NCBI RefSeq assembly: GCF_001875655.1
Contig: NZ_MKEQ01000001.1
Coordinates: 1,116,001 to 1,180,000 of the forward strand
Direction: 5' to 3'
From: Enterobacter hormaechei ATCC 49162
GTDB lineage: Bacteria > Pseudomonadota > Gammaproteobacteria > Enterobacterales > Enterobacteriaceae
DNA length: 64,000 nucleotides
Positions within the stretch are counted from its first letter, which is position 1, and the number at the start of each line of letters is the position of its first letter. The notes beneath the pieces are model-generated. The model saw only the letters and a list, made by a program, of their open reading frames with translations, was not told the DNA's origin and did not search any database. A program made the position numbers and the translations under genes. Positions 1 to 64,000 of the stretch are shown one piece after another.

Positions 1-2984
<2,984 letters not shown>

Positions 2985-3179
2985 TCAGGCAATCCGACAA
3001 CATTATCACTGCTTTGTTCAGCTCGCTGGCTCATGGATTAAGCAAATGAAAGAACCCGCATTTCACTTTGCGTGCTTATCCTGGAGACAGGGTGTCGGTC
3101 TTGGTGTAGGGTTGGCTCCGAATGTAACCATTATGAGCCTTAGGGATAAGGCGAAAAGTCTGAGAATGCGCAAAGTTAT

Positions 3180-4319
3180 ATGAGCACAACCCCTGTACAA
3201 CGTGAATATTTCCTCGACTCGATCCGCGCATGGCTCATGCTATTGGGGATCCCTTTTCATATTTCACTGATCTATTCCAGCCACACCTGGCACGTGAACA
3301 GCCAGCTGCCCTCCTGGTGGCTAACGCTGTTTAACGATTTTATTCATGCCTTCCGCATGCAGGTGTTTTTTGTCATTTCCGGCTATTTCTCTTATATGCT
3401 CTTCTTGCGCTATCCCCTGAAGCGGTGGTGGAAAGTGCGCGTGGAGCGCGTGGGTATACCGATGCTGACGGCCATCCCGCTGCTGACGCTGCCGCAGTTC
3501 ATCATGTTGCAGTATGTGAAAGGCAAGGCGGAAAACTGGCCGAATCTCTCCCTCTATGAGAAATACAATACTCTGGTCTGGGAGCTGATCTCGCACCTCT
3601 GGTTCCTGCTGGTACTGGTGGTGCTCACCACGGTGAGTTTGCTGATCTTCAGTCAACTGCGCCAGCGCGCGAGCACCGCGTCTTCGACCTTCTTCGGCAA
3701 CATCACCCACGGCAAGCTGTCGCTGCTGTTTCTTGCGCTGGGCATCGCTTATGCCGCCGTCAGGCGTACCCTGTTCATTGTCTACCCACCCATTTTGAGC
3801 GATGGGCTGTTTAATTTCGTGGTGATGCAGACACTGTTCTATATTCCTTTCTTCCTGATTGGGGCGCTGGCATTTATTCATCCCCGGCTTAAAGCGCTGT
3901 TTACTACCCCCTCCCCCTGGTGTGCAGTGGGTGCCGCGCTGGCCTTTGCCGCCTATCTGCTCAATCAGCGCTACGGCAGCGGCGACGCATGGATGTATGA
4001 GACGGAGAGCGTGATAACGATGCTGATGGGGCTGTGGATGGTGAACGTGGTGTTCGCCCTGGGCCATCGTCTGCTGAATTTTAAGTCCAGTCGCGTAACC
4101 TATTTCGTTAATGCGTCGCTGTTTATCTACCTGGTTCACCACCCGCTGACGCTGTTTTTCGGCGCATACATTACGCCGCATATCACCTCGAATGCGCTGG
4201 GCTTCTTCACCGGCCTGGTCTTTGTGGTTGGCATTGCTATTGTGTTGTATGAAATCCACCTGCGGATCCCGCTTTTGCGTTTCCTGTTCTCAGGCAAACC
4301 GCAGGTTAAAGCGGAATAA
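3180..4319 (+). CDS. opgC: Glucans biosynthesis protein C, membrane acyltransferase OpgC (MdoC)
   Basis: Polytopic inner-membrane protein of the acyltransferase 3 family. In E. coli it transfers succinyl groups to the osmoregulated periplasmic glucans made by OpgGH. The 379-residue chain has about ten hydrophobic segments and the conserved N-terminal stretch [20 protein letters not shown], whose histidine is the family's likely catalytic residue. The stretch [19 protein letters not shown] lies near the C-terminus. The gene diverges from opgG and converges on ymdB, with a strong bidirectional hairpin in the 41-base gap. No clear Shine-Dalgarno stands before the ATG, although AAAG occurs just upstream. 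Length and N-terminus match the E. coli protein (about 385 residues). Confidence 0.95.
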
Positions 4320-4320
4320 C

Positions 4321-4349
4321 AAAACGGCGCCTCCGGGGCGCCGTTTTTG
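4321..4349. terminator. Bidirectional rho-independent terminator between opgC and ymdB
   Basis: The arms GGCGCC and GGCGCC around CTCCGG form a GC-rich stem, flanked by an A run on the left and a T run on the right. It can therefore end transcription of both converging genes. Confidence 0.85.
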
Positions 4350-4360
4350 CATTTCAGGCA

Positions 4361-4897
4361 TCAAAATGCCTGGCTACGCTCGGTCAAAATCCGCTGATAC
4401 AGGTCGGCGGTTTGCTCATCGAAACAGACGAAAATGACTTTTTCCGGCATGGGTTTGAGGGAAAGGTAGTGATAAACGGTATTCACGGCGATCGTTGCTG
4501 CCGCTTCCTTTGGATAACCGTACACCCCCGTGCTGATGGCGGGGAACGCCATGGTTTTATACCCGTTATCTGCCGCAAGCCGCAGGCAGTTACGATACGC
4601 CTGCTCCAGAATCTCAGCCTCATGGCGGTCGCCCCCGTGCCAGACCGGGCCAACGGTGTGGATCACCGCTTTTGCCGGGAGATCGCCCGCGAGCGTGATA
4701 ACCGCATGCCCCGGGGGACACTCTCCCTGCTGCTGGCGCACGGTTTTGCATGCTTCGAGAAGCTGAGGACCTGCGGCCCGGTGAATGGCTCCATCCACGC
4801 CGCCCCCACCCAGCAGGGAGGAGTTGGCTGCGTTGACGATCACGTCAACGTGTACCGTCGTGATATCGCCATGAATAACGTCGATTTGCGGTCTCAT
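4361..4897 (-). CDS. ymdB: O-acetyl-ADP-ribose deacetylase YmdB (macrodomain)
   Basis: Single macrodomain protein of 178 residues that in E. coli deacetylates O-acetyl-ADP-ribose and modulates RNase III and biofilm formation. Typical macrodomain signatures are present: GDIT near residue 11, [20 protein letters not shown] around 22-41, and the phosphate-binding loop [10 protein letters not shown] near 119-128. The catalytic Asn and Asp positions of the GGGGVD loop are intact. Proteins match E. coli YmdB nearly end to end. In K-12 the next gene is clsC (cardiolipin synthase), overlapping ymdB; here opgC follows convergently at once, so clsC is absent from this position. Confidence 0.95.
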
Positions 4898-4978
4898 AAA
4901 ACACCCTCTGCAACCCGCCTTTTTCCTAAGTGTATCGCAGAGGGAGAAGGAGAAAAACCGCCGCGAAAGAAACGGCCG

Positions 4979-5299
4979 CTAGCGGTAATCCACCTGAACG
5001 ACCGCCAGCGTTTTCTTTTCATTCAGGTATTTCATGGTGACAGCAGCCAGATCGGATTGCGTACGATGGCCCCGGAGCGCTTCGTCATAACTGATAGTAT
5101 GCGTTTCCATACGGTTATTTTTTGGACAGGAGATTGCAAACTGCTGATGCCGGGGCGTCACTTCGCATGGGTCAGCAACCACCGCGCCGCGAAAATGAAT
5201 TACCCCACCATTTACAAGGGTTGCTGAATAAGCCGGAGAAAAAATAGAGGACAAAAGCAGTCCCAGACCTGAAATAATAGACGCTGCGGATTTGAACAT
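4979..5299 (-). CDS. ymdA: YmdA-like small exported protein with fimbrillin-type start
   Basis: 106-residue protein of unknown function in the position ymdA holds in E. coli, between csgC and ymdB. Residues 1-25 form a signal peptide ending AYS. The mature chain starts with TLVNGGVIHFRGAVVADPCE, the pattern seen at the start of type 1 fimbrial subunits, and contains two cysteines (in DPCEV and ISCPK) that could form the usual fimbrillin disulfide. It is shorter than true major subunits (150-180 residues) and no usher or chaperone is nearby, so it is fimbrillin-like only. Start is supported by AGGAG ten bases upstream. The ymdA name rests on position and size, since I cannot align it here. Confidence 0.7.
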   Translation of the reverse strand: MFKSAASIISGLGLLLSSIFSPAYSATLVNGGVIHFRGAVVADPCEVTPRHQQFAISCPKNNRMETHTISYDEALRGHRTQSDLAAVTMKYLNEKKTLAVVQVDYR

Positions 5300-5459
5300 T
5301 ATTTGTACTCCTCAATGTAATTCGTCCTTGAGGGGTAAAAACGCTCCGTTATGACCTATGAAATATCAGTTTACGGAACCAAATTGCCGGGTTCTTGATA
5401 TCAGCATAGCTTAACTGCGCAGCTCCGCCACTTTTATAAATCATTGATTTAATGAATGA

Positions 5460-5792
5460 TTAATGCGTGTGCATCGGTACGGTCCATTGCTGCGATAAAT
5501 AGAGCGATTTTCCATCAGATACGGTGACAATTATTTTTACCGCATCCCCTGAGCGAATATTAAAACTGATTCGGCTTAAATCAATCGGCTGATTAGCGGG
5601 TATAAAAAGGGTATTTTTCTGCCGCGATGTACTTTTTCCCACCAGCCCCTCGCGAACAGATAACACCTCAACCTGGCATTCGCAGGCGTCCGCCAGGGTG
5701 ACCTGAGGAATAATGGTTGTCATATTTTCCTGTTGTGACGTGCTGAACGTTATCTGGCTGGCAAGCGCGGCAAGGAGAATGAAGGTGCTCAT
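5460..5792 (-). CDS. csgC: Curli assembly protein CsgC
   Basis: Small periplasmic immunoglobulin-fold chaperone that keeps CsgA from forming amyloid inside the cell. The ATG at 5792, preceded by GGGAGGAT, gives 110 residues beginning MSTFILLAALASQITF, the same length as E. coli CsgC. A longer in-frame start at 5885 would read through the terminator hairpin and is rejected. The paired cysteines of the family appear as CECQ near residues 37-39, and the C-terminal SDGKSLYLSQQW motif is conserved. It is the third gene of csgBAC, separated from csgA by a terminator-like hairpin that probably lowers its expression. Confidence 0.93.
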   Translation of the reverse strand: MSTFILLAALASQITFSTSQQENMTTIIPQVTLADACECQVEVLSVREGLVGKSTSRQKNTLFIPANQPIDLSRISFNIRSGDAVKIIVTVSDGKSLYLSQQWTVPMHTH

Positions 5793-5803
5793 GAGATCCT
5801 CCC

Positions 5804-5833
5804 GAAAAAAAACAGGGCCTGTGCCCTGTTTTT
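5804..5833. terminator. Terminator/attenuator hairpin between csgA and csgC
   Basis: Perfect arms ACAGGGC and GCCCTGT around a CTGT loop, with an A run on one side and a T run on the other. In the csg direction the T run follows the stem, so most csgBA transcripts should end here and csgC would be expressed by readthrough. Confidence 0.8.
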
Positions 5834-5847
5834 GGATACAGAAAAAA

Positions 5848-6303
5848 TCAGTACTGATGCGCGGTCGCGTTGTTGCCAAAGCCAACCTGATGCACAGTCA
5901 CCGTTGAACCGGACGCCGTCTGGTCTACCGCCGCACCGTTGCCGCCGCCGAACTGTTTCACATTGATAACAGAGTCTTTGCTATTCCACTGGTCGATGGT
6001 GGCGCTGTTACCAAAGCCTTTTTGCAGCAGATCGATAGAGCTGTCATCAGATCCCTGTCCAACATCCGCGCCGTTACCGCCACCATGCTGGGTAATGGTC
6101 AATTCAGAATCTCTGGCGTCCGTCTGCAAAGCAAGCGCGGAGTTACCGCCGCCGTACTGGTAAATGCTCAGGGTTGAATCAGGGCCGTTATTACCGCCAC
6201 CCCAACCACCACCGTGGCCGCCGCCAAATTGTGGTACCGCACCTGCGAAAGCACTGCCAGAAACGACGATTGCTGCAATAACTGCCACTTTGATAAGTTT
6301 CAT
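5848..6303 (-). CDS. csgA: Major curlin subunit CsgA
   Basis: Secreted protein that forms the functional amyloid of curli fibres. The 151-residue chain shows a 20-residue signal peptide ending SAFA and a glycine-rich N-terminal targeting segment of about 22 residues. Five imperfect repeats follow, starting near residues 43, 66, 88, 111 and 133. Each has the serine-X5-glutamine pattern and an internal asparagine, for example STLSIYQYGGGNSALALQ and STVTVHQVGFGNNATAHQ. Repeats 1 and 5 keep the Gln and Asn residues known in E. coli to drive nucleation. The N-terminal segment carries more Gly plus a Trp (GGGHGGGWGGG) than I recall for E. coli. It lies 39 bases after csgB in the same operon. Confidence 0.97.
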   Translation of the reverse strand: MKLIKVAVIAAIVVSGSAFAGAVPQFGGGHGGGWGGGNNGPDSTLSIYQYGGGNSALALQTDARDSELTITQHGGGNGADVGQGSDDSSIDLLQKGFGNSATIDQWNSKDSVINVKQFGGGNGAAVDQTASGSTVTVHQVGFGNNATAHQY

Positions 6304-6342
6304 GGTAAACCCCCATCGGATTGATTAAGGCGTCACACATCG

Positions 6343-6798
6343 CTAGCGTTGAATAACACGAATAGCCATTTGCGACTGTCTCTGTACTACAACTGCTGTT
6401 TTCTGCGTACCATACTGCGTTATATTCGCCCTGTTACCCGAGCCTTTCTGGATAATCATGGCGGTGTTGCCAAAAGCGCCCTGCTTAATACTCGCATCGT
6501 TACCGTTGCCGGTCTGATCGATATAAGCAAGGTTATACGTCCCTGACTGATCAACATTCGCTCGGTTATTCCCGCCCTCCTGGGAAATAACGGACAGTAA
6601 TTTAGAACCGCCCTGGCGAACGTCAGCATTATTACCTGAACCCTGTTGACCAATAATGGCTGCCTGATTGTATGAAGCTTTACTTAATTCATTTATCGCA
6701 AAATTATATTCAGAAGCGGCTAAATCTGAATCACCTGCGATGACATACCCAGGCGCACCCAGTAATGTAAACATCATAAACAACGTTTTGTTTTTCAT
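6343..6798 (-). CDS. csgB: Minor curlin / nucleator CsgB
   Basis: Surface-anchored nucleator that templates CsgA polymerisation. The 151-residue chain has a signal peptide ending YVIA and five repeats of the curlin type, such as AAIIGQQGSGNNADVRQG and AYIDQTGNGNDASIKQG. The last repeat is basic and divergent (KTAVVVQRQSQMAIRVIQR), a property linked in E. coli to cell attachment. It is the first gene of csgBAC, transcribed away from csgD, and CsgD is its known activator. Confidence 0.96.
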   Translation of the reverse strand: MKNKTLFMMFTLLGAPGYVIAGDSDLAASEYNFAINELSKASYNQAAIIGQQGSGNNADVRQGGSKLLSVISQEGGNNRANVDQSGTYNLAYIDQTGNGNDASIKQGAFGNTAMIIQKGSGNRANITQYGTQKTAVVVQRQSQMAIRVIQR

Positions 6799-7543
6799 GC
6801 TGTCACCCTGGACCTGGCGATTAAATAACTGTTCTGTTCTCCGCTAACGCGATTCATTTTGTTAACGCCGCGTTACGGAAAAGAGTATGTCTGCCGAAAC
6901 ATGTTTTATATCTCACCCGTGCGCCTTATTTTTATATTTTGATTCACCTCAAAGTCGTAAATTCCGGCTAAAAACCCCTCCGCGCGCAGCTGATGCGGAA
7001 AAACAGCCTTCTCCCGGCGCCTGTACAACAGCGAGGCTGGTTGTCCAACCTGTGTCAGCTTGTTCAGACAAAAACAACGGTGCCCTTGATCACGTGCGTG
7101 ACACGAAGCAAGTTTTCTTAAGAAAACCGTCCGGCTTAGAGAAGTCTTACCTTTTTATCGACATTCATACTTTTTGCCGCTTGGCTTATAATAATATAAA
7201 ACAAGATAATTCAATTAATTATAATATATTGTATGCTTTTTAAAATGTGTGCACGTTTATACACCTGTACAACTTTCCCCTTATCTTTAAATCTATTGCG
7301 ACCGTCAAATACACAAATTAATATTGAATTTTACATTCTGTTACACGATTAACACTTGCTTTAAAGTTTGCAATAGCTAGATTGAAAACAGCAGTACGTT
7401 ATTTGTTTTTTAAATTTACCGCCTCCTCTGGAGGAAGGTTTTTTAACTACACACAGCAGTGCCACACCTGTCAGTACTTCTGGTGCCCTTTACATAATAC
7501 GAAGGGCAGCTGCCGGGTGTCATAAATAACGTGGGGTTTCATC
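6799..7543. promoter_or_regulatory. csgBAC-csgDEFG divergent control region (745 bases)
   Basis: Long AT-rich region with no credible gene, bracketed by the two curli operons. Its size matches the roughly 750-base E. coli region, one of the most heavily regulated in enterobacteria (OmpR, CpxR, IHF, H-NS, MlrA, CsgD and others). The sequence from about 7325 to 7385 resembles the E. coli csgD promoter. The roughly 150 bases after it are a long csgD leader containing hairpins, including CCTCCTCTGGAGG near 7422-7434 and GCCCTT/AAGGGC arms near 7482-7511. In E. coli this leader is the target of several small RNAs. Specific sites for most regulators cannot be fixed by eye. Confidence 0.8.
7329..7383 (+). 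promoter_or_regulatory. csgD promoter with OmpR-type site
   Basis: TTTTACATTCTGTTACACG resembles the OmpR D1 site in front of E. coli csgD. It is followed by TTGCTT (7356-7361), a 16-base spacer and TAGATT (7378-7383) as -35 and -10 elements. The predicted start lies about 150 bases before the csgD ATG, as in E. coli. Confidence 0.65.
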
Positions 7544-8194
7544 ATGTTTAATGAAGTCCATAGCTTACCCGGTCATACATTATTGTTGATCACTAAACCT
7601 TCCTTACAAGCGACAGCGTTATTGCAGCATTTAAAGCAATGTCTGTCGCTTAACGGGAAACTGCATAATATTCAACGTTCTTTTGATGATATCGCTCCTG
7701 GCAGCATCATTCTTCTCGATATGATGGAAGCGGATAAAAAACTCATCCATTACTGGCAAGATAATTTAAGCAGGAAAAACAATAATATCCGCGTGTTGTT
7801 ATTGAATACGCCTGATGAGTATCCTTTCCGCGAAATTGAGAGCTGGCCGCATATTAACGGCGTGTTTTACGTCACTGAAGAAGAAAACCGTGTCGTGGAG
7901 GGGTTGCAGGGCATATTGCGGGGGGAGTGCTATTTTTCGCAAAAGCTGGCCAGCTACCTTATTACCCACTCCGGAAATTATCGCTATAACAGTTCAGAAT
8001 CGGCTCTTCTGACGCACCGTGAGAAAGAGATCCTGAACAAACTGCGTATTGGTGCTTCAAATATTGAAATCGCCCGTTCGTTATTTATCAGCGAAAATAC
8101 GGTTAAGACGCATCTTTATAATCTTTTCAAAAAGATAGCTGTTAAAAATCGCACGCAGGCGGTGTCATGGGCAAACGATAACCTCAGGCGTTAA
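7544..8194 (+). CDS. csgD: Biofilm/curli master regulator CsgD
   Basis: LuxR/FixJ-family transcription activator of csgBAC and other biofilm genes. The 216 residues comprise an N-terminal receiver-like domain (about 10-130), in which the phosphorylatable Asp context is not canonical, as expected for CsgD. A C-terminal LuxR helix-turn-helix lies near 150-210 ([32 protein letters not shown]). The GGGGTTT upstream of the ATG serves as ribosome-binding site. csgE starts four bases after its stop, so csgD leads the csgDEFG operon. Confidence 0.96.
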
Positions 8195-8198
8195 TAGC

Positions 8199-8588
8199 AT
8201 GAAACGCACCTTAAGTTGGATTGCTGGCGCAGGTTTTATGCTTGCTGCCGGAAACCTTCAGGCTGTTGAGGTGGAAGTCCCCGGACTATTAACCGACCAC
8301 ACCGTCTCCTCTGTCGGACACGATTTTTATCGTGCCTTCAGCGATAAGTGGGAAAGCGATTATCCGGGTAACTTAACCATCAACGAACGGCCCAGTGCAC
8401 GGTGGGGAAGCTGGATCACAATAACCGCTAATCAGGACGTTATTTACCAGACCTTTTTATTCCCAACGAAAAGAGACTTCGATCAGAACGTCGCTTTCGC
8501 ACTGGCACAAACCGAAGAAGCTATTAACCGCCTACAGCTGGACAAGGCCCTTTTGAGCACAGGCGATTTAGCAAAAGATGAGTTCTAG
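8199..8588 (+). CDS. csgE: Curli production assembly/transport protein CsgE
   Basis: Periplasmic gatekeeper that caps the CsgG secretion channel and directs CsgA to it. 129 residues with an N-terminal signal peptide (about 1-22, ending LQA) and a mature domain full of the aromatic and acidic residues typical of CsgE, including [15 protein letters not shown]. Length equals that of E. coli CsgE. It starts four bases after csgD and is followed by csgF. Confidence 0.95.
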
Positions 8589-8614
8589 CAACGACACCTA
8601 TTTCGGAGGCTGTA

Positions 8615-9031
8615 ATGCGTCTCGCACACACAGTGATTTCGTTAATGCTCATTGCGCCGTTGAGCTGGGCCGGAAATATGACATTCCAGTTCCGCAACCC
8701 TAACTTTGGCGGCAACCCGAATAACGGAGCCTTTATGCTTAACCAGGCTCAGGCTCAAAACTCCTATAAAGACCCCAGCTATGATGATGATTTCGGTATC
8801 GAGACCCCGTCAGCCCTGGATAATTTCACTCAGGCCATCCAGTCGCAAATATTAGGTGGCTTATTAACCAACATTAATACCGGCAAACCCGGCCGGATGG
8901 TCACAAACGACTTTATCGTCGATATTGCCAATAAAGACGGGCAGCTTCAGTTAAATGTGACAGACCGAAAAACCGGTAGAACCTCGACAATCCAGGTTTC
9001 AGGTTTGCAGACCAGTTCAACTGATTTCTAA
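8615..9031 (+). CDS. csgF: Curli production assembly/transport protein CsgF
   Basis: Surface-exposed factor that binds the CsgG pore and positions CsgB for nucleation. 138 residues with a signal peptide ending LSWA and the mature start [20 protein letters not shown]. This asparagine-rich segment is known to insert into the CsgG channel. GGAGGC stands before the ATG. Length matches E. coli CsgF. Confidence 0.95.
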
Positions 9032-9057
9032 ACAACCCCAAAATAAGGACAATTATC

Positions 9058-9891
9058 ATGCAGCGCTTTTTTATTTTAGTTGCAGTGTGCTTATTAAGCG
9101 GTTGTTTAACTGCCCCGCCAAAAGAAGCCGCTAAACCCACCTTAATGCCCCGTGCCCAGAGCTATCGGGATCTGACGCATCTGCCGGTGCCAACCGGGAA
9201 GATATTCGTCTCGGTGTATAACATTCAGGACGAGACGGGCCAGTTCAAACCGTACCCGGCCAGTAACTTCTCGACGGCCGTGCCGCAGAGCGCCACCGCG
9301 ATGCTGGTTACTGCCCTGAAAGATTCTCGCTGGTTTATCCCGCTGGAACGTCAGGGGCTGCAAAACCTGCTTAATGAACGAAAAATCATTCGTGCCGCAC
9401 AGGAGAACGGTACCGTTGGCGTCAATAACCGCATGCCGCTACAGTCTCTCACCGCAGCCAATATCATGGTGGAAGGCTCGATTATCGGCTATGAAAGTAA
9501 CGTGAAATCGGGCGGCGCGGGTGCGCGTTACTTTGGTATTGGAGCCGACACGCAGTATCAGCTGGATCAGATTGCCGTTAACCTGCGCGTGGTTAACGTG
9601 AGCACGGGTGAAATTTTATCCTCCGTCACCACCAGCAAAACCATTCTCTCTTATGAAGTGCAGGCAGGGGTATTCCGCTTTATCGACTATCAGCGTTTGC
9701 TGGAGGCCGAAATTGGTTACACCTCCAACGAGCCGGTCATGCTGTGTCTGATGTCGGCCATCGAAACCGGCGTGATTTTCCTGATTAATGACGGTATCGA
9801 TCGCGGCTTGTGGGATCTTCAGAATAAAAGTGACGTGAGTAATGCGGTGCTGGTGAAATACCGTGAGATGTCGGTGCCGCCGGAGTCCTGA
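9058..9891 (+). CDS. csgG: Curli secretion channel lipoprotein CsgG
   Basis: Outer-membrane lipoprotein that assembles as a nonamer into the curli export pore. The 277-residue chain begins with a lipoprotein signal and lipobox LLSGC (Cys at residue 16). The YPASNFST segment near residues 66-73 corresponds to the constriction loop whose Tyr, Asn and Phe line the channel. The later segments forming the transmembrane hairpins (around SNVKSGGAGARYFGIG and SSVTTSKTILSYEV) are intact. It is the last gene of csgDEFG and is followed by a strong terminator. Confidence 0.96.
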   Translation: MQRFFILVAVCLLSGCLTAPPKEAAKPTLMPRAQSYRDLTHLPVPTGKIFVSVYNIQDETGQFKPYPASNFSTAVPQSATAMLVTALKDSRWFIPLERQGLQNLLNERKIIRAAQENGTVGVNNRMPLQSLTAANIMVEGSIIGYESNVKSGGAGARYFGIGADTQYQLDQIAVNLRVVNVSTGEILSSVTTSKTILSYEVQAGVFRFIDYQRLLEAEIGYTSNEPVMLCLMSAIETGVIFLINDGIDRGLWDLQNKSDVSNAVLVKYREMSVPPES

Positions 9892-9903
9892 CTGGCAGCG
9901 TAT

Positions 9904-9937
9904 AAAAAAGGCGAGATGTCCGTCTCGCCTTTTTTTA
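9904..9937. terminator. Bidirectional terminator between csgG and ycdZ
   Basis: Arms AGGCGAGA and TCTCGCCT around TGTCCG, with an A run before and a T run after. It lies between the convergent csgG and ycdZ genes and overlaps the ycdZ stop. Confidence 0.88.
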
Positions 9938-10417
9938 TTTACTCACCGCAGGAACGTTCTGGCTCTTTTCGCGTCGGGCCGCAAGCCAGAGACCACTGTT
10001 TTTCATGGCATAGCCAAACAGTAATCCCAGCATGACCGAAGGAACCACCAGCTTCCAGTCCCCCTGCCCTGCAAAGGTCGCACAGGCGCCCATAAACGTG
10101 CCGGGCACAAAGGACAACAGCAGATGTTTTGCCTGAACGCACATCAGGAAGGCCACAATACCGGTCATGACGTACCCCAGAATTTCCACATGCGGCGCCA
10201 GCGCGCTGCCCTTCATAATGACCAGCGCCCAGACCACGCCACTCAGCAACGTGCAGCCTGAAATAAACAGCCCTTTGAGACCACCCTGCGGGCAGGCGAA
10301 ATAGGCCGTACAGCCAAGAAAACCGGCCCAGCTCAACAAACCGAGAGACACCGCCACCCAACCCCAGAGGCCGGAGAGGATGCCAGTCGTGATTGCAATA
10401 CAAAGTAATATGTTCAT
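9935..10417 (-). CDS. ycdZ: DUF1097 inner membrane protein YcdZ
   Basis: Small polytopic inner-membrane protein of unknown function. The ATG at 10417 gives 160 residues starting MNILLCIAITTGILSG, matching the E. coli YcdZ start. The longer frame from 10465 adds an unsupported leader. About five hydrophobic segments are visible, with conserved patches TAYFACPQGGLKGL and SFVPGTFMGACATFAGQG. It is transcribed in the same direction as ycdY, 96 bases away. Confidence 0.9.
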   Translation of the reverse strand: MNILLCIAITTGILSGLWGWVAVSLGLLSWAGFLGCTAYFACPQGGLKGLFISGCTLLSGVVWALVIMKGSALAPHVEILGYVMTGIVAFLMCVQAKHLLLSFVPGTFMGACATFAGQGDWKLVVPSVMLGLLFGYAMKNSGLWLAARREKSQNVPAVSK

Positions 10418-10513
10418 GGTGCGCATCTTAGCAGATGCGCACCATGGAAATGAGATCAGAAGCACATTACGTGCAAGTTTAAATGTATGGTTGCAGGATT
10501 TCTGTGATTCAGA

Positions 10514-11068
10514 TCACTCTTCGTTCTCTTCTTCCAGCTCATCCCACATAGCAGCGATAGCGTCGCGCGTCAGCGGAGCCAGCGTTCTCCAGAATGGCGA
10601 GGTGGCATGTGCTTCAACTTTGCCCAGGAAGGTGCCCACCCATGGCAGCAGATACGTTTCGAAGAGGGTTTCAATCGCCTCATTCTCATCATCACCTGCA
10701 TTATCTTCAATCCAGGAGGCCGCCAGCAGCAGCGTACCGATATGATCCGCAGGCATGTCCGTCAGCGGCATGCCGCGTTCTGAAAGAAATGCCCGCACTT
10801 CCGCTTCGGTCGCACCGTCCTGCCAGGCAGAGCGATACGGCGATACGCGACACTCTTCCCCCACGAACAGGGCGTTGTAATCCGTTGAAATCTGCTGCAT
10901 ATCGCAGCTTTTTTGCAAGCGTTCCAGCAACTCATCCTGTTCCAGCGGCCAGCTCTGCGCCAGTTTACCTTCACGAATCAGGGTAAACAGCGGAACCAGC
11001 AGCGGATCCTGCGGCTGGCGGTAATATAAGGTGCCCAGCACGCGGCAAAGGATGGAAAACTCATTCAT
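10514..11068 (-). CDS. ycdY: TorD-family chaperone-like protein YcdY
   Basis: 184-residue, all-helical acidic protein of the TorD/redox enzyme maturation chaperone family. In E. coli YcdY enhances the zinc-dependent activity of the phosphatase YcdX and has been linked to swarming. The sequence is close to E. coli YcdY from MNEFSILCRVLG to the acidic tail WDELEEENEE. The family motif region YRSAWQDGATEAEVRAF lies near residues 74-90. It lies 19 bases downstream of ycdX in the same operon, which fits the partnership. Confidence 0.93.
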   Translation of the reverse strand: MNEFSILCRVLGTLYYRQPQDPLLVPLFTLIREGKLAQSWPLEQDELLERLQKSCDMQQISTDYNALFVGEECRVSPYRSAWQDGATEAEVRAFLSERGMPLTDMPADHIGTLLLAASWIEDNAGDDENEAIETLFETYLLPWVGTFLGKVEAHATSPFWRTLAPLTRDAIAAMWDELEEENEE

Positions 11069-11087
11069 GTTTTTATTCCATTATTAA

Positions 11088-11825
11088 TTAAAGATCGGCA
11101 AATTCGTCTATCGGCGCCATGCCGCGCGACTCAAGGAAATCGAGCATACGACGCGGCGTGACGTTCAGGATCTGTTCTTCCGGGAAATTCACGTCCTGCA
11201 ATATTTTCAGGCACTCGCTGAAATCCCCCAGCGTGAAGGCCGTGTGGGAATCAGAGCCCAGCGCCACCATGCCGCCCGCGTCACGCACGGCCGCCGCCAC
11301 TTCGCGGCAGTTGGCTTCACTGCCCTTACGAGAGTGAACAAAGGAGGAGTTGTTAATTTCCAGCGCCACGCGATGCTCCGCTGCCGCCTGCGCCACGGCC
11401 TGAATATCAATCGGGTATTTTGGATTTCCCGGGTGGCTGATAATGTGCACGTTGCCACTGGCAATGGTGGCAATCATCGCCGCGGTGTTGGTCTCTTTAT
11501 CCTGAGGCGCAAAGACCGGCTCGTGGAATCCCGCGAGGATCAGATCTAACGAGGTCAGCATCGGGCCGGTGCAGTCAATCTCACCGTCGGTATTTTTGAT
11601 GTTCGCCTCGATGCCGCGCAGTATCCCGATACCGTCCACCAGACGTGGCCAGATACGCATATTCACAAAATGCCAGTAGTGCGGCGCATCCGCCATATCC
11701 GGACCGTGATCGGTTATCGCAAACAGCTTGATGCCTTTCAGCTTCGCCTGAGCGATATAATCATGGAGGTTACTGTAAGCGTGGGTACTGGCGACGGTGT
11801 GCATATGCAGGTCAACGGGATACAT
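11088..11825 (-). CDS. ycdX: PHP-domain zinc phosphatase YcdX
   Basis: 245-residue trinuclear zinc hydrolase of the PHP family, shown in E. coli to be a phosphatase needed for swarming. Metal-binding motifs are intact: DLHMHT at residues 5-10, TDHGPD near 38, GIEANIK near 71, and later histidines in HIISHPGNP and GSDSHTAF. Length equals E. coli YcdX. It precedes ycdY by 19 bases. Confidence 0.94.
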
Positions 11826-11883
11826 CTTTCTCTCCTCTGCGGTTTTTCCAAAGGATAGCAGTTATCAGCGGCGAATATTAGCA

Positions 11884-11906
11884 AAAACCCGGCGAACGCC
11901 GGGTTT
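11884..11906. terminator. Hairpin downstream of ghrA
   Basis: Perfect arms AAACCCGGCG and CGCCGGGTTT around a short AA centre, located just after the ghrA stop and before ycdX. The A-rich left side supplies the U tract in the ghrA direction. Confidence 0.75.
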
Positions 11907-11909
11907 CTC

Positions 11910-12848
11910 TCAGTAGCCTCGCTGTCTGTTGACCTGTCCGGTCACCGCATTGCCCTTCTCTATTTCGCTGATGGTATGCGAGATGTACGCCACGGCCTCC
12001 GCCGGTCGCGTCACGGCAGCAATATGGGGCGTCATCGCCACGCGCGGATGTGCCCAGAGTGGGCTGTCTGTTGGCAGCGGTTCGCGGCTATACACATCCA
12101 GCATTGCCCCTTTCAGTTTGCCGTTATCCAGCGCTTTCAGCAGATCCTCCTCCACAACGTGTACCCCGCGCGCCAGGTTCATTAAGTAGCTATCATCTGC
12201 CAACTGGTTGAGGAGCGCGTCATTAATAATCCCGACCGTTTCCGCCGTATTGGGCAGCAGGTTGATTAACACGCGCGTGCCATTGAGAAAGGCCGGAAGC
12301 TCATCCGTTCCGGCAAAACTCTCGACGCCCGGATAATCCTTACGGCTCCGGCTCCAGCAGCGCAGTGGGAAGCCCCACGGGGCGAGCGCTTCGGCGACTT
12401 TCGAACCCAGCACCCCCGCCCCGAGGATGCCGATGGTGAAATCTTCACGCTGATAATCCGGGAGCGGTTCCCAGTGGGATTGCTGTTTAAACGCCTGATA
12501 ATCGTCGAAGCGGCGGAACCAGTGCAGCACCTGGCTTACGGCATATTCCTGCATCTGCTGCCCCATACCGGTATCTTCCAGACGAAACAGGGGGATCTCT
12601 TCTGGCAGCATTTCAGGGTGTGCTTTCAGCTTGCTCAGAATGGAATCCACGCCGGCTCCGAGCGCGAACACGGCTTTCAGCTTACGGCCCTGGAGCATTT
12701 CTACCGGCGGATGCCAGACCAGCGCGTAGTCAGCATGTTCATTGTCGCCCTGTTTCCATTCGCGAACGCGTGCGCCAGGCAGTGCCGCGGTGAGTGCCTT
12801 AATCCAGTAAGCCGTATCAAACGTGGGGTGATAGAAAATAATATCCAT
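11910..12848 (-). CDS. ghrA: Glyoxylate/hydroxypyruvate reductase A
   Basis: Cytosolic NADPH-dependent 2-hydroxyacid dehydrogenase reducing glyoxylate to glycolate and hydroxypyruvate to glycerate. The ATG at 12848 (AAAGG eight bases upstream) gives 312 residues, the E. coli length; an ATG two codons earlier lies too close to the same site. The Rossmann motif [13 protein letters not shown] sits near 139-151. Catalytic residues lie in NLARGVH (Arg), DVYSREPLP (Glu) and [10 protein letters not shown] (His). It is followed by a terminator and lies downstream of the first tRNA-Ser(GGA), which diverges from it. Confidence 0.95.
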
Positions 12849-13014
12849 AGTCATTGCCTTTTATTGCGCTGTTTTATTTTCATTTTCAACTGGATTGCCA
12901 GCATAGCAAATTTATCGCCAAACCGCGTTGCTGATAAAAGAGGCGCTTTTCGCACATTTCGGAATCAGGTTGCCTGAAGTTTGTCTAAACGCGCTAAATT
13001 ACTGAAAAAGTGAG

Positions 13015-13043
13015 TTGACGGCAGTACGGCTTTTCCTTACATT
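13015..13043 (+). promoter_or_regulatory. Promoter of first tRNA-Ser(GGA)
   Basis: TTGACG at 13015-13020, a 17-base spacer and TACATT at 13038-13043, followed by a GC-rich discriminator (AGCGCCCG). Such discriminators are typical of stringently controlled stable-RNA promoters. Confidence 0.75.
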
Positions 13044-13077
13044 AGCGCCCGTCCCGACAACAATGGGATGACAATAT

Positions 13078-13165
13078 GGTGAGGTGTCCGAGTGGCTGAA
13101 GGAGCACGCCTGGAAAGTGTGTATACGGCAACGTATCGGGGGTTCGAATCCCCCCCTCACCGCCA
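13078..13165 (+). tRNA. serX: tRNA-Ser (anticodon GGA), first copy
   Basis: 88-base class II tRNA. Acceptor arms GGTGAGG and CCTCACC pair perfectly, and the discriminator G is followed by an encoded CCA. The anticodon loop CTGGAAA reads UCC/UCU serine codons, a long variable arm (TGTATACGGCAACGTATC) is present, and the T loop is GGTTCGAATCC. Position next to ghrA matches E. coli serX. Confidence 0.97.
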
Positions 13166-13176
13166 TATTCAAGACA

Positions 13177-13206
13177 AAAGCTCGTACGAAAGTACGGGCT
13201 TTTTTC
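13177..13206 (+). terminator. Terminator of first tRNA-Ser(GGA)
   Basis: GCTCGTAC and GTACGGGC around GAAA form a hairpin with one G-U pair, followed by TTTTTTC. Confidence 0.85.
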
Positions 13207-13272
13207 TTTTATATTTTCCGTAAGGGGGGGATGAGAGCCCCCCGTGCTACATTCAGCTCGGTGCGGCCTGAG

Positions 13273-13310
13273 CCCCTCACCCTAGCCCTCTCCCCAAAGG
13301 GGCGAGGGGA
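13273..13310. repeat. GC-rich palindromic repeat (CCCTCACCC...GAGGGGA type)
   Basis: CCCCTCACCCTAGCCCTCTC followed by CCCAAAGGGG and CGAGGGG. The same element, with small changes, recurs at 24804-24838 and three times in 31165-31309, always between genes. It resembles the short REP-like palindromes scattered through enterobacterial genomes. Here it ends three bases from the LysR gene stop and could act as its transcript end. Confidence 0.75.
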
Positions 13311-13313
13311 TCG

Positions 13314-14219
13314 TTACTCCTCCACCATCCGCGCATACTCATCGGTAAGAAAATCCACCAGCGTTCTGACGGATGGCAGCAAACCGCGCCGTGACGGATA
13401 TACCGCGTGGATCACTTCCCGTCTGGGTTCCCAGGTGTTCAGCACCCGTACCAGTTCCCCTGATGCCAGCTGATCCTTGACCATTAAAATCGGCAGTTGC
13501 ACCACGCCCACGCCCGCCATTGCCGCTTCACGCAGCGCCAGCATATCGGTAGTAATCAAGCGCGGCGTGAAGTGAATTTCTGCTTTAGCGCCCTCCGGCC
13601 CGCTCAATTCCCATTTATGCAGATGCTTACCCGCCCCCATACTTAACCCCGGCCATTCGCTGAGTTCAGAGGGCATCGCCGGGTTGCCCATCCGTTCAAT
13701 CAGTGCCGGTCCGGCAACCAGACAGTGCCCCCTGTCTGCCAGTACCCTTAATACCAGATCGCTGTCATCAAACGGTCGCGGGCGAACGCGGATCGCCACA
13801 TCCACACCCTCCGCCACCAGATCGACCCGCCGATTAGTGGCTTCAAGCTGGAGGTTGATCCCCGGATAGCGCGCCATAAACCGCGCCAGCATAGGCCCCA
13901 CGTGAACGTGCAGCAAGGTGACGGGGCAAGTGATCCTGACCATACCGCGCGGTTCAGCCTGTAAAGCGGCCACCGCCTCCTCCGCAGCTTCGGCCTCCAC
14001 CAGCATGGCTTTACAGTGCTGATAGAACGTCTGCCCTACCTCCGTCACTGTAAACTGCCGCGTGGTTCGTTGTATCAACCGAACACCCAGGCGTTCTTCC
14101 AGCTGCGCAATTCGACGGCTCAGTTTCGACTTTGGCTGATCGAGCGCCCGCCCCGCCGCCGCAAAGCCGCCATGCTCCACCACCTTAACAAACCATACGA
14201 AATCATTGAGATCCTGCAT
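13314..14219 (-). CDS. LysR-family transcriptional regulator
   Basis: 301-residue LysR-type regulator. The N-terminal winged helix-turn-helix (residues about 1-60) reads MQDLNDFVWFVKVVEHGGFA, then RALDQPKSKLSRRIAQLEERLG. The rest is a substrate-binding co-inducer domain of the periplasmic-binding fold (about 90-295), with typical segments VRITCPVTLLHVHVGPML and REAAMAGVGVVQLP. It is divergent from the pirin and YcaC-like genes across 109 bases and is therefore the likely local regulator of that pair. The effector is unknown. The three genes sit between the two tRNA-Ser(GGA) copies. Confidence 0.9.
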   Translation of the reverse strand: MQDLNDFVWFVKVVEHGGFAAAGRALDQPKSKLSRRIAQLEERLGVRLIQRTTRQFTVTEVGQTFYQHCKAMLVEAEAAEEAVAALQAEPRGMVRITCPVTLLHVHVGPMLARFMARYPGINLQLEATNRRVDLVAEGVDVAIRVRPRPFDDSDLVLRVLADRGHCLVAGPALIERMGNPAMPSELSEWPGLSMGAGKHLHKWELSGPEGAKAEIHFTPRLITTDMLALREAAMAGVGVVQLPILMVKDQLASGELVRVLNTWEPRREVIHAVYPSRRGLLPSVRTLVDFLTDEYARMVEE

Positions 14220-14328
14220 ACGCCCTCATTGTTCCATTTTAAGAACAGTGAATGTCATTTTCACTATCTACCGGGATATTAAACCTGAATATAAGCTAAT
14301 TACATCAACAGAACATCAGGAGGTAATC

Positions 14329-15189
14329 ATGAAAAACGTAACAGGCGTGTATACCGCACCTCGTCCGCACTGGGTCGGTGACGGTTTCCCGGTTCGTTCG
14401 ATGTTTTCTTACCAGACGCACGGCGAGCCGCTGAGCCCTTTCCTGCTGCTGGACTACGCCGGACCGCATACCTTCCCGGCGGACGGTGCGAAACGCGGCG
14501 TAGGCGAGCACCCTCATCGCGGCTTTGAAACGGTAACCATCGTCTACTCAGGCGAAGTAGAGCACCGCGATTCCACCGGCAGAGGCGGCGTCATCGGCCC
14601 AGGCGACGTGCAGTGGATGACGGCTGGCGCAGGCATTTTGCACGAGGAGTTCCACTCCAGCGCGTTCTCGCAGAAAGGCGGGGAACTGAAAATGATGCAG
14701 CTGTGGGTCAACCTGCCCGCCAAAGACAAAATGGCGACGCCTGGCTACCAGAGCATCACCAAAGCCGATATCCCGGTGGTCACGCTGCCGGATAACAGCG
14801 GAACATTGCGCGTGATTGCTGGCCGCTTTGAAGAGGTCACCGGCCCGGCCCATACCTTCTCACCGCTTAACGTATGGGATCTTGCGCTACACCAGGGCAG
14901 CCACCTGACGCTCAATCAGCCCGAAGGCTGGAGCACGGCGCTGGTTGTCGTTGAGGGCAGCGTGACGGTAAACGGCACCACGCCAGCGGGTGAAGCGCAG
15001 CTGGTCGTGCTGAGTCAGAGCGGTGACAAACTGCATCTCGAAGCCAGCAGCGACGCAAAAGTGCTGCTGATGGCCGGGGAGCCGCTGAATGAACCGATTG
15101 TGGGCTATGGCCCGTTTGTGATGAACAGTAAAACCGAAATTGCCGAAGCGATTCGCGATTTCAACTCTGGCCGCTTTGGCCAAATCTAA
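14329..15189 (+). CDS. Pirin family protein
   Basis: 286-residue bicupin of the pirin family. Metal-binding residues of the N-terminal cupin are present: HPHRGFETVTIV supplies two histidines near residues 61 and 63, and ILHEEFH near 103-109 supplies His and Glu. Enterobacterial pirins such as YhhW have quercetin 2,3-dioxygenase activity, but the physiological substrate is not known. It is longer than YhhW/YhaK (about 231-233 residues). The ATG at 14329 has AGGAGGT upstream, so the longer frame from 14206 is rejected. The hydrolase gene follows by 20 bases, suggesting an operon controlled by the divergent LysR gene. Confidence 0.9.
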   Translation: MKNVTGVYTAPRPHWVGDGFPVRSMFSYQTHGEPLSPFLLLDYAGPHTFPADGAKRGVGEHPHRGFETVTIVYSGEVEHRDSTGRGGVIGPGDVQWMTAGAGILHEEFHSSAFSQKGGELKMMQLWVNLPAKDKMATPGYQSITKADIPVVTLPDNSGTLRVIAGRFEEVTGPAHTFSPLNVWDLALHQGSHLTLNQPEGWSTALVVVEGSVTVNGTTPAGEAQLVVLSQSGDKLHLEASSDAKVLLMAGEPLNEPIVGYGPFVMNSKTEIAEAIRDFNSGRFGQI

Positions 15190-15209
15190 ACGTAATAAAG
15201 GAGCGCATT

Positions 15210-15887
15210 ATGTCTACCCCTGCAAACTTCAACGGTGCACGTCCCGTTATTGACGTAAACGATGCCGTTATGCTGCTTATCGATCACCAGAGCGGACTGT
15301 TCCAGACCGTTGGAGACATGCCAATGCCTGAGCTGCGCGCCCGTGCTGCGGCGCTGGCAAAAATTGCCTCGCTGGCGAAGATCCCTGTCATCACCACCGC
15401 GTCGGTTCCACAGGGTCCGAACGGTCCGCTTATCCCGGAGATCCACGCCAACGCACCGCATGCGCAGTATGTGGCTCGCAAAGGTGAGATTAACGCCTGG
15501 GATAACCCGGAGTTTGTGGCGGCGGTGAAAGCCACCGGGCGCAAAACGCTGATTATTGCCGGTACGATCACCAGCGTCTGCATGGCCTTCCCGTCCATCA
15601 GCGCGGTGGCGGACGGATATAAAGTGTTTGCGGTAATTGATGCCTCCGGCACCTACAGCAAAATGGCGCAGGAGATCACCCTTGCACGCGTGGTGCAGGC
15701 AGGCGTGGTGCCGATGGATACGGCGGCAGTAGCCTCTGAGATCCAGCGCACGTGGAACCGTGAAGATGCGGGTGAATGGGCTGAGGTGTACACACACATC
15801 TTCCCTGCCTACCAGCTGCTGATTGAAAGCTACAGCAAAGCGCAGGATGTGGTGAAAAACAGCGAAGTGCTCGATTCACAGCGTTAA
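15210..15887 (+). CDS. YcaC-like isochorismatase-fold cysteine hydrolase
   Basis: 225-residue hydrolase of the isochorismatase superfamily, closest in motif to E. coli YcaC. A likely catalytic triad is visible: Asp25 in LLIDHQSGL, Lys91 in ARKGEINAWDNP, and Cys124 in GTITSVCMAFP, where the cis-peptide-like turn before Cys is conserved. The reaction is unknown; relatives hydrolyse amides or remain orphan. AAGGAG precedes the start and the gene follows the pirin by 20 bases. The second tRNA-Ser(GGA) promoter begins 66 bases after its stop. Confidence 0.88.
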   Translation: MSTPANFNGARPVIDVNDAVMLLIDHQSGLFQTVGDMPMPELRARAAALAKIASLAKIPVITTASVPQGPNGPLIPEIHANAPHAQYVARKGEINAWDNPEFVAAVKATGRKTLIIAGTITSVCMAFPSISAVADGYKVFAVIDASGTYSKMAQEITLARVVQAGVVPMDTAAVASEIQRTWNREDAGEWAEVYTHIFPAYQLLIESYSKAQDVVKNSEVLDSQR

Positions 15888-15952
15888 TCCTGCGCGCTAC
15901 GGCATAAGCTGATTAAGGCTTAACCGAACAAGCACGAATGCAGAAAATCTGC

Positions 15953-15981
15953 TTGACCGTTTTAGCGCAACTCCCTATAGT
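15953..15981 (+). promoter_or_regulatory. Promoter of second tRNA-Ser(GGA)
   Basis: TTGACC at 15953-15958, a 17-base spacer and TATAGT at 15976-15981, followed by AGCGCCCCG. It differs from the first copy's promoter in the spacer and -10 yet is at least as close to consensus. Confidence 0.8.
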
Positions 15982-16024
15982 AGCGCCCCGTTGCCCCCCA
16001 AGCGGTCAGGCAGCAAAACAATAT

Positions 16025-16112
16025 GGTGAGGTGTCCGAGTGGCTGAAGGAGCACGCCTGGAAAGTGTGTATACGGCAACGTATCGGGGGTTCGAATCCCC
16101 CCCTCACCGCCA
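16025..16112 (+). tRNA. tRNA-Ser (anticodon GGA), second copy
   Basis: 88 bases, identical to the copy at 13078-13165 in every base I compared, including the encoded CCA. Promoter and terminator are intact, so both copies should be expressed. Confidence 0.97.
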
Positions 16113-16122
16113 TATTCAAGAC

Positions 16123-16153
16123 GAAAGCTCGTACGAAAGTACGGGCTTTTTTC
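16123..16153 (+). terminator. Terminator of second tRNA-Ser(GGA)
   Basis: Same hairpin as after the first copy (GCTCGTAC, GAAA, GTACGGGC) followed by TTTTTTC. Confidence 0.85.
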
Positions 16154-16180
16154 TTTTATTATTCCGTAAGGGGGGGATGA

Positions 16181-16273
16181 GAACCCCGACCGGGGTTCGA
16201 CAACTGGCGACAGCCAGTTGGACAGACTGTGAGCGTAGCGAACAGGCTGCCCGGAGGGCGAGCGAAGCGAGTC
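16181..16273. repeat. Run of three consecutive hairpins after the second tRNA
   Basis: First GAACCCC/GGGGTTC (16181-16198), then CAACTGGC/GCCAGTTG around GACA (16201-16220). Then comes a longer imperfect structure from GACTGTGAGCG to GCGAAGCGAGTC containing GCCC-GGA-GGGC (16225-16273). No gene covers it and the first tRNA copy lacks it. Function unknown. Confidence 0.7.
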
Positions 16274-16310
16274 AATCCCCCCCCGGTGCAAACTGAACCA
16301 CCTCAGCTAC

Positions 16311-16342
16311 AAAAAAGCCCGCGCATAAGCACGGGCCGTTTT
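16311..16342. terminator. Terminator downstream of the AgcS-family symporter gene
   Basis: GCCCG and CGGGC arms around CGCATAAGCA, with a run of A on the left that becomes the U tract for the minus-strand symporter transcript. Confidence 0.7.
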
Positions 16343-16352
16343 AAACCATTCC

Positions 16353-17858
16353 TCAGCTATTCAACTTACCTGCCGGCTGCTTTCCTTCGGGAGATGAAAC
16401 CTGCCCAGGATTAGCAACAGCCTCATCCTTACGCTCCTCCAGCCAGTAATCCGCATTTTTAATTCCCAGCCGAACCGGGTCAAAGTGGGGATCCAGCCCC
16501 TGCGCATTCTGGATTTCATAATCCTTCAGGCTGGCAAACGCTTTTTTATGCAGCAGAACGATGGCAATAATGTTGAGCCATGCCATCAGCCCTACGCCAA
16601 TATCCCCTAATCCCCAGGCCAGATCCGCGGTGCGAACCGTGCCATATACCGTCGAAGCCATCAGACACAACTTGAGCAGGAACGTCAGCCATGGGCGATG
16701 AATCTTACGGTTGATGTAGGCGATATTCGTTTCAGCGATGTAGTAGTAAGCAATGATGGTCGTGAAGGCAAAGAAGAACAGCGCGATGGCAACAAAGTAA
16801 TTACCGAAGCCCGGCATCATACTTTCCATCGCCGTCTGCACATAGCCAGGACCGGCCGCCACGCCTGCAATCCCGGTATAGAGCGCTGCACCGTCGACGC
16901 CCTGCACGTTATACAGACCGGTGATCAACAGCATAAACCCGGTCGCGGAGCAGACAAACAGCGTGTCGATGTACACGGAGAACGCCTGAACCAGCCCCTG
17001 TTTCACCGGATGGCTTACGGCCGCCGCCGAGGATGCATGTGGCCCGGTACCCTGCGCCGCCTCGTTGGAATAGACGCCGCGCTTCACGCCCCACATGATA
17101 GCCTGGCCCAGAATAGCGCCAAACCCAGCTTCAAGGCCAAAAGCACTTTTCCAGATCAGCAGTATAACTGAAGGAAGCTGATCAATATTGATAGCGATAA
17201 TCACGCACGCGACAATAATATAGCCGAGTGCCATAAACGGAACCACCATGCTGCTAAAGCTGGCAATCCTTTTCACGCCACCGAAAATAATAAAACTCAA
17301 CAGCACGGCAAGTAACGCCGCCGTGACATTCGGACTCAGACCGAAGGCAATATCCAGGCTCGCACCAATAGAGTTTGCCTGCACGCCTGGCAGTAATAAT
17401 CCGCAGGAGAAAATCGTTACGATGGCAAATAACCATGCGTACCACTTCACGCCTAACCCTTTCTCAATATAAAAGGCAGGACCACCACGATATTCGCCGT
17501 TAATTTTTTCTTTATAAACCTGACCTAACGTGGATTCGACAAACGCAGAGCTTGCCCCCAAAAATGCCACGACCCACATCCAGAAAAGCGCACCGGGTCC
17601 ACCAAAGGTAATGGCGGTCGCGACACCGGCAATATTCCCTGTCCCCACGCGGCCCGCCAGGGTCATCGTCAGCGCCTGAAACGACGACACGCCAGCCTCG
17701 GTAGGACGCCCCTGAAACATCAGGGTAATCATATGTTTTATATGCCGTAATTGCAGAAAGCGACTACGCAGTGAGAAATAGAGGCCGACACCCAGACATA
17801 AAAATATTAACGCCGGGCTCCAGATAACACCGTTAATTGCACTAACCAGTTCGTTCAT
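16353..17858 (-). CDS. Alanine/glycine:cation (Na+) symporter, AgcS family
   Basis: 501-residue inner-membrane transporter of the alanine or glycine:cation symporter family (E. coli relative YaaJ). About eleven hydrophobic segments are visible. Family signatures include GRVGTGNIAGVATAITFGGPGALFWMW (residues near 69-95, given here by its ends) and the motif GVKRGVYSNEAAQGTGPHAS. The hydrophilic tail of about 60 residues is lysine- and glutamate-rich. It is flanked by a terminator downstream and a 417-base AT-rich region upstream. The amino acid transported is inferred from the family. Confidence 0.92.
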   Translation of the reverse strand: MNELVSAINGVIWSPALIFLCLGVGLYFSLRSRFLQLRHIKHMITLMFQGRPTEAGVSSFQALTMTLAGRVGTGNIAGVATAITFGGPGALFWMWVVAFLGASSAFVESTLGQVYKEKINGEYRGGPAFYIEKGLGVKWYAWLFAIVTIFSCGLLLPGVQANSIGASLDIAFGLSPNVTAALLAVLLSFIIFGGVKRIASFSSMVVPFMALGYIIVACVIIAINIDQLPSVILLIWKSAFGLEAGFGAILGQAIMWGVKRGVYSNEAAQGTGPHASSAAAVSHPVKQGLVQAFSVYIDTLFVCSATGFMLLITGLYNVQGVDGAALYTGIAGVAAGPGYVQTAMESMMPGFGNYFVAIALFFFAFTTIIAYYYIAETNIAYINRKIHRPWLTFLLKLCLMASTVYGTVRTADLAWGLGDIGVGLMAWLNIIAIVLLHKKAFASLKDYEIQNAQGLDPHFDPVRLGIKNADYWLEERKDEAVANPGQVSSPEGKQPAGKLNS

Positions 17859-18275
17859 GTATGACCCTCAGCGTGATGTTCCAGAGGAAACGATCCCCTG
17901 GCGTGTTTCTTTTTAGAATTTTGTTTGAACAAGTACGAAACATAGATAATAACCCAAAAGACACCAACTTAATTTTTACTGCTTAATCATGTTCTGTGAC
18001 AACATTCACGTTTAATTTTAAACTAACAATTAGCGTGATCATTATATTCATAGATATTTTGTGGGTATTATAAATACATATCACATTTCCGCGGCCTGTA
18101 TAAAAACCGTCCACTACTGATTGGCAGTAATATTATTAATACCGCAAAATGGCGCGTAAATCCCGTTGAATGTTATAGGAAATAAATATGATTTAAAAAA
18201 CCACTATTACAAAGGGAATAAAAGAAGCTTCCCGGCATGACGCCGGGAAGAAATGGCTTAAAAAGTGAAATGATC
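17859..18275. other. AT-rich gap between the symporter and phoH
   Basis: 417 bases with no convincing reading frame. It must contain the symporter promoter (right-to-left) and holds the phoH terminator at 18229-18251. The AT-rich composition around 17940-18180 contrasts with the neighbouring genes. I see no tRNA, repeat or known RNA in it. Confidence 0.6.
18229..18251 (-). terminator. phoH terminator
   Basis: Perfect arms CTTCCCGGC and GCCGGGAAG around ATGAC, located 24 bases after the phoH stop. The T tract on the minus strand is weak (TTTTATTCCC). Confidence 0.75.
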
Positions 18276-19343
18276 TTACTCGGAGTACACTTCCAGCGTG
18301 CGTTGACACAGCGCTGAACGGACGCAATCCTCTTTCCTGAAGCGGACCACCCCTATCATCTCATCTTCCTCAAAACGTGACATGGCATCGCTCAGGCCGG
18401 ACTTCACTCCCGAAGGCAGGTCACACTGGGTAATGTCGCCGTTGACGATGACCGTCACGTTCTCCCCGAGGCGCGTTAAAAACATTTTCATTTGCGCAGC
18501 GGTCACGTTCTGAGCCTCGTCAAGAATAACGACCGCATTTTCAAAGGTACGTCCGCGCATATAGGCGAACGGCGCGATTTCCACCTTGCCAATCTCTGGT
18601 CGCAGGCAGTACTGCATAAAGGAAGCGCCCAACCGCTTCACCAGCACGTCATAGACGGGCCTGAAGTACGGCGCAAACTTCTCGGATATATCGCCGGGCA
18701 GGAAGCCCAGATCTTCATCCGCTTGCAGTACCGGACGGGTAACGATGATCCTTTCCACGTCTTTATGAATCAGCGCTTCCGCTGCTTTGGCCGCACTGAT
18801 CCAGGTTTTCCCGCATCCGGCTTCCCCGGTTGCAAAGATGAGCTGTTTACTCTCGATAGCATTCAGGTAGTGCGCCTGAGCTTCATTCCGCGCCACAATT
18901 GGCGATGCATCGCGGCTGTCCCGCGCCATGCCAATGGATTCTACGCCGCTCATCTGCACAAGCGAGGTGACCGATTCTTCTTCACGCTGTTTATGGCTAC
19001 GTGAATCCCGTCTCAGCACACGTTTTGCTTCGCGACGAGCTTTGATCACTGCTTTTTGTCTTCCCATGGATAGCACCTTGAGTTGTTGGTATTCATCACA
19101 CGCGCCAGTTTCGGCACGATTATGCGCACGAACATCAGAGGGTTGGCTTCCTTGTAAGCCATTGCTTGTATTACCGGATGACGATACAGAACGGCTACGC
19201 GCACCGTTATGCACGTCGGTAGAAACAGGTTTTTGAAGTGAAGGAGAGAATTTGGTGGTGAGGAAATCGCTGCCGGAGTCTGAGCCTCCGCGCCGGGTGC
19301 TGCGGTTGATGTGTTTACCTTGTCCAGTACAGGACGCAACCAT
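18276..19343 (-). CDS. phoH: Phosphate-starvation-inducible ATPase PhoH
   Basis: Cytoplasmic P-loop ATPase of the PhoH family. Walker A GEAGCGKT and Walker B VVILDEAQN are intact in a core starting MGRQKAVIKARREAKR. Two starts are possible. The ATG at 19343 (GGAG seven bases upstream) gives 355 residues, close to the 354 reported for E. coli; the ATG at 19067 (AAGG eight bases upstream) gives the 263-residue core only. The first 92 residues are Ser-, Gly- and Arg-rich and low in structure, so the long form is less certain. A standard Pho box could not be picked out upstream by eye. Confidence 0.9.
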   Translation of the reverse strand: MVASCTGQGKHINRSTRRGGSDSGSDFLTTKFSPSLQKPVSTDVHNGARSRSVSSSGNTSNGLQGSQPSDVRAHNRAETGACDEYQQLKVLSMGRQKAVIKARREAKRVLRRDSRSHKQREEESVTSLVQMSGVESIGMARDSRDASPIVARNEAQAHYLNAIESKQLIFATGEAGCGKTWISAAKAAEALIHKDVERIIVTRPVLQADEDLGFLPGDISEKFAPYFRPVYDVLVKRLGASFMQYCLRPEIGKVEIAPFAYMRGRTFENAVVILDEAQNVTAAQMKMFLTRLGENVTVIVNGDITQCDLPSGVKSGLSDAMSRFEEDEMIGVVRFRKEDCVRSALCQRTLEVYSE

Positions 19344-19538
19344 TCGCGATCTCCATAGTGAGTTAATATCACTGCCGGGAACTACCGCTGTCTTACCTTA
19401 AGTACATCAGGGTTTATCATAAATGCAACATTTATTTTACCTGAGTGCAACTTTTCAGACTGCCCCTACATGGAAAATCAGTCTCATATAGAAATATTAC
19501 AGAAATATAACAATAAGATAGTCCTGGGAAAAAATAAT

Positions 19539-19562
19539 GTCCCCGCGAACTGTCGCAGGGAC
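19539..19562 (-). terminator. efeUOB terminator
   Basis: GTCCC-C-GCG and CGC-A-GGGAC arms around AACTGT, followed on the minus strand by ATTATTTTTT. It lies directly after the efeB stop. Confidence 0.8.
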
Positions 19563-19567
19563 GATTA

Positions 19568-20851
19568 TCAGGCTTCTATCAGACCCTGGGCGAGATACGC
19601 GCCAGCATCGTGCGCGCCCGGCAGGGCAAAGAAATAGCCGCCGCCGATGGGCTTAATGTACTCCTCCAGCGCTTCGCCGTTGAGCCGCTTCTGCACGGTG
19701 AGGAAGCCCTTCTCCAGATCGTGCTGATAGCAGACAAACAGCAGTCCCATATCAAGCTGCCCGGAGTTGGTCACCCCCAGCGAGTAGCTGTAACCCCTTC
19801 GCATCATCAGGCTGGACTGCGTCTCTTTGGTGCGCGGATTGGCGAGGCGAATATGGCTGTCCAGTGCGATGACATCCCCGTTCGGATCGCGGGCATAGTC
19901 AGGCTCATCGTGCTCATTCTTCATGCCGAGCGGTGCGCCAGTGTGCTTATCGCGGCCGAAGATCGTCTGCTGCTCTTTCAGTGGCGTGCGGTCCCAGAAC
20001 TCCACGTGGAACTGGATGATGCGCACCGCCTGATAGCTGCCGCCTACCGCCCAGGCCGGTTCGCCCTGATCCGCCGTCACCCAGACCACGTTTTTCATCA
20101 GCGCGGCATTGCTGCTGTCCGGGTTGGCGGTGCCGTCTTTGAAACCGAGCAGGTTGACCGGCGTCTCTTTCCCCTTACTGCGCGCGGCGTGGTCAGAGAT
20201 AAATCCTTCCCGCTTCCAGCGCACGCTCAGCAGATCCGGGGTGTGCTTGATGATATCGCGCAGGGCGTGGATCACCGTATCCTGGGTATTGGCGCAGATC
20301 TGCAACAGCAGATCGCCGTGGCACAGCGCCGCGTCGAGAGAGTCATTCGGGAAACGCGTCATTTTTTGCAGCGCTTTCGGCTTCTGCTTCGCCAGTCCGT
20401 AGCGATCGTCAAACAGCGATTCCCCCACCGACACGGTGATGGTCAGGTTATCGGGCGCGATAAACGCTCCGAGGATCCCGGAATCCATCGGCGGCAGGCG
20501 CGGATTCGGTGTTTCCGGCGCCGGACCGCCCGCGGTAAGGAAGGCAATGCGCGTGGTTAACAGCCTGAACAGACGTTCAAGGTCGGCCTTATCACTCGCC
20601 AGCGAATCGAAAGCCACCAGCATCATCGAAGCCTGTTGCGGCGTCAAAATACCCGCCTGGTGCTCGCCATAAAACGGCTGCGTTTCCATACGCGCATCCG
20701 GGGAGAGTGTGCCGGGGGCGGTTTGCGGTTTTGCCGCATGCGCGACCGGGCAACCTCCCGCCAGGGCAAACGCGCCGCCCAGCGCCCCTACCCCTTTCAG
20801 CAACCGACGTCGGGTAGGTTCCGCGACGTCGTACTCGTCATGCTTATTCAT
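19568..20851 (-). CDS. efeB: EfeB, Tat-exported Dyp-type heme peroxidase of the EfeUOB iron importer
   Basis: 427-residue periplasmic peroxidase of the DyP family (formerly YcdB), thought to help oxidise ferrous iron or release iron from heme for EfeU. A twin-arginine signal ([20 protein letters not shown]) occupies residues about 13-32. DyP landmarks are present: [10 protein letters not shown] (GXXDG motif, catalytic Asp) near 235 and [11 protein letters not shown] with the proximal heme His near 330. Length matches E. coli EfeB (423). It is the last gene of efeUOB, three bases after efeO. Confidence 0.95.
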
Positions 20852-20854
20852 CGC

Positions 20855-21982
20855 TTAGTCCAGACCCAGAACGCCACGCAGCAGGGAGAGATCTTCCGCC
20901 AGCGTCGTAATCGGGCCTTTCAGCGCGTTACGGTCAGCATCGGTCAGCTTGTCATAGGTTTCGAACCCGTCTTTCGTGCGGTATTTCGCCAGGATGGTGT
21001 CAACTTTCTTAAAGTTGGCGTCCACTTTCGCCAGCAGTTCGCCGTTCTCTTTTTGCAGCTGAGGCCGCAGGAGATCGACAATTTTCTGTGCGCCGTCAAC
21101 GTTCGCCTGGAAGTCCCACAGGTCGGTGTGGCTGTAGCGATCTTCTTCACCGCTGATTTTGCTCGCGGCCACTTCTTCAATCAGGCCCGCTGCGCCGCCC
21201 ACCACTTTCGACGGCGGGAAGGCCAGTTCGGTGATGCGTTTTTGCAGCTCCAGCACGTCACTGTTGAGCTGATCGGCGTATTTCTCCATCCCTTTGGTAG
21301 CGTTATCGCCAAACAGGGCTTTTTCCAGACGGTGGAAGCCGGTGAATTTCGGATCGGCGGCCTTCTGCTCATAGTCATCTTCACGGGCATCAATGCTGCC
21401 ATCGAGATCGGAGAACAGCTCGGCAATCGGCTCGATGCGCTCGTAGTGCTGACGGGTTGGCGCATACAGGGATTTCGCTTTTTCGATATCGCCCGCTTTC
21501 ACCGCATCGGTAAAGGCTTTGGTACCCGCCACCAGGTTCGCCGTCTCTTTGGTGACGTAGGCTTTATAGGCAGTAATCGCGTCGCCCAGGCTCAACAGGG
21601 CTGTGCCTTTGGCCGCGTCCGCCGTCGCTGCGCCTTTGACGATCAGCTTACCTTTCGGGTTAGTCAGCAGGCCGCAGGTCATCTCATATTCCCCCGGCTG
21701 AAGATTAGCGGTCATCTTCTGGCTGAAGCCTGGCGCGATATTCTCACGCTCTTCCACCACCATCACGCCTTTGAGGATCTCCCACTCCAGCGCCTTCTGG
21801 CTGTGGTTCTGAATAATAAACTGGGTTTTGCCGCTGTTGACGGTGATGGTCATCGGCTCGCACTGCTTATCGTTGACGGTGACTTTTACCTGCGGAATAT
21901 CTGCCGCCTGAGCGGTGAAGGCAGAAGCGAACAGCGCGGCAATGCCTGCGCATAACGCACTACGACGGAACTGATTGGCCAT
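20855..21982 (-). CDS. efeO: EfeO, periplasmic cupredoxin/M75 component of iron importer
   Basis: 375-residue periplasmic protein. A signal peptide (about 1-26, ending TAQA) precedes a cupredoxin-like domain (about 27-120) containing a CEP and an MTCGLL motif. A M75 imelysin-type domain (about 130-375) carries the HXXE motif as [12 protein letters not shown]. It is believed to bind iron and deliver it to EfeU. Length equals E. coli EfeO. It sits between efeU and efeB with short gaps, all in one direction. Confidence 0.95.
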
Positions 21983-22022
21983 GACTCTTCCCTTTAAAAG
22001 TATGTTGTAACTAAAACAGCAC

Positions 22023-22856
22023 TTACGGCGCGACGCGCGACGTCTGCGAGTCGGTACGCGGCGGCATAACGAACAGGATCAGCGCCGGAACCAGATAGAT
22101 AAAGTACATTGCCACTTCGCTGACGCTCGGCGTTTCCTGGTAGCCAAAGATGCCTTCGAGCAGGGTGCCGGTCAGCGAATGGGTGGACAGAACGTTGCTG
22201 AGGTCAAACGCCACGTCCTGAAAATGGTTCCACAGGCCCGCTTCGTGGAAGGCGCGGATTGCGCCTGCCGCCAGCCCCGCGGCCACCAGCAGAATAAACA
22301 GGCTGGTCCACTTGAAGAACGCGCCCAGGTTGAGGCGAATGCCGCCCCAGTAGAGCAGGAAGCCAAGCACGACGGCGGTTGCCAGCCCGAGCATCGCGCC
22401 CAACGGCGGCCAGATGCCCACGTCCTGCTGGAAGGCCGCGAGCAGGAAAAACACGGATTCCAGGCCTTCACGCGCCACGGCGAAAAAGACCATCATGATC
22501 AGCGCCCAGCCGTGGTGGTTGCCTTTTTGCAGGGCGTTATCCACCGCCTGCTCCAGCTGCACCTTCACGTTGCGGGAGACTTTGCGCATCCAGAAGACCA
22601 TCCACGTCAGGATGAACACCGCAATCACGGCGACGATCCCTTCAAACAGCTCTTGCTCTTTCTGCGGGAATTCACCGGTGGTTTCATTGATAAGAATCCC
22701 CAGCCCCAGGCAGAGCGCCGCGGCAAGGAAAACGCCAACCCACATCACGCCAATCCAGCGCCCACGCTGGGTGCGCTTCAGATAACTGGCGATAAGGCTA
22801 ACAATCAGGGCCGCTTCAAGGCCTTCACGTAACATAATGAGAAAAGGAACAAACAT
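22023..22856 (-). CDS. efeU: EfeU, FTR1-family ferrous iron permease
   Basis: 277-residue inner-membrane permease with seven hydrophobic segments. Both REXXE iron-binding motifs are intact: LREGLEAAL near residue 9 and AREGLESVF near residue 128. In E. coli K-12 this gene is broken by a frameshift; here the frame is continuous, so the EfeUOB system should function. A Fur box lies 58 bases upstream of the ATG. Confidence 0.96.
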
Positions 22857-22913
22857 GCCGACACCTTAAATGTTTATCGCGGTCAACTGATGCAAAGAAA
22901 GGTAAATTCTTGT

Positions 22914-22932
22914 GATAGTGATTATCATTACG
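22914..22932 (-). promoter_or_regulatory. Fur box upstream of efeUOB
   Basis: GATAGTGATTATCATTACG matches the 19-base Fur consensus (GATAATGATAATCATTATC) at most positions. E. coli efeU is Fur- and CpxR-controlled. Confidence 0.75.
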
Positions 22933-23107
22933 GCAAGAAGAAAAACAAGCGAAATGTGTTGCGTTTTAATGACCAGATGTAAACGCATTGCGGAGTAATA
23001 ATTGCATGAGTAACCGTTACGTTTATAAGGTATAACGAAAATGCCCATTTACGGTTAACCGGGGCTGTGGCTAAATGTCCGCCTCGCAAACCAACCGATC
23101 ATAAACC

Positions 23108-24292
23108 ATGTTTAAAATTGTCCATTTCCTGCTGGCGCTGGTCATTATTCTTGCCCTTGCCTGGCTGGTGAGTTTCGACCGCCGAAAAATTAGTATTCGT
23201 TTTGTTTTACAGCTGATCGTCATTGAAATTGCGCTGGCGTTCTTTTTCCTCCACGCAGAAAGCGGCCTGTTTATTATTAAATACGTCTCCGGTTTCTTTG
23301 AATCGCTGCTTAAATTCGCCGCCGAAGGGACGAATTTCGTCTTTGGCGGAATGGGGGAAAAAGGGCTGGCGTTCATTTTCCTTGGCGTGCTGTGTCCGAT
23401 TATTTTTATCTCTGCGCTGATTGGTATTCTTCAGCACTGGCGAATACTGCCGATCTTTATTCGGGTTATCGGCACGCTGCTGTCAAAACTGAACGGCATG
23501 GGCAAGCTGGAATCCTTTAACGCGGTAAGCTCGCTGATCCTCGGGCAATCGGAAAACTTCATTGCCTACAAGGGTGTACTGGGGGATCTCTCCTCGCGTC
23601 GTCTGTTCACCATGGCCGCAACCGCCATGTCGACGGTCTCTCTGTCGATTGTCGGGGCGTATATGACCATGCTGGACGCCAAATTTGTCGTTGCGGCGCT
23701 GATCCTGAACATGTTCAGTACTTTTATTATTCTCTCCGTCATTAACCCGGCCCGCCCGGAAGCCGAACCCGATATCAAACTGGAAAAACTGCATGAGTCC
23801 CAGAGCTTCTTTGAAATGCTGGGCGAGTATATTCTGGCCGGTTTTAAGGTGGCGATGATTATTCTGGCGATGCTGATTGGCTTTATCGCCCTTATTAGCG
23901 CCGTTAATGCCCTCTTCTCCAGCGTATTCGGCATGAGCTTCCAGCAGATCCTGGGTTACGTGTTCTATCCCCTGGCGTGGCTTATCGGGATTCCGCTGAG
24001 CGATGCGCTAAACGCGGGCAGCATTATGGCAACGAAACTGGTGGCGAATGAATTTGTGGCGATGATCGAGCTGCAAAAAATAGCCCACCAGATGTCACCG
24101 CGCGGGCTGGGTATTTTGTCCGTGTTCCTGGTGTCGTTCGCGAACTTCGCCTCCATTGGGATTGTAGCGGGGGCAATAAAAGGCCTGAACGAGCAACAGG
24201 GTAACGTGGTGTCGCGGTTTGGTCTGCGTCTGGTGTACGGCGCGACGCTGGTGAGTTTGCTGTCGGCGAGCTTTGCGGGGTTGGTGCTGTAA
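23108..24292 (+). CDS. CNT-family nucleoside transporter (NupC-like)
   Basis: 394-residue concentrative nucleoside transporter, an H+- or Na+-coupled inner-membrane importer. Family motifs are [17 protein letters not shown] near residues 148-164 and [16 protein letters not shown] near 303-318, where the EF-containing segments line the nucleoside site. About ten hydrophobic segments are visible. It is homologous to E. coli NupC (400) and the YeiJ/PsuT group; which substrate it prefers is not evident. E. coli has no such gene at this locus. A terminator separates it from the convergent lipoprotein gene. Confidence 0.9.
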
Positions 24293-24330
24293 GTTTTGTG
24301 CCCGGCGGCGCTTCGCTACAATACAACAAC

Positions 24331-24351
24331 GGCGGGATATCCCGCCGTTTT
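24331..24351. terminator. Bidirectional terminator after the CNT transporter gene
   Basis: GGCGGGAT/ATCCCGCC palindrome with AACAAC on the left and TTTTTATT on the right, between two convergent genes. Confidence 0.82.
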
Positions 24352-24353
24352 TA

Positions 24354-24773
24354 TTAGAACTGCACGCACACCGGCTGGTCGACGCGCATCACCGACTCCT
24401 GCGCGAAGCGTGATTTATAAATCCCGCGTAACGCTTCGATATTTGTTTCGCTCTGCGCATCTTTACCGTGGATCAGCATCAACGCTTTGCTGGGTTCACG
24501 CGCCACTTGTCCGTTGTTACCCAGCCACTGCCCGCGCGCATCAAACACCGTTAAGCCATCGCGAAAGCGCGGCGTCACGTCCTGGTCAACAAACTGCTGC
24601 CACTCGCTACCGGTAATCTGCGCCCCTGCCGGACGGTTTAAGCCGAAATAGAGCGTGGTCTGCTGCATCTGGTTATCCGCTTTGCAGATGTCAGTCGCCG
24701 TATTCTGCGACGGTGCCGTACAGCCTGCCAGCAACACGAATGCCGCCGCCATCAACCCTGTTTTAATCATCAT
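24354..24773 (-). CDS. DUF3574 lipoprotein
   Basis: 139-residue predicted lipoprotein. Residues 1-18 form a type II signal with lipobox LLAGC. The remainder resembles the DUF3574 family: segments TLYFGLNRPAGAQITGSEWQ, TPRFRDGLTVFDARGQW and an acid-free C-terminus ending VCVQF. The function of the family is not known. It is downstream of putP in the same orientation, separated by a palindromic repeat. Confidence 0.8.
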   Translation of the reverse strand: MMIKTGLMAAAFVLLAGCTAPSQNTATDICKADNQMQQTTLYFGLNRPAGAQITGSEWQQFVDQDVTPRFRDGLTVFDARGQWLGNNGQVAREPSKALMLIHGKDAQSETNIEALRGIYKSRFAQESVMRVDQPVCVQF

Positions 24774-24803
24774 TTATTATTACTCACACTGGTGAACGAT
24801 CTG

Positions 24804-24838
24804 TCCCCTCTCCCCTTTGGGGAGAGGGTTAGGGTGAG
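24804..24838. repeat. GC-rich palindromic repeat between putP and the lipoprotein gene
   Basis: CCCCTCTCCCC, TTTG, GGGGAGAGGG, then TTAGGGTGAGG. It is the same family as at 13273 and 31165, with perfect arms, so it can form a strong hairpin after putP. Confidence 0.8.
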
Positions 24839-24845
24839 GAGAAAA

Positions 24846-26354
24846 TTATTCTGCCTGAAGCTTAGACGGCGGCGCGGTGTGGTAATGCGCGTCCGCATCC
24901 GCGAAGCGCTTCTGGATAGAGGCAGAAGGCGCTTTACCCAGCAGGCTGAACACCACAATGCCGATGCTGCCGAAGATGAAGCCCGGAATGATTTCGTACA
25001 GGCCCAGCCACGCGAACTGTTTCCAGACGATAACGGTCACCGCCCCGATGATCATCCCCGCAAGCGCGCCGTTACGGGTCATGCGAGACCACATGACGGA
25101 GAACAGAACGACCGGACCAAACGCGGCACCGAAGCCCGCCCACGCGTAGCTCACGAGGCCCAGCACGCGGTTATCCGGGTTGGCCGCCAGCGAAATCGCC
25201 ACCAGCGCCACGGCCAGCACCATAAAGCGCCCTACCCACACCAGCTCTTTCTGGCTCGCGTTTTTACGCAGGAAGGCTTTGTAGAGGTCTTCGGTGATCG
25301 CACTGGAGCAGACCAGCAGCTGGCAGCTTAGGGTGGACATGACCGCCGCCAGGATCGCGGAGAGCAGGATACCGGCAATCCACGGGTTAAACAGAACCTG
25401 CGCCAGCTCGATGAACACGCGCTCGGCGTTCTGGTTCACCGCGCCCGCCTGCGCCGGGTTGTTGTTGAAGTACGCGATACCGAAGAAGCCGACCGCACAC
25501 GCCCCCGCCAGACACAGGATCATCCACGTCATACTGATACGACGCGCGTGAACGATGGTGTGGTGAGAATCCGCCGCCATAAAGCGCGCCAGAATGTGCG
25601 GCTGACCGAAGTAGCCCAGACCCCAGCCCATCAGAGAGACGATGGCCACAAAGTTCAGCCCTTTCAGCATGTCGACGTTTTCAATGCTCTTCTGCTTGAT
25701 CACTTCCAGCGATTCACCAAAACCGCCGACGGTGAAAATCACAATCACCGGGGTTAGGATCAGGGCGAAAATCATCAGGCTCGCCTGTACGGTGTCGGTC
25801 CAGCTTACCGCCAGGAACCCGCCCACGAAGGTATAGAGGATAGTCGCGGCCGCACCGGCCCACAGCGCCGTTTCGTAGTTCATGCCGAAGGTGCTTTCGA
25901 ACAGACGCGCGCCCGCCACGATGCCCGAGGCACAGTAGATGGTGAAGAACAGCAGGATCACTAACGCGGAGATAATGCGCAGGATACGGCTGTTATCTTC
26001 AAAGCGTCCGGTGAAGTAGTCCGGCAGCGTCAGGGCGTTGTTGTTGGCTTCGGTGTGCACGCGCAGACGGCCTGCAACCAGCTTCCAGTTGATCCAGGCG
26101 CCGACGGTCAGGCCGATGGCGATCCAGCTTTCGGAGATCCCGGAGATGAAAATCGCGCCCGGCAGACCCATCAGCAGCCAGCCGCTCATGTCGGATGCAC
26201 CCGCAGAGAGCGCGGTGACCATCGGGCCTAAACTGCGGCCGCCGAGGATGTAGTCGTCAAAGTTTTTAGTGGAACGCCATGCCAAAAACCCTATCAGGAT
26301 CATGCCAAAAATATAAACGAGAAATGTCACCAGCATCGGTGTGCTAATAGCCAT
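24846..26354 (-). CDS. putP: Sodium/proline symporter PutP
   Basis: 502-residue Na+/proline symporter of the SSS family with 13 hydrophobic segments. The family hallmarks SAGASDMSGWLLMGLPGA (residues 50-67, containing the Na+-site residues) and LGYFGQPHILARFMAA are intact. The chain matches E. coli PutP end to end. It diverges from putA over a 422-base control region, which in E. coli is repressed by PutA in the absence of proline. Confidence 0.97.
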   Translation of the reverse strand: MAISTPMLVTFLVYIFGMILIGFLAWRSTKNFDDYILGGRSLGPMVTALSAGASDMSGWLLMGLPGAIFISGISESWIAIGLTVGAWINWKLVAGRLRVHTEANNNALTLPDYFTGRFEDNSRILRIISALVILLFFTIYCASGIVAGARLFESTFGMNYETALWAGAAATILYTFVGGFLAVSWTDTVQASLMIFALILTPVIVIFTVGGFGESLEVIKQKSIENVDMLKGLNFVAIVSLMGWGLGYFGQPHILARFMAADSHHTIVHARRISMTWMILCLAGACAVGFFGIAYFNNNPAQAGAVNQNAERVFIELAQVLFNPWIAGILLSAILAAVMSTLSCQLLVCSSAITEDLYKAFLRKNASQKELVWVGRFMVLAVALVAISLAANPDNRVLGLVSYAWAGFGAAFGPVVLFSVMWSRMTRNGALAGMIIGAVTVIVWKQFAWLGLYEIIPGFIFGSIGIVVFSLLGKAPSASIQKRFADADAHYHTAPPSKLQAE

Positions 26355-26776
26355 TTAAATTCTCCAAAATGTCGAGCGACAACCGTCCGGGTTGCCTTGT
26401 TATGTCATCACCGGAACGTAGTGATGTGTGTATGTATTTCCGTTGGGCGCGCTATCCTGCCGTATACGCATCCCACTGACAAACGATTTAACACTGCATT
26501 TACATGAATTTCATCCCTGGTTTTATACGTCTTTCCTATAGGTTGCACTTGCTCACGCTTTTACGGGTTGCACCTTTAAAAAGTGTTAAGCACCGCATAA
26601 AAACTGGGCTTAGAAACTACCGCGCGTTCTTTTTCTCAGCTAACTAATCGTTAACAATCCATTCATTTTCCAGCTTGCAAACCAGGTCACATTTAACACG
26701 GTTGCACAAAGTTGCAACATGGTGGATATTTCACGCTATCAACAGAACGCTATTACAGAACAACAGGAGTTTTGGC
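26355..26776. promoter_or_regulatory. putP-putA divergent control region with PutA operator motifs
   Basis: 422 bases without a gene. GTTGCA, the hexamer recognised by the PutA ribbon-helix-helix domain in E. coli, occurs at 26542-26547, 26567-26572, 26701-26706 and 26711-26716. The last one overlaps its reverse complement TGCAAC at 26713-26718. The grouping into two clusters, one toward each gene, fits repression of both by PutA. Promoter elements could not be fixed. Confidence 0.75.
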
Positions 26777-29700
26777 ATGGGGATGACCACCATGGGGGTT
26801 AAGCTGGATGACGCTACCCGCGAACGGATTAAGACCGCTGCGACCCGCATCGACCGCACACCGCACTGGTTAATCAAGCAGGCGATTTTTAACTATCTGG
26901 AAAGACTGGAGAGTGAGGAAGGTCTGCCGGAGCTGCCTGCCCTGCTGGCGGGCGCAGCGAACGAAAGCGAAGAGGCTGCGACGGCTGTGGAAGAAAACCA
27001 CCAGCCGTTCCTCGAATTTGCCGAGCAGATCCTGCCGCAGTCCGTCAGCCGCGCCGCCATTACCGGCGCTTACCGCCGTGCTGAAACCGACGCCGTGCCG
27101 ATGCTGCTGGAGCAGGCGCGCCTGCCGGAAGCCGTTGCCGCCCAGGCGCACAGTCTGGCGTATCAGCTCGCCGACAAGCTGCGTAACCAGAAAACCGCCA
27201 GCGGACGCGCCGGTATGGTGCAGAGTCTGTTGCAGGAGTTCTCCCTCTCCTCGCAGGAGGGCGTGGCGCTGATGTGCCTGGCGGAAGCGCTGCTGCGTAT
27301 TCCGGATAAAGCCACCCGCGACGCGCTGATCCGCGACAAGATCAGCAACGGCAACTGGCACTCCCACATTGGCCGCAGTCCGTCCCTGTTCGTTAACGCC
27401 GCCACCTGGGGTCTGCTGTTTACCGGCAAGCTGGTCTCGACCCATAACGAGGCCAACCTCTCCCGCTCCCTGAACCGCATCATCGGCAAGAGCGGCGAGC
27501 CGCTGATCCGCAAGGGCGTGGACATGGCGATGCGCCTGATGGGCGAGCAATTCGTCACCGGGGAAACCATTGCTGAAGCGCTGGCGAACGCCCGCAAGCT
27601 GGAAGATAAAGGCTTCCGCTACTCCTACGACATGCTGGGCGAAGCGGCGCTGACCGCCGCCGACGCGCAGGCCTACATGGTCTCTTACCAGCAGGCGATC
27701 CACGCCATCGGTAAAGCGTCGAACGGTCGCGGCATTTATGAAGGCCCGGGCATCTCTATCAAGCTTTCCGCCCTGCACCCGCGCTACAGCCGCGCGCAGT
27801 ACGACCGGGTGATGGAAGAACTCTACCCGCGCCTGAAGTCCCTGACCCTGCTGGCGCGCCAGTATGACATCGGCATCAACATCGACGCCGAAGAGGCAGA
27901 CCGTCTGGAGATCTCCCTCGATCTGCTGGAAAAACTGTGCTTCGAGCCGGAGCTGGCGGGCTGGAACGGGATTGGTTTCGTTATTCAGGCCTACCAGAAA
28001 CGCTGTCCGTTCGTCATTGACTACCTGATTGATCTCGCCAGCCGCAGCCGTCGCCGACTGATGATCCGTCTGGTGAAAGGCGCCTACTGGGACAGCGAAA
28101 TCAAGCGCGCCCAGATGGAAGGTCTGGAGGGCTATCCGGTCTATACCCGCAAGGTGTACACCGACGTCTCTTACCTCGCCTGTGCGAAAAAACTGCTTGG
28201 CGTGCCTAACCTGATTTATCCGCAGTTCGCGACCCACAACGCCCATACTCTGGCGGCGATCTACACCCTGGCCGGGCAGAACTACTATCCGGGCCAGTAC
28301 GAATTCCAGTGCCTGCACGGCATGGGTGAACCGCTGTACGAACAGGTGACCGGTAAAGTGGCGGACGGCAAGCTGAACCGTCCGTGCCGTATCTATGCCC
28401 CTGTGGGCACCCACGAAACCCTGCTGGCCTACCTGGTACGTCGTCTGCTGGAGAACGGGGCGAACACCTCCTTCGTTAACCGCATCGCCGACACCACCCT
28501 GCCGCTGGACGAGCTGGTAGCCGATCCGGTGCAGGCCGTTGAGAAGATGGCGGCGCAGGAAGGGCAGATTGGTCTGCCGCATCCGAAGATTGCCCTGCCG
28601 CGCGAGCTGTATGGTGCAGGCCGCGTCAACTCAGCCGGTCTGGATCTCGCCAACGAACACCGTCTCGCGTCGCTCTCCTCTGCCCTGCTTAACAGCGCAT
28701 TGCAGAAGTGGCAGGCCAAACCGATCCTTGAGCAGTCCGTTGAGGACGGTGAAATGCAGCCGGTGATCAACCCGGCAGAGCCGAAAGATATCGTTGGCTA
28801 CGTGCGTGAAGCGACCGAAGCGGAAGTGGATCAGGCGCTGGAAAACGCGGTCAACAACGCGCCAATCTGGTTCGCCACCCCACCGCAGGAGCGTGCTGCC
28901 ATACTGGAACGCGCGGCGGTGCTGATGGAAGATCAGATGCAGTCGCTCATCGGCATTCTGGTGCGTGAAGCGGGTAAAACCTTCAGCAATGCCATCGCCG
29001 AAGTGCGCGAGGCGGTCGACTTCCTGCACTACTACGCCGGTCAGGTGCGCGATGATTTTGATAACGAAACCCACCGTCCGCTGGGTCCGGTCGTCTGTAT
29101 CAGCCCGTGGAACTTCCCGCTGGCGATCTTCACCGGCCAGATTGCCGCCGCCCTTGCCGCAGGCAACAGCGTGCTGGCAAAACCGGCAGAGCAGACCCCG
29201 CTGATTGCCGCGCAGGGCATCAATATTCTTCTGGAAGCCGGCGTACCGGCGGGCGTGGTACAACTGCTGCCGGGCCGTGGTGAAACCGTCGGGGCCAAAC
29301 TGACCTCCGATAACCGCGTGCGCGGCGTGATGTTTACCGGCTCGACCGAAGTGGCCTCCCTGCTGCAACGCAACATCGCCACCCGTCTGGATGCGCAGGG
29401 CCGTCCAACGCCGCTGATCGCTGAAACCGGCGGCATGAACGCCATGATTGTCGACTCCTCCGCGCTCACCGAGCAGGTCGTTGTTGACGTGCTGGCCTCT
29501 GCCTTCGACAGCGCGGGCCAACGCTGTTCCGCCCTACGTGTACTGTGTTTACAGGATGACGTGGCTGACCACACGCTGAAGATGCTGCGCGGTGCGATGG
29601 CGGAATGCCGCATGGGCAACCCGGGCCGTCTCACCACCGACATCGGGCCGGTGATCGACGCGGAAGCCAAAGCCAACATTGAAAACCACATTCAGACCAT

Positions 29701-30739
29701 GCGTGCCAAAGGCCGCCCGGTGTTCCAGGCGGTGCGCGAGAACAGCGAAGATGCCCGCGAGTGGCAGACCGGCACCTTTGTGCCGCCAACGCTGATTGAG
29801 CTGGCAAGCTTCGACGAGCTGAAAAAAGAGGTCTTTGGTCCGGTGCTGCACGTGGTGCGCTACAACCGAAACAACCTCAACGCGCTGATCGACCAGATCA
29901 ACGCCTCCGGCTACGGCCTGACGCTCGGCGTGCATACCCGTATCGACGAAACCATTGCCCAGGTCACCGGCAATGCCAAAGTCGGCAACCTGTACGTCAA
30001 CCGCAACATGGTCGGCGCGGTCGTGGGCGTGCAGCCGTTCGGTGGCGAAGGCCTCTCCGGCACCGGTCCGAAAGCGGGCGGTCCGCTCTATCTGTACCGT
30101 CTGCTGGCGAACCGTCCGCAAAATGCGCTGGGCGTAACGCTGGCGCGTCAGGATGCGGAATATCCGGTGGATGCGCAGGTGAAAGCCGTACTGACCCAGC
30201 CGCTGGACGCGCTGATCAAGTGGGCTGACAATCGTCCTGAACTGCGGGCGATTGCCCGTCAGTACGGCGAGCTGGCGCAGGCGGGAACACAGCGTCTGCT
30301 GCCGGGTCCAACCGGCGAGCGCAACACCTGGACGCTGATGCCGCGCGAGCGCGTACTGTGCGTGGCCGATAACGAGCAGGATGCGCTGGTGCAGCTGGCC
30401 GCCGCGACCGCGACGGGCTGCGAGGTGCTGTGGCCGGAAGATGCGCTGCATCGCGATCTCGCCAAACAGCTGCCAAAAGCGGTCTCGGCCCGCATTCGCT
30501 TTGCGAAGGCCGATGCGCTGCTGGCCCAGCCGTTTGACGCGGTGATCTACCACGGTGATTCCGATCAGCTGCGCGAACTGTGCGAGCAGGTAGCGGCCCG
30601 CAGCGGGGCGATTGTCTCGGTGCAGGGCTTTGCGCGCGGGGAAACCAACCTGCTGCTGGAGCGTTTGTACGTAGAGCGCTCGCTCAGCGTCAACACCGCG
30701 GCGGCAGGCGGTAACGCCAGCCTGATGACAATCGGTTAA
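26777..30739 (+). CDS. putA: Trifunctional PutA: transcriptional repressor, proline dehydrogenase, P5C dehydrogenase
   Basis: 1320 residues from the ATG at 26777 (ACAGGAG upstream), exactly the E. coli length; the frame's earlier start at 26675 overlaps the operators and is rejected. Domains in order: ribbon-helix-helix DNA-binding segment (about 1-48, TTMGVKLDDATRERIKTAA); FAD proline dehydrogenase barrel (about 260-610, with YEGPGISIKLSALHPRY and RLVKGAYWDSEIK); aldehyde dehydrogenase (about 650-1120). The catalytic Cys is in GQRCSALRV near residue 917 and the catalytic Glu in AETGGMNAM. A C-terminal domain follows. Proline is oxidised to glutamate at the membrane, and reduced PutA leaves the operators. 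Confidence 0.98.
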   Translation: MGMTTMGVKLDDATRERIKTAATRIDRTPHWLIKQAIFNYLERLESEEGLPELPALLAGAANESEEAATAVEENHQPFLEFAEQILPQSVSRAAITGAYRRAETDAVPMLLEQARLPEAVAAQAHSLAYQLADKLRNQKTASGRAGMVQSLLQEFSLSSQEGVALMCLAEALLRIPDKATRDALIRDKISNGNWHSHIGRSPSLFVNAATWGLLFTGKLVSTHNEANLSRSLNRIIGKSGEPLIRKGVDMAMRLMGEQFVTGETIAEALANARKLEDKGFRYSYDMLGEAALTAADAQAYMVSYQQAIHAIGKASNGRGIYEGPGISIKLSALHPRYSRAQYDRVMEELYPRLKSLTLLARQYDIGINIDAEEADRLEISLDLLEKLCFEPELAGWNGIGFVIQAYQKRCPFVIDYLIDLASRSRRRLMIRLVKGAYWDSEIKRAQMEGLEGYPVYTRKVYTDVSYLACAKKLLGVPNLIYPQFATHNAHTLAAIYTLAGQNYYPGQYEFQCLHGMGEPLYEQVTGKVADGKLNRPCRIYAPVGTHETLLAYLVRRLLENGANTSFVNRIADTTLPLDELVADPVQAVEKMAAQEGQIGLPHPKIALPRELYGAGRVNSAGLDLANEHRLASLSSALLNSALQKWQAKPILEQSVEDGEMQPVINPAEPKDIVGYVREATEAEVDQALENAVNNAPIWFATPPQERAAILERAAVLMEDQMQSLIGILVREAGKTFSNAIAEVREAVDFLHYYAGQVRDDFDNETHRPLGPVVCISPWNFPLAIFTGQIAAALAAGNSVLAKPAEQTPLIAAQGINILLEAGVPAGVVQLLPGRGETVGAKLTSDNRVRGVMFTGSTEVASLLQRNIATRLDAQGRPTPLIAETGGMNAMIVDSSALTEQVVVDVLASAFDSAGQRCSALRVLCLQDDVADHTLKMLRGAMAECRMGNPGRLTTDIGPVIDAEAKANIENHIQTMRAKGRPVFQAVRENSEDAREWQTGTFVPPTLIELASFDELKKEVFGPVLHVVRYNRNNLNALIDQINASGYGLTLGVHTRIDETIAQVTGNAKVGNLYVNRNMVGAVVGVQPFGGEGLSGTGPKAGGPLYLYRLLANRPQNALGVTLARQDAEYPVDAQVKAVLTQPLDALIKWADNRPELRAIARQYGELAQAGTQRLLPGPTGERNTWTLMPRERVLCVADNEQDALVQLAAATATGCEVLWPEDALHRDLAKQLPKAVSARIRFAKADALLAQPFDAVIYHGDSDQLRELCEQVAARSGAIVSVQGFARGETNLLLERLYVERSLSVNTAAAGGNASLMTIG

Positions 30740-30750
30740 CGCTGTGCTAA

Positions 30751-30778
30751 TAAGGCTCCGGAGACGGAGCCTTATTTT
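30751..30778 (+). terminator. putA terminator
   Basis: TAAGGCTCCG and CGGAGCCTTA around GAGA, followed by TTTTA. Confidence 0.85.
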
Positions 30779-30790
30779 ATTGGGGAGTAT

Positions 30791-31192
30791 ATGAAACGAT
30801 TTCTTATCGCAGGCGCAGCACTGCTGCTGAGCGCCAGTGCGCTGGCCGACGAGTGCGACAACGCGACCACCCAGCTTGAGCTGAATACCTGTAGCGCGCA
30901 GCAGTACCAGGCCGCCGATAAAAAGCTCAACGAGACGTATCAGGCCGCCATCAAACGTGCGGCGGCCCCCCAGCGCGACCTGCTGAAAAAAGCGCAGCAG
31001 GCATGGATTAGCCTGCGCGACGCGGACTGCGCGTTTATCGGTTCGGGTACGGAAGGCGGAAGCGTTCAGCCAATGATTGTGAACCAGTGTCTGGCGGAGA
31101 AAACCGCCGAGCGCGAAGCGTTTCTGGCCACGCTGATGCAGTGTGAAGAGGGCGACTTAAGCTGCCCCCTCACCCCGGCCCTCTCCCCATAG
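30791..31192 (+). CDS. LprI/DUF1311-family secreted protein
   Basis: 133-residue secreted protein with a signal peptide (about 1-19, ending ALA). The DUF1311 (lysozyme inhibitor LprI-type) domain has conserved cysteines: CDNATTQLELNTCSAQQY, DADCAF and NQCLAEKT. The last residues, LSCPLTPALSP, are encoded by the palindromic repeat that begins near 31165, so the stop codon lies inside that repeat. GGGGAG precedes the ATG. Lysozyme inhibition is a family attribute and not shown for this branch. Confidence 0.82.
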   Translation: MKRFLIAGAALLLSASALADECDNATTQLELNTCSAQQYQAADKKLNETYQAAIKRAAAPQRDLLKKAQQAWISLRDADCAFIGSGTEGGSVQPMIVNQCLAEKTAEREAFLATLMQCEEGDLSCPLTPALSP

Positions 31193-31309
31193 AGGCGAGG
31201 GAGAAAAGACAGCACAGAGCAGTCCCCTCACCCCATAGAGGCGAGGGCTAAAAGACAGCACCGAACAGTCCCCTCTCCCCTCTGGGGAGAGGGTTAGGGT
31301 GAGGGGGGA
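31165..31309. repeat. Tandem cluster of three GC-rich palindromic repeats
   Basis: Three units of the CCCTCACCCC...GGCGAGGG type lie head to tail: about 31165-31202, 31224-31251 and 31269-31309. They are joined by a repeated spacer AAAAGACAGCAC-GA-CAGTCCCCT. The last unit is the most complete and has perfect arms CCCCTCTCCCC/GGGGAGAGGG. The first overlaps the end of the LprI-like gene and the last ends next to the rutR stop. Confidence 0.8.
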
Positions 31310-31310
31310 A

Positions 31311-31949
31311 CTAGCGCACGCGGATCCCTTCGATAATCATCCGCTGTACGTTTTGCAGGGTGCTCTGGAAAAACGCCTCGTTCTGGAGCGTTTTACCCGT
31401 CACCGCCTCGACCTGGGCCGCGAAGTCAGCGTAGTGCTGGGTTGAGGCCCAAATCATAAAGATCAGGTGCTGCGGATCGACGGGCGCCAGTTTTCCGCTG
31501 GCGACCCATCCGGCAATAATCGCCGATTTATCGTCCATCAGCTGCTTTAAATCCCCCGTCAGTTCCGCCTGCAACAGCGGCGCGCCCTGCAACATCTCCA
31601 GACAAAACAGCCGTGAGGCCTGCGGGTAATCACGCGATACCTCCAGCTTCAGGCGTATGTACTCCTCAATCGCCACCAGCGGGGCCAGCTCTTCGCGAAA
31701 GGCTTTAAGCGGCGCGAGCCAGATATCGAGGATCTGCTGCATCACCGCCACATACAGCGCCTCTTTCGACGGGTAGTAGTAGAGCAGATTGGTCTTGGAC
31801 ACCCCCGCCTGCTCCGCCACCTGCTCAAGGCGCGTACCGTGAATACCAAACTGCGAAAATGTCTCCAGCGCGGCGCTGAGGATCGCCTGTTTCTTGGCGC
31901 TCACCGCCTGCGAACGTTTACCGGGTGTTTTCACTGCGCCTTGTGTCAT
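31311..31949 (-). CDS. rutR: Pyrimidine utilisation regulator RutR
   Basis: 212-residue TetR-family regulator that in E. coli responds to uracil and thymine. The N-terminal helix-turn-helix (about 25-65: AALETFSQFGIHGTRLEQVAEQAGVSKTNLLYYYPSK, given by its ends) is typical, and the C-terminal ligand domain matches RutR. It is divergent from rutABCDEFG over 245 bases that contain a RutR box. The stop is close to the palindromic repeat cluster. Confidence 0.94.
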   Translation of the reverse strand: MTQGAVKTPGKRSQAVSAKKQAILSAALETFSQFGIHGTRLEQVAEQAGVSKTNLLYYYPSKEALYVAVMQQILDIWLAPLKAFREELAPLVAIEEYIRLKLEVSRDYPQASRLFCLEMLQGAPLLQAELTGDLKQLMDDKSAIIAGWVASGKLAPVDPQHLIFMIWASTQHYADFAAQVEAVTGKTLQNEAFFQSTLQNVQRMIIEGIRVR

Positions 31950-32056
31950 TTTCGCTCTCCATTTTCTTTCCTGCGCTCAGCATAGCAAAACCCCCGTCTC
32001 GCCACGACCTTCTGCACCCCCATCGCGCATGAGTGCCTGTTTTCTGTGCAATGTTT

Positions 32057-32072
32057 TTGACCATTCAGTCCA
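32057..32072. promoter_or_regulatory. RutR operator upstream of rutA
   Basis: TTGACCATTCAGTCCA agrees with the RutR consensus TTGACCA-NN-TGGTCAA in the left half and partly in the right. It lies about 125 bases before rutA. Confidence 0.65.
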
Positions 32073-32194
32073 CATTTTTTACACCCAATTCACCAACCAG
32101 CAGTTAACACATTAATAACAAAGCTTTTTTCAAAACTGGCACTCCCTTTGCAAAATCGCCGTTACACCTGCGACGTAATGAAGAGAGGTTCGTG

Positions 32195-33286
32195 ATGAAA
32201 ATTGGCGTATTTGTACCGATCGGCAACAACGGCTGGCTTATCTCGACCACTGCCCCGCAATACATGCCGACCTTTGAGCTGAATAAAGCCATCGTGCAGA
32301 AAGCGGAGCACTACCATTTCGACTTTGCGCTCTCGATGATCAAACTGCGCGGCTTTGGCGGCAAAACTGAATTCTGGGACCACAACCTGGAGTCCTTCAC
32401 CCTGATGGCGGGCCTGGCGGCGGTCACCTCCCGCATCCAGATCTACGCCACCGCCGCCACGCTCACCCTGCCCCCGGCGATCGTGGCGCGGATGGCCTCC
32501 ACCATCGACTCCATCTCCGGCGGGCGCTTTGGCGTTAACCTGGTCACCGGCTGGCAAAAACCGGAGTACGAGCAGATGGGGATCTGGCCGGGCGACGATT
32601 ACTTCTCGCGTCGCTATGACTACCTGACCGAATACGTGCAGGTGCTGCGCGACCTGTGGGGCAGCGGCAAAAGCGATTTCAAAGGCGACTTCTTCACCAT
32701 GAACGACTGCCGCGTCAGCCCGCAGCCGTCGGTGCCGATGAAGGTTATCTGCGCCGGGCAGAGCGACGCGGGAATGGAATTCTCCGCCAAATACGCGGAC
32801 TTCAACTTCTGCTTCGGCAAAGGCGTTAACACCCCTGCCGCCTTCGCCCCTACCGCCGCGCGGATGAAAGAGGCCGCCGACAAAACCGGGCGCGACGTGG
32901 GCTCCTACGTGCTGTTTATGGTGATTGCCGACGAAACCGACGACGCCGCGCGCGCCAAATGGGAGCGGTATAAGGACGGCGCTGACGACGAAGCGCTGAG
33001 CTGGCTAACCGAGCAGAGCCTGAAGGACACCCGCTCCGGCGCGGATACTAACGTGCGGCAGATGGCCGACCCGACCTCCGCCGTCAATATCAACATGGGC
33101 ACCCTGGTTGGCTCGTATGCCAGCGTCGCCAGAATGCTCGATGAAGTGGCTGCCGTGCCCGGCGCCGAAGGCGTACTGCTGACCTTCGATGATTTTCTCA
33201 CCGGCGTGGAAACCTTCGGCGAGCGCATTCAGCCGCTGATGCAGTGCCGCGCCCACATCCCAGCCGTGACGAAGGAGGTGGCGTAA
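32195..33286 (+). CDS. rutA: Pyrimidine monooxygenase RutA
   Basis: FMN-dependent, luciferase-fold monooxygenase that opens the uracil ring at the N3-C4 bond. The ATG at 32195 (GAGAGG six bases upstream) gives 363 residues; a GTG one codon earlier is less well spaced. Conserved segments run through the chain, for example [19 protein letters not shown] and [20 protein letters not shown]. The stop overlaps the rutB start by one base, starting the seven-gene operon. Confidence 0.96.
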
Positions 33287-33975
33287 TGACGACCTTAACC
33301 GCGCGCCCGGAAGCCATCACCTTTGACGCGCAGCGCAGCGCGCTGATTGTGGTGGACATGCAAAACGCCTATGCCAGTAAAGGCGGGTATCTGGATCTGG
33401 CGGGGTTTGACGTCTCCGCCACGCAGCCGGTGATCGAGAACATCAAAACCGCCGTGAGCGCCGCGCGCGCGGCGGGCATGCTCATCATCTGGTTCCAGAA
33501 CGGCTGGGACGACCAGTACGTCGAAGCTGGCGGCCCTGGCTCACCCAACTTTCACAAATCCAACGCCCTGAAAACCATGCGCCAGCGGCCCGAACTCCAG
33601 GGCACGCTGCTGGCGAAAGGCGGCTGGGATTATCAGCTGGTGGATGCGCTGGTACCGGAACCCGGCGACATCGTGCTGCCGAAACCACGCTACAGCGGCT
33701 TTTTCAATACCCCGCTCGACAGCCTGCTGCGCAGCCGGGGCATTCGTCATCTGGTCTTTACGGGCATTGCCACCAACGTCTGCGTGGAGTCCACCCTGCG
33801 CGACGGCTTTTTCCTCGAGTATTTTGGCGTGGTGCTGGAAGACGCCACCCATCAGGCCGGGCCGGATTTCGCCCAGAAAGCCGCCCTGTTCAATATCGAA
33901 ACCTTTTTTGGCTGGGTCAGTACCGTCAATGATTTCTGCGACGCGCTGGATCCCCCCCTCGCCCGTATCGCCTGA
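33286..33975 (+). CDS. rutB: Ureidoacrylate amidohydrolase RutB
   Basis: Isochorismatase-family cysteine hydrolase, 229 residues, that splits ureidoacrylate to aminoacrylate, CO2 and ammonia. The triad is visible as Asp24 in VVDMQNAY, a Lys in [10 protein letters not shown], and the nucleophile Cys in [15 protein letters not shown] near residue 165. AAGGAGG precedes the ATG. One-base overlap with rutA indicates coupled translation. Confidence 0.95.
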
Positions 33976-33986
33976 GGAGAACCGCT

Positions 33987-34373
33987 ATGCCGAAATCCGT
34001 GATTATTCCGCCGGGCACCAGCACCCCGGTTGCCCCGTTTGTTCCCGGCACCCTCGCCGACGGCGTGGTGTATGTCTCTGGCACGCTGCCGTTTGATAAA
34101 GACAACAACGTGGTGTTTATCGATGACCCAAAGGCGCAAACCCGCCACGTGCTGGAGACGATCAAAACCGTGATCGAAACGGCGGGTGGCACGATGGAGG
34201 ACGTGACCTTCAACAGCATCTTTATCACCGACTGGAAAAACTACGCCGCGATTAACGAAATCTACGCGGAGTTTTTCCCCGGCGATAAACCGGCGCGGTT
34301 TTGCATTCAGTGCGGGCTGGTGAAGCCGGACGCGCTGGTTGAAATCGCCACCGTTGCGCACATCGCAAAGTGA
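33987..34373 (+). CDS. rutC: RutC, RidA-family enamine/imine deaminase of pyrimidine catabolism
   Basis: 128-residue YjgF/RidA-family protein, which forms trimers with active sites at subunit interfaces. It is assigned in E. coli to conversion of 3-aminoacrylate. Family signatures are YVSGTLPFD near residue 30 and the C-terminal Arg-containing [19 protein letters not shown]. It follows rutB by 11 bases and precedes rutD by 7. Confidence 0.95.
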
Positions 34374-34380
34374 GGCGACC

Positions 34381-35181
34381 ATGAAACTGTCCATTTCCCC
34401 GCCCCCCTTTGCAGGCGCGCCCGTAGTGGTGCTGATTGCCGGGCTGGGCGGCAGCGGGAGCTACTGGCTGCCCCAGCTCGCCATGCTGGGGCAGGAGTAT
34501 CAGGTGGTGTGCTACGACCAGCGGGGCACGGGGAATAACCCGGATACCCTGCCGGAAGACTACACCCTCGCACACATGGCCGACGAGCTTACTCTGGCGT
34601 TATCCGAGGCCGGGATCGTCCGTTACTGCGTGGTGGGCCACGCGCTGGGGGCGCTGGTCGGCCTGCGGATGGCCATCGATAAGCCCGACGCCCTCATCGC
34701 GCTGGTGTGCGTTAACGGCTGGCTAACCCTTCATGCCCATACCCGCCGCTGTTTTGACGTTCGCGAACATCTGCTGCATGCGGGCGGCGCGCAGGCGTGG
34801 GTCGAGGCGCAGCCGCTGTTCCTCTACCCGGCAGACTGGATGGCCGCCCGCGCTCCGCGGCTGGAGGCCGAGGAAGCGCTGGCGCTGGCCCATTTCCAGG
34901 GTAAAAGCAATCTGCTGCGCAGGCTGCATGCGCTGAAGCAGGCCGATTTCAGCCAACACGCTGCATGCGTTCGCTGCCCCGTGCAGATTATCTGTTCCGC
35001 CGACGATCTGCTGGTGCCGTCCGTCTGCTCCGCTGAACTGCACGCCACCCTCCCGCACGCCCGCAAAACGGTCATGCGCCAGGGAGGTCATGCCTGCAAC
35101 GTCACCGAACCGGACACCTTTAACACCGTGCTGCTTAACGGGCTTGCCAGCCTGCTGCACAGCCCTGAACCCGCTTTGTAA
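34381..35181 (+). CDS. rutD: RutD, alpha/beta hydrolase of pyrimidine catabolism
   Basis: 266-residue alpha/beta-hydrolase fold protein, the same length as E. coli RutD, thought to speed hydrolysis of aminoacrylate or its carbamate. The nucleophile-elbow region reads [12 protein letters not shown], where the usual Ser is replaced by Ala (G-H-A-L-G), as I recall for RutD relatives. The oxyanion region [10 protein letters not shown] and a late His in [13 protein letters not shown] are present. The earlier in-frame start at 34339 lies inside rutC and is rejected. Confidence 0.93.
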
Positions 35182-35190
35182 GGAGCTTTA

Positions 35191-35781
35191 ATGAGCGAAG
35201 CCATTACGCCCGCCGCGCTGGAAACGCTGTTTACCGGCGCACGAACCCATAACGGCTGGCTGGATATACCGGTCAGTGACGAGACGCTGCGCGAAATTTA
35301 TGACCTGATGAAATGGGGGCCGACGTCCGCCAACTGCTCCCCGGCGCGCATTGTCTTTGTGCGAAGCCCGGAGGGTAAAGAGAAGCTGCGCCCGGCACTC
35401 TCCAGCGGCAACCTTGAGAAAACGCTCTCCGCCCCGGTCACGGCGATTGTCGCCTGGGACAGCGAGTTTTATGAGCGCCTGCCGGAACTGTTTCCGCACG
35501 GCGATGCCAGAAGCTGGTTTACCTCCAGCCCTGAGCTTGCGGAAGATACCGCCTTTCGCAACAGCTCGATGCAGGCCGCGTACCTGATCTTCGCCTGTCG
35601 CGCGCTCGGGCTGGACACCGGGCCGATGTCCGGCTTTGACCGGGAAAAAGTGGACGCGGCCTTTTTCACGGGCACGCTGCTGAAAAGCAATCTGCTGATC
35701 AACATCGGCTATGGCGATATGAGCAAAGTCTATGGACGCTTACCGCGTCTGACCTTCGAAGACGCCTGCGGTCTGGCGTAA
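35191..35781 (+). CDS. rutE: RutE, 3-hydroxypropionate-forming malonic semialdehyde reductase
   Basis: 196-residue nitroreductase-fold flavoprotein assigned to NADPH-dependent reduction of malonic semialdehyde to 3-hydroxypropionate, the final step of the Rut pathway. Flavin-binding pattern [18 protein letters not shown] near residue 36 and the C-terminal [10 protein letters not shown] are conserved. AAGGAG stands before the start. YdfG can replace it in E. coli. Confidence 0.95.
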
Positions 35782-35790
35782 GGAGCCACC

Positions 35791-36285
35791 ATGACGACAC
35801 CCGATCAACAAACGTTCCGTGATGCCATGGCCTGCGTCGGTGCGGCGGTCAATATCATCACCACCGACGGCCCGGCGGGAATGGCGGGCTTCACCGCCAG
35901 CGCGGTATGCAGCGTGACCGATTCGCCGCCGACGCTGCTGGTTTGCCTCAACCGTGGCGCGTCCGTCTGGCCGATCTTCAGTGAGAATCGCACCCTGTGC
36001 GTTAACACGCTGAGCGCCGGACAGGAGCCTTTATCCAACCTGTTTGGCGGTAAAACGCCGATGGAGGACCGCTTTGCCGCCGCTCGCTGGGAGACGGGTG
36101 AGACGGGCTGCCCGCGCCTGGAGGCGGCCCTGGCCTCGTTCGACTGCCGCATCAGCCAGGTGGTCAGCGTCGGTACTCACGATATTCTGTTCTGCGACAT
36201 CGTTTCCATCATTCGCCACCCTGCACCGCAAGGGCTGGTGTGGTTCGACCGGGGCTACCACGCACTTATGCGACCCGCCTGTTAA
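35791..36285 (+). CDS. rutF: RutF, NADH:FMN reductase for RutA
   Basis: 164-residue flavin reductase of the HpaC-like family that supplies FMNH2 to RutA. Flavin-binding features [20 protein letters not shown] (near residue 31) and the C-terminal [10 protein letters not shown] are present. It lies between rutE (9 bases) and rutG (21 bases). Confidence 0.95.
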
Positions 36286-36306
36286 CCCGCATTAAGGAGA
36301 CAGATC

Positions 36307-37629
36307 ATGTTCGGACTTCCCCACTGGCAGTTGAAATCGACCTCCACAGAAGCAGGCGTGGTCGCGCCGGATGAAAGGCTCCCGCTCGGGCAGACGATGG
36401 TGATGGGTGTGCAGCATGCGGTCGCGATGTTTGGTGCGACGGTGCTGATGCCCATGCTAATGGGGCTGGATCCTAACCTCGCCATATTGATGTCGGGTAT
36501 CGGTACCCTGCTGTTCTTTTTTGTCACCGGCGGGCACGTGCCGAGCTATCTCGGCTCCAGCGCCGCCTTCGTCGGGGTGGTCATTGCGGCAACCGGGTTT
36601 AACGGTCAGGGCATTAACCCCAACCTGAGCGTAGCCCTTGGCGGCATTATCGCCTGTGGGCTGGTCTACACCCTGACCGGACTGGTGGTGATGAAAGTCG
36701 GCACGCGCTGGATAGAGCGGATGATGCCCCCCGTTGTCACCGGGGCGGTGGTGATGGCGATAGGCCTGAATCTCGCGCCGATTGCGGTGAAGAGCGTTTC
36801 CGGTTCACCGTTTGAAAGCTGGATGGCGGTGATTACGGTGCTGTGCATTGGCGTGGTGGCGGTCTTTACGCGCGGCATGATCCAGCGGCTGCTGATCCTG
36901 GTCGGTCTGATTGCGGCCTGTCTGGTCTACGCACTGCTGGCGAACGTGTTCGGCCTCGGCAAGCCGGTTGATTTTACACTGATTCACCAGGCTGCCTGGT
37001 TCGGCGTGCCGCAGTTGACCTCACCCACTTTTAACGCTCAGGCGATGATGCTCATCGCGCCTGTCGCGGTTATTCTGGTGGCTGAAAACCTGGGCCATCT
37101 GAAAGCCGTAGCGGGAATGACTGGCCGCAATATGGACCCGTACATGGGACGGGCGTTTGTGGGAGACGGTCTGGCGACCATGCTTTCGGGTTCCGTGGGC
37201 GGCAGCGGCGTCACCACTTATGCGGAAAACATCGGCGTGATGGCGGTGACCAAAGTCTACTCGACGCTGGTCTTTGTCGCGGCGGCGGTGATGGCGATGC
37301 TGCTCGGCTTTTCCCCGAAATTCGGCGCATTGATCCACACCATCCCGGCACCCGTGATTGGCGGCGCCTCGATTGTGGTATTTGGTCTGATTGCCGTCGC
37401 GGGGGCACGCATCTGGGTGCAGAATCATGTTGATCTGAGCCAGAACGGTAACCTGATCATGGTGGCGGTGACGCTGGTGCTGGGGGCGGGTGATTTCGCC
37501 CTGACGCTGGGCGGGTTTACGGTGGGCGGGATAGGCACGGCAACGTTCGGCGCGATCCTGCTCAACGCCCTGCTGAGCCGCCGGATGGCTGCCGCGCCGC
37601 AGGGCGCCGTGGTGACTCAGGATCCGTGA
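36307..37629 (+). CDS. rutG: RutG, uracil permease of the NCS2 family
   Basis: 440-residue inner-membrane nucleobase/cation symporter with about 14 hydrophobic segments, similar to UraA. Motifs of the family: GVQHAVAMFGATVLMP near residue 36, VAENLGHLKAVAGMTGRNMD near 257 (Glu expected to bind uracil), and VGGSGVTTYAENIGVMAVT near 298. It is last in the rut operon and is followed by a hairpin. Confidence 0.95.
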   Translation: MFGLPHWQLKSTSTEAGVVAPDERLPLGQTMVMGVQHAVAMFGATVLMPMLMGLDPNLAILMSGIGTLLFFFVTGGHVPSYLGSSAAFVGVVIAATGFNGQGINPNLSVALGGIIACGLVYTLTGLVVMKVGTRWIERMMPPVVTGAVVMAIGLNLAPIAVKSVSGSPFESWMAVITVLCIGVVAVFTRGMIQRLLILVGLIAACLVYALLANVFGLGKPVDFTLIHQAAWFGVPQLTSPTFNAQAMMLIAPVAVILVAENLGHLKAVAGMTGRNMDPYMGRAFVGDGLATMLSGSVGGSGVTTYAENIGVMAVTKVYSTLVFVAAAVMAMLLGFSPKFGALIHTIPAPVIGGASIVVFGLIAVAGARIWVQNHVDLSQNGNLIMVAVTLVLGAGDFALTLGGFTVGGIGTATFGAILLNALLSRRMAAAPQGAVVTQDP

Positions 37630-37635
37630 AATCTA

Positions 37636-37669
37636 CACGTCGGGTGACGGCGACGCCTTACCCGACGTG
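37636..37669. terminator. REP-like hairpin after rutG
   Basis: CACGTCGGGT and ACCCGACGTG around a 14-base centre. No long T run follows, so it may be a REP-type palindrome that stabilises or ends the rut transcript. Confidence 0.6.
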
Positions 37670-37687
37670 CATGTTCCTTAAGAGCGA

Positions 37688-38209
37688 TCACACCTGCTCA
37701 AACAGTCGTTCGATAGATTGCGTGGGGAAGAACAGTGAACTGCTGTTTTCACCTGCCAGCGGGATAAACCCCAGCTTCAGATAAAATCGTTTGGCCCGTT
37801 CGTTAAGCGCATCCACAAAAATTCCGTGGACGCCAACAGCCTGCGACGCCAGATAAACAACGCGCATAGCGTGTGTGACAAGCGTTGTTCCCCACTCGTT
37901 TCCCTGTAGTTCTTTATGGACAGCCAGACGTCCCAGCGTCACGCTGGGGACGTTGCTGTATGGGATGCGGCGCTGCTGAGTCTTTGAAGGAAGCATCGCT
38001 TTTTCAAAGCAACTTCCCGAAAGCGTGTAATAGCCCAGGATACGTGGGTGGTCGCGTTCTTTAAGTAGGTAGCCGCGTAAAATACGTCCGCTGTGCTGAC
38101 GTACCAGGTGATCGGTAAGGAAGGCATTGAGCGAGGGTTCACCACAATCGAAATTGCCGAAATCGTAATCGGTTCCCTCTGATAACATTTCGATCGTGAG
38201 ATTTGCCAC
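37688..38209 (-). CDS. GNAT acetyltransferase toxin of a toxin-antitoxin pair (TacT/AtaT-like)
   Basis: 173-residue GNAT-fold acetyltransferase. The acetyl-CoA loop is visible as VHKELQGNEWGTTLVTHAM near residues 97-115, after the beta-strand VTLGRLAV. The C-terminal KLGFIPLAG is typical of tRNA-acetylating GNAT toxins. It starts six bases after the DUF1778 gene, the usual antitoxin-toxin order. Relatives such as TacT block translation by acetylating charged tRNA. Substrate here is not known. Confidence 0.85.
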   Translation of the reverse strand: MANLTIEMLSEGTDYDFGNFDCGEPSLNAFLTDHLVRQHSGRILRGYLLKERDHPRILGYYTLSGSCFEKAMLPSKTQQRRIPYSNVPSVTLGRLAVHKELQGNEWGTTLVTHAMRVVYLASQAVGVHGIFVDALNERAKRFYLKLGFIPLAGENSSSLFFPTQSIERLFEQV

Positions 38210-38215
38210 GACGCT

Positions 38216-38485
38216 TCACTCCATGTTTCGAAGACGTTTCGCCGCGCGTTTCAGGCGTTCATTTGGCTCTGGCGGATTATCGATGGCATCCATAACGGCA
38301 TTCCATGAGGCTTCGTTTAATACGAGACGCCGATGCTGTTCGATGACTTCGGCAGCCCGCTCTGACGCACTGTTCACCATAAACTGGGTGATCGTTTGGT
38401 TGGTCATCGCTGCCGCTTCTTCAATCATTGTTTTGTCTTCGTCCGATAAGCGAAGATCGATACGCTGTTTTTTAAGTGCTGGCAT
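38216..38485 (-). CDS. DUF1778 ribbon-helix-helix antitoxin
   Basis: 89-residue antitoxin of the DUF1778 (TacA-like) family. The N-terminal ribbon-helix-helix region reads KKQRIDLRLSDEDKTMIEEA, followed by TNQTITQFMVNSA, and the C-terminus (about 55-89) is charged and probably wraps the toxin. It is the first gene of the pair and likely represses its own promoter. TGTACGGTTTTTATCCGTACATA just upstream (38498-38520) contains TGTACGG and CCGTACA arms around TTTTTAT, a candidate operator. Confidence 0.87.
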   Translation of the reverse strand: MPALKKQRIDLRLSDEDKTMIEEAAAMTNQTITQFMVNSASERAAEVIEQHRRLVLNEASWNAVMDAIDNPPEPNERLKRAAKRLRNME

Positions 38486-38497
38486 GGTTTCATTTAT

Positions 38498-38519
38498 CGT
38501 GTACGGTTTTTATCCGTAC
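38498..38519. promoter_or_regulatory. Candidate antitoxin operator
   Basis: TGTACGG and CCGTACA form a perfect inverted repeat around a T/A-rich centre, 13 bases upstream of the DUF1778 start codon. Autorepression at such palindromes is usual for this family; the assignment is inference. Confidence 0.5.
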
Positions 38520-38558
38520 ATATCGTAGTTAAACCTGCGCTTTATTTCAATCAAAAGC

Positions 38559-39464
38559 TTATTCGGCCGTTAAATCGCTCGCCGCATTCCGGCGCTTGCG
38601 GAGCTTTAACTCACTCACCAGTACGCCGAGAATAATAAACGCCGCGCCCACCAGCGCCAGCAGCGGCAGACGCTCCCCGGCGAGTCGCCCGAAAATACCC
38701 GCCCACACCGGCTCACCGGTGTAAATGACCGTCGCCCGTGTCGGGGATACGCTGCGCTGCGCCCAGTTCATGGTGACCTGGATAATGGCGCTGAAAATGC
38801 CCAGCCCCAGCGCCACGACGATAAGCCCTGTGGACATCGGCGGCACAGACTCCCCTGCCGGGACCATCGTCGCGAACGCCACCAGCGACGCAGTGGCAAG
38901 CTGCACGACCGTCACCCGCTTAACGTCCACTTTCCCTGCCCAGGCGCTAATCAGAATAATTTCAGCCGCAATGGCAACGGTCCCCACCAGGGTGATGATC
39001 TCCCCCGGCCCCAGCGCCAGCAGATTATTTTCCGGCCCGGCTAATAAAATGAGGCCGATGAACGCCAGCACGATGCCAATGCACGACATCAGGCCCGGCA
39101 TTCTGCCGAGGCACAGCCACTGCAACAGCGGCACCAGCGGTACGTACATGGCGGTGATAAAGGCAGATTTACTGCTGGAGATAGACTGAAGTCCCCACGT
39201 TTGCAGGCTGTAACCCATGGCAATCGCCACGCCAATGGCGACACCCGCTTTAAGCTCTCTCAGGGTCAACCCGCGCAGCGTTTTCAACGAAATAAGCGCC
39301 ACGGCGATTGCCGCGGTTGCAAAGCGCAGACCCACGAAGAAAAACGGATCGCTCATCGTGACCGCGTACTGAACGGCGAGAAAGGTTCCGCCCCAGAACA
39401 TGGTGATTAAAATCAGGATGGCTTCCTGAGGCTTAATGGAGAAGGTAAAACGGGAAACGGACAT
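38559..39464 (-). CDS. DMT-superfamily (EamA) transporter
   Basis: 301-residue inner-membrane protein with ten hydrophobic segments in two EamA repeats. The first starts near ILILITMFWGGTFLAVQ and the second near GEIITLVGTVAIAAEIIL, each with the conserved SxPxxAxxxG-like ends. A basic tail (LKLRKRR) follows the last segment. Substrate cannot be inferred; relatives export amino acids or metabolites. It is not in the matching E. coli locus. Confidence 0.87.
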   Translation of the reverse strand: MSVSRFTFSIKPQEAILILITMFWGGTFLAVQYAVTMSDPFFFVGLRFATAAIAVALISLKTLRGLTLRELKAGVAIGVAIAMGYSLQTWGLQSISSSKSAFITAMYVPLVPLLQWLCLGRMPGLMSCIGIVLAFIGLILLAGPENNLLALGPGEIITLVGTVAIAAEIILISAWAGKVDVKRVTVVQLATASLVAFATMVPAGESVPPMSTGLIVVALGLGIFSAIIQVTMNWAQRSVSPTRATVIYTGEPVWAGIFGRLAGERLPLLALVGAAFIILGVLVSELKLRKRRNAASDLTAE

Positions 39465-39541
39465 GGGACACCAGCACGAAGAATCAATCCTGTAGTGTGC
39501 GATGCCTTTGGTTACAGTTCAATGTTGCAGACATAAAAAAA

Positions 39542-39560
39542 CCGCCGGGAAACCCGGCGG
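39542..39560 (-). terminator. ymdF terminator
   Basis: CCGCCGGG and CCCGGCGG around AAA, followed on the minus strand by TTTTTT. It lies just downstream of the ymdF stop. Confidence 0.85.
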
Positions 39561-39580
39561 CAGGGAGTTAACCCGGCGTA

Positions 39581-39751
39581 CTACTTGTTGCTGCCGTGGC
39601 TATTTTTACCCCCTTTTTTACCAGCCTCTGATGCGCGCTGAGGGTCGTTTTTAAAGTTGCCCCCGCTAGACTGGCCACCTTTACGACCTGCTTCTGATGC
39701 TCTTTCACGGTCTTCAGCGAAATTACCTGAACCACCACGATGGTTTGCCAT
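39581..39751 (-). CDS. ymdF: KGG-repeat stress protein YmdF
   Basis: 56-residue hydrophilic protein translated from the ATG at 39751: MANHRGGSGNFAEDRERASE, then two copies of the KGG motif (EAGRKGGQ and EAGKKGGK). This is the conidiation-10 family found as YmdF and YciG in E. coli and tied to general stress and motility. GGTTAGAG precedes the start. Its place between the rut region and wrbA matches E. coli ymdF. Confidence 0.93.
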   Translation of the reverse strand: MANHRGGSGNFAEDRERASEAGRKGGQSSGGNFKNDPQRASEAGKKGGKNSHGSNK

Positions 39752-40738
<987 letters not shown>

Positions 40739-40756
40739 CCCAACAGGAGGACAAGT

Positions 40757-40984
40757 ATGCCAACGCAAGAATCCAAAGCTCACCACGTGGGTGAATGGGC
40801 AAGTTTACGCAATACCTCTCCGGAGATTGCCGAAGCCATCTTTGAAGTCGCCAATTATGACGAAAAGCTGGCTGAACAGATTTGGGAAGAAGGCAACGAT
40901 GAAGTGCTGGTTCGCGCCTTCGAAAAAACCGACAAAGACTCGCTGTTCTGGGGCGAGCAAACCATCGAACGTAAAAACGTCTGA
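40757..40984 (+). CDS. yccJ: YccJ family small protein
   Basis: 75-residue acidic soluble protein of unknown function co-transcribed with wrbA, as in E. coli. The chain ([20 protein letters not shown] at the start) lacks a signal or membrane segment. A strong ribosome-binding site AGGAGGA precedes it, and a terminator follows six bases after its stop. Confidence 0.93.
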
Positions 40985-40989
40985 ACGTG

Positions 40990-41009
40990 CCCCCCGCTCG
41001 CGCGGGGGG
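40990..41009. terminator. Terminator between yccJ and agp
   Basis: CCCCCCGC and GCGGGGGG around TCGC. The flanking A/T run is short, but the hairpin is strong and lies between convergent genes. Confidence 0.75.
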
Positions 41010-41016
41010 ATTTCTG

Positions 41017-42258
41017 CTATTTCGCCGCGTTATTCATCACCGCATTGAATTTATCGATCGGACAGAAGCCATTGCCATCCACCGGACAGCCCTTCAGCTC
41101 CAGCGTCACGCGCTGCGCAGGGGATTGCAGCGACAGTACGCTGGCGTTACGCAACTGGTCAGAACTCTGGTAAACATACTCAATTTTCATCAGCTCCTGA
41201 TTAGTGTTTTTGTCATGCCAGCGCTGGAAGACAATTTTACCGCCAATCGGGGTCCGTTCCTGCTGGTCGTGCAGCTGATATGGCCTGAAGTCCAGCGCAG
41301 TCAGCAGCGAGGCGATGTTGGAGTCATGCCCCACCAGCAGGGTAATTTTTGGCGCTTTTGCCTGTTCGGTCACCAGCGCTTTATCAATGTACTTCACCAG
41401 CGGTTTAGCCACGTTTTGCGCCACGTCCGTCGAGGTAAACAGCGAATCCTGATAGCCATTTTTCAGCTTCGACAGCACCCGCCACTGCTGATCGGTTTTG
41501 ATTTCGCCCCAGGCCACCTGGTCTGTCGGGAAGCCTTCGTAATACTGTAGCGTGAACGCATCCACCAGCGAGTTACCCACCTTCAGCGGCCCGGAGACGC
41601 CCGGCTCTTTTTCATAGTCGGCACTGAAGGTATCTTTCGCGTCCGCCAGCGAGCAGACTTTTTTCTCTTTGCAGGACGGCGAGTCGGCGTAGCTGGTCAT
41701 CTGCTCCAGCAGCTTGTAGCTTTCGCCAAGCTGCATTTTCTGCCGCTCGGACTCCATCGCTTTCAGCGCTTTTTCGCGGAATTCCGGGGAGTTATCGGTA
41801 ATGACCGGATTGAATGTCGGATCCATGGTGCCCATTTTTTCCTGATGATGCACAGGAACATCGCACCCCGGGAACGCGCCGGTGTTAAAGAACTGGGCGG
41901 TCGCCACGGTGCGCTGGAGGCTGTTGGCGTAGGCATAGACGGTATCCGCTGGCGGGCATTCACCCGTCTTCACCATCCCCTGCTCTGCCAGCCACTCGCG
42001 CATATAGTGACCCATATACACTTCCAGTACGCCCCCTTTGGTGGTGAGCTGTCCACCCGGAACGTCCCACTCCGGCCACTGCTTCGGCGTGGACTGCTCC
42101 AGCACGCTGCCGTTATTGGCAAGCGGCGCGCGCAGGTTGTGGCGGCTCATGATGAGCACCTGTTCCAGCTGATAGCCGTCCGGCGTGACCTGCGCCTGTG
42201 CGCCAAAGGTCACGGAAAGGGTACCTGCCACAGCAACTGCGAGTAGTGCTTTTCTCAT
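41017..42258 (-). CDS. agp: Periplasmic glucose-1-phosphatase Agp
   Basis: 413-residue histidine acid phosphatase that scavenges glucose from glucose-1-phosphate; enterobacterial members also act as 3-phytases. Signal peptide about 1-22 (ending GAQA). The catalytic His is in [15 protein letters not shown] near residue 38 and the HD proton donor in [12 protein letters not shown] near 310. Length equals E. coli Agp. Confidence 0.96.
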
Positions 42259-42362
42259 CCCTAATTCCTCACACGTTTTTTAATGTCGCACTGAGTGTGA
42301 CAGATTCGTGACAGGTTTTTCGGGAAGCATTTCTCATACTGATAAATACGTGACTCGCTGAT

Positions 42363-42863
42363 TCAGACGCTGATGCCGGTGACGATGCCGACATACAGCG
42401 CTGCCCATGCGCAGGCTGAAAGCAGGCTGACGGCGTATACCTTTAACGCGTTCAGCCTGAGCATGCCCGCCGCCAGCGGCACGATATAGCGCAGTACCGC
42501 CAGGAAACGCGAAGTGAACAACACCAGCACGCCATTTTTATGCAGCTGGTGCTGTACCCGCAAAAACTTATCGGCATGTTTTGCCGTGAAGCGTGACACC
42601 AGCCGGGTATGCCCCATCAGCTGGCCGATATGGTAATTCAGCACCGAACCTGCCGTAGCGCCCATCACCACCGCCAGCCACGTCAGCGCCGGATGCATGC
42701 TTGACTGGCTGACGGCGATCCCTGCCAGCAGCATGACCGATGCGGGCGGCAGCACGGAGGAGACCAGCACCGTCGATTTACTCAACGCCATAATAACGAG
42801 CAGCGCGAACAGATGCGTCGGATAATGCGCAAAATGATCCAGCAGCGTGTCCAGCCATGCCAT
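42363..42863 (-). CDS. DedA-family inner membrane protein
   Basis: 166 residues from the ATG at 42863 (GGGAGAG upstream); the longer frame from 42947 is not supported by a ribosome site. DedA/SNARE-associated features are seen: GATAGSVLNYHIGQLMGH near residue 71-88 and FTSRFLAVLRYIVPLAAGM near 117-135, where the Arg residues are essential in E. coli DedA proteins. Four or five hydrophobic segments are visible. E. coli DedA proteins support membrane-potential homeostasis and lipid-carrier flipping. It is shorter than YqjA/YghB (about 220 residues). Confidence 0.85.
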   Translation of the reverse strand: MAWLDTLLDHFAHYPTHLFALLVIMALSKSTVLVSSVLPPASVMLLAGIAVSQSSMHPALTWLAVVMGATAGSVLNYHIGQLMGHTRLVSRFTAKHADKFLRVQHQLHKNGVLVLFTSRFLAVLRYIVPLAAGMLRLNALKVYAVSLLSACAWAALYVGIVTGISV

Positions 42864-43017
42864 TTTACTCTCCCGATAACCAGTGAATTCTCCATTAGAA
42901 GTGAAACCGGTTAAATAAAACGTCAACATCCCTTTAATAATATTCATTTAAACCGTACTTAAACATTATTAAAATTCTTCGGCAGCCATTTTAAATAAGC
43001 GTATTATCCCTCCCGTT

Positions 43018-43200
43018 TTACAACGATCTCGTTATGGCGAGGCTCCTGTACAAATACACGTTATCGCTCTGGTGGGTTCGAGAGAACCGGCACAGGGTAA
43101 AACAGGCACTGTCGAATCAAGGCTTTGTCAGTATAACTTCCCTTTCGGGATACGGTGTACAGTGCTGAACCCAGGACGTGGGGATCTCCTTTCCGACATG
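43018..43200 (+). ncRNA. M-box (Mg2+-sensing) riboswitch in the mgtE leader
   Basis: The leader has the M-box core GGCGAGGCTCCTGTACAAAT near 43037-43056 and its distal partner GTGTACAGTGCTGAACCCAG near 43157-43176. These match, with small changes, the conserved halves of the ykoK/mgtE leader of Bacillus subtilis (GGTGAGGCTCCTGTATG, CATACAGTGCTAAAGC). The bases between can fold into two further hairpins. The switch lies directly before an MgtE-family gene. The expression platform (43200-43250) is uncertain: ATCTC and GAGAGATTTTATTATT could form a terminator. Confidence 0.78.
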
Positions 43201-43250
43201 CCCTGTCTTGCTCGCCCCTGAGAGATTTTATTATTCAAAGGGAATTTACT

Positions 43251-44252
43251 ATGTCTTACGCTATTCACAACCAAAACCTGGCTTTTAATGACAGCGCCAT
43301 CGCGCAATATATGAATACCGATTTTATTGTTATCGATATTTCATTATGCGTGGCTCTGGCACGCGAACAGTTCTTTGAAAAATTAAAAGACGATGATATT
43401 CCGTCGCATATTTTTATCGAAGATAACGGTCGCCTCGCGGGTTTGATTGCCGTACGCAAACTCTTGCAGGCCACGGATACCGTACAGCCCGTAAAGGGGC
43501 TGATGATATCGGATTTTATCCAGCTCAAACCGGAAGATGAGCGGGCGGATGTCGCCGGGGTCCTGGCGCACGCGGGTGCGGATGTTGTGCCGGTAGTAAC
43601 CCACGGCAAGCTGGTGGGCTGCCTGACCGAGCGCGAAATCGCCCATCTGCTGGAAGATGATGTGACAGAAGATGCCCAGCTTCAGGGGGCGACGCTGCCG
43701 CTGGAAAAGCCCTATCTGGAAACCAGCGCCTTTAGCCTGTGGAAGAAACGCTCCGTCTGGCTGCTGCTGCTGTTTGTTGCAGAAGCGTATACCAGTTCGG
43801 TGATCCAGCATTTTGAAGAGGCGCTGGAATCCGCCATCGCGCTGGCGTTCTTTATTCCGCTGCTGATTGGCACCGGCGGAAACAGCGGGACGCAGATCAC
43901 CTCGACGCTGGTGCGCGCCATGGCGCTGGGGGAAGTTCACCTTCGCGACGTGGGTCGCGTGCTGCGCAAAGAGATGAGCACCTCGCTAATGATTGCCGCC
44001 ACGCTGGGTCTGGCGGGCTGCATTCGCGCCTGGATAATGGGCATTGGGATGGAAATCACGCTCATCGTCAGCCTGACCCTGGTCTGCATTACGCTGTGGA
44101 GCGCAATCGTCTCGTCGGTGATCCCGATGGTACTGAAACGCTGCAAAATCGACCCGGCGGTGGTCTCCGCACCGTTTATCGCCACGCTGATCGACGGAAC
44201 CGGGCTGATTATCTACTTCAAAATCGCGCAGTATACGCTGGGGCTGGAATAA
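43251..44252 (+). CDS. MgtE-family Mg2+ transporter lacking the N-terminal sensor domain
   Basis: 333 residues from the ATG at 43251 (GGGAATT upstream); the longer frame reaches back into the riboswitch and is rejected. A pair of CBS-type domains occupies about residues 20-145, with ends like GRLAGLIAVRKLLQ and GKLVGCLTEREIAHLL. An MgtE channel domain of five membrane segments follows (about 165-333), with the signatures PLLIGTGGNSGTQ and APFIATLIDGTGLIIYF. Typical MgtE (about 450 residues) also has an N-terminal superhelical Mg2+-sensing domain, which is missing. Mg2+ or Co2+ transport follows from the family and the upstream M-box. Confidence 0.9.
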   Translation: MSYAIHNQNLAFNDSAIAQYMNTDFIVIDISLCVALAREQFFEKLKDDDIPSHIFIEDNGRLAGLIAVRKLLQATDTVQPVKGLMISDFIQLKPEDERADVAGVLAHAGADVVPVVTHGKLVGCLTEREIAHLLEDDVTEDAQLQGATLPLEKPYLETSAFSLWKKRSVWLLLLFVAEAYTSSVIQHFEEALESAIALAFFIPLLIGTGGNSGTQITSTLVRAMALGEVHLRDVGRVLRKEMSTSLMIAATLGLAGCIRAWIMGIGMEITLIVSLTLVCITLWSAIVSSVIPMVLKRCKIDPAVVSAPFIATLIDGTGLIIYFKIAQYTLGLE

Positions 44253-44254
44253 CG

Positions 44255-44287
44255 AAAAAACCCTGCGATATTGCTATCGCAGGGTTT
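44255..44287. terminator. Bidirectional terminator between mgtE and tRNA-Ser(TGA)
   Basis: AACCCTGCGATA and TATCGCAGGGTT around TTGC, with AAAAAA on the left and TTTTCG on the right. It ends both mgtE and the minus-strand tRNA. A nearly identical hairpin occurs beside the second tRNA copy. Confidence 0.88.
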
Positions 44288-44294
44288 TCGAATT

Positions 44295-44382
44295 TGGCGG
44301 AAGCGTAGAGATTCGAACTCTAGAACCCTTTCGGGTCGCCGGTTTTCAAGACCGGTGCCTTCAACCGCTCGGCCACGCTTCC
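44295..44382 (-). tRNA. serT: tRNA-Ser (anticodon TGA), first copy
   Basis: 88-base class II tRNA on the minus strand. Acceptor arms GGAAGCG and CGCTTCC pair, G discriminator and encoded CCA follow. The anticodon loop CTTGAAA reads UCA/UCG codons, and a long variable arm (GACCCGAAAGGGTTC) is present. It corresponds to E. coli serT, which neighbours yccA. Confidence 0.97.
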
Positions 44383-44394
44383 AAAGTGAGGCGC

Positions 44395-44423
44395 ACTATA
44401 AACATCTCTGAGCATGATGTAAA
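44395..44423 (-). promoter_or_regulatory. Promoter of first tRNA-Ser(TGA)
   Basis: On the minus strand TTTACA, a 17-base spacer and TATAGT, followed by a GC-rich GCGCCTC discriminator. Confidence 0.8.
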
Positions 44424-44613
44424 GCATGAAATTGCATTACGTTAAGCATCTTCGTCGTTCCCTTCCGCCTCGCTGACTTTTTCATCATCGACTGGCTAAA
44501 ATGTAAACATTTATTTTTACATTCATTACGTTTATTAAATTCGCGGGTGGTCATTTAGACTCTTTTTCGTACAACACCCATTAACCGTGCATCACTGCGA
44601 TACGAGATTAGCC

Positions 44614-44658
44614 ATGACTTTATTTAACGACGATTATGAATTTTATATTTATCAGTGA
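44614..44658 (+). CDS. Possible 14-residue leader peptide overlapping the LuxR-type gene
   Basis: ATG ACT TTA TTT AAC GAC, continuing to TGA at 44656-44658, encodes MTLFNDDYEFYIYQ. It overlaps the first 23 bases of the regulator gene in another frame and has GAG nine bases upstream, a better ribosome-site candidate than the one before the regulator. Translation coupling is possible. This may also be chance. Confidence 0.3.
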   Translation: MTLFNDDYEFYIYQ

Positions 44659-45163
44659 TAACTATTACCTTTGCCATGGTGTTTCAAGCGCCCTGACATC
44701 CACCTGTTTGATTCGCGATGACGCGGATATTCACGATCTCAACAGGCTCGATCCAGCAATGGATTTTATCATTGCGATTGAACAGGATAAGTTACGCAAT
44801 AAAACCATTCAGCAGGTCAAAAAAGTCAAACGTGATTACATCGTCCTGATGCATGAGATAGAAGCCAACAGCGCGGTGAGAATCGATAATATTATCTATT
44901 CGTCGATGCATTTTACTGCTCACCCTTTTCAACAATTAATGCGTTTTTATCGGGCGCTGAGAACACACTCCTTTACGCGACGCGAATATGACGTGCTGAA
45001 GCTTTTTCATATGGAAAACCATGAGATCGCGAAAAAGTTAAAACTGTCACAAAAAACCACCAGCACCTACCGCGTGAGGATCCTCGAGAAATTAAATATG
45101 CGTTCTAAAAATATTCTGGCGATGACCCGGATAAAATCGGCGATTGTCGATCAGAAGCTGTGA
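44636..45163 (+). CDS. LuxR-type helix-turn-helix regulator (orphan)
   Basis: 175-residue regulator. The C-terminal LuxR HTH (about 112-165: FTRREYDVLKLFHMENHEIA and KKLKLSQKTTSTYRVRILEK) is clear. The N-terminal 105 residues resemble a receiver-like domain of the CsgD/FimZ kind but lack a convincing phosphoacceptor Asp in the standard context. Its DNA is AT-richer than its neighbours, and it sits alone between tRNA-Ser(TGA) and an MscS gene. No ribosome-binding site of quality stands before the ATG at 44636. Target genes are unknown; fimbrial or biofilm control is a guess from the family. Confidence 0.8.
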   Translation: MNFIFISDNYYLCHGVSSALTSTCLIRDDADIHDLNRLDPAMDFIIAIEQDKLRNKTIQQVKKVKRDYIVLMHEIEANSAVRIDNIIYSSMHFTAHPFQQLMRFYRALRTHSFTRREYDVLKLFHMENHEIAKKLKLSQKTTSTYRVRILEKLNMRSKNILAMTRIKSAIVDQKL

Positions 45164-45194
45164 CATTTCGCCTGGCCTCGCCAAAACCGACGCA

Positions 45195-46808
45195 TCAGTT
45201 TTCGCCCTGAGGGGGTTTAGCTGGCGCGGGATACCAGTTCTCTTTGGCAACCATCACGCTGCCCTCCGGCTGCATAACAAAATTCGGGGACATGATCTGC
45301 ACGTTAAATTCATTAAACACGTCCTGTATCTGGCTGTGCAGTTCATTGCGGGCAACCGCGAGGGACTGATCGGGCAGCAGACGAACCTGCAATTCGTAAG
45401 CGATATACCAGTCCATTAACCCTAACTGGCGCACCAGCGGCGGCTCGGTAAGGTCAATTCCTTTTGCCCGTTTCGCAGCCAGCTCCAGCATGGCATGCAC
45501 CTGACGCCATGGGGTGTCATAACCGATCGTGACGCTGACCGTCAGATTGAGGCTGCCATCGGGCTGTAGCGCGCTCAGGTTGGTGATCTTACCGCTCACC
45601 ACCACCGCATTGGGCACGGTAACGACATAATTTTCCCGGGTAATAATTTTGGTCGCCAGCATGCCTATTTCACTGACCTTACCTTCGTTATCCGCCACCC
45701 GAATGACATCGCCTTTACGCAGGGCGCGGGAGTAAATCAGGACCAGACCGCTCATGGCATGGTTCATTACCCCCGCCGAGCCCAGCGTTAACATCAGGCC
45801 GAAGAAGACGCTAATACCTTTAAACGCCAGCGAGTTTGCGCCGGGGAGAAACGGCCAGGCGGCAGAGAGAGCAAATAGCCAGACGGCAACGGAAATGAGC
45901 TTGCGGGTCGCCCCCACGGTTTCCGGATGGACGCCGGGGAGTTGCAGACGACCAGCCTCCACCTGATTGAGCACCACCTTGAGAAGCTTCAGAATAAAAG
46001 CGGTAAGGAGGAAAATGATCAGCACAATCGTCAGCCCCGGCAAGGCCGAGACAATTGCCAGGGCGATTTGCTGCACCACGCGAAGCGTCCAGTCCCCCAG
46101 CGACGTGCCCCACACCCGGGTCCATGGAAACAGGCTGAATGCCCAGCTCAGCCAGACGTAAAAGCCAATCAACCCCAGCAGGAACATCAGGATGCCGTAA
46201 AGCCGAATCTCAATTGCGCCTATGTACCGCCGCCAGCTTTGCGGTACACGGCTGCGATTCTCCACAATACGCCGACGGTAGACGCGCCGGAACCAGCGCC
46301 AGGATCGCCAGGCGCCATAGCAGAGCAGCATAAGCGCCAGCAGACCAGCGGCTGTTTTTACCGTCGACAGCGCCAGCCAGCCGGTATCGTATTGATCGCG
46401 CAGCGCCATTCTCTGCGCTTCCATGCGCGCCAGCACGCGCTGCGCGGCCTGATCGAGGGTAAGATCGTCCCCTTCATCCAAATCCCCTTCCGTCAGCAGC
46501 ATCACCGGCTTACCGTTCATCACTATCAGCCGTCCCTGCTGGTTATAGCGGGTGACGGGGACGACGCTGAGCGGCTCACGTACATCCGCCTCGGTAAAAT
46601 TGCGCAGGGTGTTGCGGATGCGTAAAACGCGCTCTTCGGGCGTAGTCAGGCCAAACTTCGCCTGTAGCATGACGATCGGCTGATGGAAGATATAGACGGT
46701 TCGGGCGCGCTCCTGCTCCGTAGGCGCCTGGCGAGGCTCTGCGGCATACGATGAGAAGGCGCTCAGGGCGGCAAAACAGAACGCAAACGCGAGCAGGATT
46801 TTTTTCAT
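45195..46808 (-). CDS. MscS-family mechanosensitive channel with periplasmic N-terminal domain
   Basis: 537 residues from the ATG at 46808. A signal peptide (about 1-22, ending SSYA) is followed by a periplasmic region of about 120 residues. At least four membrane segments come next, then the MscS pore helix and beta domain (about 330-500). Signatures are GSAGVMNHAMSGLVLIYSRA near the pore and GDVIRVADNEGKVSEIGMLA. It resembles the larger E. coli MscS paralogues (YnaI, YbiO). It releases osmolytes during hypo-osmotic shock in family members. It converges on the LuxR-type gene and diverges from the ABC importer genes. Confidence 0.88.
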   Translation of the reverse strand: MKKILLAFAFCFAALSAFSSYAAEPRQAPTEQERARTVYIFHQPIVMLQAKFGLTTPEERVLRIRNTLRNFTEADVREPLSVVPVTRYNQQGRLIVMNGKPVMLLTEGDLDEGDDLTLDQAAQRVLARMEAQRMALRDQYDTGWLALSTVKTAAGLLALMLLCYGAWRSWRWFRRVYRRRIVENRSRVPQSWRRYIGAIEIRLYGILMFLLGLIGFYVWLSWAFSLFPWTRVWGTSLGDWTLRVVQQIALAIVSALPGLTIVLIIFLLTAFILKLLKVVLNQVEAGRLQLPGVHPETVGATRKLISVAVWLFALSAAWPFLPGANSLAFKGISVFFGLMLTLGSAGVMNHAMSGLVLIYSRALRKGDVIRVADNEGKVSEIGMLATKIITRENYVVTVPNAVVVSGKITNLSALQPDGSLNLTVSVTIGYDTPWRQVHAMLELAAKRAKGIDLTEPPLVRQLGLMDWYIAYELQVRLLPDQSLAVARNELHSQIQDVFNEFNVQIMSPNFVMQPEGSVMVAKENWYPAPAKPPQGEN

Positions 46809-46945
46809 CCTCACTACCCCAGGTCAGAAATCTTGTTATTTTTCAGGCAACCCGCGAATGCCAGGTGGGTATGTTGAGAATAGTCCAGCCTTCCGTTTCT
46901 GCAAGATGCAACCGTGAGCGTGTTGCTCTCAAACACAATATATGT

Positions 46946-46968
46946 ATTATGTTATAACATAACATTTT
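46946..46968 (+). promoter_or_regulatory. Zur-type zinc operator before the ABC importer
   Basis: ATGTTATAACATAACAT (46949-46965) is a perfect 7-base inverted repeat with a 3-base centre. It differs in one central position from the core of the E. coli Zur box ATGTTATAATATAACAT. It ends 16 bases before the substrate-binding protein ATG, and overlaps likely -10 sequences, so Zur would block the promoter when zinc is plentiful. Confidence 0.75.
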
Positions 46969-46981
46969 CGGATTGCGTTCT

Positions 46982-47989
46982 ATGAGACTTAAAAAAGGGT
47001 TATTTCTGGCTTCACTTCTTTCCATGGCACCTGCCGCTTTCGCCGCAACCTCCTGGCCTCTCACGATAGAAAATTGCGGCGTAACGCAGACCTTTGCGCA
47101 GGCTCCTCAGCGCGTCGTGACCGTGGGTCAGCATGAAACTGAATTATTGCTCGCTCTGGGGCTGGAGAAAACGATCGCCGCGACGTCGGTCTGGTTCGGT
47201 GAACTTCCGGCTCCGCTGGCGGATGCCGGAAAAAACCTTCCCCGGCTCACAGAAAATTCGCCCTCTTTTGAAGCTGTGGTGGGACAGAAACCGGAGCTCG
47301 TTCTCGCGCAGTATCACTGGCACATTGGTCCGCAGGGAGAAGTGGGAACACGTGAGCAGTTTGCATCGCTGGGAATAAATACCTGGATCTCCCCTGCCGA
47401 CTGCACGGATAAAGCGGTGACGGAAACGTCAAACGCAGACGGAGCACGAAGCGCGCCGTTTTCACTGGCGGAAATTACGCGGGAAGTGACAGATCTGGCC
47501 ACGATTTTTGATGTTTCCGCCCGAGGTGAGCAGCTCAACCGCGCGCTGACGGAACGTATCGAAAAGGCCCGGGCGCGCGTCTCAGCGAAACCGCTTCGCG
47601 TCGTGTTCTGGTTCTCCAGCAGCCGTCTGAACGGCGACCCCTGGGTGGCGGGGAATTACGGCGCGCCTGGCTGGATCAGCCGCACGCTGGGGTTGAAGAA
47701 CATTATTGACTCTCACGACGAATGGCCAGCTGTAACGTGGGAACATATTGCCCGGTCGCAGCCGGACGTGATTGTTATCGCTGAGATGTCCCGCAGGCTC
47801 TACCCTGCCGATGACGTTGCGGTAAAAGAAGCATTCTTGCGCAGTGACCCGGTGACGAAGAACATGCCTGCGGTCAGGAACAACCACATCATCGTGGTGC
47901 CAGCGATGTCGTTAAACCCTTCATTGCGTAACGTTGATGCCGTTGAGCTTATCAGCGATCGACTGGCTTCTTTCCGGGATGAACAATGA
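46982..47989 (+). CDS. Periplasmic substrate-binding protein of a FecB/BtuF-type ABC importer
   Basis: 335 residues from the ATG at 46982 (an upstream TTG at 46973 is less likely). Signal peptide about 1-21 (ending AFAA). A class III periplasmic binding fold follows: APQRVVTVGQHETELLLALG near 40 and QKPELVLAQYHWHIGPQG near 94, with a WITRTLG-like helix later. Family members bind iron-siderophores, heme, vitamin B12 or metal chelates. Proximity of a Zur box suggests a zinc complex here. The permease gene starts four bases before its stop. Confidence 0.85.
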   Translation: MRLKKGLFLASLLSMAPAAFAATSWPLTIENCGVTQTFAQAPQRVVTVGQHETELLLALGLEKTIAATSVWFGELPAPLADAGKNLPRLTENSPSFEAVVGQKPELVLAQYHWHIGPQGEVGTREQFASLGINTWISPADCTDKAVTETSNADGARSAPFSLAEITREVTDLATIFDVSARGEQLNRALTERIEKARARVSAKPLRVVFWFSSSRLNGDPWVAGNYGAPGWISRTLGLKNIIDSHDEWPAVTWEHIARSQPDVIVIAEMSRRLYPADDVAVKEAFLRSDPVTKNMPAVRNNHIIVVPAMSLNPSLRNVDAVELISDRLASFRDEQ

Positions 47990-49017
47990 GTCCGTTGGCT
48001 TTTGAACGCCGCCAGCAAACTTTACTGGCGGCAGGCATCATGGCGCTGCCGCTGATGCTGGTCTTTGCCGCCAGTATCGGTGATATGCCGGTGTCGTATG
48101 CCAGTACCGGGAAAGCGATCCTCAACGGACTGGGGTTGACCGCTTATGCGTTGCCGCAAACAGAGGAAGGTATCATCTGGGAATATCGCATGAGCCGGGC
48201 AGTAATGGCGGCGTGCAGCGGCGGTGGCCTGGCGCTGTGCGGGCTGGTGTTACAGTCGATCCTGCGTAACCCTCTGGCTGAGCCGTATCTGCTGGGGATT
48301 TCCGCGGGCGCATCACTGGGCGCCGTCTGTGTAATGCTTCTCGGTATCGGGGGAAGCGTGATTGGCGTGAGCAGCGGTGCGTTTGTCGGCTCCTGCGCCG
48401 CCTTTGCGCTCATCATGCTGATTACAAACGGCATGAGCGCAAGCCCGTCACGCATTTTACTGGCTGGCATTGCGGGTACTCAACTCTTCAACGCCATGAC
48501 CGCGTACGTTGTCAGCACGTCCGCCAATGCCGAGCAGTCCCGTAGCGTCATGTTCTGGCTGCTGGGGAGCCTGAGCGGCGTGCGCTGGCCTGACGCGCTA
48601 CTGGCGCTGGCCGTTACGCTTGCAGGTTTACTGGTGATATTTCTCTTTTCGCGGGCGCTGGATACCTTCACCTTCGGGGATGAGGTCTCTGCCACGCTGG
48701 GGATCCCGGTTACCGCCGTGCGTATTGTCTTATTGCTGACCTGCGCCGTCGTCACCGCAACGATGGTGAGCGCCATAGGCGCAGTGGGGTTTGTGGGACT
48801 GGTGATCCCCCACGTGACGCGCATGCTATGCGGGCCGGGTCATCGTCGCGCGATCCCGCTGACGTTTCTCATCGGCGCCCACTTTATGATCCTCGCAGAT
48901 ATCGTCTCACGCACGCTGATTGTGCACCAGGTTCTGCCCATCGGAGTGGTGACTGCGCTGGTGGGCGCCCCCGTCTTTGTGGCGTTGCTTTATCAAAACC
49001 GAAAGGAGCATCCATGA
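47986..49017 (+). CDS. FecCD/BtuC-family ABC permease
   Basis: 343-residue polytopic membrane protein with about nine to ten hydrophobic segments. Family signatures are LVLQSILRNPLAEPYLLGIS near residue 88 and SAIGAVGFVGLVIPHVTRML near 267, the latter containing the coupling-helix glycine motif. Its ATG overlaps the stop of the binding-protein gene by four bases and its stop overlaps the ATPase ATG (ATGA), so the three genes are translationally coupled. Confidence 0.9.
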   Translation: MSPLAFERRQQTLLAAGIMALPLMLVFAASIGDMPVSYASTGKAILNGLGLTAYALPQTEEGIIWEYRMSRAVMAACSGGGLALCGLVLQSILRNPLAEPYLLGISAGASLGAVCVMLLGIGGSVIGVSSGAFVGSCAAFALIMLITNGMSASPSRILLAGIAGTQLFNAMTAYVVSTSANAEQSRSVMFWLLGSLSGVRWPDALLALAVTLAGLLVIFLFSRALDTFTFGDEVSATLGIPVTAVRIVLLLTCAVVTATMVSAIGAVGFVGLVIPHVTRMLCGPGHRRAIPLTFLIGAHFMILADIVSRTLIVHQVLPIGVVTALVGAPVFVALLYQNRKEHP

Positions 49018-49850
49018 ATATTACCGTGGCCGGGTTAACCGTAACCCGACAAGCGCAGACGGTGCTGAAGGATATTGATCTCGACCTGCCATCCGGGCAG
49101 ATTGTCGGCCTGTTAGGGCCAAACGGCTCGGGCAAGTCGACGCTATTGCGCTGTCTCGCCGGGCTGATCCCGCGACTTAGCGAACGTGTTGCGCTTAATG
49201 GCACAACGCTTGGCACGATGCCACTGAAAACACGCGCGCAGACCATGGCCTTTGTTCCGCAACATGCTGAAGTCGACGGAGAGCTGACCGTTGAGGAAAT
49301 CGTTAGACTGGGGCGTACGCCCTACCGGAAAACATTCCAGAGAACCACTCGCGAGGATGAGGCTGCGGTTGAACAGGCGATTGGCCTGATGCAGTTAACC
49401 GGATTGCGCCAGCGGCGATGGCAGTTTTTGTCTGGCGGAGAGCGTCAGCGAAGCCAGATAGCCCGCGCGCTGGCCCAGCAGCCGCAGGTGCTGTTGCTTG
49501 ATGAACCAACGAACCACCTGGACATTCAGCACCAGCTGGAGCTGATGCGGCTCGTTTCACAGCTGCCGCTTACGGTGGTGGTTGCACTGCACGATCTCAA
49601 CCTTGCGGCCAATTACTGCCAGCGGCTGATCCTCCTGAAAGCCGGAAAGATTTCAGCCACGGGCGCGCCCGAAGCGGTGCTGACGCCAGCAAACATCGAG
49701 GACACCTGGTGCGTAAAAGCGCAGGTCAGTAAGGCCGACGCCGGGATCACGATAAGCTACAACATGGGCGGCATGGCTGAAGTCTGGCGCAAAAGCAAAA
49801 ACCCCTGCGATATTGCTATCGCAGGGGTTTCGAATTTGGCGGAAGCGTAG
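49014..49850 (+). CDS. FecE/BtuD-type ABC ATPase with C-terminus read through into tRNA-Ser
   Basis: 278-residue ATPase: Walker A GPNGSGKST near residue 35, signature LSGGERQRSQIARAL near 140, Walker B VLLLDEPTNHLD near 163, and switch histidine in VVALHDLNLA. GAAAGGAG precedes the ATG. Typical members end near residue 255-260. Here about twenty residues (KSKNPCDIAIAGVSNLAEA) are encoded by the tRNA terminator hairpin and the tRNA 3' end, with the stop TAG inside the tRNA. The native end was probably lost when the tRNA copy joined this gene. The catalytic part is intact. Confidence 0.87.
   Translation: MNITVAGLTVTRQAQTVLKDIDLDLPSGQIVGLLGPNGSGKSTLLRCLAGLIPRLSERVALNGTTLGTMPLKTRAQTMAFVPQHAEVDGELTVEEIVRLGRTPYRKTFQRTTREDEAAVEQAIGLMQLTGLRQRRWQFLSGGERQRSQIARALAQQPQVLLLDEPTNHLDIQHQLELMRLVSQLPLTVVVALHDLNLAANYCQRLILLKAGKISATGAPEAVLTPANIEDTWCVKAQVSKADAGITISYNMGGMAEVWRKSKNPCDIAIAGVSNLAEA
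49796..49831. terminator. Terminator of second tRNA-Ser(TGA), inside the ATPase reading frame
   Basis: AACCCCTGCGATA and TATCGCAGGGGTT around TTGC. It is the same hairpin as at 44255-44287 with one compensatory pair changed. It lies within the last codons of the ABC ATPase, so it may also stop that transcript before the end of its frame. Confidence 0.82.
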
Positions 49851-49924
49851 AGATTCGAACTCTAGAACCCTTTCGGGTCGCCGGTTTTCAAGACCGGTGC
49901 CTTCAACCGCTCGGCCACGCTTCC
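49837..49924 (-). tRNA. tRNA-Ser (anticodon TGA), second copy
   Basis: 88 bases, identical to the copy at 44295-44382 in every base I compared. Its 3' 14 bases overlap the end of the ABC ATPase frame on the other strand. Promoter intact. Confidence 0.97.
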
Positions 49925-49936
49925 TAAGTGAGGCGA

Positions 49937-49965
49937 ACTATAAACACCTCACCGCGCGCTGTAAA
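49937..49965 (-). promoter_or_regulatory. Promoter of second tRNA-Ser(TGA)
   Basis: On the minus strand TTTACA, 17 bases, TATAGT. The hexamers equal those of the first copy while the spacer differs. Confidence 0.8.
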
Positions 49966-50068
49966 GAGTGCGCGCATTCGTTCGCTTTAAAAATAGCCAA
50001 AATGCGTTTAATCGGTTGAATAGACGACAGATTGGCCATTTTGCCAGCATAATATCCACCGCGGATCG

Positions 50069-51697
50069 TTAGTGCTTTTTGATGTACATATCTTTGGTGT
50101 AGTAATACCCGAGCTTGTCCGGCGTGAATCCCCCCACCCAGGGTTTTACCAGGTGCGTGCGCACGTAGTGATAGACCGGGATCGCCGGTACATCGCGTCC
50201 CAGCAGATCTTCTGCCTCCTGGTAGAACTTACCGCGCTCCTCCGCCGTTTTCGATTTCGCCGCGTTCGCCAGAGCCCGATCGTAGTCCGGATTGCTGTAC
50301 TGCGTGGTGTTTTGGCTATCCCCGGTACGGAAGGTGTTCAGGAAGGTTGCCGCATCGTCGTAATCGGCAATCCAGGCGTAGCGTACCGCGTCAAAGTTAT
50401 GGGTGTGCATAGTATCAAGCATGGTTTTCCACTCCTGATTTTGCAGCTTCGCCTCCACACCGAGGTTCTTCTTCCACATAGAGCTGGCGGCAATGGCAAT
50501 ACGCTGATGCGATTCTGACGTGTTATAGAGGAGATTAAAGCTGAGCGGATGGCTGTCGTTAAATCCGGCTTCGGCCAGCAGCTTTTTCGCCTCGGCAATG
50601 CGTTTATCCATCGGCCAGCTGGCGTAATCCGGGTTCTGTAGCTTGACGCCGCCAATATCCGTCTGGCTGATCAGCCATGCCGGGCGCTGCCCCTGCCCTA
50701 ATACTTTCCCGGCGATGATGTCTTTATCCAGCGCCAGGTTCAGCGCCTTGCGCACGCGGGCGTCGTTGAACGGCGGCCGGGTGGTGTTGAACTGATAATA
50801 ATAGGTGGCAAGCTGCGGTGAAACGTCCAGCTCGCTCCCCAGCGTTTTCTTCAGCTGAGCAAACTGGTTGATCGGCACCGTGTAAACAATGTCGATTTCG
50901 CCCGCTTTGTAGCGGTTGACGTCAGCAGCTTCAGAGGAAATGGGCAGATAGGTCACCTTGTTGATGACGGTATGTTCGTTATCCCAGTATTTCGGGTTCC
51001 GCACCGCCACGATGCGTTCGTTCACCACCCACTGTGACAGTTTATAGGCCCCGCTGCTGACGAAGTGCTCCGGCTTGGTCCACTTATCACCGAAACGGCC
51101 TACCAGGACTTTATCTATCGGCACCAGAGACGGGTGAGCCAGCATCGCCAGGAACGCGGCATTTGGCTGCGTGAGCGTCACTTCCAGCGTGGTGTCATTG
51201 ATGGCTTTCACACCCAGCGACTCGGGCGCTTTTTTGCCTTCTGCAATATCAGCGCCGTTGACGATACGCATACTGCCGGGATAGCTGGCATAGGGAGAGG
51301 CGGTTTTCGGGTCGACCAGCCGCTGCCAGCTCCAGACAATATCTTCCGCGGTGATGGGGGTTCCGTCGCTCCAGGTAATGCCCGGGCGCAGATGGAAAGT
51401 CCAGACGGTGTTGTCTTTATTTTCCCATTTCTCCGCCAGGCGCGGCTGGATTTCACCTGCCGGAGAGACACTGACCAGCCCGTCGAATAAATCGCTGATA
51501 ATATTGAATTCGACATCGCTTTCGACTTTATGCGGGTCGAGCGAGGCGGGTTCACTGCCGTTGTTTCTGACCAGTTCCTGCTTATCTGCCAGCTGGGTTC
51601 CTGCCGGCACGTTAGCCGCCCAGGTTGCCGTGCTCGCGCACAGGATCCCCGCGGTTAACAAAGAGAGCGTAAAGTGCGTGCGTGTTTTTGGTTTCAT
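50069..51697 (-). CDS. Peptide ABC transporter substrate-binding protein (OppA/MppA-like)
   Basis: 542 residues from the start MKPKTRTHFTLSLLTAGIL; the upstream TTG-initiated extension is rejected. Signal peptide about 1-27 (ending ATWA). The SBP family 5 signature begins NNGSEPASLDPHKVESDVEF near residue 44, and later blocks WTFHLRPGITWSDGTPITAED and ASSMWKKNLGVEAKLQNQEW (given by their ends) match OppA closely. No permease or ATPase lies nearby, so it probably delivers peptides, or murein peptide as MppA does, to a transporter encoded elsewhere. E. coli lacks this gene at the locus. Confidence 0.88.
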   Translation of the reverse strand: MKPKTRTHFTLSLLTAGILCASTATWAANVPAGTQLADKQELVRNNGSEPASLDPHKVESDVEFNIISDLFDGLVSVSPAGEIQPRLAEKWENKDNTVWTFHLRPGITWSDGTPITAEDIVWSWQRLVDPKTASPYASYPGSMRIVNGADIAEGKKAPESLGVKAINDTTLEVTLTQPNAAFLAMLAHPSLVPIDKVLVGRFGDKWTKPEHFVSSGAYKLSQWVVNERIVAVRNPKYWDNEHTVINKVTYLPISSEAADVNRYKAGEIDIVYTVPINQFAQLKKTLGSELDVSPQLATYYYQFNTTRPPFNDARVRKALNLALDKDIIAGKVLGQGQRPAWLISQTDIGGVKLQNPDYASWPMDKRIAEAKKLLAEAGFNDSHPLSFNLLYNTSESHQRIAIAASSMWKKNLGVEAKLQNQEWKTMLDTMHTHNFDAVRYAWIADYDDAATFLNTFRTGDSQNTTQYSNPDYDRALANAAKSKTAEERGKFYQEAEDLLGRDVPAIPVYHYVRTHLVKPWVGGFTPDKLGYYYTKDMYIKKH

Positions 51698-51883
51698 TTC
51701 CTTCGCCTTATTGTCTGTTTTTATGACGATCCGGAAATAACTCGTAGCGGCCTTAGGGAAATAACGCAATATTTTTCAGTAACCTATAAGAGGTTGATCT
51801 GAATCCGCCCTACAAACCGCACTTCATTCTGAGGACAAAGGCTTTACCAGAATAAAAAACCAGCATAATCCCTAAGGGGCTGA

Positions 51884-51898
51884 GTAAAGATGGGTAAA
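51884..51898 (+). promoter_or_regulatory. CpxR box upstream of yccA
   Basis: GTAAAGATGGGTAAA matches the CpxR consensus GTAAA-N5-GTAAA exactly, 70 bases before the yccA ATG. E. coli yccA belongs to the Cpx envelope-stress regulon. Confidence 0.78.
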
Positions 51899-51967
51899 AC
51901 CACTTTGCGTCTGCCGCGCCGTTTCCTATTCTTTGCGCTAATTACATCTGTCATAAGAGAGTGACTC

Positions 51968-52627
51968 ATGGATCGTATTATTACTTCTTCACGCGACCGC
52001 ACATCGCTACTCAGCACCCATAAGGTGCTGCGCAATACTTATTTTATGCTCAGCCTGACGCTGGCGTTTTCGGCGATCACCGCGACGGCCAGCACCGTAC
52101 TGATGCTGCCTTCTCCGGGTCTGATCCTGACGCTGGTGGGTATGTATGGTCTGATGTTCCTGACCTACAAAACCGCGGATAAACCAGTAGGTATTCTTTC
52201 CGCGTTCGCCTTTACCGGCTTCCTGGGCTACATCCTGGGGCCAATCCTGAACGCCTATCTGTCTGCCGGTATGGGTGACGTGATTGGTATGGCGCTGGGC
52301 GGTACCGCGCTGGTGTTCTTCTGCTGCTCGGCCTACGTGCTGACCACCCGTAAGGACATGTCCTTCCTTGGCGGTATGCTGATGGCGGGTATCGTGATTG
52401 TGCTGGTCGGTATGCTGGCGAACATCTTCCTGCAATTGCCTGCGCTGCATCTGGCAATCAGCGCGGTGTTTATCCTGATTTCATCCGGCGCAATCCTGTA
52501 TGAAACCAGCAACATCATTCATGGCGGTGAAACGAACTATATCCGCGCCACCGTGAGCCTGTATGTGTCGCTGTACAACATTTTCGTCAGCCTGCTGAGC
52601 ATCCTGGGCTTCGCCAGCCGCGATTAA
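51968..52627 (+). CDS. yccA: YccA, FtsH protease modulator (Bax inhibitor-1 family)
   Basis: 219-residue inner-membrane protein with seven hydrophobic segments. In E. coli it is a substrate and inhibitor of FtsH and protects SecY from degradation. The short cytosolic N-terminus ([20 protein letters not shown]) needed for FtsH recognition is present. The C-terminal [20 protein letters not shown] is typical of the family. GAGAGTG precedes the ATG. A terminator follows. Confidence 0.96.
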
Positions 52628-52646
52628 CTCATCGTGTTGTGAACAT

Positions 52647-52677
52647 GGCCCCGCTTATGCGGGGCTTTGTTTTTTTG
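52647..52677 (+). terminator. yccA terminator
   Basis: GGCCCCGC and GCGGGGCT around TTAT, then TTTGTTTTTTT. Confidence 0.85.
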
Positions 52678-52715
52678 GTAGACTGATGCGGTTTTTGACT
52701 AACGCGTGAATGATT

Positions 52716-53045
52716 ATGTTGAGTTTTGAAGGCAAAGAGATCGAAACCGATAACGACGGTTATCTGAAAGAGAGCAGCCAGTGGAGCGAAGCGCTGGCGG
52801 AGAAAATTGCGGAAAACGAAGGAATTACCCTCTCCCCGGAACACTGGGAAGTGGTGCGCTTTGTGCGGGAATTTTACCTTGAATTCAACACCTCACCCGC
52901 TATCCGCATGCTGGTCAAAGCCATGGCAAATAAGTTTGGCGAAGAGAAAGGCAACAGCCGTTATCTGTATCGCCTGTTTCCGAAAGGCCCGGCTAAACAG
53001 GCGACAAAAATTGCCGGTCTGCCAAAACCGGTAAAATGTATTTAA
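52716..53045 (+). CDS. tusE: Sulfur relay protein TusE
   Basis: 109-residue DsrC-like sulfur carrier that accepts sulfur from TusBCD and hands it to MnmA for 2-thiouridine in tRNA. The catalytic Cys is the penultimate residue in PVKCI. The ATG at 52716 gives the E. coli length; an ATG two codons earlier is possible. The stop overlaps the yccX stop by four bases on the opposite strand. Confidence 0.95.
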
Positions 53046-53323
53046 TAGCGAATACTGAAGTCAGCGTATTCCCGGCCGGGTTGATGCGGTTCCGTTAGCA
53101 CTTTATCAACCCGCGCGCTGCGCGGTCCGCCCGCTTTCAGCCACGCCACCAGCTTCTCTACCCGATCCGCCTCACCGCAGGCCACGACCTCCACGCTGCC
53201 GTCATCCATGTTACGCGCATACCCCGTCAGCCCAAGCTGAAGGGCTTCGCGCTGGGTGCTGTAGCGGAATCCGACGCCCTGTACAAGGCCATAGACCCAG
53301 GCAATGGTGCAAACATTTGACAT
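53042..53323 (-). CDS. yccX: Acylphosphatase YccX
   Basis: 93-residue acylphosphatase. The catalytic Arg is in [11 protein letters not shown] and the catalytic Asn in [12 protein letters not shown]. The ATG at 53323 has AGGAG seven bases upstream, and an ATG one codon earlier is equally readable. It overlaps tusE by four bases at the stops. Confidence 0.93.
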
Positions 53324-53416
53324 CATCCTTCTCCTTATCCGACTGGCGCGTTGCATTTCCTCACTGAAGTCGGGAAAAGGGCGGCCATTTCATTGGAATC
53401 GACAGAATAGCAAATT

Positions 53417-54607
53417 ATGAGTGTACGTTTAGTGTTAGCCAAAGGGCGCGAGAAGTCATTACTGCGCCGTCATCCCTGGGTCTTTTCCGGCGCGGTTGCC
53501 CGCATGGAAGGTAAAGCCAGCCTCGGTGAAACCATCGATATTGTTGACCATCAGGGGAAATGGTTAGCACGCGGCGCATATTCACCTGCATCTCAGATCC
53601 GCGCGCGCGTCTGGACGTTCGATAAAGAAGAAACCATCGATATCGACTTCTTCGTCCGTCGTCTGCAACAGGCGCAGCAGTGGCGCGAGTGGCTGGCAAA
53701 GCGTGACGGACTGGACAGCTATCGTCTGATTGCCGGTGAATCCGACGGGCTGCCAGGGGTGACAATCGACCGCTTCGGCAATTTCCTGGTGCTGCAACTT
53801 CTCAGCGCCGGGGCGGAGTACCAACGTGCCGCGCTGATTAGCGCGCTGCAAACCCTGTTCCCGGAATGCGCCATTTACGACCGCAGCGACGTGGCGGTGC
53901 GCAAAAAAGAGGGCATGGAGCTGACGCAAGGCCCGGTCACTGGCGAACTGCCCCCTGCCCTGCTGCCTATCGAAGAACATGGCATGAAGCTGCTGGTGGA
54001 TATCCAGGGTGGCCATAAGACCGGGTATTACCTCGACCAGCGTGACAGCCGTCTGGCGACGCGCCAGTACGTTGCCGATAAGCGCGTGCTGAACTGCTTC
54101 TCCTATACCGGCGGCTTTGCGGTCTCTGCCCTGATGGGCGGCTGTGCTCAGGTGGTGAGCGTCGACACCTCACAGGAAGCGCTGGATGTGGCGAAACAGA
54201 ACGTTGAGCTGAACAAGCTGGATCTGAGCAAAGCGGAGTTTGTGCGTGACGACGTGTTTAAACTGCTGCGTAAATACCGCGACCAGGGCGAGAAATTTGA
54301 CGTCATCGTGATGGACCCGCCGAAGTTTGTGGAAAACAAAAGCCAGCTGATGGGCGCCTGCCGTGGCTATAAAGATATCAACATGCTGGCGATCCAGCTG
54401 CTGAACCCGGGCGGCGTACTGCTGACATTCTCCTGCTCTGGCCTGATGACGACAGATTTATTCCAAAAAATCATCGCCGATGCCGCAATAGATGCGGGTC
54501 GTGATGTACAATTTATAGAGCAGTTCCGTCAGGCCGCCGATCACCCGGTGATCGCTACCTACCCGGAAGGGCTGTATCTGAAAGGGTTTGCCTGTCGCGT
54601 CATGTAA
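53417..54607 (+). CDS. rlmI: 23S rRNA m5C1962 methyltransferase RlmI
   Basis: 396-residue SAM-dependent methyltransferase with an N-terminal PUA domain (about 1-70: [15 protein letters not shown]). The Rossmann domain has [18 protein letters not shown] near 225 and VDTSQEAL. Motif IV is VIMDPPKF near 298, and the nucleophilic Cys lies in LTFSCSGLM near 345. Length equals E. coli RlmI. Confidence 0.96.
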
Positions 54608-54667
54608 CTTGAAAAGAGAAATATTGCCCGCACATAGTGTGTATGTAATGTTTCCCGGGAGGTGACT

Positions 54668-54985
54668 ATGATTGCCAGCAAATTCGGTATCGGCCAGCAG
54701 GTCCGCCACACCTTGCTTGGATATTTGGGTGTGGTCGTGGATATCGACCCGGAGTATTCCCTTGATGAACCGTCAGCAGACGAGCTGGCGGTTGACGCAG
54801 AGCTTCGCGCCGCGCCCTGGTATCATGTGGTTATGGAGGGCGACGATGGTCAGCCTGTCCATACCTATCTTGCCGAAGCGCAGCTGAGTGGTGAACTACA
54901 GGATGAGCATCCGGAACAACCCACTATGGATGAGCTTGCTCAGACCATCCGCAAACAGTTACAGGCACCAAGACTGCGAAACTAA
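54668..54985 (+). CDS. hspQ: Heat shock protein HspQ
   Basis: 105-residue small protein that in E. coli is heat-induced, affects DnaA stability and acts as a Lon specificity factor. GGGAGG six bases before the ATG at 54668 fixes the start. The chain ([40 protein letters not shown]) closely follows E. coli HspQ, including the acidic hinge and the RLRN end. Confidence 0.95.
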
Positions 54986-54991
54986 AGGTGT

Positions 54992-55020
54992 TAAAAAGCC
55001 CGTCAAACGGGCTTTTTTTA
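54992..55020. terminator. Terminator between hspQ and yccU
   Basis: AAAAAGCCCGT and ACGGGCTTTTTTT around CAA. It serves the two convergent genes and overlaps the yccU stop. Confidence 0.88.
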
Positions 55021-55431
55021 TTTTGCCAGCCCCAGACGGGGGATATCGATTGCCGGACAGCGATCCATCACCACCTTTAACCCGGCATCGCGCGCCAGCA
55101 CAGCCGCCTGCTCATTAATCACGCCCAGCTGCATCCACAGCGTTTTCGCGCCGATAGCGATCGCCTCCTGCGCCACGCCCCAGGCCGCCTCTGAATTGCG
55201 GAACACGTCCACCATATCTACCTTTTCCGGCACGTCCGCAAGCGTCGCATAGCCCTGCTGACCCAGCAGCGTTTTCCCCGCCACCTTCGGCGAAACCGGG
55301 ATTACGTGATAACCCTGGTCCAGAAGGTATTTCATGACCCGATAGCTTGGGCGATCCGGTTTATCGCTCGCGCCGACCAGCGCGATAGTGCGCGTGGACG
55401 TCAGAATCTCGACAATGTCGTTCTCTTTCAT
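55018..55431 (-). CDS. yccU: CoA-binding protein YccU
   Basis: 137-residue protein with a CoA-binding Rossmann-like domain, similar to the N-terminal part of succinyl-CoA synthetase alpha chains. Motifs: IALVGASDKPDRPSYRVMKY near residue 17 and LWMQLGVINEQAA near 97. The ATG at 55431 has AGGAAGAG upstream and gives the E. coli length. Physiological role unknown. Confidence 0.94.
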   Translation of the reverse strand: MKENDIVEILTSTRTIALVGASDKPDRPSYRVMKYLLDQGYHVIPVSPKVAGKTLLGQQGYATLADVPEKVDMVDVFRNSEAAWGVAQEAIAIGAKTLWMQLGVINEQAAVLARDAGLKVVMDRCPAIDIPRLGLAK

Positions 55432-55602
55432 GCTCTTCCTCCTGGTTTTTTTTAAAGTGTACGTCAAAGCGGATATCTCAACCACGCATCACCTACAGAA
55501 GTATGAGGGCAAAACGGCAGAATATGTCTATATGTTAGTAAACGTGATTATCGAAAACTTTTGATACATTCTTACCGAGTGTTTTGTCTACAGGAGTCTG
55601 CT

Positions 55603-56265
55603 ATGAAAACCGGCATTGCCTCGGCTGTGGTTGCGTTAATCATGCCGGTTTGTGTTTTCGCAACCACCCTCAGACTCTCAACCGACATAGACCTGCTGGT
55701 GCTGGACGGGAAAAAAGTCTCCAGCTCCCTGCTGCGAGGTGCAGACAGCATTGAGCTGGATAACGGTCCGCATCAGGTGGTTTTTCGGGTGGAAAAGACG
55801 ATTCGCCTCGCCGACAACGAACAGCAGGTATACATTTCGCCTCCGCTGGTTGTGAGCTTTAATACCCAGCGTATCAGCCAGGTCAACTTCAGTCTTCCGC
55901 GTCTCGTAACAGAAAAAGAGTCACTGGCATTTGATGCTTCGCCACGCATCGAGCTGGTGGACGGAGATTCCATGCCCATCCCGGTAAAGCTGGATATCCT
56001 GGCGCTGACAAAAAGGCCAAAAGGAACAGATTACGAAGCAGACACGGAGATCTATAACAGGGCCAGCAGACGCGCTTCCCTGCCCCAGTTCGCCACCATG
56101 ATGGCGGATGACAGCACCCTGCTTTCGGGCGTATCGGAGCTGGATGTACTCCCCCCTCAGTCACAAACGCTTACTGAGCAGCGCCTCAGGTTCTGGTTCC
56201 AGAATGCCGATCCGGACACGCGCGCCCGTTTTCTGCAATGGGCAAAACGACAACCTTCGTCATGA
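55603..56265 (+). CDS. yccT: YccT/CsgI, DUF2057 periplasmic protein that inhibits curli
   Basis: 220 residues from the ATG at 55603 (CAGGAG upstream), the E. coli length. Signal peptide about 1-20 (ending VFA), then a beta-rich DUF2057 domain starting [19 protein letters not shown]. The C-terminal helix [20 protein letters not shown] and the tail WAKRQPS are conserved. E. coli YccT was reported to inhibit CsgA polymerisation and was renamed CsgI. The curli operons lie 46 kb away in this window. Confidence 0.92.
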
Positions 56266-56345
56266 GCCACATTTTTTTGTCCTTTCTCTTGCAGCATCAG
56301 TCAGTTCCCGTCATCGTGTAGCGAGGTAACCTCACGGATAAGATT

Positions 56346-56804
56346 ATGGAACTGACAACTCGCACACTTCCGGCGCGCAAGCATATTGCTCTGGTTGCGC
56401 ACGATCACTGTAAACAAATGCTGCTGAACTGGGTTCGCCGCCATCAGCCTCTGCTACAGCATCATGCCCTTTCTGCTACGGGAACAACCGGCAACCTGAT
56501 CCACCGCGAAACCGGTCTGGAAGTAAATGCCATGCTGAGCGGCCCGATGGGAGGGGACCAGCAGGTAGGTGCTCAGATTTCGGAAGGCAAAATTGACGTT
56601 CTGATTTTCTTCTGGGATCCACTGAATGCGGTTCCGCATGACCCTGACGTTAAAGCGCTGCTGCGTCTGGCGACGGTGTGGAACATTCCGGTAGCCACCA
56701 ATCTTTCAACGGCAGATTTCATCATTGAATCGCCGCAGTTTAACGATCCGGTGGAGATTTTGATCCCGGATTATCCGCGTTATCTTGCGGAGAGACTGAA
56801 GTAG
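56346..56804 (+). CDS. mgsA: Methylglyoxal synthase
   Basis: 152-residue enzyme converting dihydroxyacetone phosphate to methylglyoxal and phosphate, an overflow route when phosphate is short. Conserved elements: [12 protein letters not shown] near residue 12, [10 protein letters not shown] near 45, [15 protein letters not shown] near 64-78 with the catalytic Asp, and the His in NAVPHDPDV near 98. Length matches E. coli MgsA. Confidence 0.97.
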
Positions 56805-56810
56805 TTTTTT

Positions 56811-56838
56811 GCCGGGTGGCGGCTCCGCCTTACCCGGC
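56811..56838. repeat. REP-type palindrome between mgsA and helD
   Basis: GCCGGGT and ACCCGGC with GGCGG/CCGCC inside, preceded by TTTTTT. This is the standard enterobacterial REP shape. It lies in the gap between two convergent genes. Confidence 0.75.
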
Positions 56839-56858
56839 CTACACAATTGCCCGCGTCG

Positions 56859-58913
56859 TTACGGCTTTCTCGCCACCGGTACGTCAATACTCTTCAAAAT
56901 ATCGACAAACACCGACGGCTCCTCTTTGTTAAACAACAGCCACACGCGATGGCGCGCGCGGGTTATCGCTACGTACAATAAACGCCGCTCCTCTGCATCC
57001 GGGAAATCTTCGGGAACAGGCAGTAACGCCTCTTCCATCACAGATTCCCGCGCCGGTGCCGGGAATCCGTCGCTCCCCTCTTTTAGCCCCACCACAATCA
57101 CGTAGTCGGCCTGCTGCCCTTTACTGGCGTGAATGGTCATAAAATCGAGCTGTAGTTTTGGCCAGCGCGTCGCCGCTTTTTCCAGCGCCGTCGGCTTCAG
57201 GTGGTGATAACGCGCCAGGACCAGAATGCGCTCATCCGGTTTCGCATAGCCGCTCAGTTTATCCAGCAGCGGTTCCAGCTGATCGTCCGCCAGCAGGGTG
57301 ACGGCCTTTTTATCCCCCGACGTCAGGCTGTTAAGCGGTTTCGACAGCTGGTGCGGGTTCTGCTGAATAAAACGGTTGGCTATTTCGCCAATCCGCGAGT
57401 TGAAGCGGTAGGTGGTGTCCAGATCGCTGCGATCGCCTTCCCCAAAATAGTGATGGAAGGCCGTCGTGAGAGAAAGCTGCGCCCCGCTGAAACGGTAGAT
57501 AGCCTGCCAGTCATCACCCACGGCAAACAGCGACGTGTGTTTATTCTGCGCCCGCAGCGCCGAAAGCAGCGCAGCGCGCTGCGGCGAGATATCCTGAAAC
57601 TCATCCACCAGAATGTGTTTCCACGGGCTGACGAAGCGCCCTTTCTCCAGAATGATAATGGCCTGATGGATCAGCCCGGAAAAGTCGACCGCGTTTTCGT
57701 CTTTCAGCGCGGTTTTCCACGCTTTTAGCATCGGTGCCATCAGCTTAACCCGCTTAGAAAACACGGCGCGGATAGACTCCGGTGCGCTTTCTATCATCTC
57801 TGCCTGAGATCCGCCATGCGTGCGCATCAGGCTTACCCACCGGTCGAGACGAGAACCCAGACGGCGCGCCAGCTTTTCATCCTGCCAGAAGCTGCCCTCT
57901 GGCACCTCCCAGTGGAGTTCCTCTTCAAGCCACTGACGCCAGCCTTTCGCCTGCGCCTTTTTTTCACTGCATTGCTGACGCCATGCCTTGATAAACAGCG
58001 CCTGGCGAGCCTGAGCATCATTCTCCAGTTTGCTGACAACAGGCACTTTTTTGCTGCCCTGTTGAATGATGTGTAACGCAAGGGAGTGGAAGGTGCGCGC
58101 CGAGATATCCTGGGTATGCAAACGCGCCTGAATGCGTTCATCCATTTCCTGCGCCGCCTTGCGGCCAAAGGCCAGCAATAAAATCTGGTCGGCAACCGCC
58201 TCGCCCGTCGTCAGAAGCCAGCCCGCGCGCGCCACCAGCACCGACGTTTTGCCGCTCCCGGCACCTGCCAGCACTAATAAAGAGTGCTCGCCATTCACCA
58301 CGGCGCGCGCCTGGGCAGGATTGAGGGGCGATGATTCCACCGTACTGAAGAAATCGGCATATTGCGTAAGCATCGCATCGGTCCAGGCCTGGTTGTGCGC
58401 CATTCGGCTTTTCTCGATATCGCTCAGCCATGCCTGACACTTCCGCCACGCGTCGCGGCAGTTATCAAACTCCTCAAGCCGCGCCACCGGTAAAGGCAAT
58501 GCCGTCAGCGCCTGGGCGATTTTTTGCTGAAGCCCGGCAGTTTGCTGGCGCGTCAGCCACCTCTGCTGAGTATTGCTTAGCGCGATATCATCCAGTACCT
58601 GTTGCAGCACCTGTGCGGCAATCACGCTCATCTCCTGGCTCCACTGCTGCCAGCGCGTGTTCAGATGATGGTGGAAGCGTTGGGTTTCCGCCCACTCGGT
58701 CCCGTGGAGTCGCACCACTTTTTCTTCTGGCAGAACGAACTCCAGTTCTCCCCAAACCAGCCCTCGCTTGCAGTGAATGGCCAGTAGCTGATTAAACGGA
58801 ATAAGGTATTCGTGGCGTTCACCGGACACTTTCACTCCCGCATTGAGGAGGACAACCTTGTCGTAAGGGTGTTGCGCCAGGCGTTTGCCCATTGAAGTTG
58901 CTTTCAGTTCCAT
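56859..58913 (-). CDS. helD: DNA helicase IV
   Basis: 684-residue UvrD-like superfamily 1 helicase, 3' to 5' polarity in E. coli. The ATG at 58913 gives the E. coli length; a start eight codons earlier lacks a ribosome site. Motifs: LVLAGAGSGKTSVLVA (Walker A, near 219), LVDEFQDISPQRAAL (Walker B), VGDDWQAIYRF, and MTIHASKGQQADYVIVVG near the C-terminal helicase motifs. It is implicated in recombination and repair. Confidence 0.95.
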   Translation of the reverse strand: MELKATSMGKRLAQHPYDKVVLLNAGVKVSGERHEYLIPFNQLLAIHCKRGLVWGELEFVLPEEKVVRLHGTEWAETQRFHHHLNTRWQQWSQEMSVIAAQVLQQVLDDIALSNTQQRWLTRQQTAGLQQKIAQALTALPLPVARLEEFDNCRDAWRKCQAWLSDIEKSRMAHNQAWTDAMLTQYADFFSTVESSPLNPAQARAVVNGEHSLLVLAGAGSGKTSVLVARAGWLLTTGEAVADQILLLAFGRKAAQEMDERIQARLHTQDISARTFHSLALHIIQQGSKKVPVVSKLENDAQARQALFIKAWRQQCSEKKAQAKGWRQWLEEELHWEVPEGSFWQDEKLARRLGSRLDRWVSLMRTHGGSQAEMIESAPESIRAVFSKRVKLMAPMLKAWKTALKDENAVDFSGLIHQAIIILEKGRFVSPWKHILVDEFQDISPQRAALLSALRAQNKHTSLFAVGDDWQAIYRFSGAQLSLTTAFHHYFGEGDRSDLDTTYRFNSRIGEIANRFIQQNPHQLSKPLNSLTSGDKKAVTLLADDQLEPLLDKLSGYAKPDERILVLARYHHLKPTALEKAATRWPKLQLDFMTIHASKGQQADYVIVVGLKEGSDGFPAPARESVMEEALLPVPEDFPDAEERRLLYVAITRARHRVWLLFNKEEPSVFVDILKSIDVPVARKP

Positions 58914-59035
58914 ATCCTGCCGGATCCACGAGGTCATAATTTGTCAGACAGTTTAACTGCCAGTTTTAAGGTGCTCCAGCCCAAAAAAACGTTACAATCA
59001 CCGGGCGTTAATCATATCGAAGGAAATGAGGGTTT

Positions 59036-59482
59036 ATGCGTACCGTTCTGAATGTGTTGAATTTTGTCCTTGGCGGTTTTGCCACCACCCTTTCCTGGCT
59101 TTTTGCCACCCTGGTGAGCGTCGTGCTCATCTTCACCCTTCCGCTGACGCGCTCCTGCTGGGAAATCACCAAACTGTCCCTCGTTCCTTATGGAAATGAA
59201 GCCGTACACGTGGATGAGCTGGAGCCGGAAAGAAAAAATGCTTTGATGAATACCGGCGGCACGCTGCTGAATATTCTGTGGCTGATCTTCTTTGGCTGGT
59301 GGCTGTGTCTGATGCATATCTTCGCCGGTATTGCCCAGTGCATTACGATTATTGGCATTCCGGTTGGCATCGCGAATTTCAAAATTGCCACCATCGCCCT
59401 GTGGCCGGTAGGACGCCGCGTTGTCCCGGTTGAAGTGGCACAAGCCGCGCGTGAAGCCAATGCCCGTCGTCGTTTTCAATAA
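59036..59482 (+). CDS. yccF: YccF family inner membrane protein
   Basis: 148-residue membrane protein with three or four hydrophobic segments in two YccF domains, each with a core like NVLNFVLGGFATTLSWLF and NILWLIFFGWWLCLMHIFAG. Function unknown. It precedes yccS by 18 bases, the E. coli arrangement. Confidence 0.93.
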   Translation: MRTVLNVLNFVLGGFATTLSWLFATLVSVVLIFTLPLTRSCWEITKLSLVPYGNEAVHVDELEPERKNALMNTGGTLLNILWLIFFGWWLCLMHIFAGIAQCITIIGIPVGIANFKIATIALWPVGRRVVPVEVAQAAREANARRRFQ

Positions 59483-59500
59483 TAAGGACTGGCCGCTCTC

Positions 59501-61663
59501 ATGCTAAGCCCCCTGCTTCGTCGCTATACATGGAACAGCAACTGGCTTTATAACGTCAGGATCTTTATCGCCCTCTGCGGCACCGCCGCGCTGCCGTGGT
59601 GGCTGAATGATGTGAAGCTCACCATCCCCCTCACGCTTGGGGTGGTGGCTGGTGCGCTGGCAGATCTCGATGACCGGCTGGCCGGTCGTTTGCGTAATCT
59701 GGTCATCACGCTGGTCTGCTTCTTTATTGCTTCCGCGTCCGTTGAGCTGCTTTTCCCCTGGCCCTGGCTGTTTGCCTTAGGGCTGACCGTCTCCACCAGC
59801 GGCTTCATTTTGCTCGGCGGCCTCGGGCAACGCTACGCCACTATCGCGTTCGGCGCCCTGCTGATTGCCATTTACACCATGCTGGGCGTCTCCCTTTACG
59901 ATCAGTGGTATCAGCAACCGGTCCTGCTGCTGTTGGGCGCTATCTGGTATAACCTGTTGACCTTAACCGGGCATCTTATTTTTCCGGTCCGTGCCTTACA
60001 GGACAACATTGCCCGCAGTTACGAACAGCTGGCCCACTATCTGGAGCTGAAATCCCGGCTGTTCGATCCGGATATCGAAGAGGACAGCCAGGCGCCACTG
60101 TACGATCTGGCGCTGGCAAATGGCCAGCTGGTCGCCACGCTGAATCAGACCAAAGCCTCTCTGCTCACCCGTCTGCGCGGCGATCGCGGTCAGCGCGGTA
60201 CCCGCCGCACACTGCACTACTACTTTGTCGCCCAGGATATTCACGAGCGCGCCAGCTCATCGCATGTGCAGTACGCTGACCTGCGCGAGAAATTCCGCTA
60301 CAGCGACGTGATGTTCCGTTTCCAGCGCCTGCTGTCGATGCAGTCTCAGGCCTGCCAGCAACTTGCGCGCTCAATACTGCTGCGCACGCCCTATCAGCAT
60401 GACCCTCGCTTTGAGCGCGCATTCAGTCATCTGGATGCAGCCCTCGATCGCGTTCAGGCCAGTGGGACATCGCCGGAACAGTTCAAAGCGCTGGGATTCC
60501 TGCTCAACAACCTGAGAGCCATCGATGCTCAGCTCGCCACCATTGAGTCTGAACAGGCAATGGCGATGCCGGGCAATGACGCTGACAACCAGCTTGCCGA
60601 TGACAGTCTGAACGGTTTCAGCGATATGTGGCTGCGCCTGAGCCGTCATTTTACCCCGGAATCCGCACTCTTTCGTCACGCAGTGAGGATGTCGCTGGTC
60701 CTGTGCGTGGGCTATGCCTTTATCCAGATCACGGGACTGCACCACGGCTACTGGATCCTGCTGACCAGCCTGTTCGTCTGCCAGCCGAACTATAACGCGA
60801 CCCGTCATCGCCTCGCGCTGCGTATTGTCGGGACATTAGTCGGGGTCGCTATCGGGCTGCCGGTGCTCTACTTTGTGCCATCGGTCGAAGGGCAACTGAT
60901 CCTGATTGTGATTACCGGCGTCTTGTTCTTCGCCTTCCGCAATGTGCAGTACGCCCACGCCACAATGTTCATCACGTTGCTGGTTCTGCTCTGCTTCAAT
61001 CTGCTGGGTGAAGGCTTTGAAGTGGCCCTCCCCCGCGTGATCGACACGCTTATCGGCTGCGCCATCGCCTGGGCGGCGGTGAGCTTTATCTGGCCGGACT
61101 GGCGTTTTCGAAATTTACCCCGCGTGTCCGACAGAGCAATGAACGCCAACTGCCGCTATCTGGATGCCATTCTTGAGCAGTATCATCAGGGTCGTGATAA
61201 CCGTCTGGCCTATCGGATTGCCCGTCGCGATGCGCATAACACTGACGCGGAGCTGGCTTCCGTTGTCTCGAATATGTCAACAGAGCCGCGCGCCACGGCA
61301 GAAATCCGGGAAACGGCCTTCCGCCTGCTGTGTCTGAACCATACGTTCACGAGCTATATCTCTACCCTTGGTGCCCACCGTGAGAAACTGACGAATCCGG
61401 GGATCCTGGCGCTACTGGACGACGCCGTTTGCTACGTTGATGATGCGCTTCATCATCAACCTGCGGATGAGCCACGGGTTCACCAGGCACTGGATGAGCT
61501 GGTGCAGCGTATCGCACACCTTGATCCTGGTACCGACAACAAAGCGCCGCTGGTCCTACAGCAAATTGGCCTGCTTATCGCTTTGCTGCCGGAAATTTGT
61601 CGACTGCGACAGCAGATTGCTACCTGGCGGAATGATGGCCCTGTGACTCAGGCAGCGCATTAA
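59501..61663 (+). CDS. yccS: YccS/YhfK family inner membrane protein
   Basis: 720-residue membrane protein with two groups of hydrophobic segments (about 20-170 and 390-530) separated and followed by large cytosolic helical regions. This is the FUSC/aromatic acid exporter-like architecture. Function unknown. Its last 44 bases overlap the end of the convergent sxy gene. E. coli YccS is 717 residues. Confidence 0.93.
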   Translation: MLSPLLRRYTWNSNWLYNVRIFIALCGTAALPWWLNDVKLTIPLTLGVVAGALADLDDRLAGRLRNLVITLVCFFIASASVELLFPWPWLFALGLTVSTSGFILLGGLGQRYATIAFGALLIAIYTMLGVSLYDQWYQQPVLLLLGAIWYNLLTLTGHLIFPVRALQDNIARSYEQLAHYLELKSRLFDPDIEEDSQAPLYDLALANGQLVATLNQTKASLLTRLRGDRGQRGTRRTLHYYFVAQDIHERASSSHVQYADLREKFRYSDVMFRFQRLLSMQSQACQQLARSILLRTPYQHDPRFERAFSHLDAALDRVQASGTSPEQFKALGFLLNNLRAIDAQLATIESEQAMAMPGNDADNQLADDSLNGFSDMWLRLSRHFTPESALFRHAVRMSLVLCVGYAFIQITGLHHGYWILLTSLFVCQPNYNATRHRLALRIVGTLVGVAIGLPVLYFVPSVEGQLILIVITGVLFFAFRNVQYAHATMFITLLVLLCFNLLGEGFEVALPRVIDTLIGCAIAWAAVSFIWPDWRFRNLPRVSDRAMNANCRYLDAILEQYHQGRDNRLAYRIARRDAHNTDAELASVVSNMSTEPRATAEIRETAFRLLCLNHTFTSYISTLGAHREKLTNPGILALLDDAVCYVDDALHHQPADEPRVHQALDELVQRIAHLDPGTDNKAPLVLQQIGLLIALLPEICRLRQQIATWRNDGPVTQAAH

Positions 61664-62246
61664 ACCACTCCGTAAGCTCCCGGCGAATATCCGCCGGGAG
61701 TGCCGCTTCATGTAGCCCTTCGATGGCCCCTTCCAGCGCGAACAATACCCGGATACTCAGCGCTTTATTTTTAGAGCGCATTTTCAGCCAGCTCGTTTTT
61801 GCCCCCAACTGTCGTAGCATCTCTTCGTTGGTGATGCCCGCCTCCATAAGCAGGACCTCAATCTGAAAGGTCAGGTTCGGCAGATCTTTAAGCCGGTTAC
61901 GCTGATGGCGCTGGTAGCGCTCTTTCCTGGCAGCATCGAGCGCAAACGAGGAGAGCTGAAGCAGTTTTTCCCTGTTTTGCCACAGGCCTTCATCCACACG
62001 GTAGTAATTAAGCAGCACAGGACGTCCTCGTTTCATCAGGGTCAGAAAAGAGGAGGCATTTTTTACACAGTATTTTGCACTTTGCTCACAAGCGCGAAGG
62101 TACAGCTCGCCGTCAGACACCATCGCGAACACCGCTTCATCCACGGCGAGGGTGTAGCCGCCAAACAGGGCGCGATGATGAATTTCACCCAGCGGAGAGA
62201 GGTATTCCTGCGATTGATAAATCCGCTCATAGGATATCTTTTTCAT
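61620..62246 (-). CDS. sxy: Competence regulator Sxy (TfoX)
   Basis: 208-residue TfoX-family activator that with CRP turns on CRP-S promoters, including DNA-uptake genes. The N-terminal domain (SYERIYQSQEYLSPLGEIHH; RALFGGYTLAVDEAVFAMVSDGELYLRA given by its ends) and the C-terminal TfoX domain (NEEMLRQLGAKTSWLKMR) are intact. The ATG at 62246 is favoured; an alternative start at 62267 adds seven residues. The 3' end overlaps yccS by 44 bases. The long leader toward sulA contains a perfect palindrome. Confidence 0.93.
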   Translation of the reverse strand: MKKISYERIYQSQEYLSPLGEIHHRALFGGYTLAVDEAVFAMVSDGELYLRACEQSAKYCVKNASSFLTLMKRGRPVLLNYYRVDEGLWQNREKLLQLSSFALDAARKERYQRHQRNRLKDLPNLTFQIEVLLMEAGITNEEMLRQLGAKTSWLKMRSKNKALSIRVLFALEGAIEGLHEAALPADIRRELTEWFNALPESQGHHSAR

Positions 62247-62289
62247 GATAATTCCATTAAAAATCATACAGTAAACACGATATTTCTTA

Positions 62290-62305
62290 CTAACGGATCC
62301 GTTAG
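62290..62305. promoter_or_regulatory. Perfect 16-base palindrome in the sxy leader
   Basis: CTAACGGATCCGTTAG is fully self-complementary and lies 44-59 bases upstream of the sxy ATG. It may be a protein operator or the base of an RNA hairpin (E. coli sxy mRNA has a structured leader). No known site was recognised. Confidence 0.45.
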
Positions 62306-62423
62306 CAGGAAAATAGGCAACTTATTGCCGTTGGGCAAGATGATTTTTTCAGGTTCACCAGGAATGGATGAAATTTGCGAGTCGCTTTCCGAAAATGAGG
62401 TTGATCTTTATGCACACAGGGGT

Positions 62424-62443
62424 TACTGTATATCCATACAGTA
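62424..62443 (+). promoter_or_regulatory. LexA (SOS) box of sulA
   Basis: TACTGTATATCCATACAGTA matches the LexA consensus TACTGTATATATATACAGTA in all but one or two positions, 20 bases before the sulA start. Confidence 0.93.
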
Positions 62444-62463
62444 ACTACAGGGCTGGAATGAAT

Positions 62464-62973
62464 ATGTACACTTCAGGCTATGCAAATCACTTAACACCTT
62501 TTTCTTCTGCCGCGGGCAATGCTGCGCAGAATTCTATCGGGCGTGTATCGACAGGGCTTATCAGTGAAGTGGTTTACCGTGAAGACCAGCCGCTGTTAAC
62601 ACAACTCTTACTCCTGCCGCTTTTGCAGCAGCTCGGGCAACAGTCTCGCTGGCAGCTCTGGCTGACGCCACAGCAAAAATTGAGCCGTGAATGGGTTCAG
62701 TCGGCTGGCCTGCCGCTGGCGAAGGTGATGCAGATTAATCAACTCTCCCCTTGCGATACGGTCGAGTCGATGGTTCGGGCATTACGTACCGGGAACTATA
62801 GCGTCGTGATTGGGTGGTTGCCTGAGGATCTGTCGCAAGAGGAACATTTGCGTCTGACTGAAGCTGCTGAAGAAGGTAACGCGATGGGCTTCATCATGCG
62901 ACCGGTTCGTGGAGATTCCTATCGCAGAGGACAACATCCCGGCTTAAAAATTCACTCAAATGTGTACCATTGA
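62464..62973 (+). CDS. sulA: SOS cell division inhibitor SulA
   Basis: 169-residue FtsZ inhibitor induced by DNA damage. The ATG at 62464 gives the E. coli length. Conserved core [20 protein letters not shown] near residue 34 and the FtsZ-binding region [19 protein letters not shown]. The C-terminal SNVYH end is the Lon recognition tail. The N-terminal 30 residues differ most from E. coli. The strong LexA box explains its control. Confidence 0.96.
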
Positions 62974-63328
62974 GTCATTTTAAGAGTTTTCCTGGAATTT
63001 TTTTCGACCGCAGTATGCAAAAAAAGTTCAACGCGCCAAAACTGCGGCAAGGCTTGTCTGACGCGGTTCTCGTTAATTTTACTGCACAAAATTCATTCAA
63101 AAATTGTTAAATATTAGGTATACGGAACTTTTTTTTTCATATGCCTGACGGACTTCACACTTGTAAGTTTTCAGCTACGTTGTAGACTTTACATCGCCAG
63201 GGGTGCTCGGCCTAAGCCGAAGATATCGGTAGGTTTATATTTGACCACGCCCCCCGGTGAAGGATTTAACCGTGATTCCTCCGATGGAGATATTCATGGC
63301 AAATTTTGGATGATAACGAGGCGCAAAA
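62974..63328 (+). promoter_or_regulatory. ompA upstream region and long 5' leader
   Basis: 355 bases with no gene. The part from about 63195 to 63328 corresponds to the E. coli ompA leader, about 130 bases long, which stabilises the mRNA and has a 5' hairpin (CGGCCTAAGCCG near 63208-63219). Near the ATG, AACGAGGCGCAAAAAATG is the region targeted by the small RNA MicA in E. coli. AT-rich promoter sequence with many T runs lies near 63110-63140. Confidence 0.7.
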
Positions 63329-64000
63329 AATGAAAAAGACAGCTATCGCGATTGCAGTGGCACTGGCTGGCTTCGCTACCGTAGCGCAGGCCGCTCCGAA
63401 AGATAATACCTGGTATGCAGGTGGTAAACTGGGCTGGTCTCAGTTCCATGACACCGGTTGGTACAACAGCAGCCTGAACAACGATGGCCCTACTCACGAG
63501 AGCCAGCTGGGTGCAGGTGCGTTCGGTGGCTATCAGGTTAACCCATATGTTGGCTTTGAAATGGGTTACGACTGGTTAGGTCGTATGCCTTACAAAGGCG
63601 ACAACGTAAATGGCGCTTTCAAAGCTCAAGGCGTACAGCTGACCGCTAAACTGGGTTACCCAGTAACTGACGATCTGGACGTGTACACCCGTCTGGGCGG
63701 CATGGTATGGCGTGCAGACTCCAGCAACAGCATCGCTGGTGACGACCACGACACGGGTGTTTCCCCAGTATTCGCTGGCGGCGTTGAGTGGGCAATGACC
63801 CGTGACATCGCTACCCGTCTGGAATACCAGTGGGTTAACAACATCGGTGACGGTGCTACCGTTGGCGTTCGTCCAGACAACGGCATGCTGAGCGTTGGTG
63901 TTTCTTACCGTTTCGGTCAGCAGGAAGATGCGCCAGTCGTAGCTCCAGCACCGGCTCCAGCTCCAGAAGTACAGACCAAGCACTTCACTCTGAAGTCTGA
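63329..64000 (+). CDS. ompA: Outer membrane protein A, N-terminal part, cut by window edge
   Basis: First 224 codons of OmpA. The ATG at 63329 (AGGCG upstream) opens a frame with signal peptide 1-21 (ending AQA) and mature start [20 protein letters not shown]. The eight-stranded barrel follows, with variable loops (for example [20 protein letters not shown]), ending [15 protein letters not shown]. The Ala-Pro hinge (APAPAPAPE) then leads toward the periplasmic peptidoglycan-binding domain, which is outside the window. Loop sequences fit Enterobacter-group OmpA as I recall it. Confidence 0.97.

Follow-up and report, generated by a model that had tools for sequence, protein, structure and literature searches.

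Judging from its sequence, the operon described here (Table 1), which belongs to an Enterobacter genome, is very probably under the control of Zur and turned on by zinc shortage. We propose that it encodes an importer of the BtuCD/FecBCD class, repressed by Zur, whose cargo is a cobalt-bearing complex and whose ancestry is linked to B12 and cobalt, the imported cobalt easing zinc starvation; the probability of this reading is put at roughly 0.48. New observations are the cobalamin riboswitches on genes of the clade that is sister to the binding protein (SBP), a tandem of Zur-like box and cobalamin riboswitch inside the Zur clade, and a split of the hosts by one B12-synthesis gene. The literature covered (titles and abstract openings, subscription papers mostly outside) contained neither a report on an operon that combines Zur with a cobalamin riboswitch nor one on the present operon.

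Table 1. Features of the operon and its surroundings in the window, i.e. the whole 64-kb stretch of DNA analysed.
Feature	Position	Strand	Remarks
tRNA-Ser(TGA), copy 1	44295-44382	-	left border of variable segment
LuxR-type regulator	44636-45163	+	same variable segment; beside 3/13 other orthologs
MscS-type channel	45195-46814	-	same variable segment; beside 1/13 other orthologs
Probable sigma-70 promoter	46923-46950	+	TTGCTC 46923-46928, 16-bp spacer, TATTAT 46945-46950
Second dyad	46943-46961		weaker, 5-bp shift from Zur box
Zur box 19-mer TATGTTATAACATAACATT	46948-46966	+	15 bp upstream of SBP start codon, overlaps probable -10
Zur box 13-mer GTTATAACATAAC	46951-46963
Binding protein (SBP), FecB/BtuF class, 335 aa	46982-47989	+	Peripla_BP_2, 116 bits (Pfam)
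FecCD-family permease, 343 aa	47986-49017	+	FecCD, 274 bits (Pfam)
ATPase, 278 aa	49014-49850	+	ABC_tran, 118 bits (Pfam)
tRNA-Ser(TGA), copy 2	49837-49924	-	identical to copy 1; right border

The original prediction of three translationally coupled genes of the FecBCD/BtuCD class was borne out by the Pfam matches, which comprise a Peripla_BP_2 binding protein, a FecCD permease and an ABC_tran ATPase in one operon, and by overlaps of 4 bp of the ATGA type at both the SBP/permease and the permease/ATPase junction. The SBP shows an apparent signal peptide (read by eye). The operon shares the transporter class with BtuFCD, but stayed below the cut-offs of all three corresponding models (BtuF 35 vs. 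234 bits, BtuC 209 vs. 334, BtuD 133 vs. 281). The EitC model was also matched under its cut-off (251 vs. 485 bits), as were F420-0 models by both the SBP and the permease. The top fold match of the SBP was 4mlz, whose title names no ligand. At its end, the ATPase gene extends with ~25 codons across the terminator and into the tRNA-Ser gene downstream, covering the 3' end of the latter; ATPase orthologs comprise 251-264 aa in six cases outside the tRNA pair and 252-257 aa in some beside it.

Further systems of the same genome allow a comparison. EitABC (G000:C2:740565) belongs to the same class, and its SBP is 37% identical to that of the operon. However, the genome's own EitA passes the EitA model with 700 bits, whereas the SBP of the operon fails it with 257 bits (cut-off 640). 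Furthermore, the region of EitABC contains no Zur box at up to 4 mismatches and adjoins a sigma-54 activator; its neighbours are presumably hyp genes. ZnuABC and ZniCBA, like the operon, possess Zur boxes, but belong to another ABC class with binding proteins of cluster A-I. Both are reported as part of the zinc starvation response (PMC10797113).

The specificity of the Zur box depends on the length considered. With up to 2 mismatches, the 13-mer by itself was nonspecific, resulting in 305 forward and 295 reverse matches, while its reversed control gave 356 and 363, respectively. In contrast, when 3 mismatches were allowed for the 19-mer, only 7 matches were obtained in 4.9 Mb (reversed control 0 and 1), namely znuA/znuCB, zinT, the box of the operon, a zni-like operon and ykgM as well as the unexplained loci L012 and L014. 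Here and below, zinT, ZnuA, L31 type B, ZigA, DksA, RstA and RstB denote matches to models above cut-off, while the names zni, ykgM, btuB, fhlA, hyp and cob were assigned by reading the sequences; the zni-like genes matched the AztA/AztB models under cut-off. In a leave-one-out weight matrix, trained on four sites each time and therefore giving rough scores, the box of the operon reached 30.8, which is above and not below the znu value of 23.2 (zinT 27.8, zni-like 27.2, ykgM 27.9), so that the outcome named as refuting the original prediction did not occur. When the leader was resampled 5000 times (first order), this score was never reached. Zur itself is encoded in the genome (351 bits, cut-off 167).

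The box was present in 14/14 orthologs of the genus, the own operon included, and the 22-mer TGTATTATGTTATAACATAACA was exact in 11 of these 14. It was likewise found in 20/20 Enterobacterales loci, a set that overlaps with the former. L099 and L084, whose SBP frames are possibly broken, entered the counts of the box but neither the tree nor the fold comparison. The box-bearing operons sit at several chromosomal places and on plasmids; three of five annotated plasmid loci carry the box and the remaining two are riboswitch loci. None of 16 EitA-like paralog loci showed a Zur box with up to 4 mismatches. A Zur-box region common to the operon and a gene for the zinc chaperone ZigA was seen in a Pantoea eucrina element as well as in two genomes of Pseudomonadaceae, where a DksA-family gene also shares it. 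The promoter was inferred by reading the sequence and is absent from the pattern-scan list; its TTG and TATTAT elements recur in most ortholog leaders compared. Altogether, the 19-mer matches, the matrix score and the conservation confirm the predicted Zur box at the likely promoter, and the 19-mer control, the matrix and the 20/20 Enterobacterales loci rule out a chance match.

Information on the cargo comes mainly from the relatives. A cobalamin riboswitch precedes the SBP gene in all eight Pseudomonas loci L090-L097, in L102, L103 and L107, and in 16 of 20 further Pseudomonadaceae regions; sister-clade genes headed by cobalamin riboswitches include those of Rhodobacter and Paracoccus. The riboswitch-headed FecBCD operons of the sister clade (Pseudomonadaceae, Rhodobacter and Paracoccus) show the order SBP-permease(-ATPase) where it was read and an SBP identity of 43-50% to the operon. 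They differ from it by the riboswitch, by no Zur box being seen before the SBP gene, and by tested hosts that all contain CbiC. The relatives in Pseudomonas oryzihabitans, which lie inside the Zur clade, combine both elements, with a Zur-like box followed by a cobalamin riboswitch. The box was located 5' of the riboswitch in 7/8 members of one set and 9/10 of another (the sets overlap) and deviates from the consensus at 2 to 4 of 17 positions. The riboswitches of this group scored weakly with 33-53 bits compared to 95-112 bits in the sister clade. Exceptions were observed: L097, a member of the Zur clade, has the riboswitch and no box, L089 has a Zur box with 4 mismatches, L163 and L166 have no riboswitch, and L088 and L167 have neither element (L167, also designated L106, was searched with Rfam across 1.5 kb of upstream sequence). 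L168, whose neighbouring genes we take to be cob, carries a riboswitch and, ~0.3 kb upstream of the SBP gene, a Zur-like match with 2 mismatches; on account of this match, it may be a further example of the tandem, in this case from outside the Zur clade. Zur-like matches of L152, L153 and L164 (2, 3 and 4 mismatches) lie ~1.5 kb upstream by a different gene.

In the tree of the SBPs, whose midpoint root falls on the very long branch of EitA, 9/10 riboswitch-only rows (L168 taken as such) formed one clade with support of 100/99, and the Zur clade comprised 21 rows with 98/96; the PA2911-2914-layout group described below was left out, and L167 fell outside both clades. Two residues of the SBP, at 146-147, are missing from both the riboswitch clade and the own EitA. 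In view of such residue differences between the SBPs of the two clades, a change of cargo may have taken place. The marker gene for B12 synthesis, cbiC/cobH, was found in 27/27 riboswitch-bearing genomes tested (hosts of L102 and L103 outside the test), while it was absent from 21/22 Enterobacterales carriers tested; in the own genome, CbiC was not found. Zur-only members in CbiC-bearing genomes are L147, L148, L098 and L085 (Phytobacter). This split concerns one marker gene that tracks taxonomy and may be explained by taxonomy alone.

Because of the riboswitches in the sister clade and the tandem of box and riboswitch in the same clade, the sequences point to a family history tied to cobalt or B12 metabolism. 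Since the nearest relatives elsewhere are under a vitamin B12 switch, this suggests that a metal complex of the cobalt type is imported no less readily than a zinc complex. With sufficient zinc, Zur would occupy the box across the -10 and keep the operon off, whereas with scarce zinc Zur would be released and the SBP would deliver the metal complex to permease and ATPase. The cargo would most likely be a cobalt chelate, perhaps a metallophore carrying cobalt and zinc alike, and cobalt inserted into zinc sites would relieve the zinc starvation. As to its origin, we tentatively suggest that a B12- or cobalt-linked importer under cobalamin riboswitches was later brought under Zur via a tandem stage, that tandem-controlled members persist in the P. 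oryzihabitans group, and that the Enterobacterales carriers, most of them seemingly without B12 synthesis, retain the Zur box alone and would use the importer as a mobile cobalt-for-zinc rescue. Under tandem control, both zinc and B12 would have to be low, and this requirement does not follow in an obvious way from a role purely in replacing zinc by cobalt. If the proposal is true, zinc starvation in Enterobacterales involves importing the complex of another metal, cobalt import gains a purpose in organisms without B12 production, and cobalt use outside B12 is part of the zinc-starvation response. Furthermore, the tandem of Zur box and riboswitch would act as a naturally occurring switch with two inputs that links the status of zinc to that of B12, and the replacement of one regulator by another could be read from the clade.

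A likeness to PA2911-PA2914 of Pseudomonas aeruginosa had been predicted, and it holds in kind, since both are, for the operon at sequence level, Zur-controlled importers of the BtuCD class. PA2911-2914, which we take to adjoin cob genes, differs in that its first gene encodes a TonB receptor, whereas the operon has no receptor. It is reported to possess a Zur site and to be induced on zinc depletion (PMC4542158), and as a Zur-controlled system with reported pyochelin-cobalt import (PMC11481552, PMC13083405) it provides a precedent. A PA2911 primer from PMC13083405, applied as a pattern with at most 1 mismatch, matched 0/398 Pseudomonadaceae genomes. The comparison was made with 12 Pseudomonadaceae regions of PA2911-2914 layout, which were collected by SBP matches of 29-35% to a P. 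oryzihabitans protein and do not include P. aeruginosa itself. Their SBPs were 27.6-30.1% identical to that of the operon (9 of 12 regions scored), a receptor was detected in 11/12 regions, directly upstream in 10, and a Zur box with up to 3 mismatches in 4/12. Since clusters of this layout are distant and carry a receptor, identity with PA2911-2914 was rejected and the system looks like an analogue, not the same system.

The original prediction stated that no TonB receptor gene lies nearby. This is confirmed by PF00593, which located 11 receptors in the own genome and none inside the window, and by a receptor profile, positively controlled by the 11/12 regions above, which detected no receptor in the window and none across L057-L100, i.e. 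44 loci of relatives. Any route through the outer membrane would thus probably depend on a receptor encoded elsewhere. A Zur-controlled receptor elsewhere in the genome was considered and set aside, as 0/11 receptor loci showed a box with up to 3 mismatches. Matches with 4 mismatches occurred at L019 and L023, in the case of L019 at the start codon and adjoining a Fur-like stretch (by eye). Two of the five annotated plasmid loci (L102 and L104) contain a receptor at a distance of up to about 6 kb, each adjoining another siderophore-type ABC set. Near L102, a gene annotated with a condensation domain and a transporter of the DMT family were also present.

The original prediction assumed a zinc complex (zincophore) as cargo, which is unsupported as stated given the riboswitches in the sister clade and in tandem members and the cobalt reported for PA2911-2914. 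A Zur-repressed zinc-chelate importer, in which a zinc complex replaced a cobalt complex as cargo at the Zur takeover, is conceivable, though rather unlikely. It would fit the Zur box, the ZigA and DksA-family neighbours and the SBP differences between the clades, for example at residues 146-147, and the use of yersiniabactin as a zincophore by E. coli Nissle shows that the need exists (PMC8636617). However, a cobalamin riboswitch on members of the Zur clade would be odd if the cargo was zinc only, no metallophore genes were noticed by eye in part of the ORF lists around the orthologs, and the best-studied analogue is reported to transport cobalt (PMC11481552).

An importer of corrinoids (B12 or cobinamide) under Zur, with BtuB as outer-membrane receptor, would account for the BtuC-type permease, the riboswitch-headed relatives and the tetrapyrrole-methylase genes that adjoin the Zur-clade members L090 and L089. 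The genome also contains a receptor locus, L024, presumably btuB, with its own cobalamin riboswitch (93 bits). On the other hand, a host without CbiC should retain the riboswitch on its salvage genes, as seen for L024, whereas no cobalamin riboswitch was found for the operon at the gathering score (positions 40000-56000), which also rules out its membership in the riboswitch regulon. For this reason plain corrinoid salvage is disfavoured, and with V. cholerae BtuF only at rank 34 among the fold matches, this explanation appears improbable. An ordinary iron-siderophore importer with a chance or minor Zur box is highly improbable, for although the best family model of the SBP is EitA, named for a siderophore system, its score lies far below the cut-off, the box is conserved in all Enterobacterales loci, and the best Fur-box match of the leader has 8/19 mismatches, by which control by iron and Fur was rejected.

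The occurrence of the operon in other genomes was surveyed as well. In E. coli genomes, coverage of at least 80% of the operon was found nowhere, and the ten matches listed correspond to tRNA-Ser. In a class-wide sample of 369 genomes, G329 and G422 were the only ones besides the own genome to give matches at E 1e-30. A distant search resulted in 225 records, mainly plasmids, the ten matches listed showing 68% over 18%. The plasmid L101, labelled 'Acinetobacter venetianus', and L099 of Pantoea eucrina share 99% identity across 14.5 kb, and therefore both were counted as one element and the host label of L101 is doubted.

The reading frames of the operon overlap by 4 bp at both junctions (SBP/permease and permease/ATPase), and the matches to Peripla_BP_2, FecCD and ABC_tran confirm the three coupled genes of a FecBCD-type importer described in the original prediction. 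The closest named proteins of the SBP, from E. cloacae M-7 and E. hormaechei, showed identities of 96% and 93%, which makes Enterobacter the most likely genus of the genome. Its AlphaFold model (pLDDT of 88.6, alignment of 21 rows) resembles class III binding proteins with 4mlz as top match, while heme, siderophore and B12 binders rank lower; the fold comparison of this model does not decide on the cargo.

Features of the operon and of related loci
Feature	Position	Strand	Remark
tRNA-Ser(TGA), two identical copies	44295-44382 and 49837-49924		frame operon segment; own terminator each
Probable -10	46945-46950		overlapped by Zur box
Zur box GTTATAACATAAC	46951-46963		overlaps probable -10
SBP	46982-47989	+	Peripla_BP_2
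FecCD permease	47986-49017	+	FecCD
ATPase	49014-49850	+	ABC_tran
DUF1289 gene	L101:12890-13066; L104:10932-11120; L105:10914-11099		annotated
DUF1289-like ORF	L081:10924-11109		by eye

The 19-mer Zur pattern with up to three mismatches gave seven sites in the genome, whereas its reversal as control gave 0 and 1. Five of them belong to znu, zinT, ykgM, a zni-like operon and the operon under study, and the remaining two (L012, adjoining a GH1 gene, and L014) are without explanation. The Zur-like box 5' of this family-1 glycosidase gene (L012:1501-1519) contains two mismatches. In a leave-one-out matrix, which yields rough scores due to its training on four sites each time, the operon box reached 30.8 bits, compared to 23.2 for znu, 27.2 for the zni-like operon, 27.8 for zinT and 27.9 for ykgM.

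Orthologs with at least 66% identity were found in 14 of 60 genomes (own included), all of them among the 36 genus members and none among the 24 other genomes. All 14 carry the Zur box, and the leader core TGTATTATGTTATAACATAACA was exact in 11, with one change in two and five changes in one. Beyond the genus, the box was present within 150 bp in 20 of 20 Enterobacterales loci, a set overlapping the 14. Among 16 loci of EitA-like paralogs, none showed a Zur box within four mismatches. The five annotated plasmid loci comprise three with a Zur box (L101, L104, L105) and two with a riboswitch instead (L102, L103). A small DUF1289 gene lies 3' of the operon in Pantoea/Erwinia type copies (annotated in three, with a similar ORF in L081).

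Framing by the tRNA-Ser(TGA) pair was also observed in 7 of the 13 other orthologs, and L067 has a single tRNA copy near the operon. In three others (L064, L065, L066; gene models for L064, likeness for the remaining two) the operon is inserted between rstA and rstB, which are normally neighbours, and two lie at other locations. The operon cassette has its Zur box at each of these sites. Where the operon is absent from the tRNA spot (20 genomes of the genus, SBP match absent), 13 genomes have another tRNA copy no more than 6.7 kb beyond the one adjoining the OppA-like gene and seven do not; the copies lie 0.1 to 6 kb apart (L172-L191). We read the tRNA-Ser(TGA) pair as a probable variable-cargo spot, a hot spot where small cargo differs in content and length between genomes of the genus; no integrase was seen among the ORFs of the tRNA-framed segment in the window. 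The ATPase frame stops within the tRNA-Ser gene, and about 25 C-terminal codons are tRNA terminator and 3' end (49770-49850); in the six orthologs without the flanking tRNA pair, the ATPase comprises 251-264 aa. An M-box magnesium riboswitch (43021-43190, 112 bits) lies 5' of the MgtE-family gene adjoining the first tRNA-Ser copy, and a second tRNA-Ser pair (GGA; 13078-13165 and 16025-16112) is spaced by 2.9 kb.

On relatives, a cobalamin riboswitch was found 5' of the SBP gene in all eight loci L090-L097, in R. capsulatus L102, P. aminophilus L103 and L107, and in 16 of 20 further Pseudomonadaceae regions (without: L147, L148, L163, L166). None was detected in the window stretch searched, and the eight Enterobacterales loci and six genus loci (own included) that were searched all lack it as well. 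The riboswitch matches of the P. oryzihabitans group (33-53 bits) all reached the gathering score but were weaker than those of the sister clade (95-112 bits). In the P. oryzihabitans group, the AT-rich string GTTATAAAGTAAC with two to four mismatches to the 19-mer lies upstream of the aptamer, at 0-10 bp in five of eight loci, about 50 bp from a partial aptamer match in L096 and about 0.3 kb in L094; it is not present at L097. In an overlapping set it was visible in nine of ten relatives, while the tenth and L123 contain extra sequence between string and riboswitch. In the P. oryzihabitans-like loci L122 and L123, extra sequence splits Zur-like box and riboswitch, the L122 box lying beyond the aligned stretch. 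The 5.2 Mb genome of L090 showed seven forward 13-mer matches with up to one mismatch, compared to 2 and 1 for the controls; one precedes a DksA-family gene. An annotated pseudoazurin gene directly 3' of the riboswitch-headed operon in Rhodobacter (L102:12789-13214) and Paracoccus (L103:12820-13236) suggests a copper-protein link that is unexplained.

In the SBP tree (32 rows, midpoint root), nine of ten riboswitch-only rows form one clade (support 100/99); the other clade (21 rows, 98/96) unites the Zur rows with the tandem rows and also contains L088, L089 and L097; L167, having neither element, lies outside both. L168, one of the nine and outside the Pseudomonadaceae-type loci, shows a Zur-like match with two mismatches upstream (L168:5857-5875) and is perhaps a second tandem case. 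In L099/L101 (one element), ZigA is divergent to the operon with Zur boxes between, and L147 and L148 show the order Zur box, DksA-family gene, ZigA, SBP, permease (gene order only, models checked on L147). The Zur link is reinforced by neighbour genes in these two branches. The L101 plasmid bears the host label Acinetobacter venetianus and shares 99% identity with Pantoea eucrina L099 over 14.5 kb, so that it was either transferred very recently or recorded under the wrong host.

The B12-synthesis marker CbiC/CobH was sought in 57 genomes (L082 genome and hosts of L097, L102 and L103 outside the sample). It was present in 27 of 27 genomes with a riboswitch on the operon (ten P. oryzihabitans-group genomes, nine of them with a visible box, 16 riboswitch-only and G422) and missing in 21 of 22 Enterobacterales carriers, including the 79% complete assembly G032, with Phytobacter as exception. 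Among the other eight, it was found with L147, L148, L098, L088, L089, L163 and L167 and missing with L166. This distribution fits a B12-synthesis importer that would have been retained for another purpose where synthesis is missing; descent alone could also cause the split.

Zur control of importers in this transporter class is already known. PMC11481552 and PMC13083405 report the Zur-controlled PA2911-2914 of P. aeruginosa as a pyochelin-cobalt importer and zinc starvation eased by cobalt; a cobalt/cobalamin idea for PA2911-2914 dates already to 2015 (PMC4542158). Among titles and abstract beginnings, neither the operon nor a Zur box with cobalamin riboswitch was found described. It seems that the class was recruited by Zur at least twice, because of 12 Pseudomonadaceae regions, selected by 29-35% matches to the P. 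oryzihabitans protein, 11 contain a receptor gene (10 of them immediately upstream), the nine scored show an SBP identity to the operon SBP of 27.6-30.1%, and four have a Zur box with up to three mismatches.

The cargo taken as most likely, a cobalt or mixed Co/Zn complex, explains the B12 history together with Zur control, and has a precedent in PA2911-2914. The zinc chelate originally proposed is possible. A corrinoid is less likely, since the btuB-like locus retains its riboswitch, whereas the operon has none. Because a sigma-54 activator and hyp-looking genes (nickel insertion, hydrogenase) adjoin the own EitABC (L169, G000:C2:734000-748000), this paralog might import a complex of nickel instead of iron.
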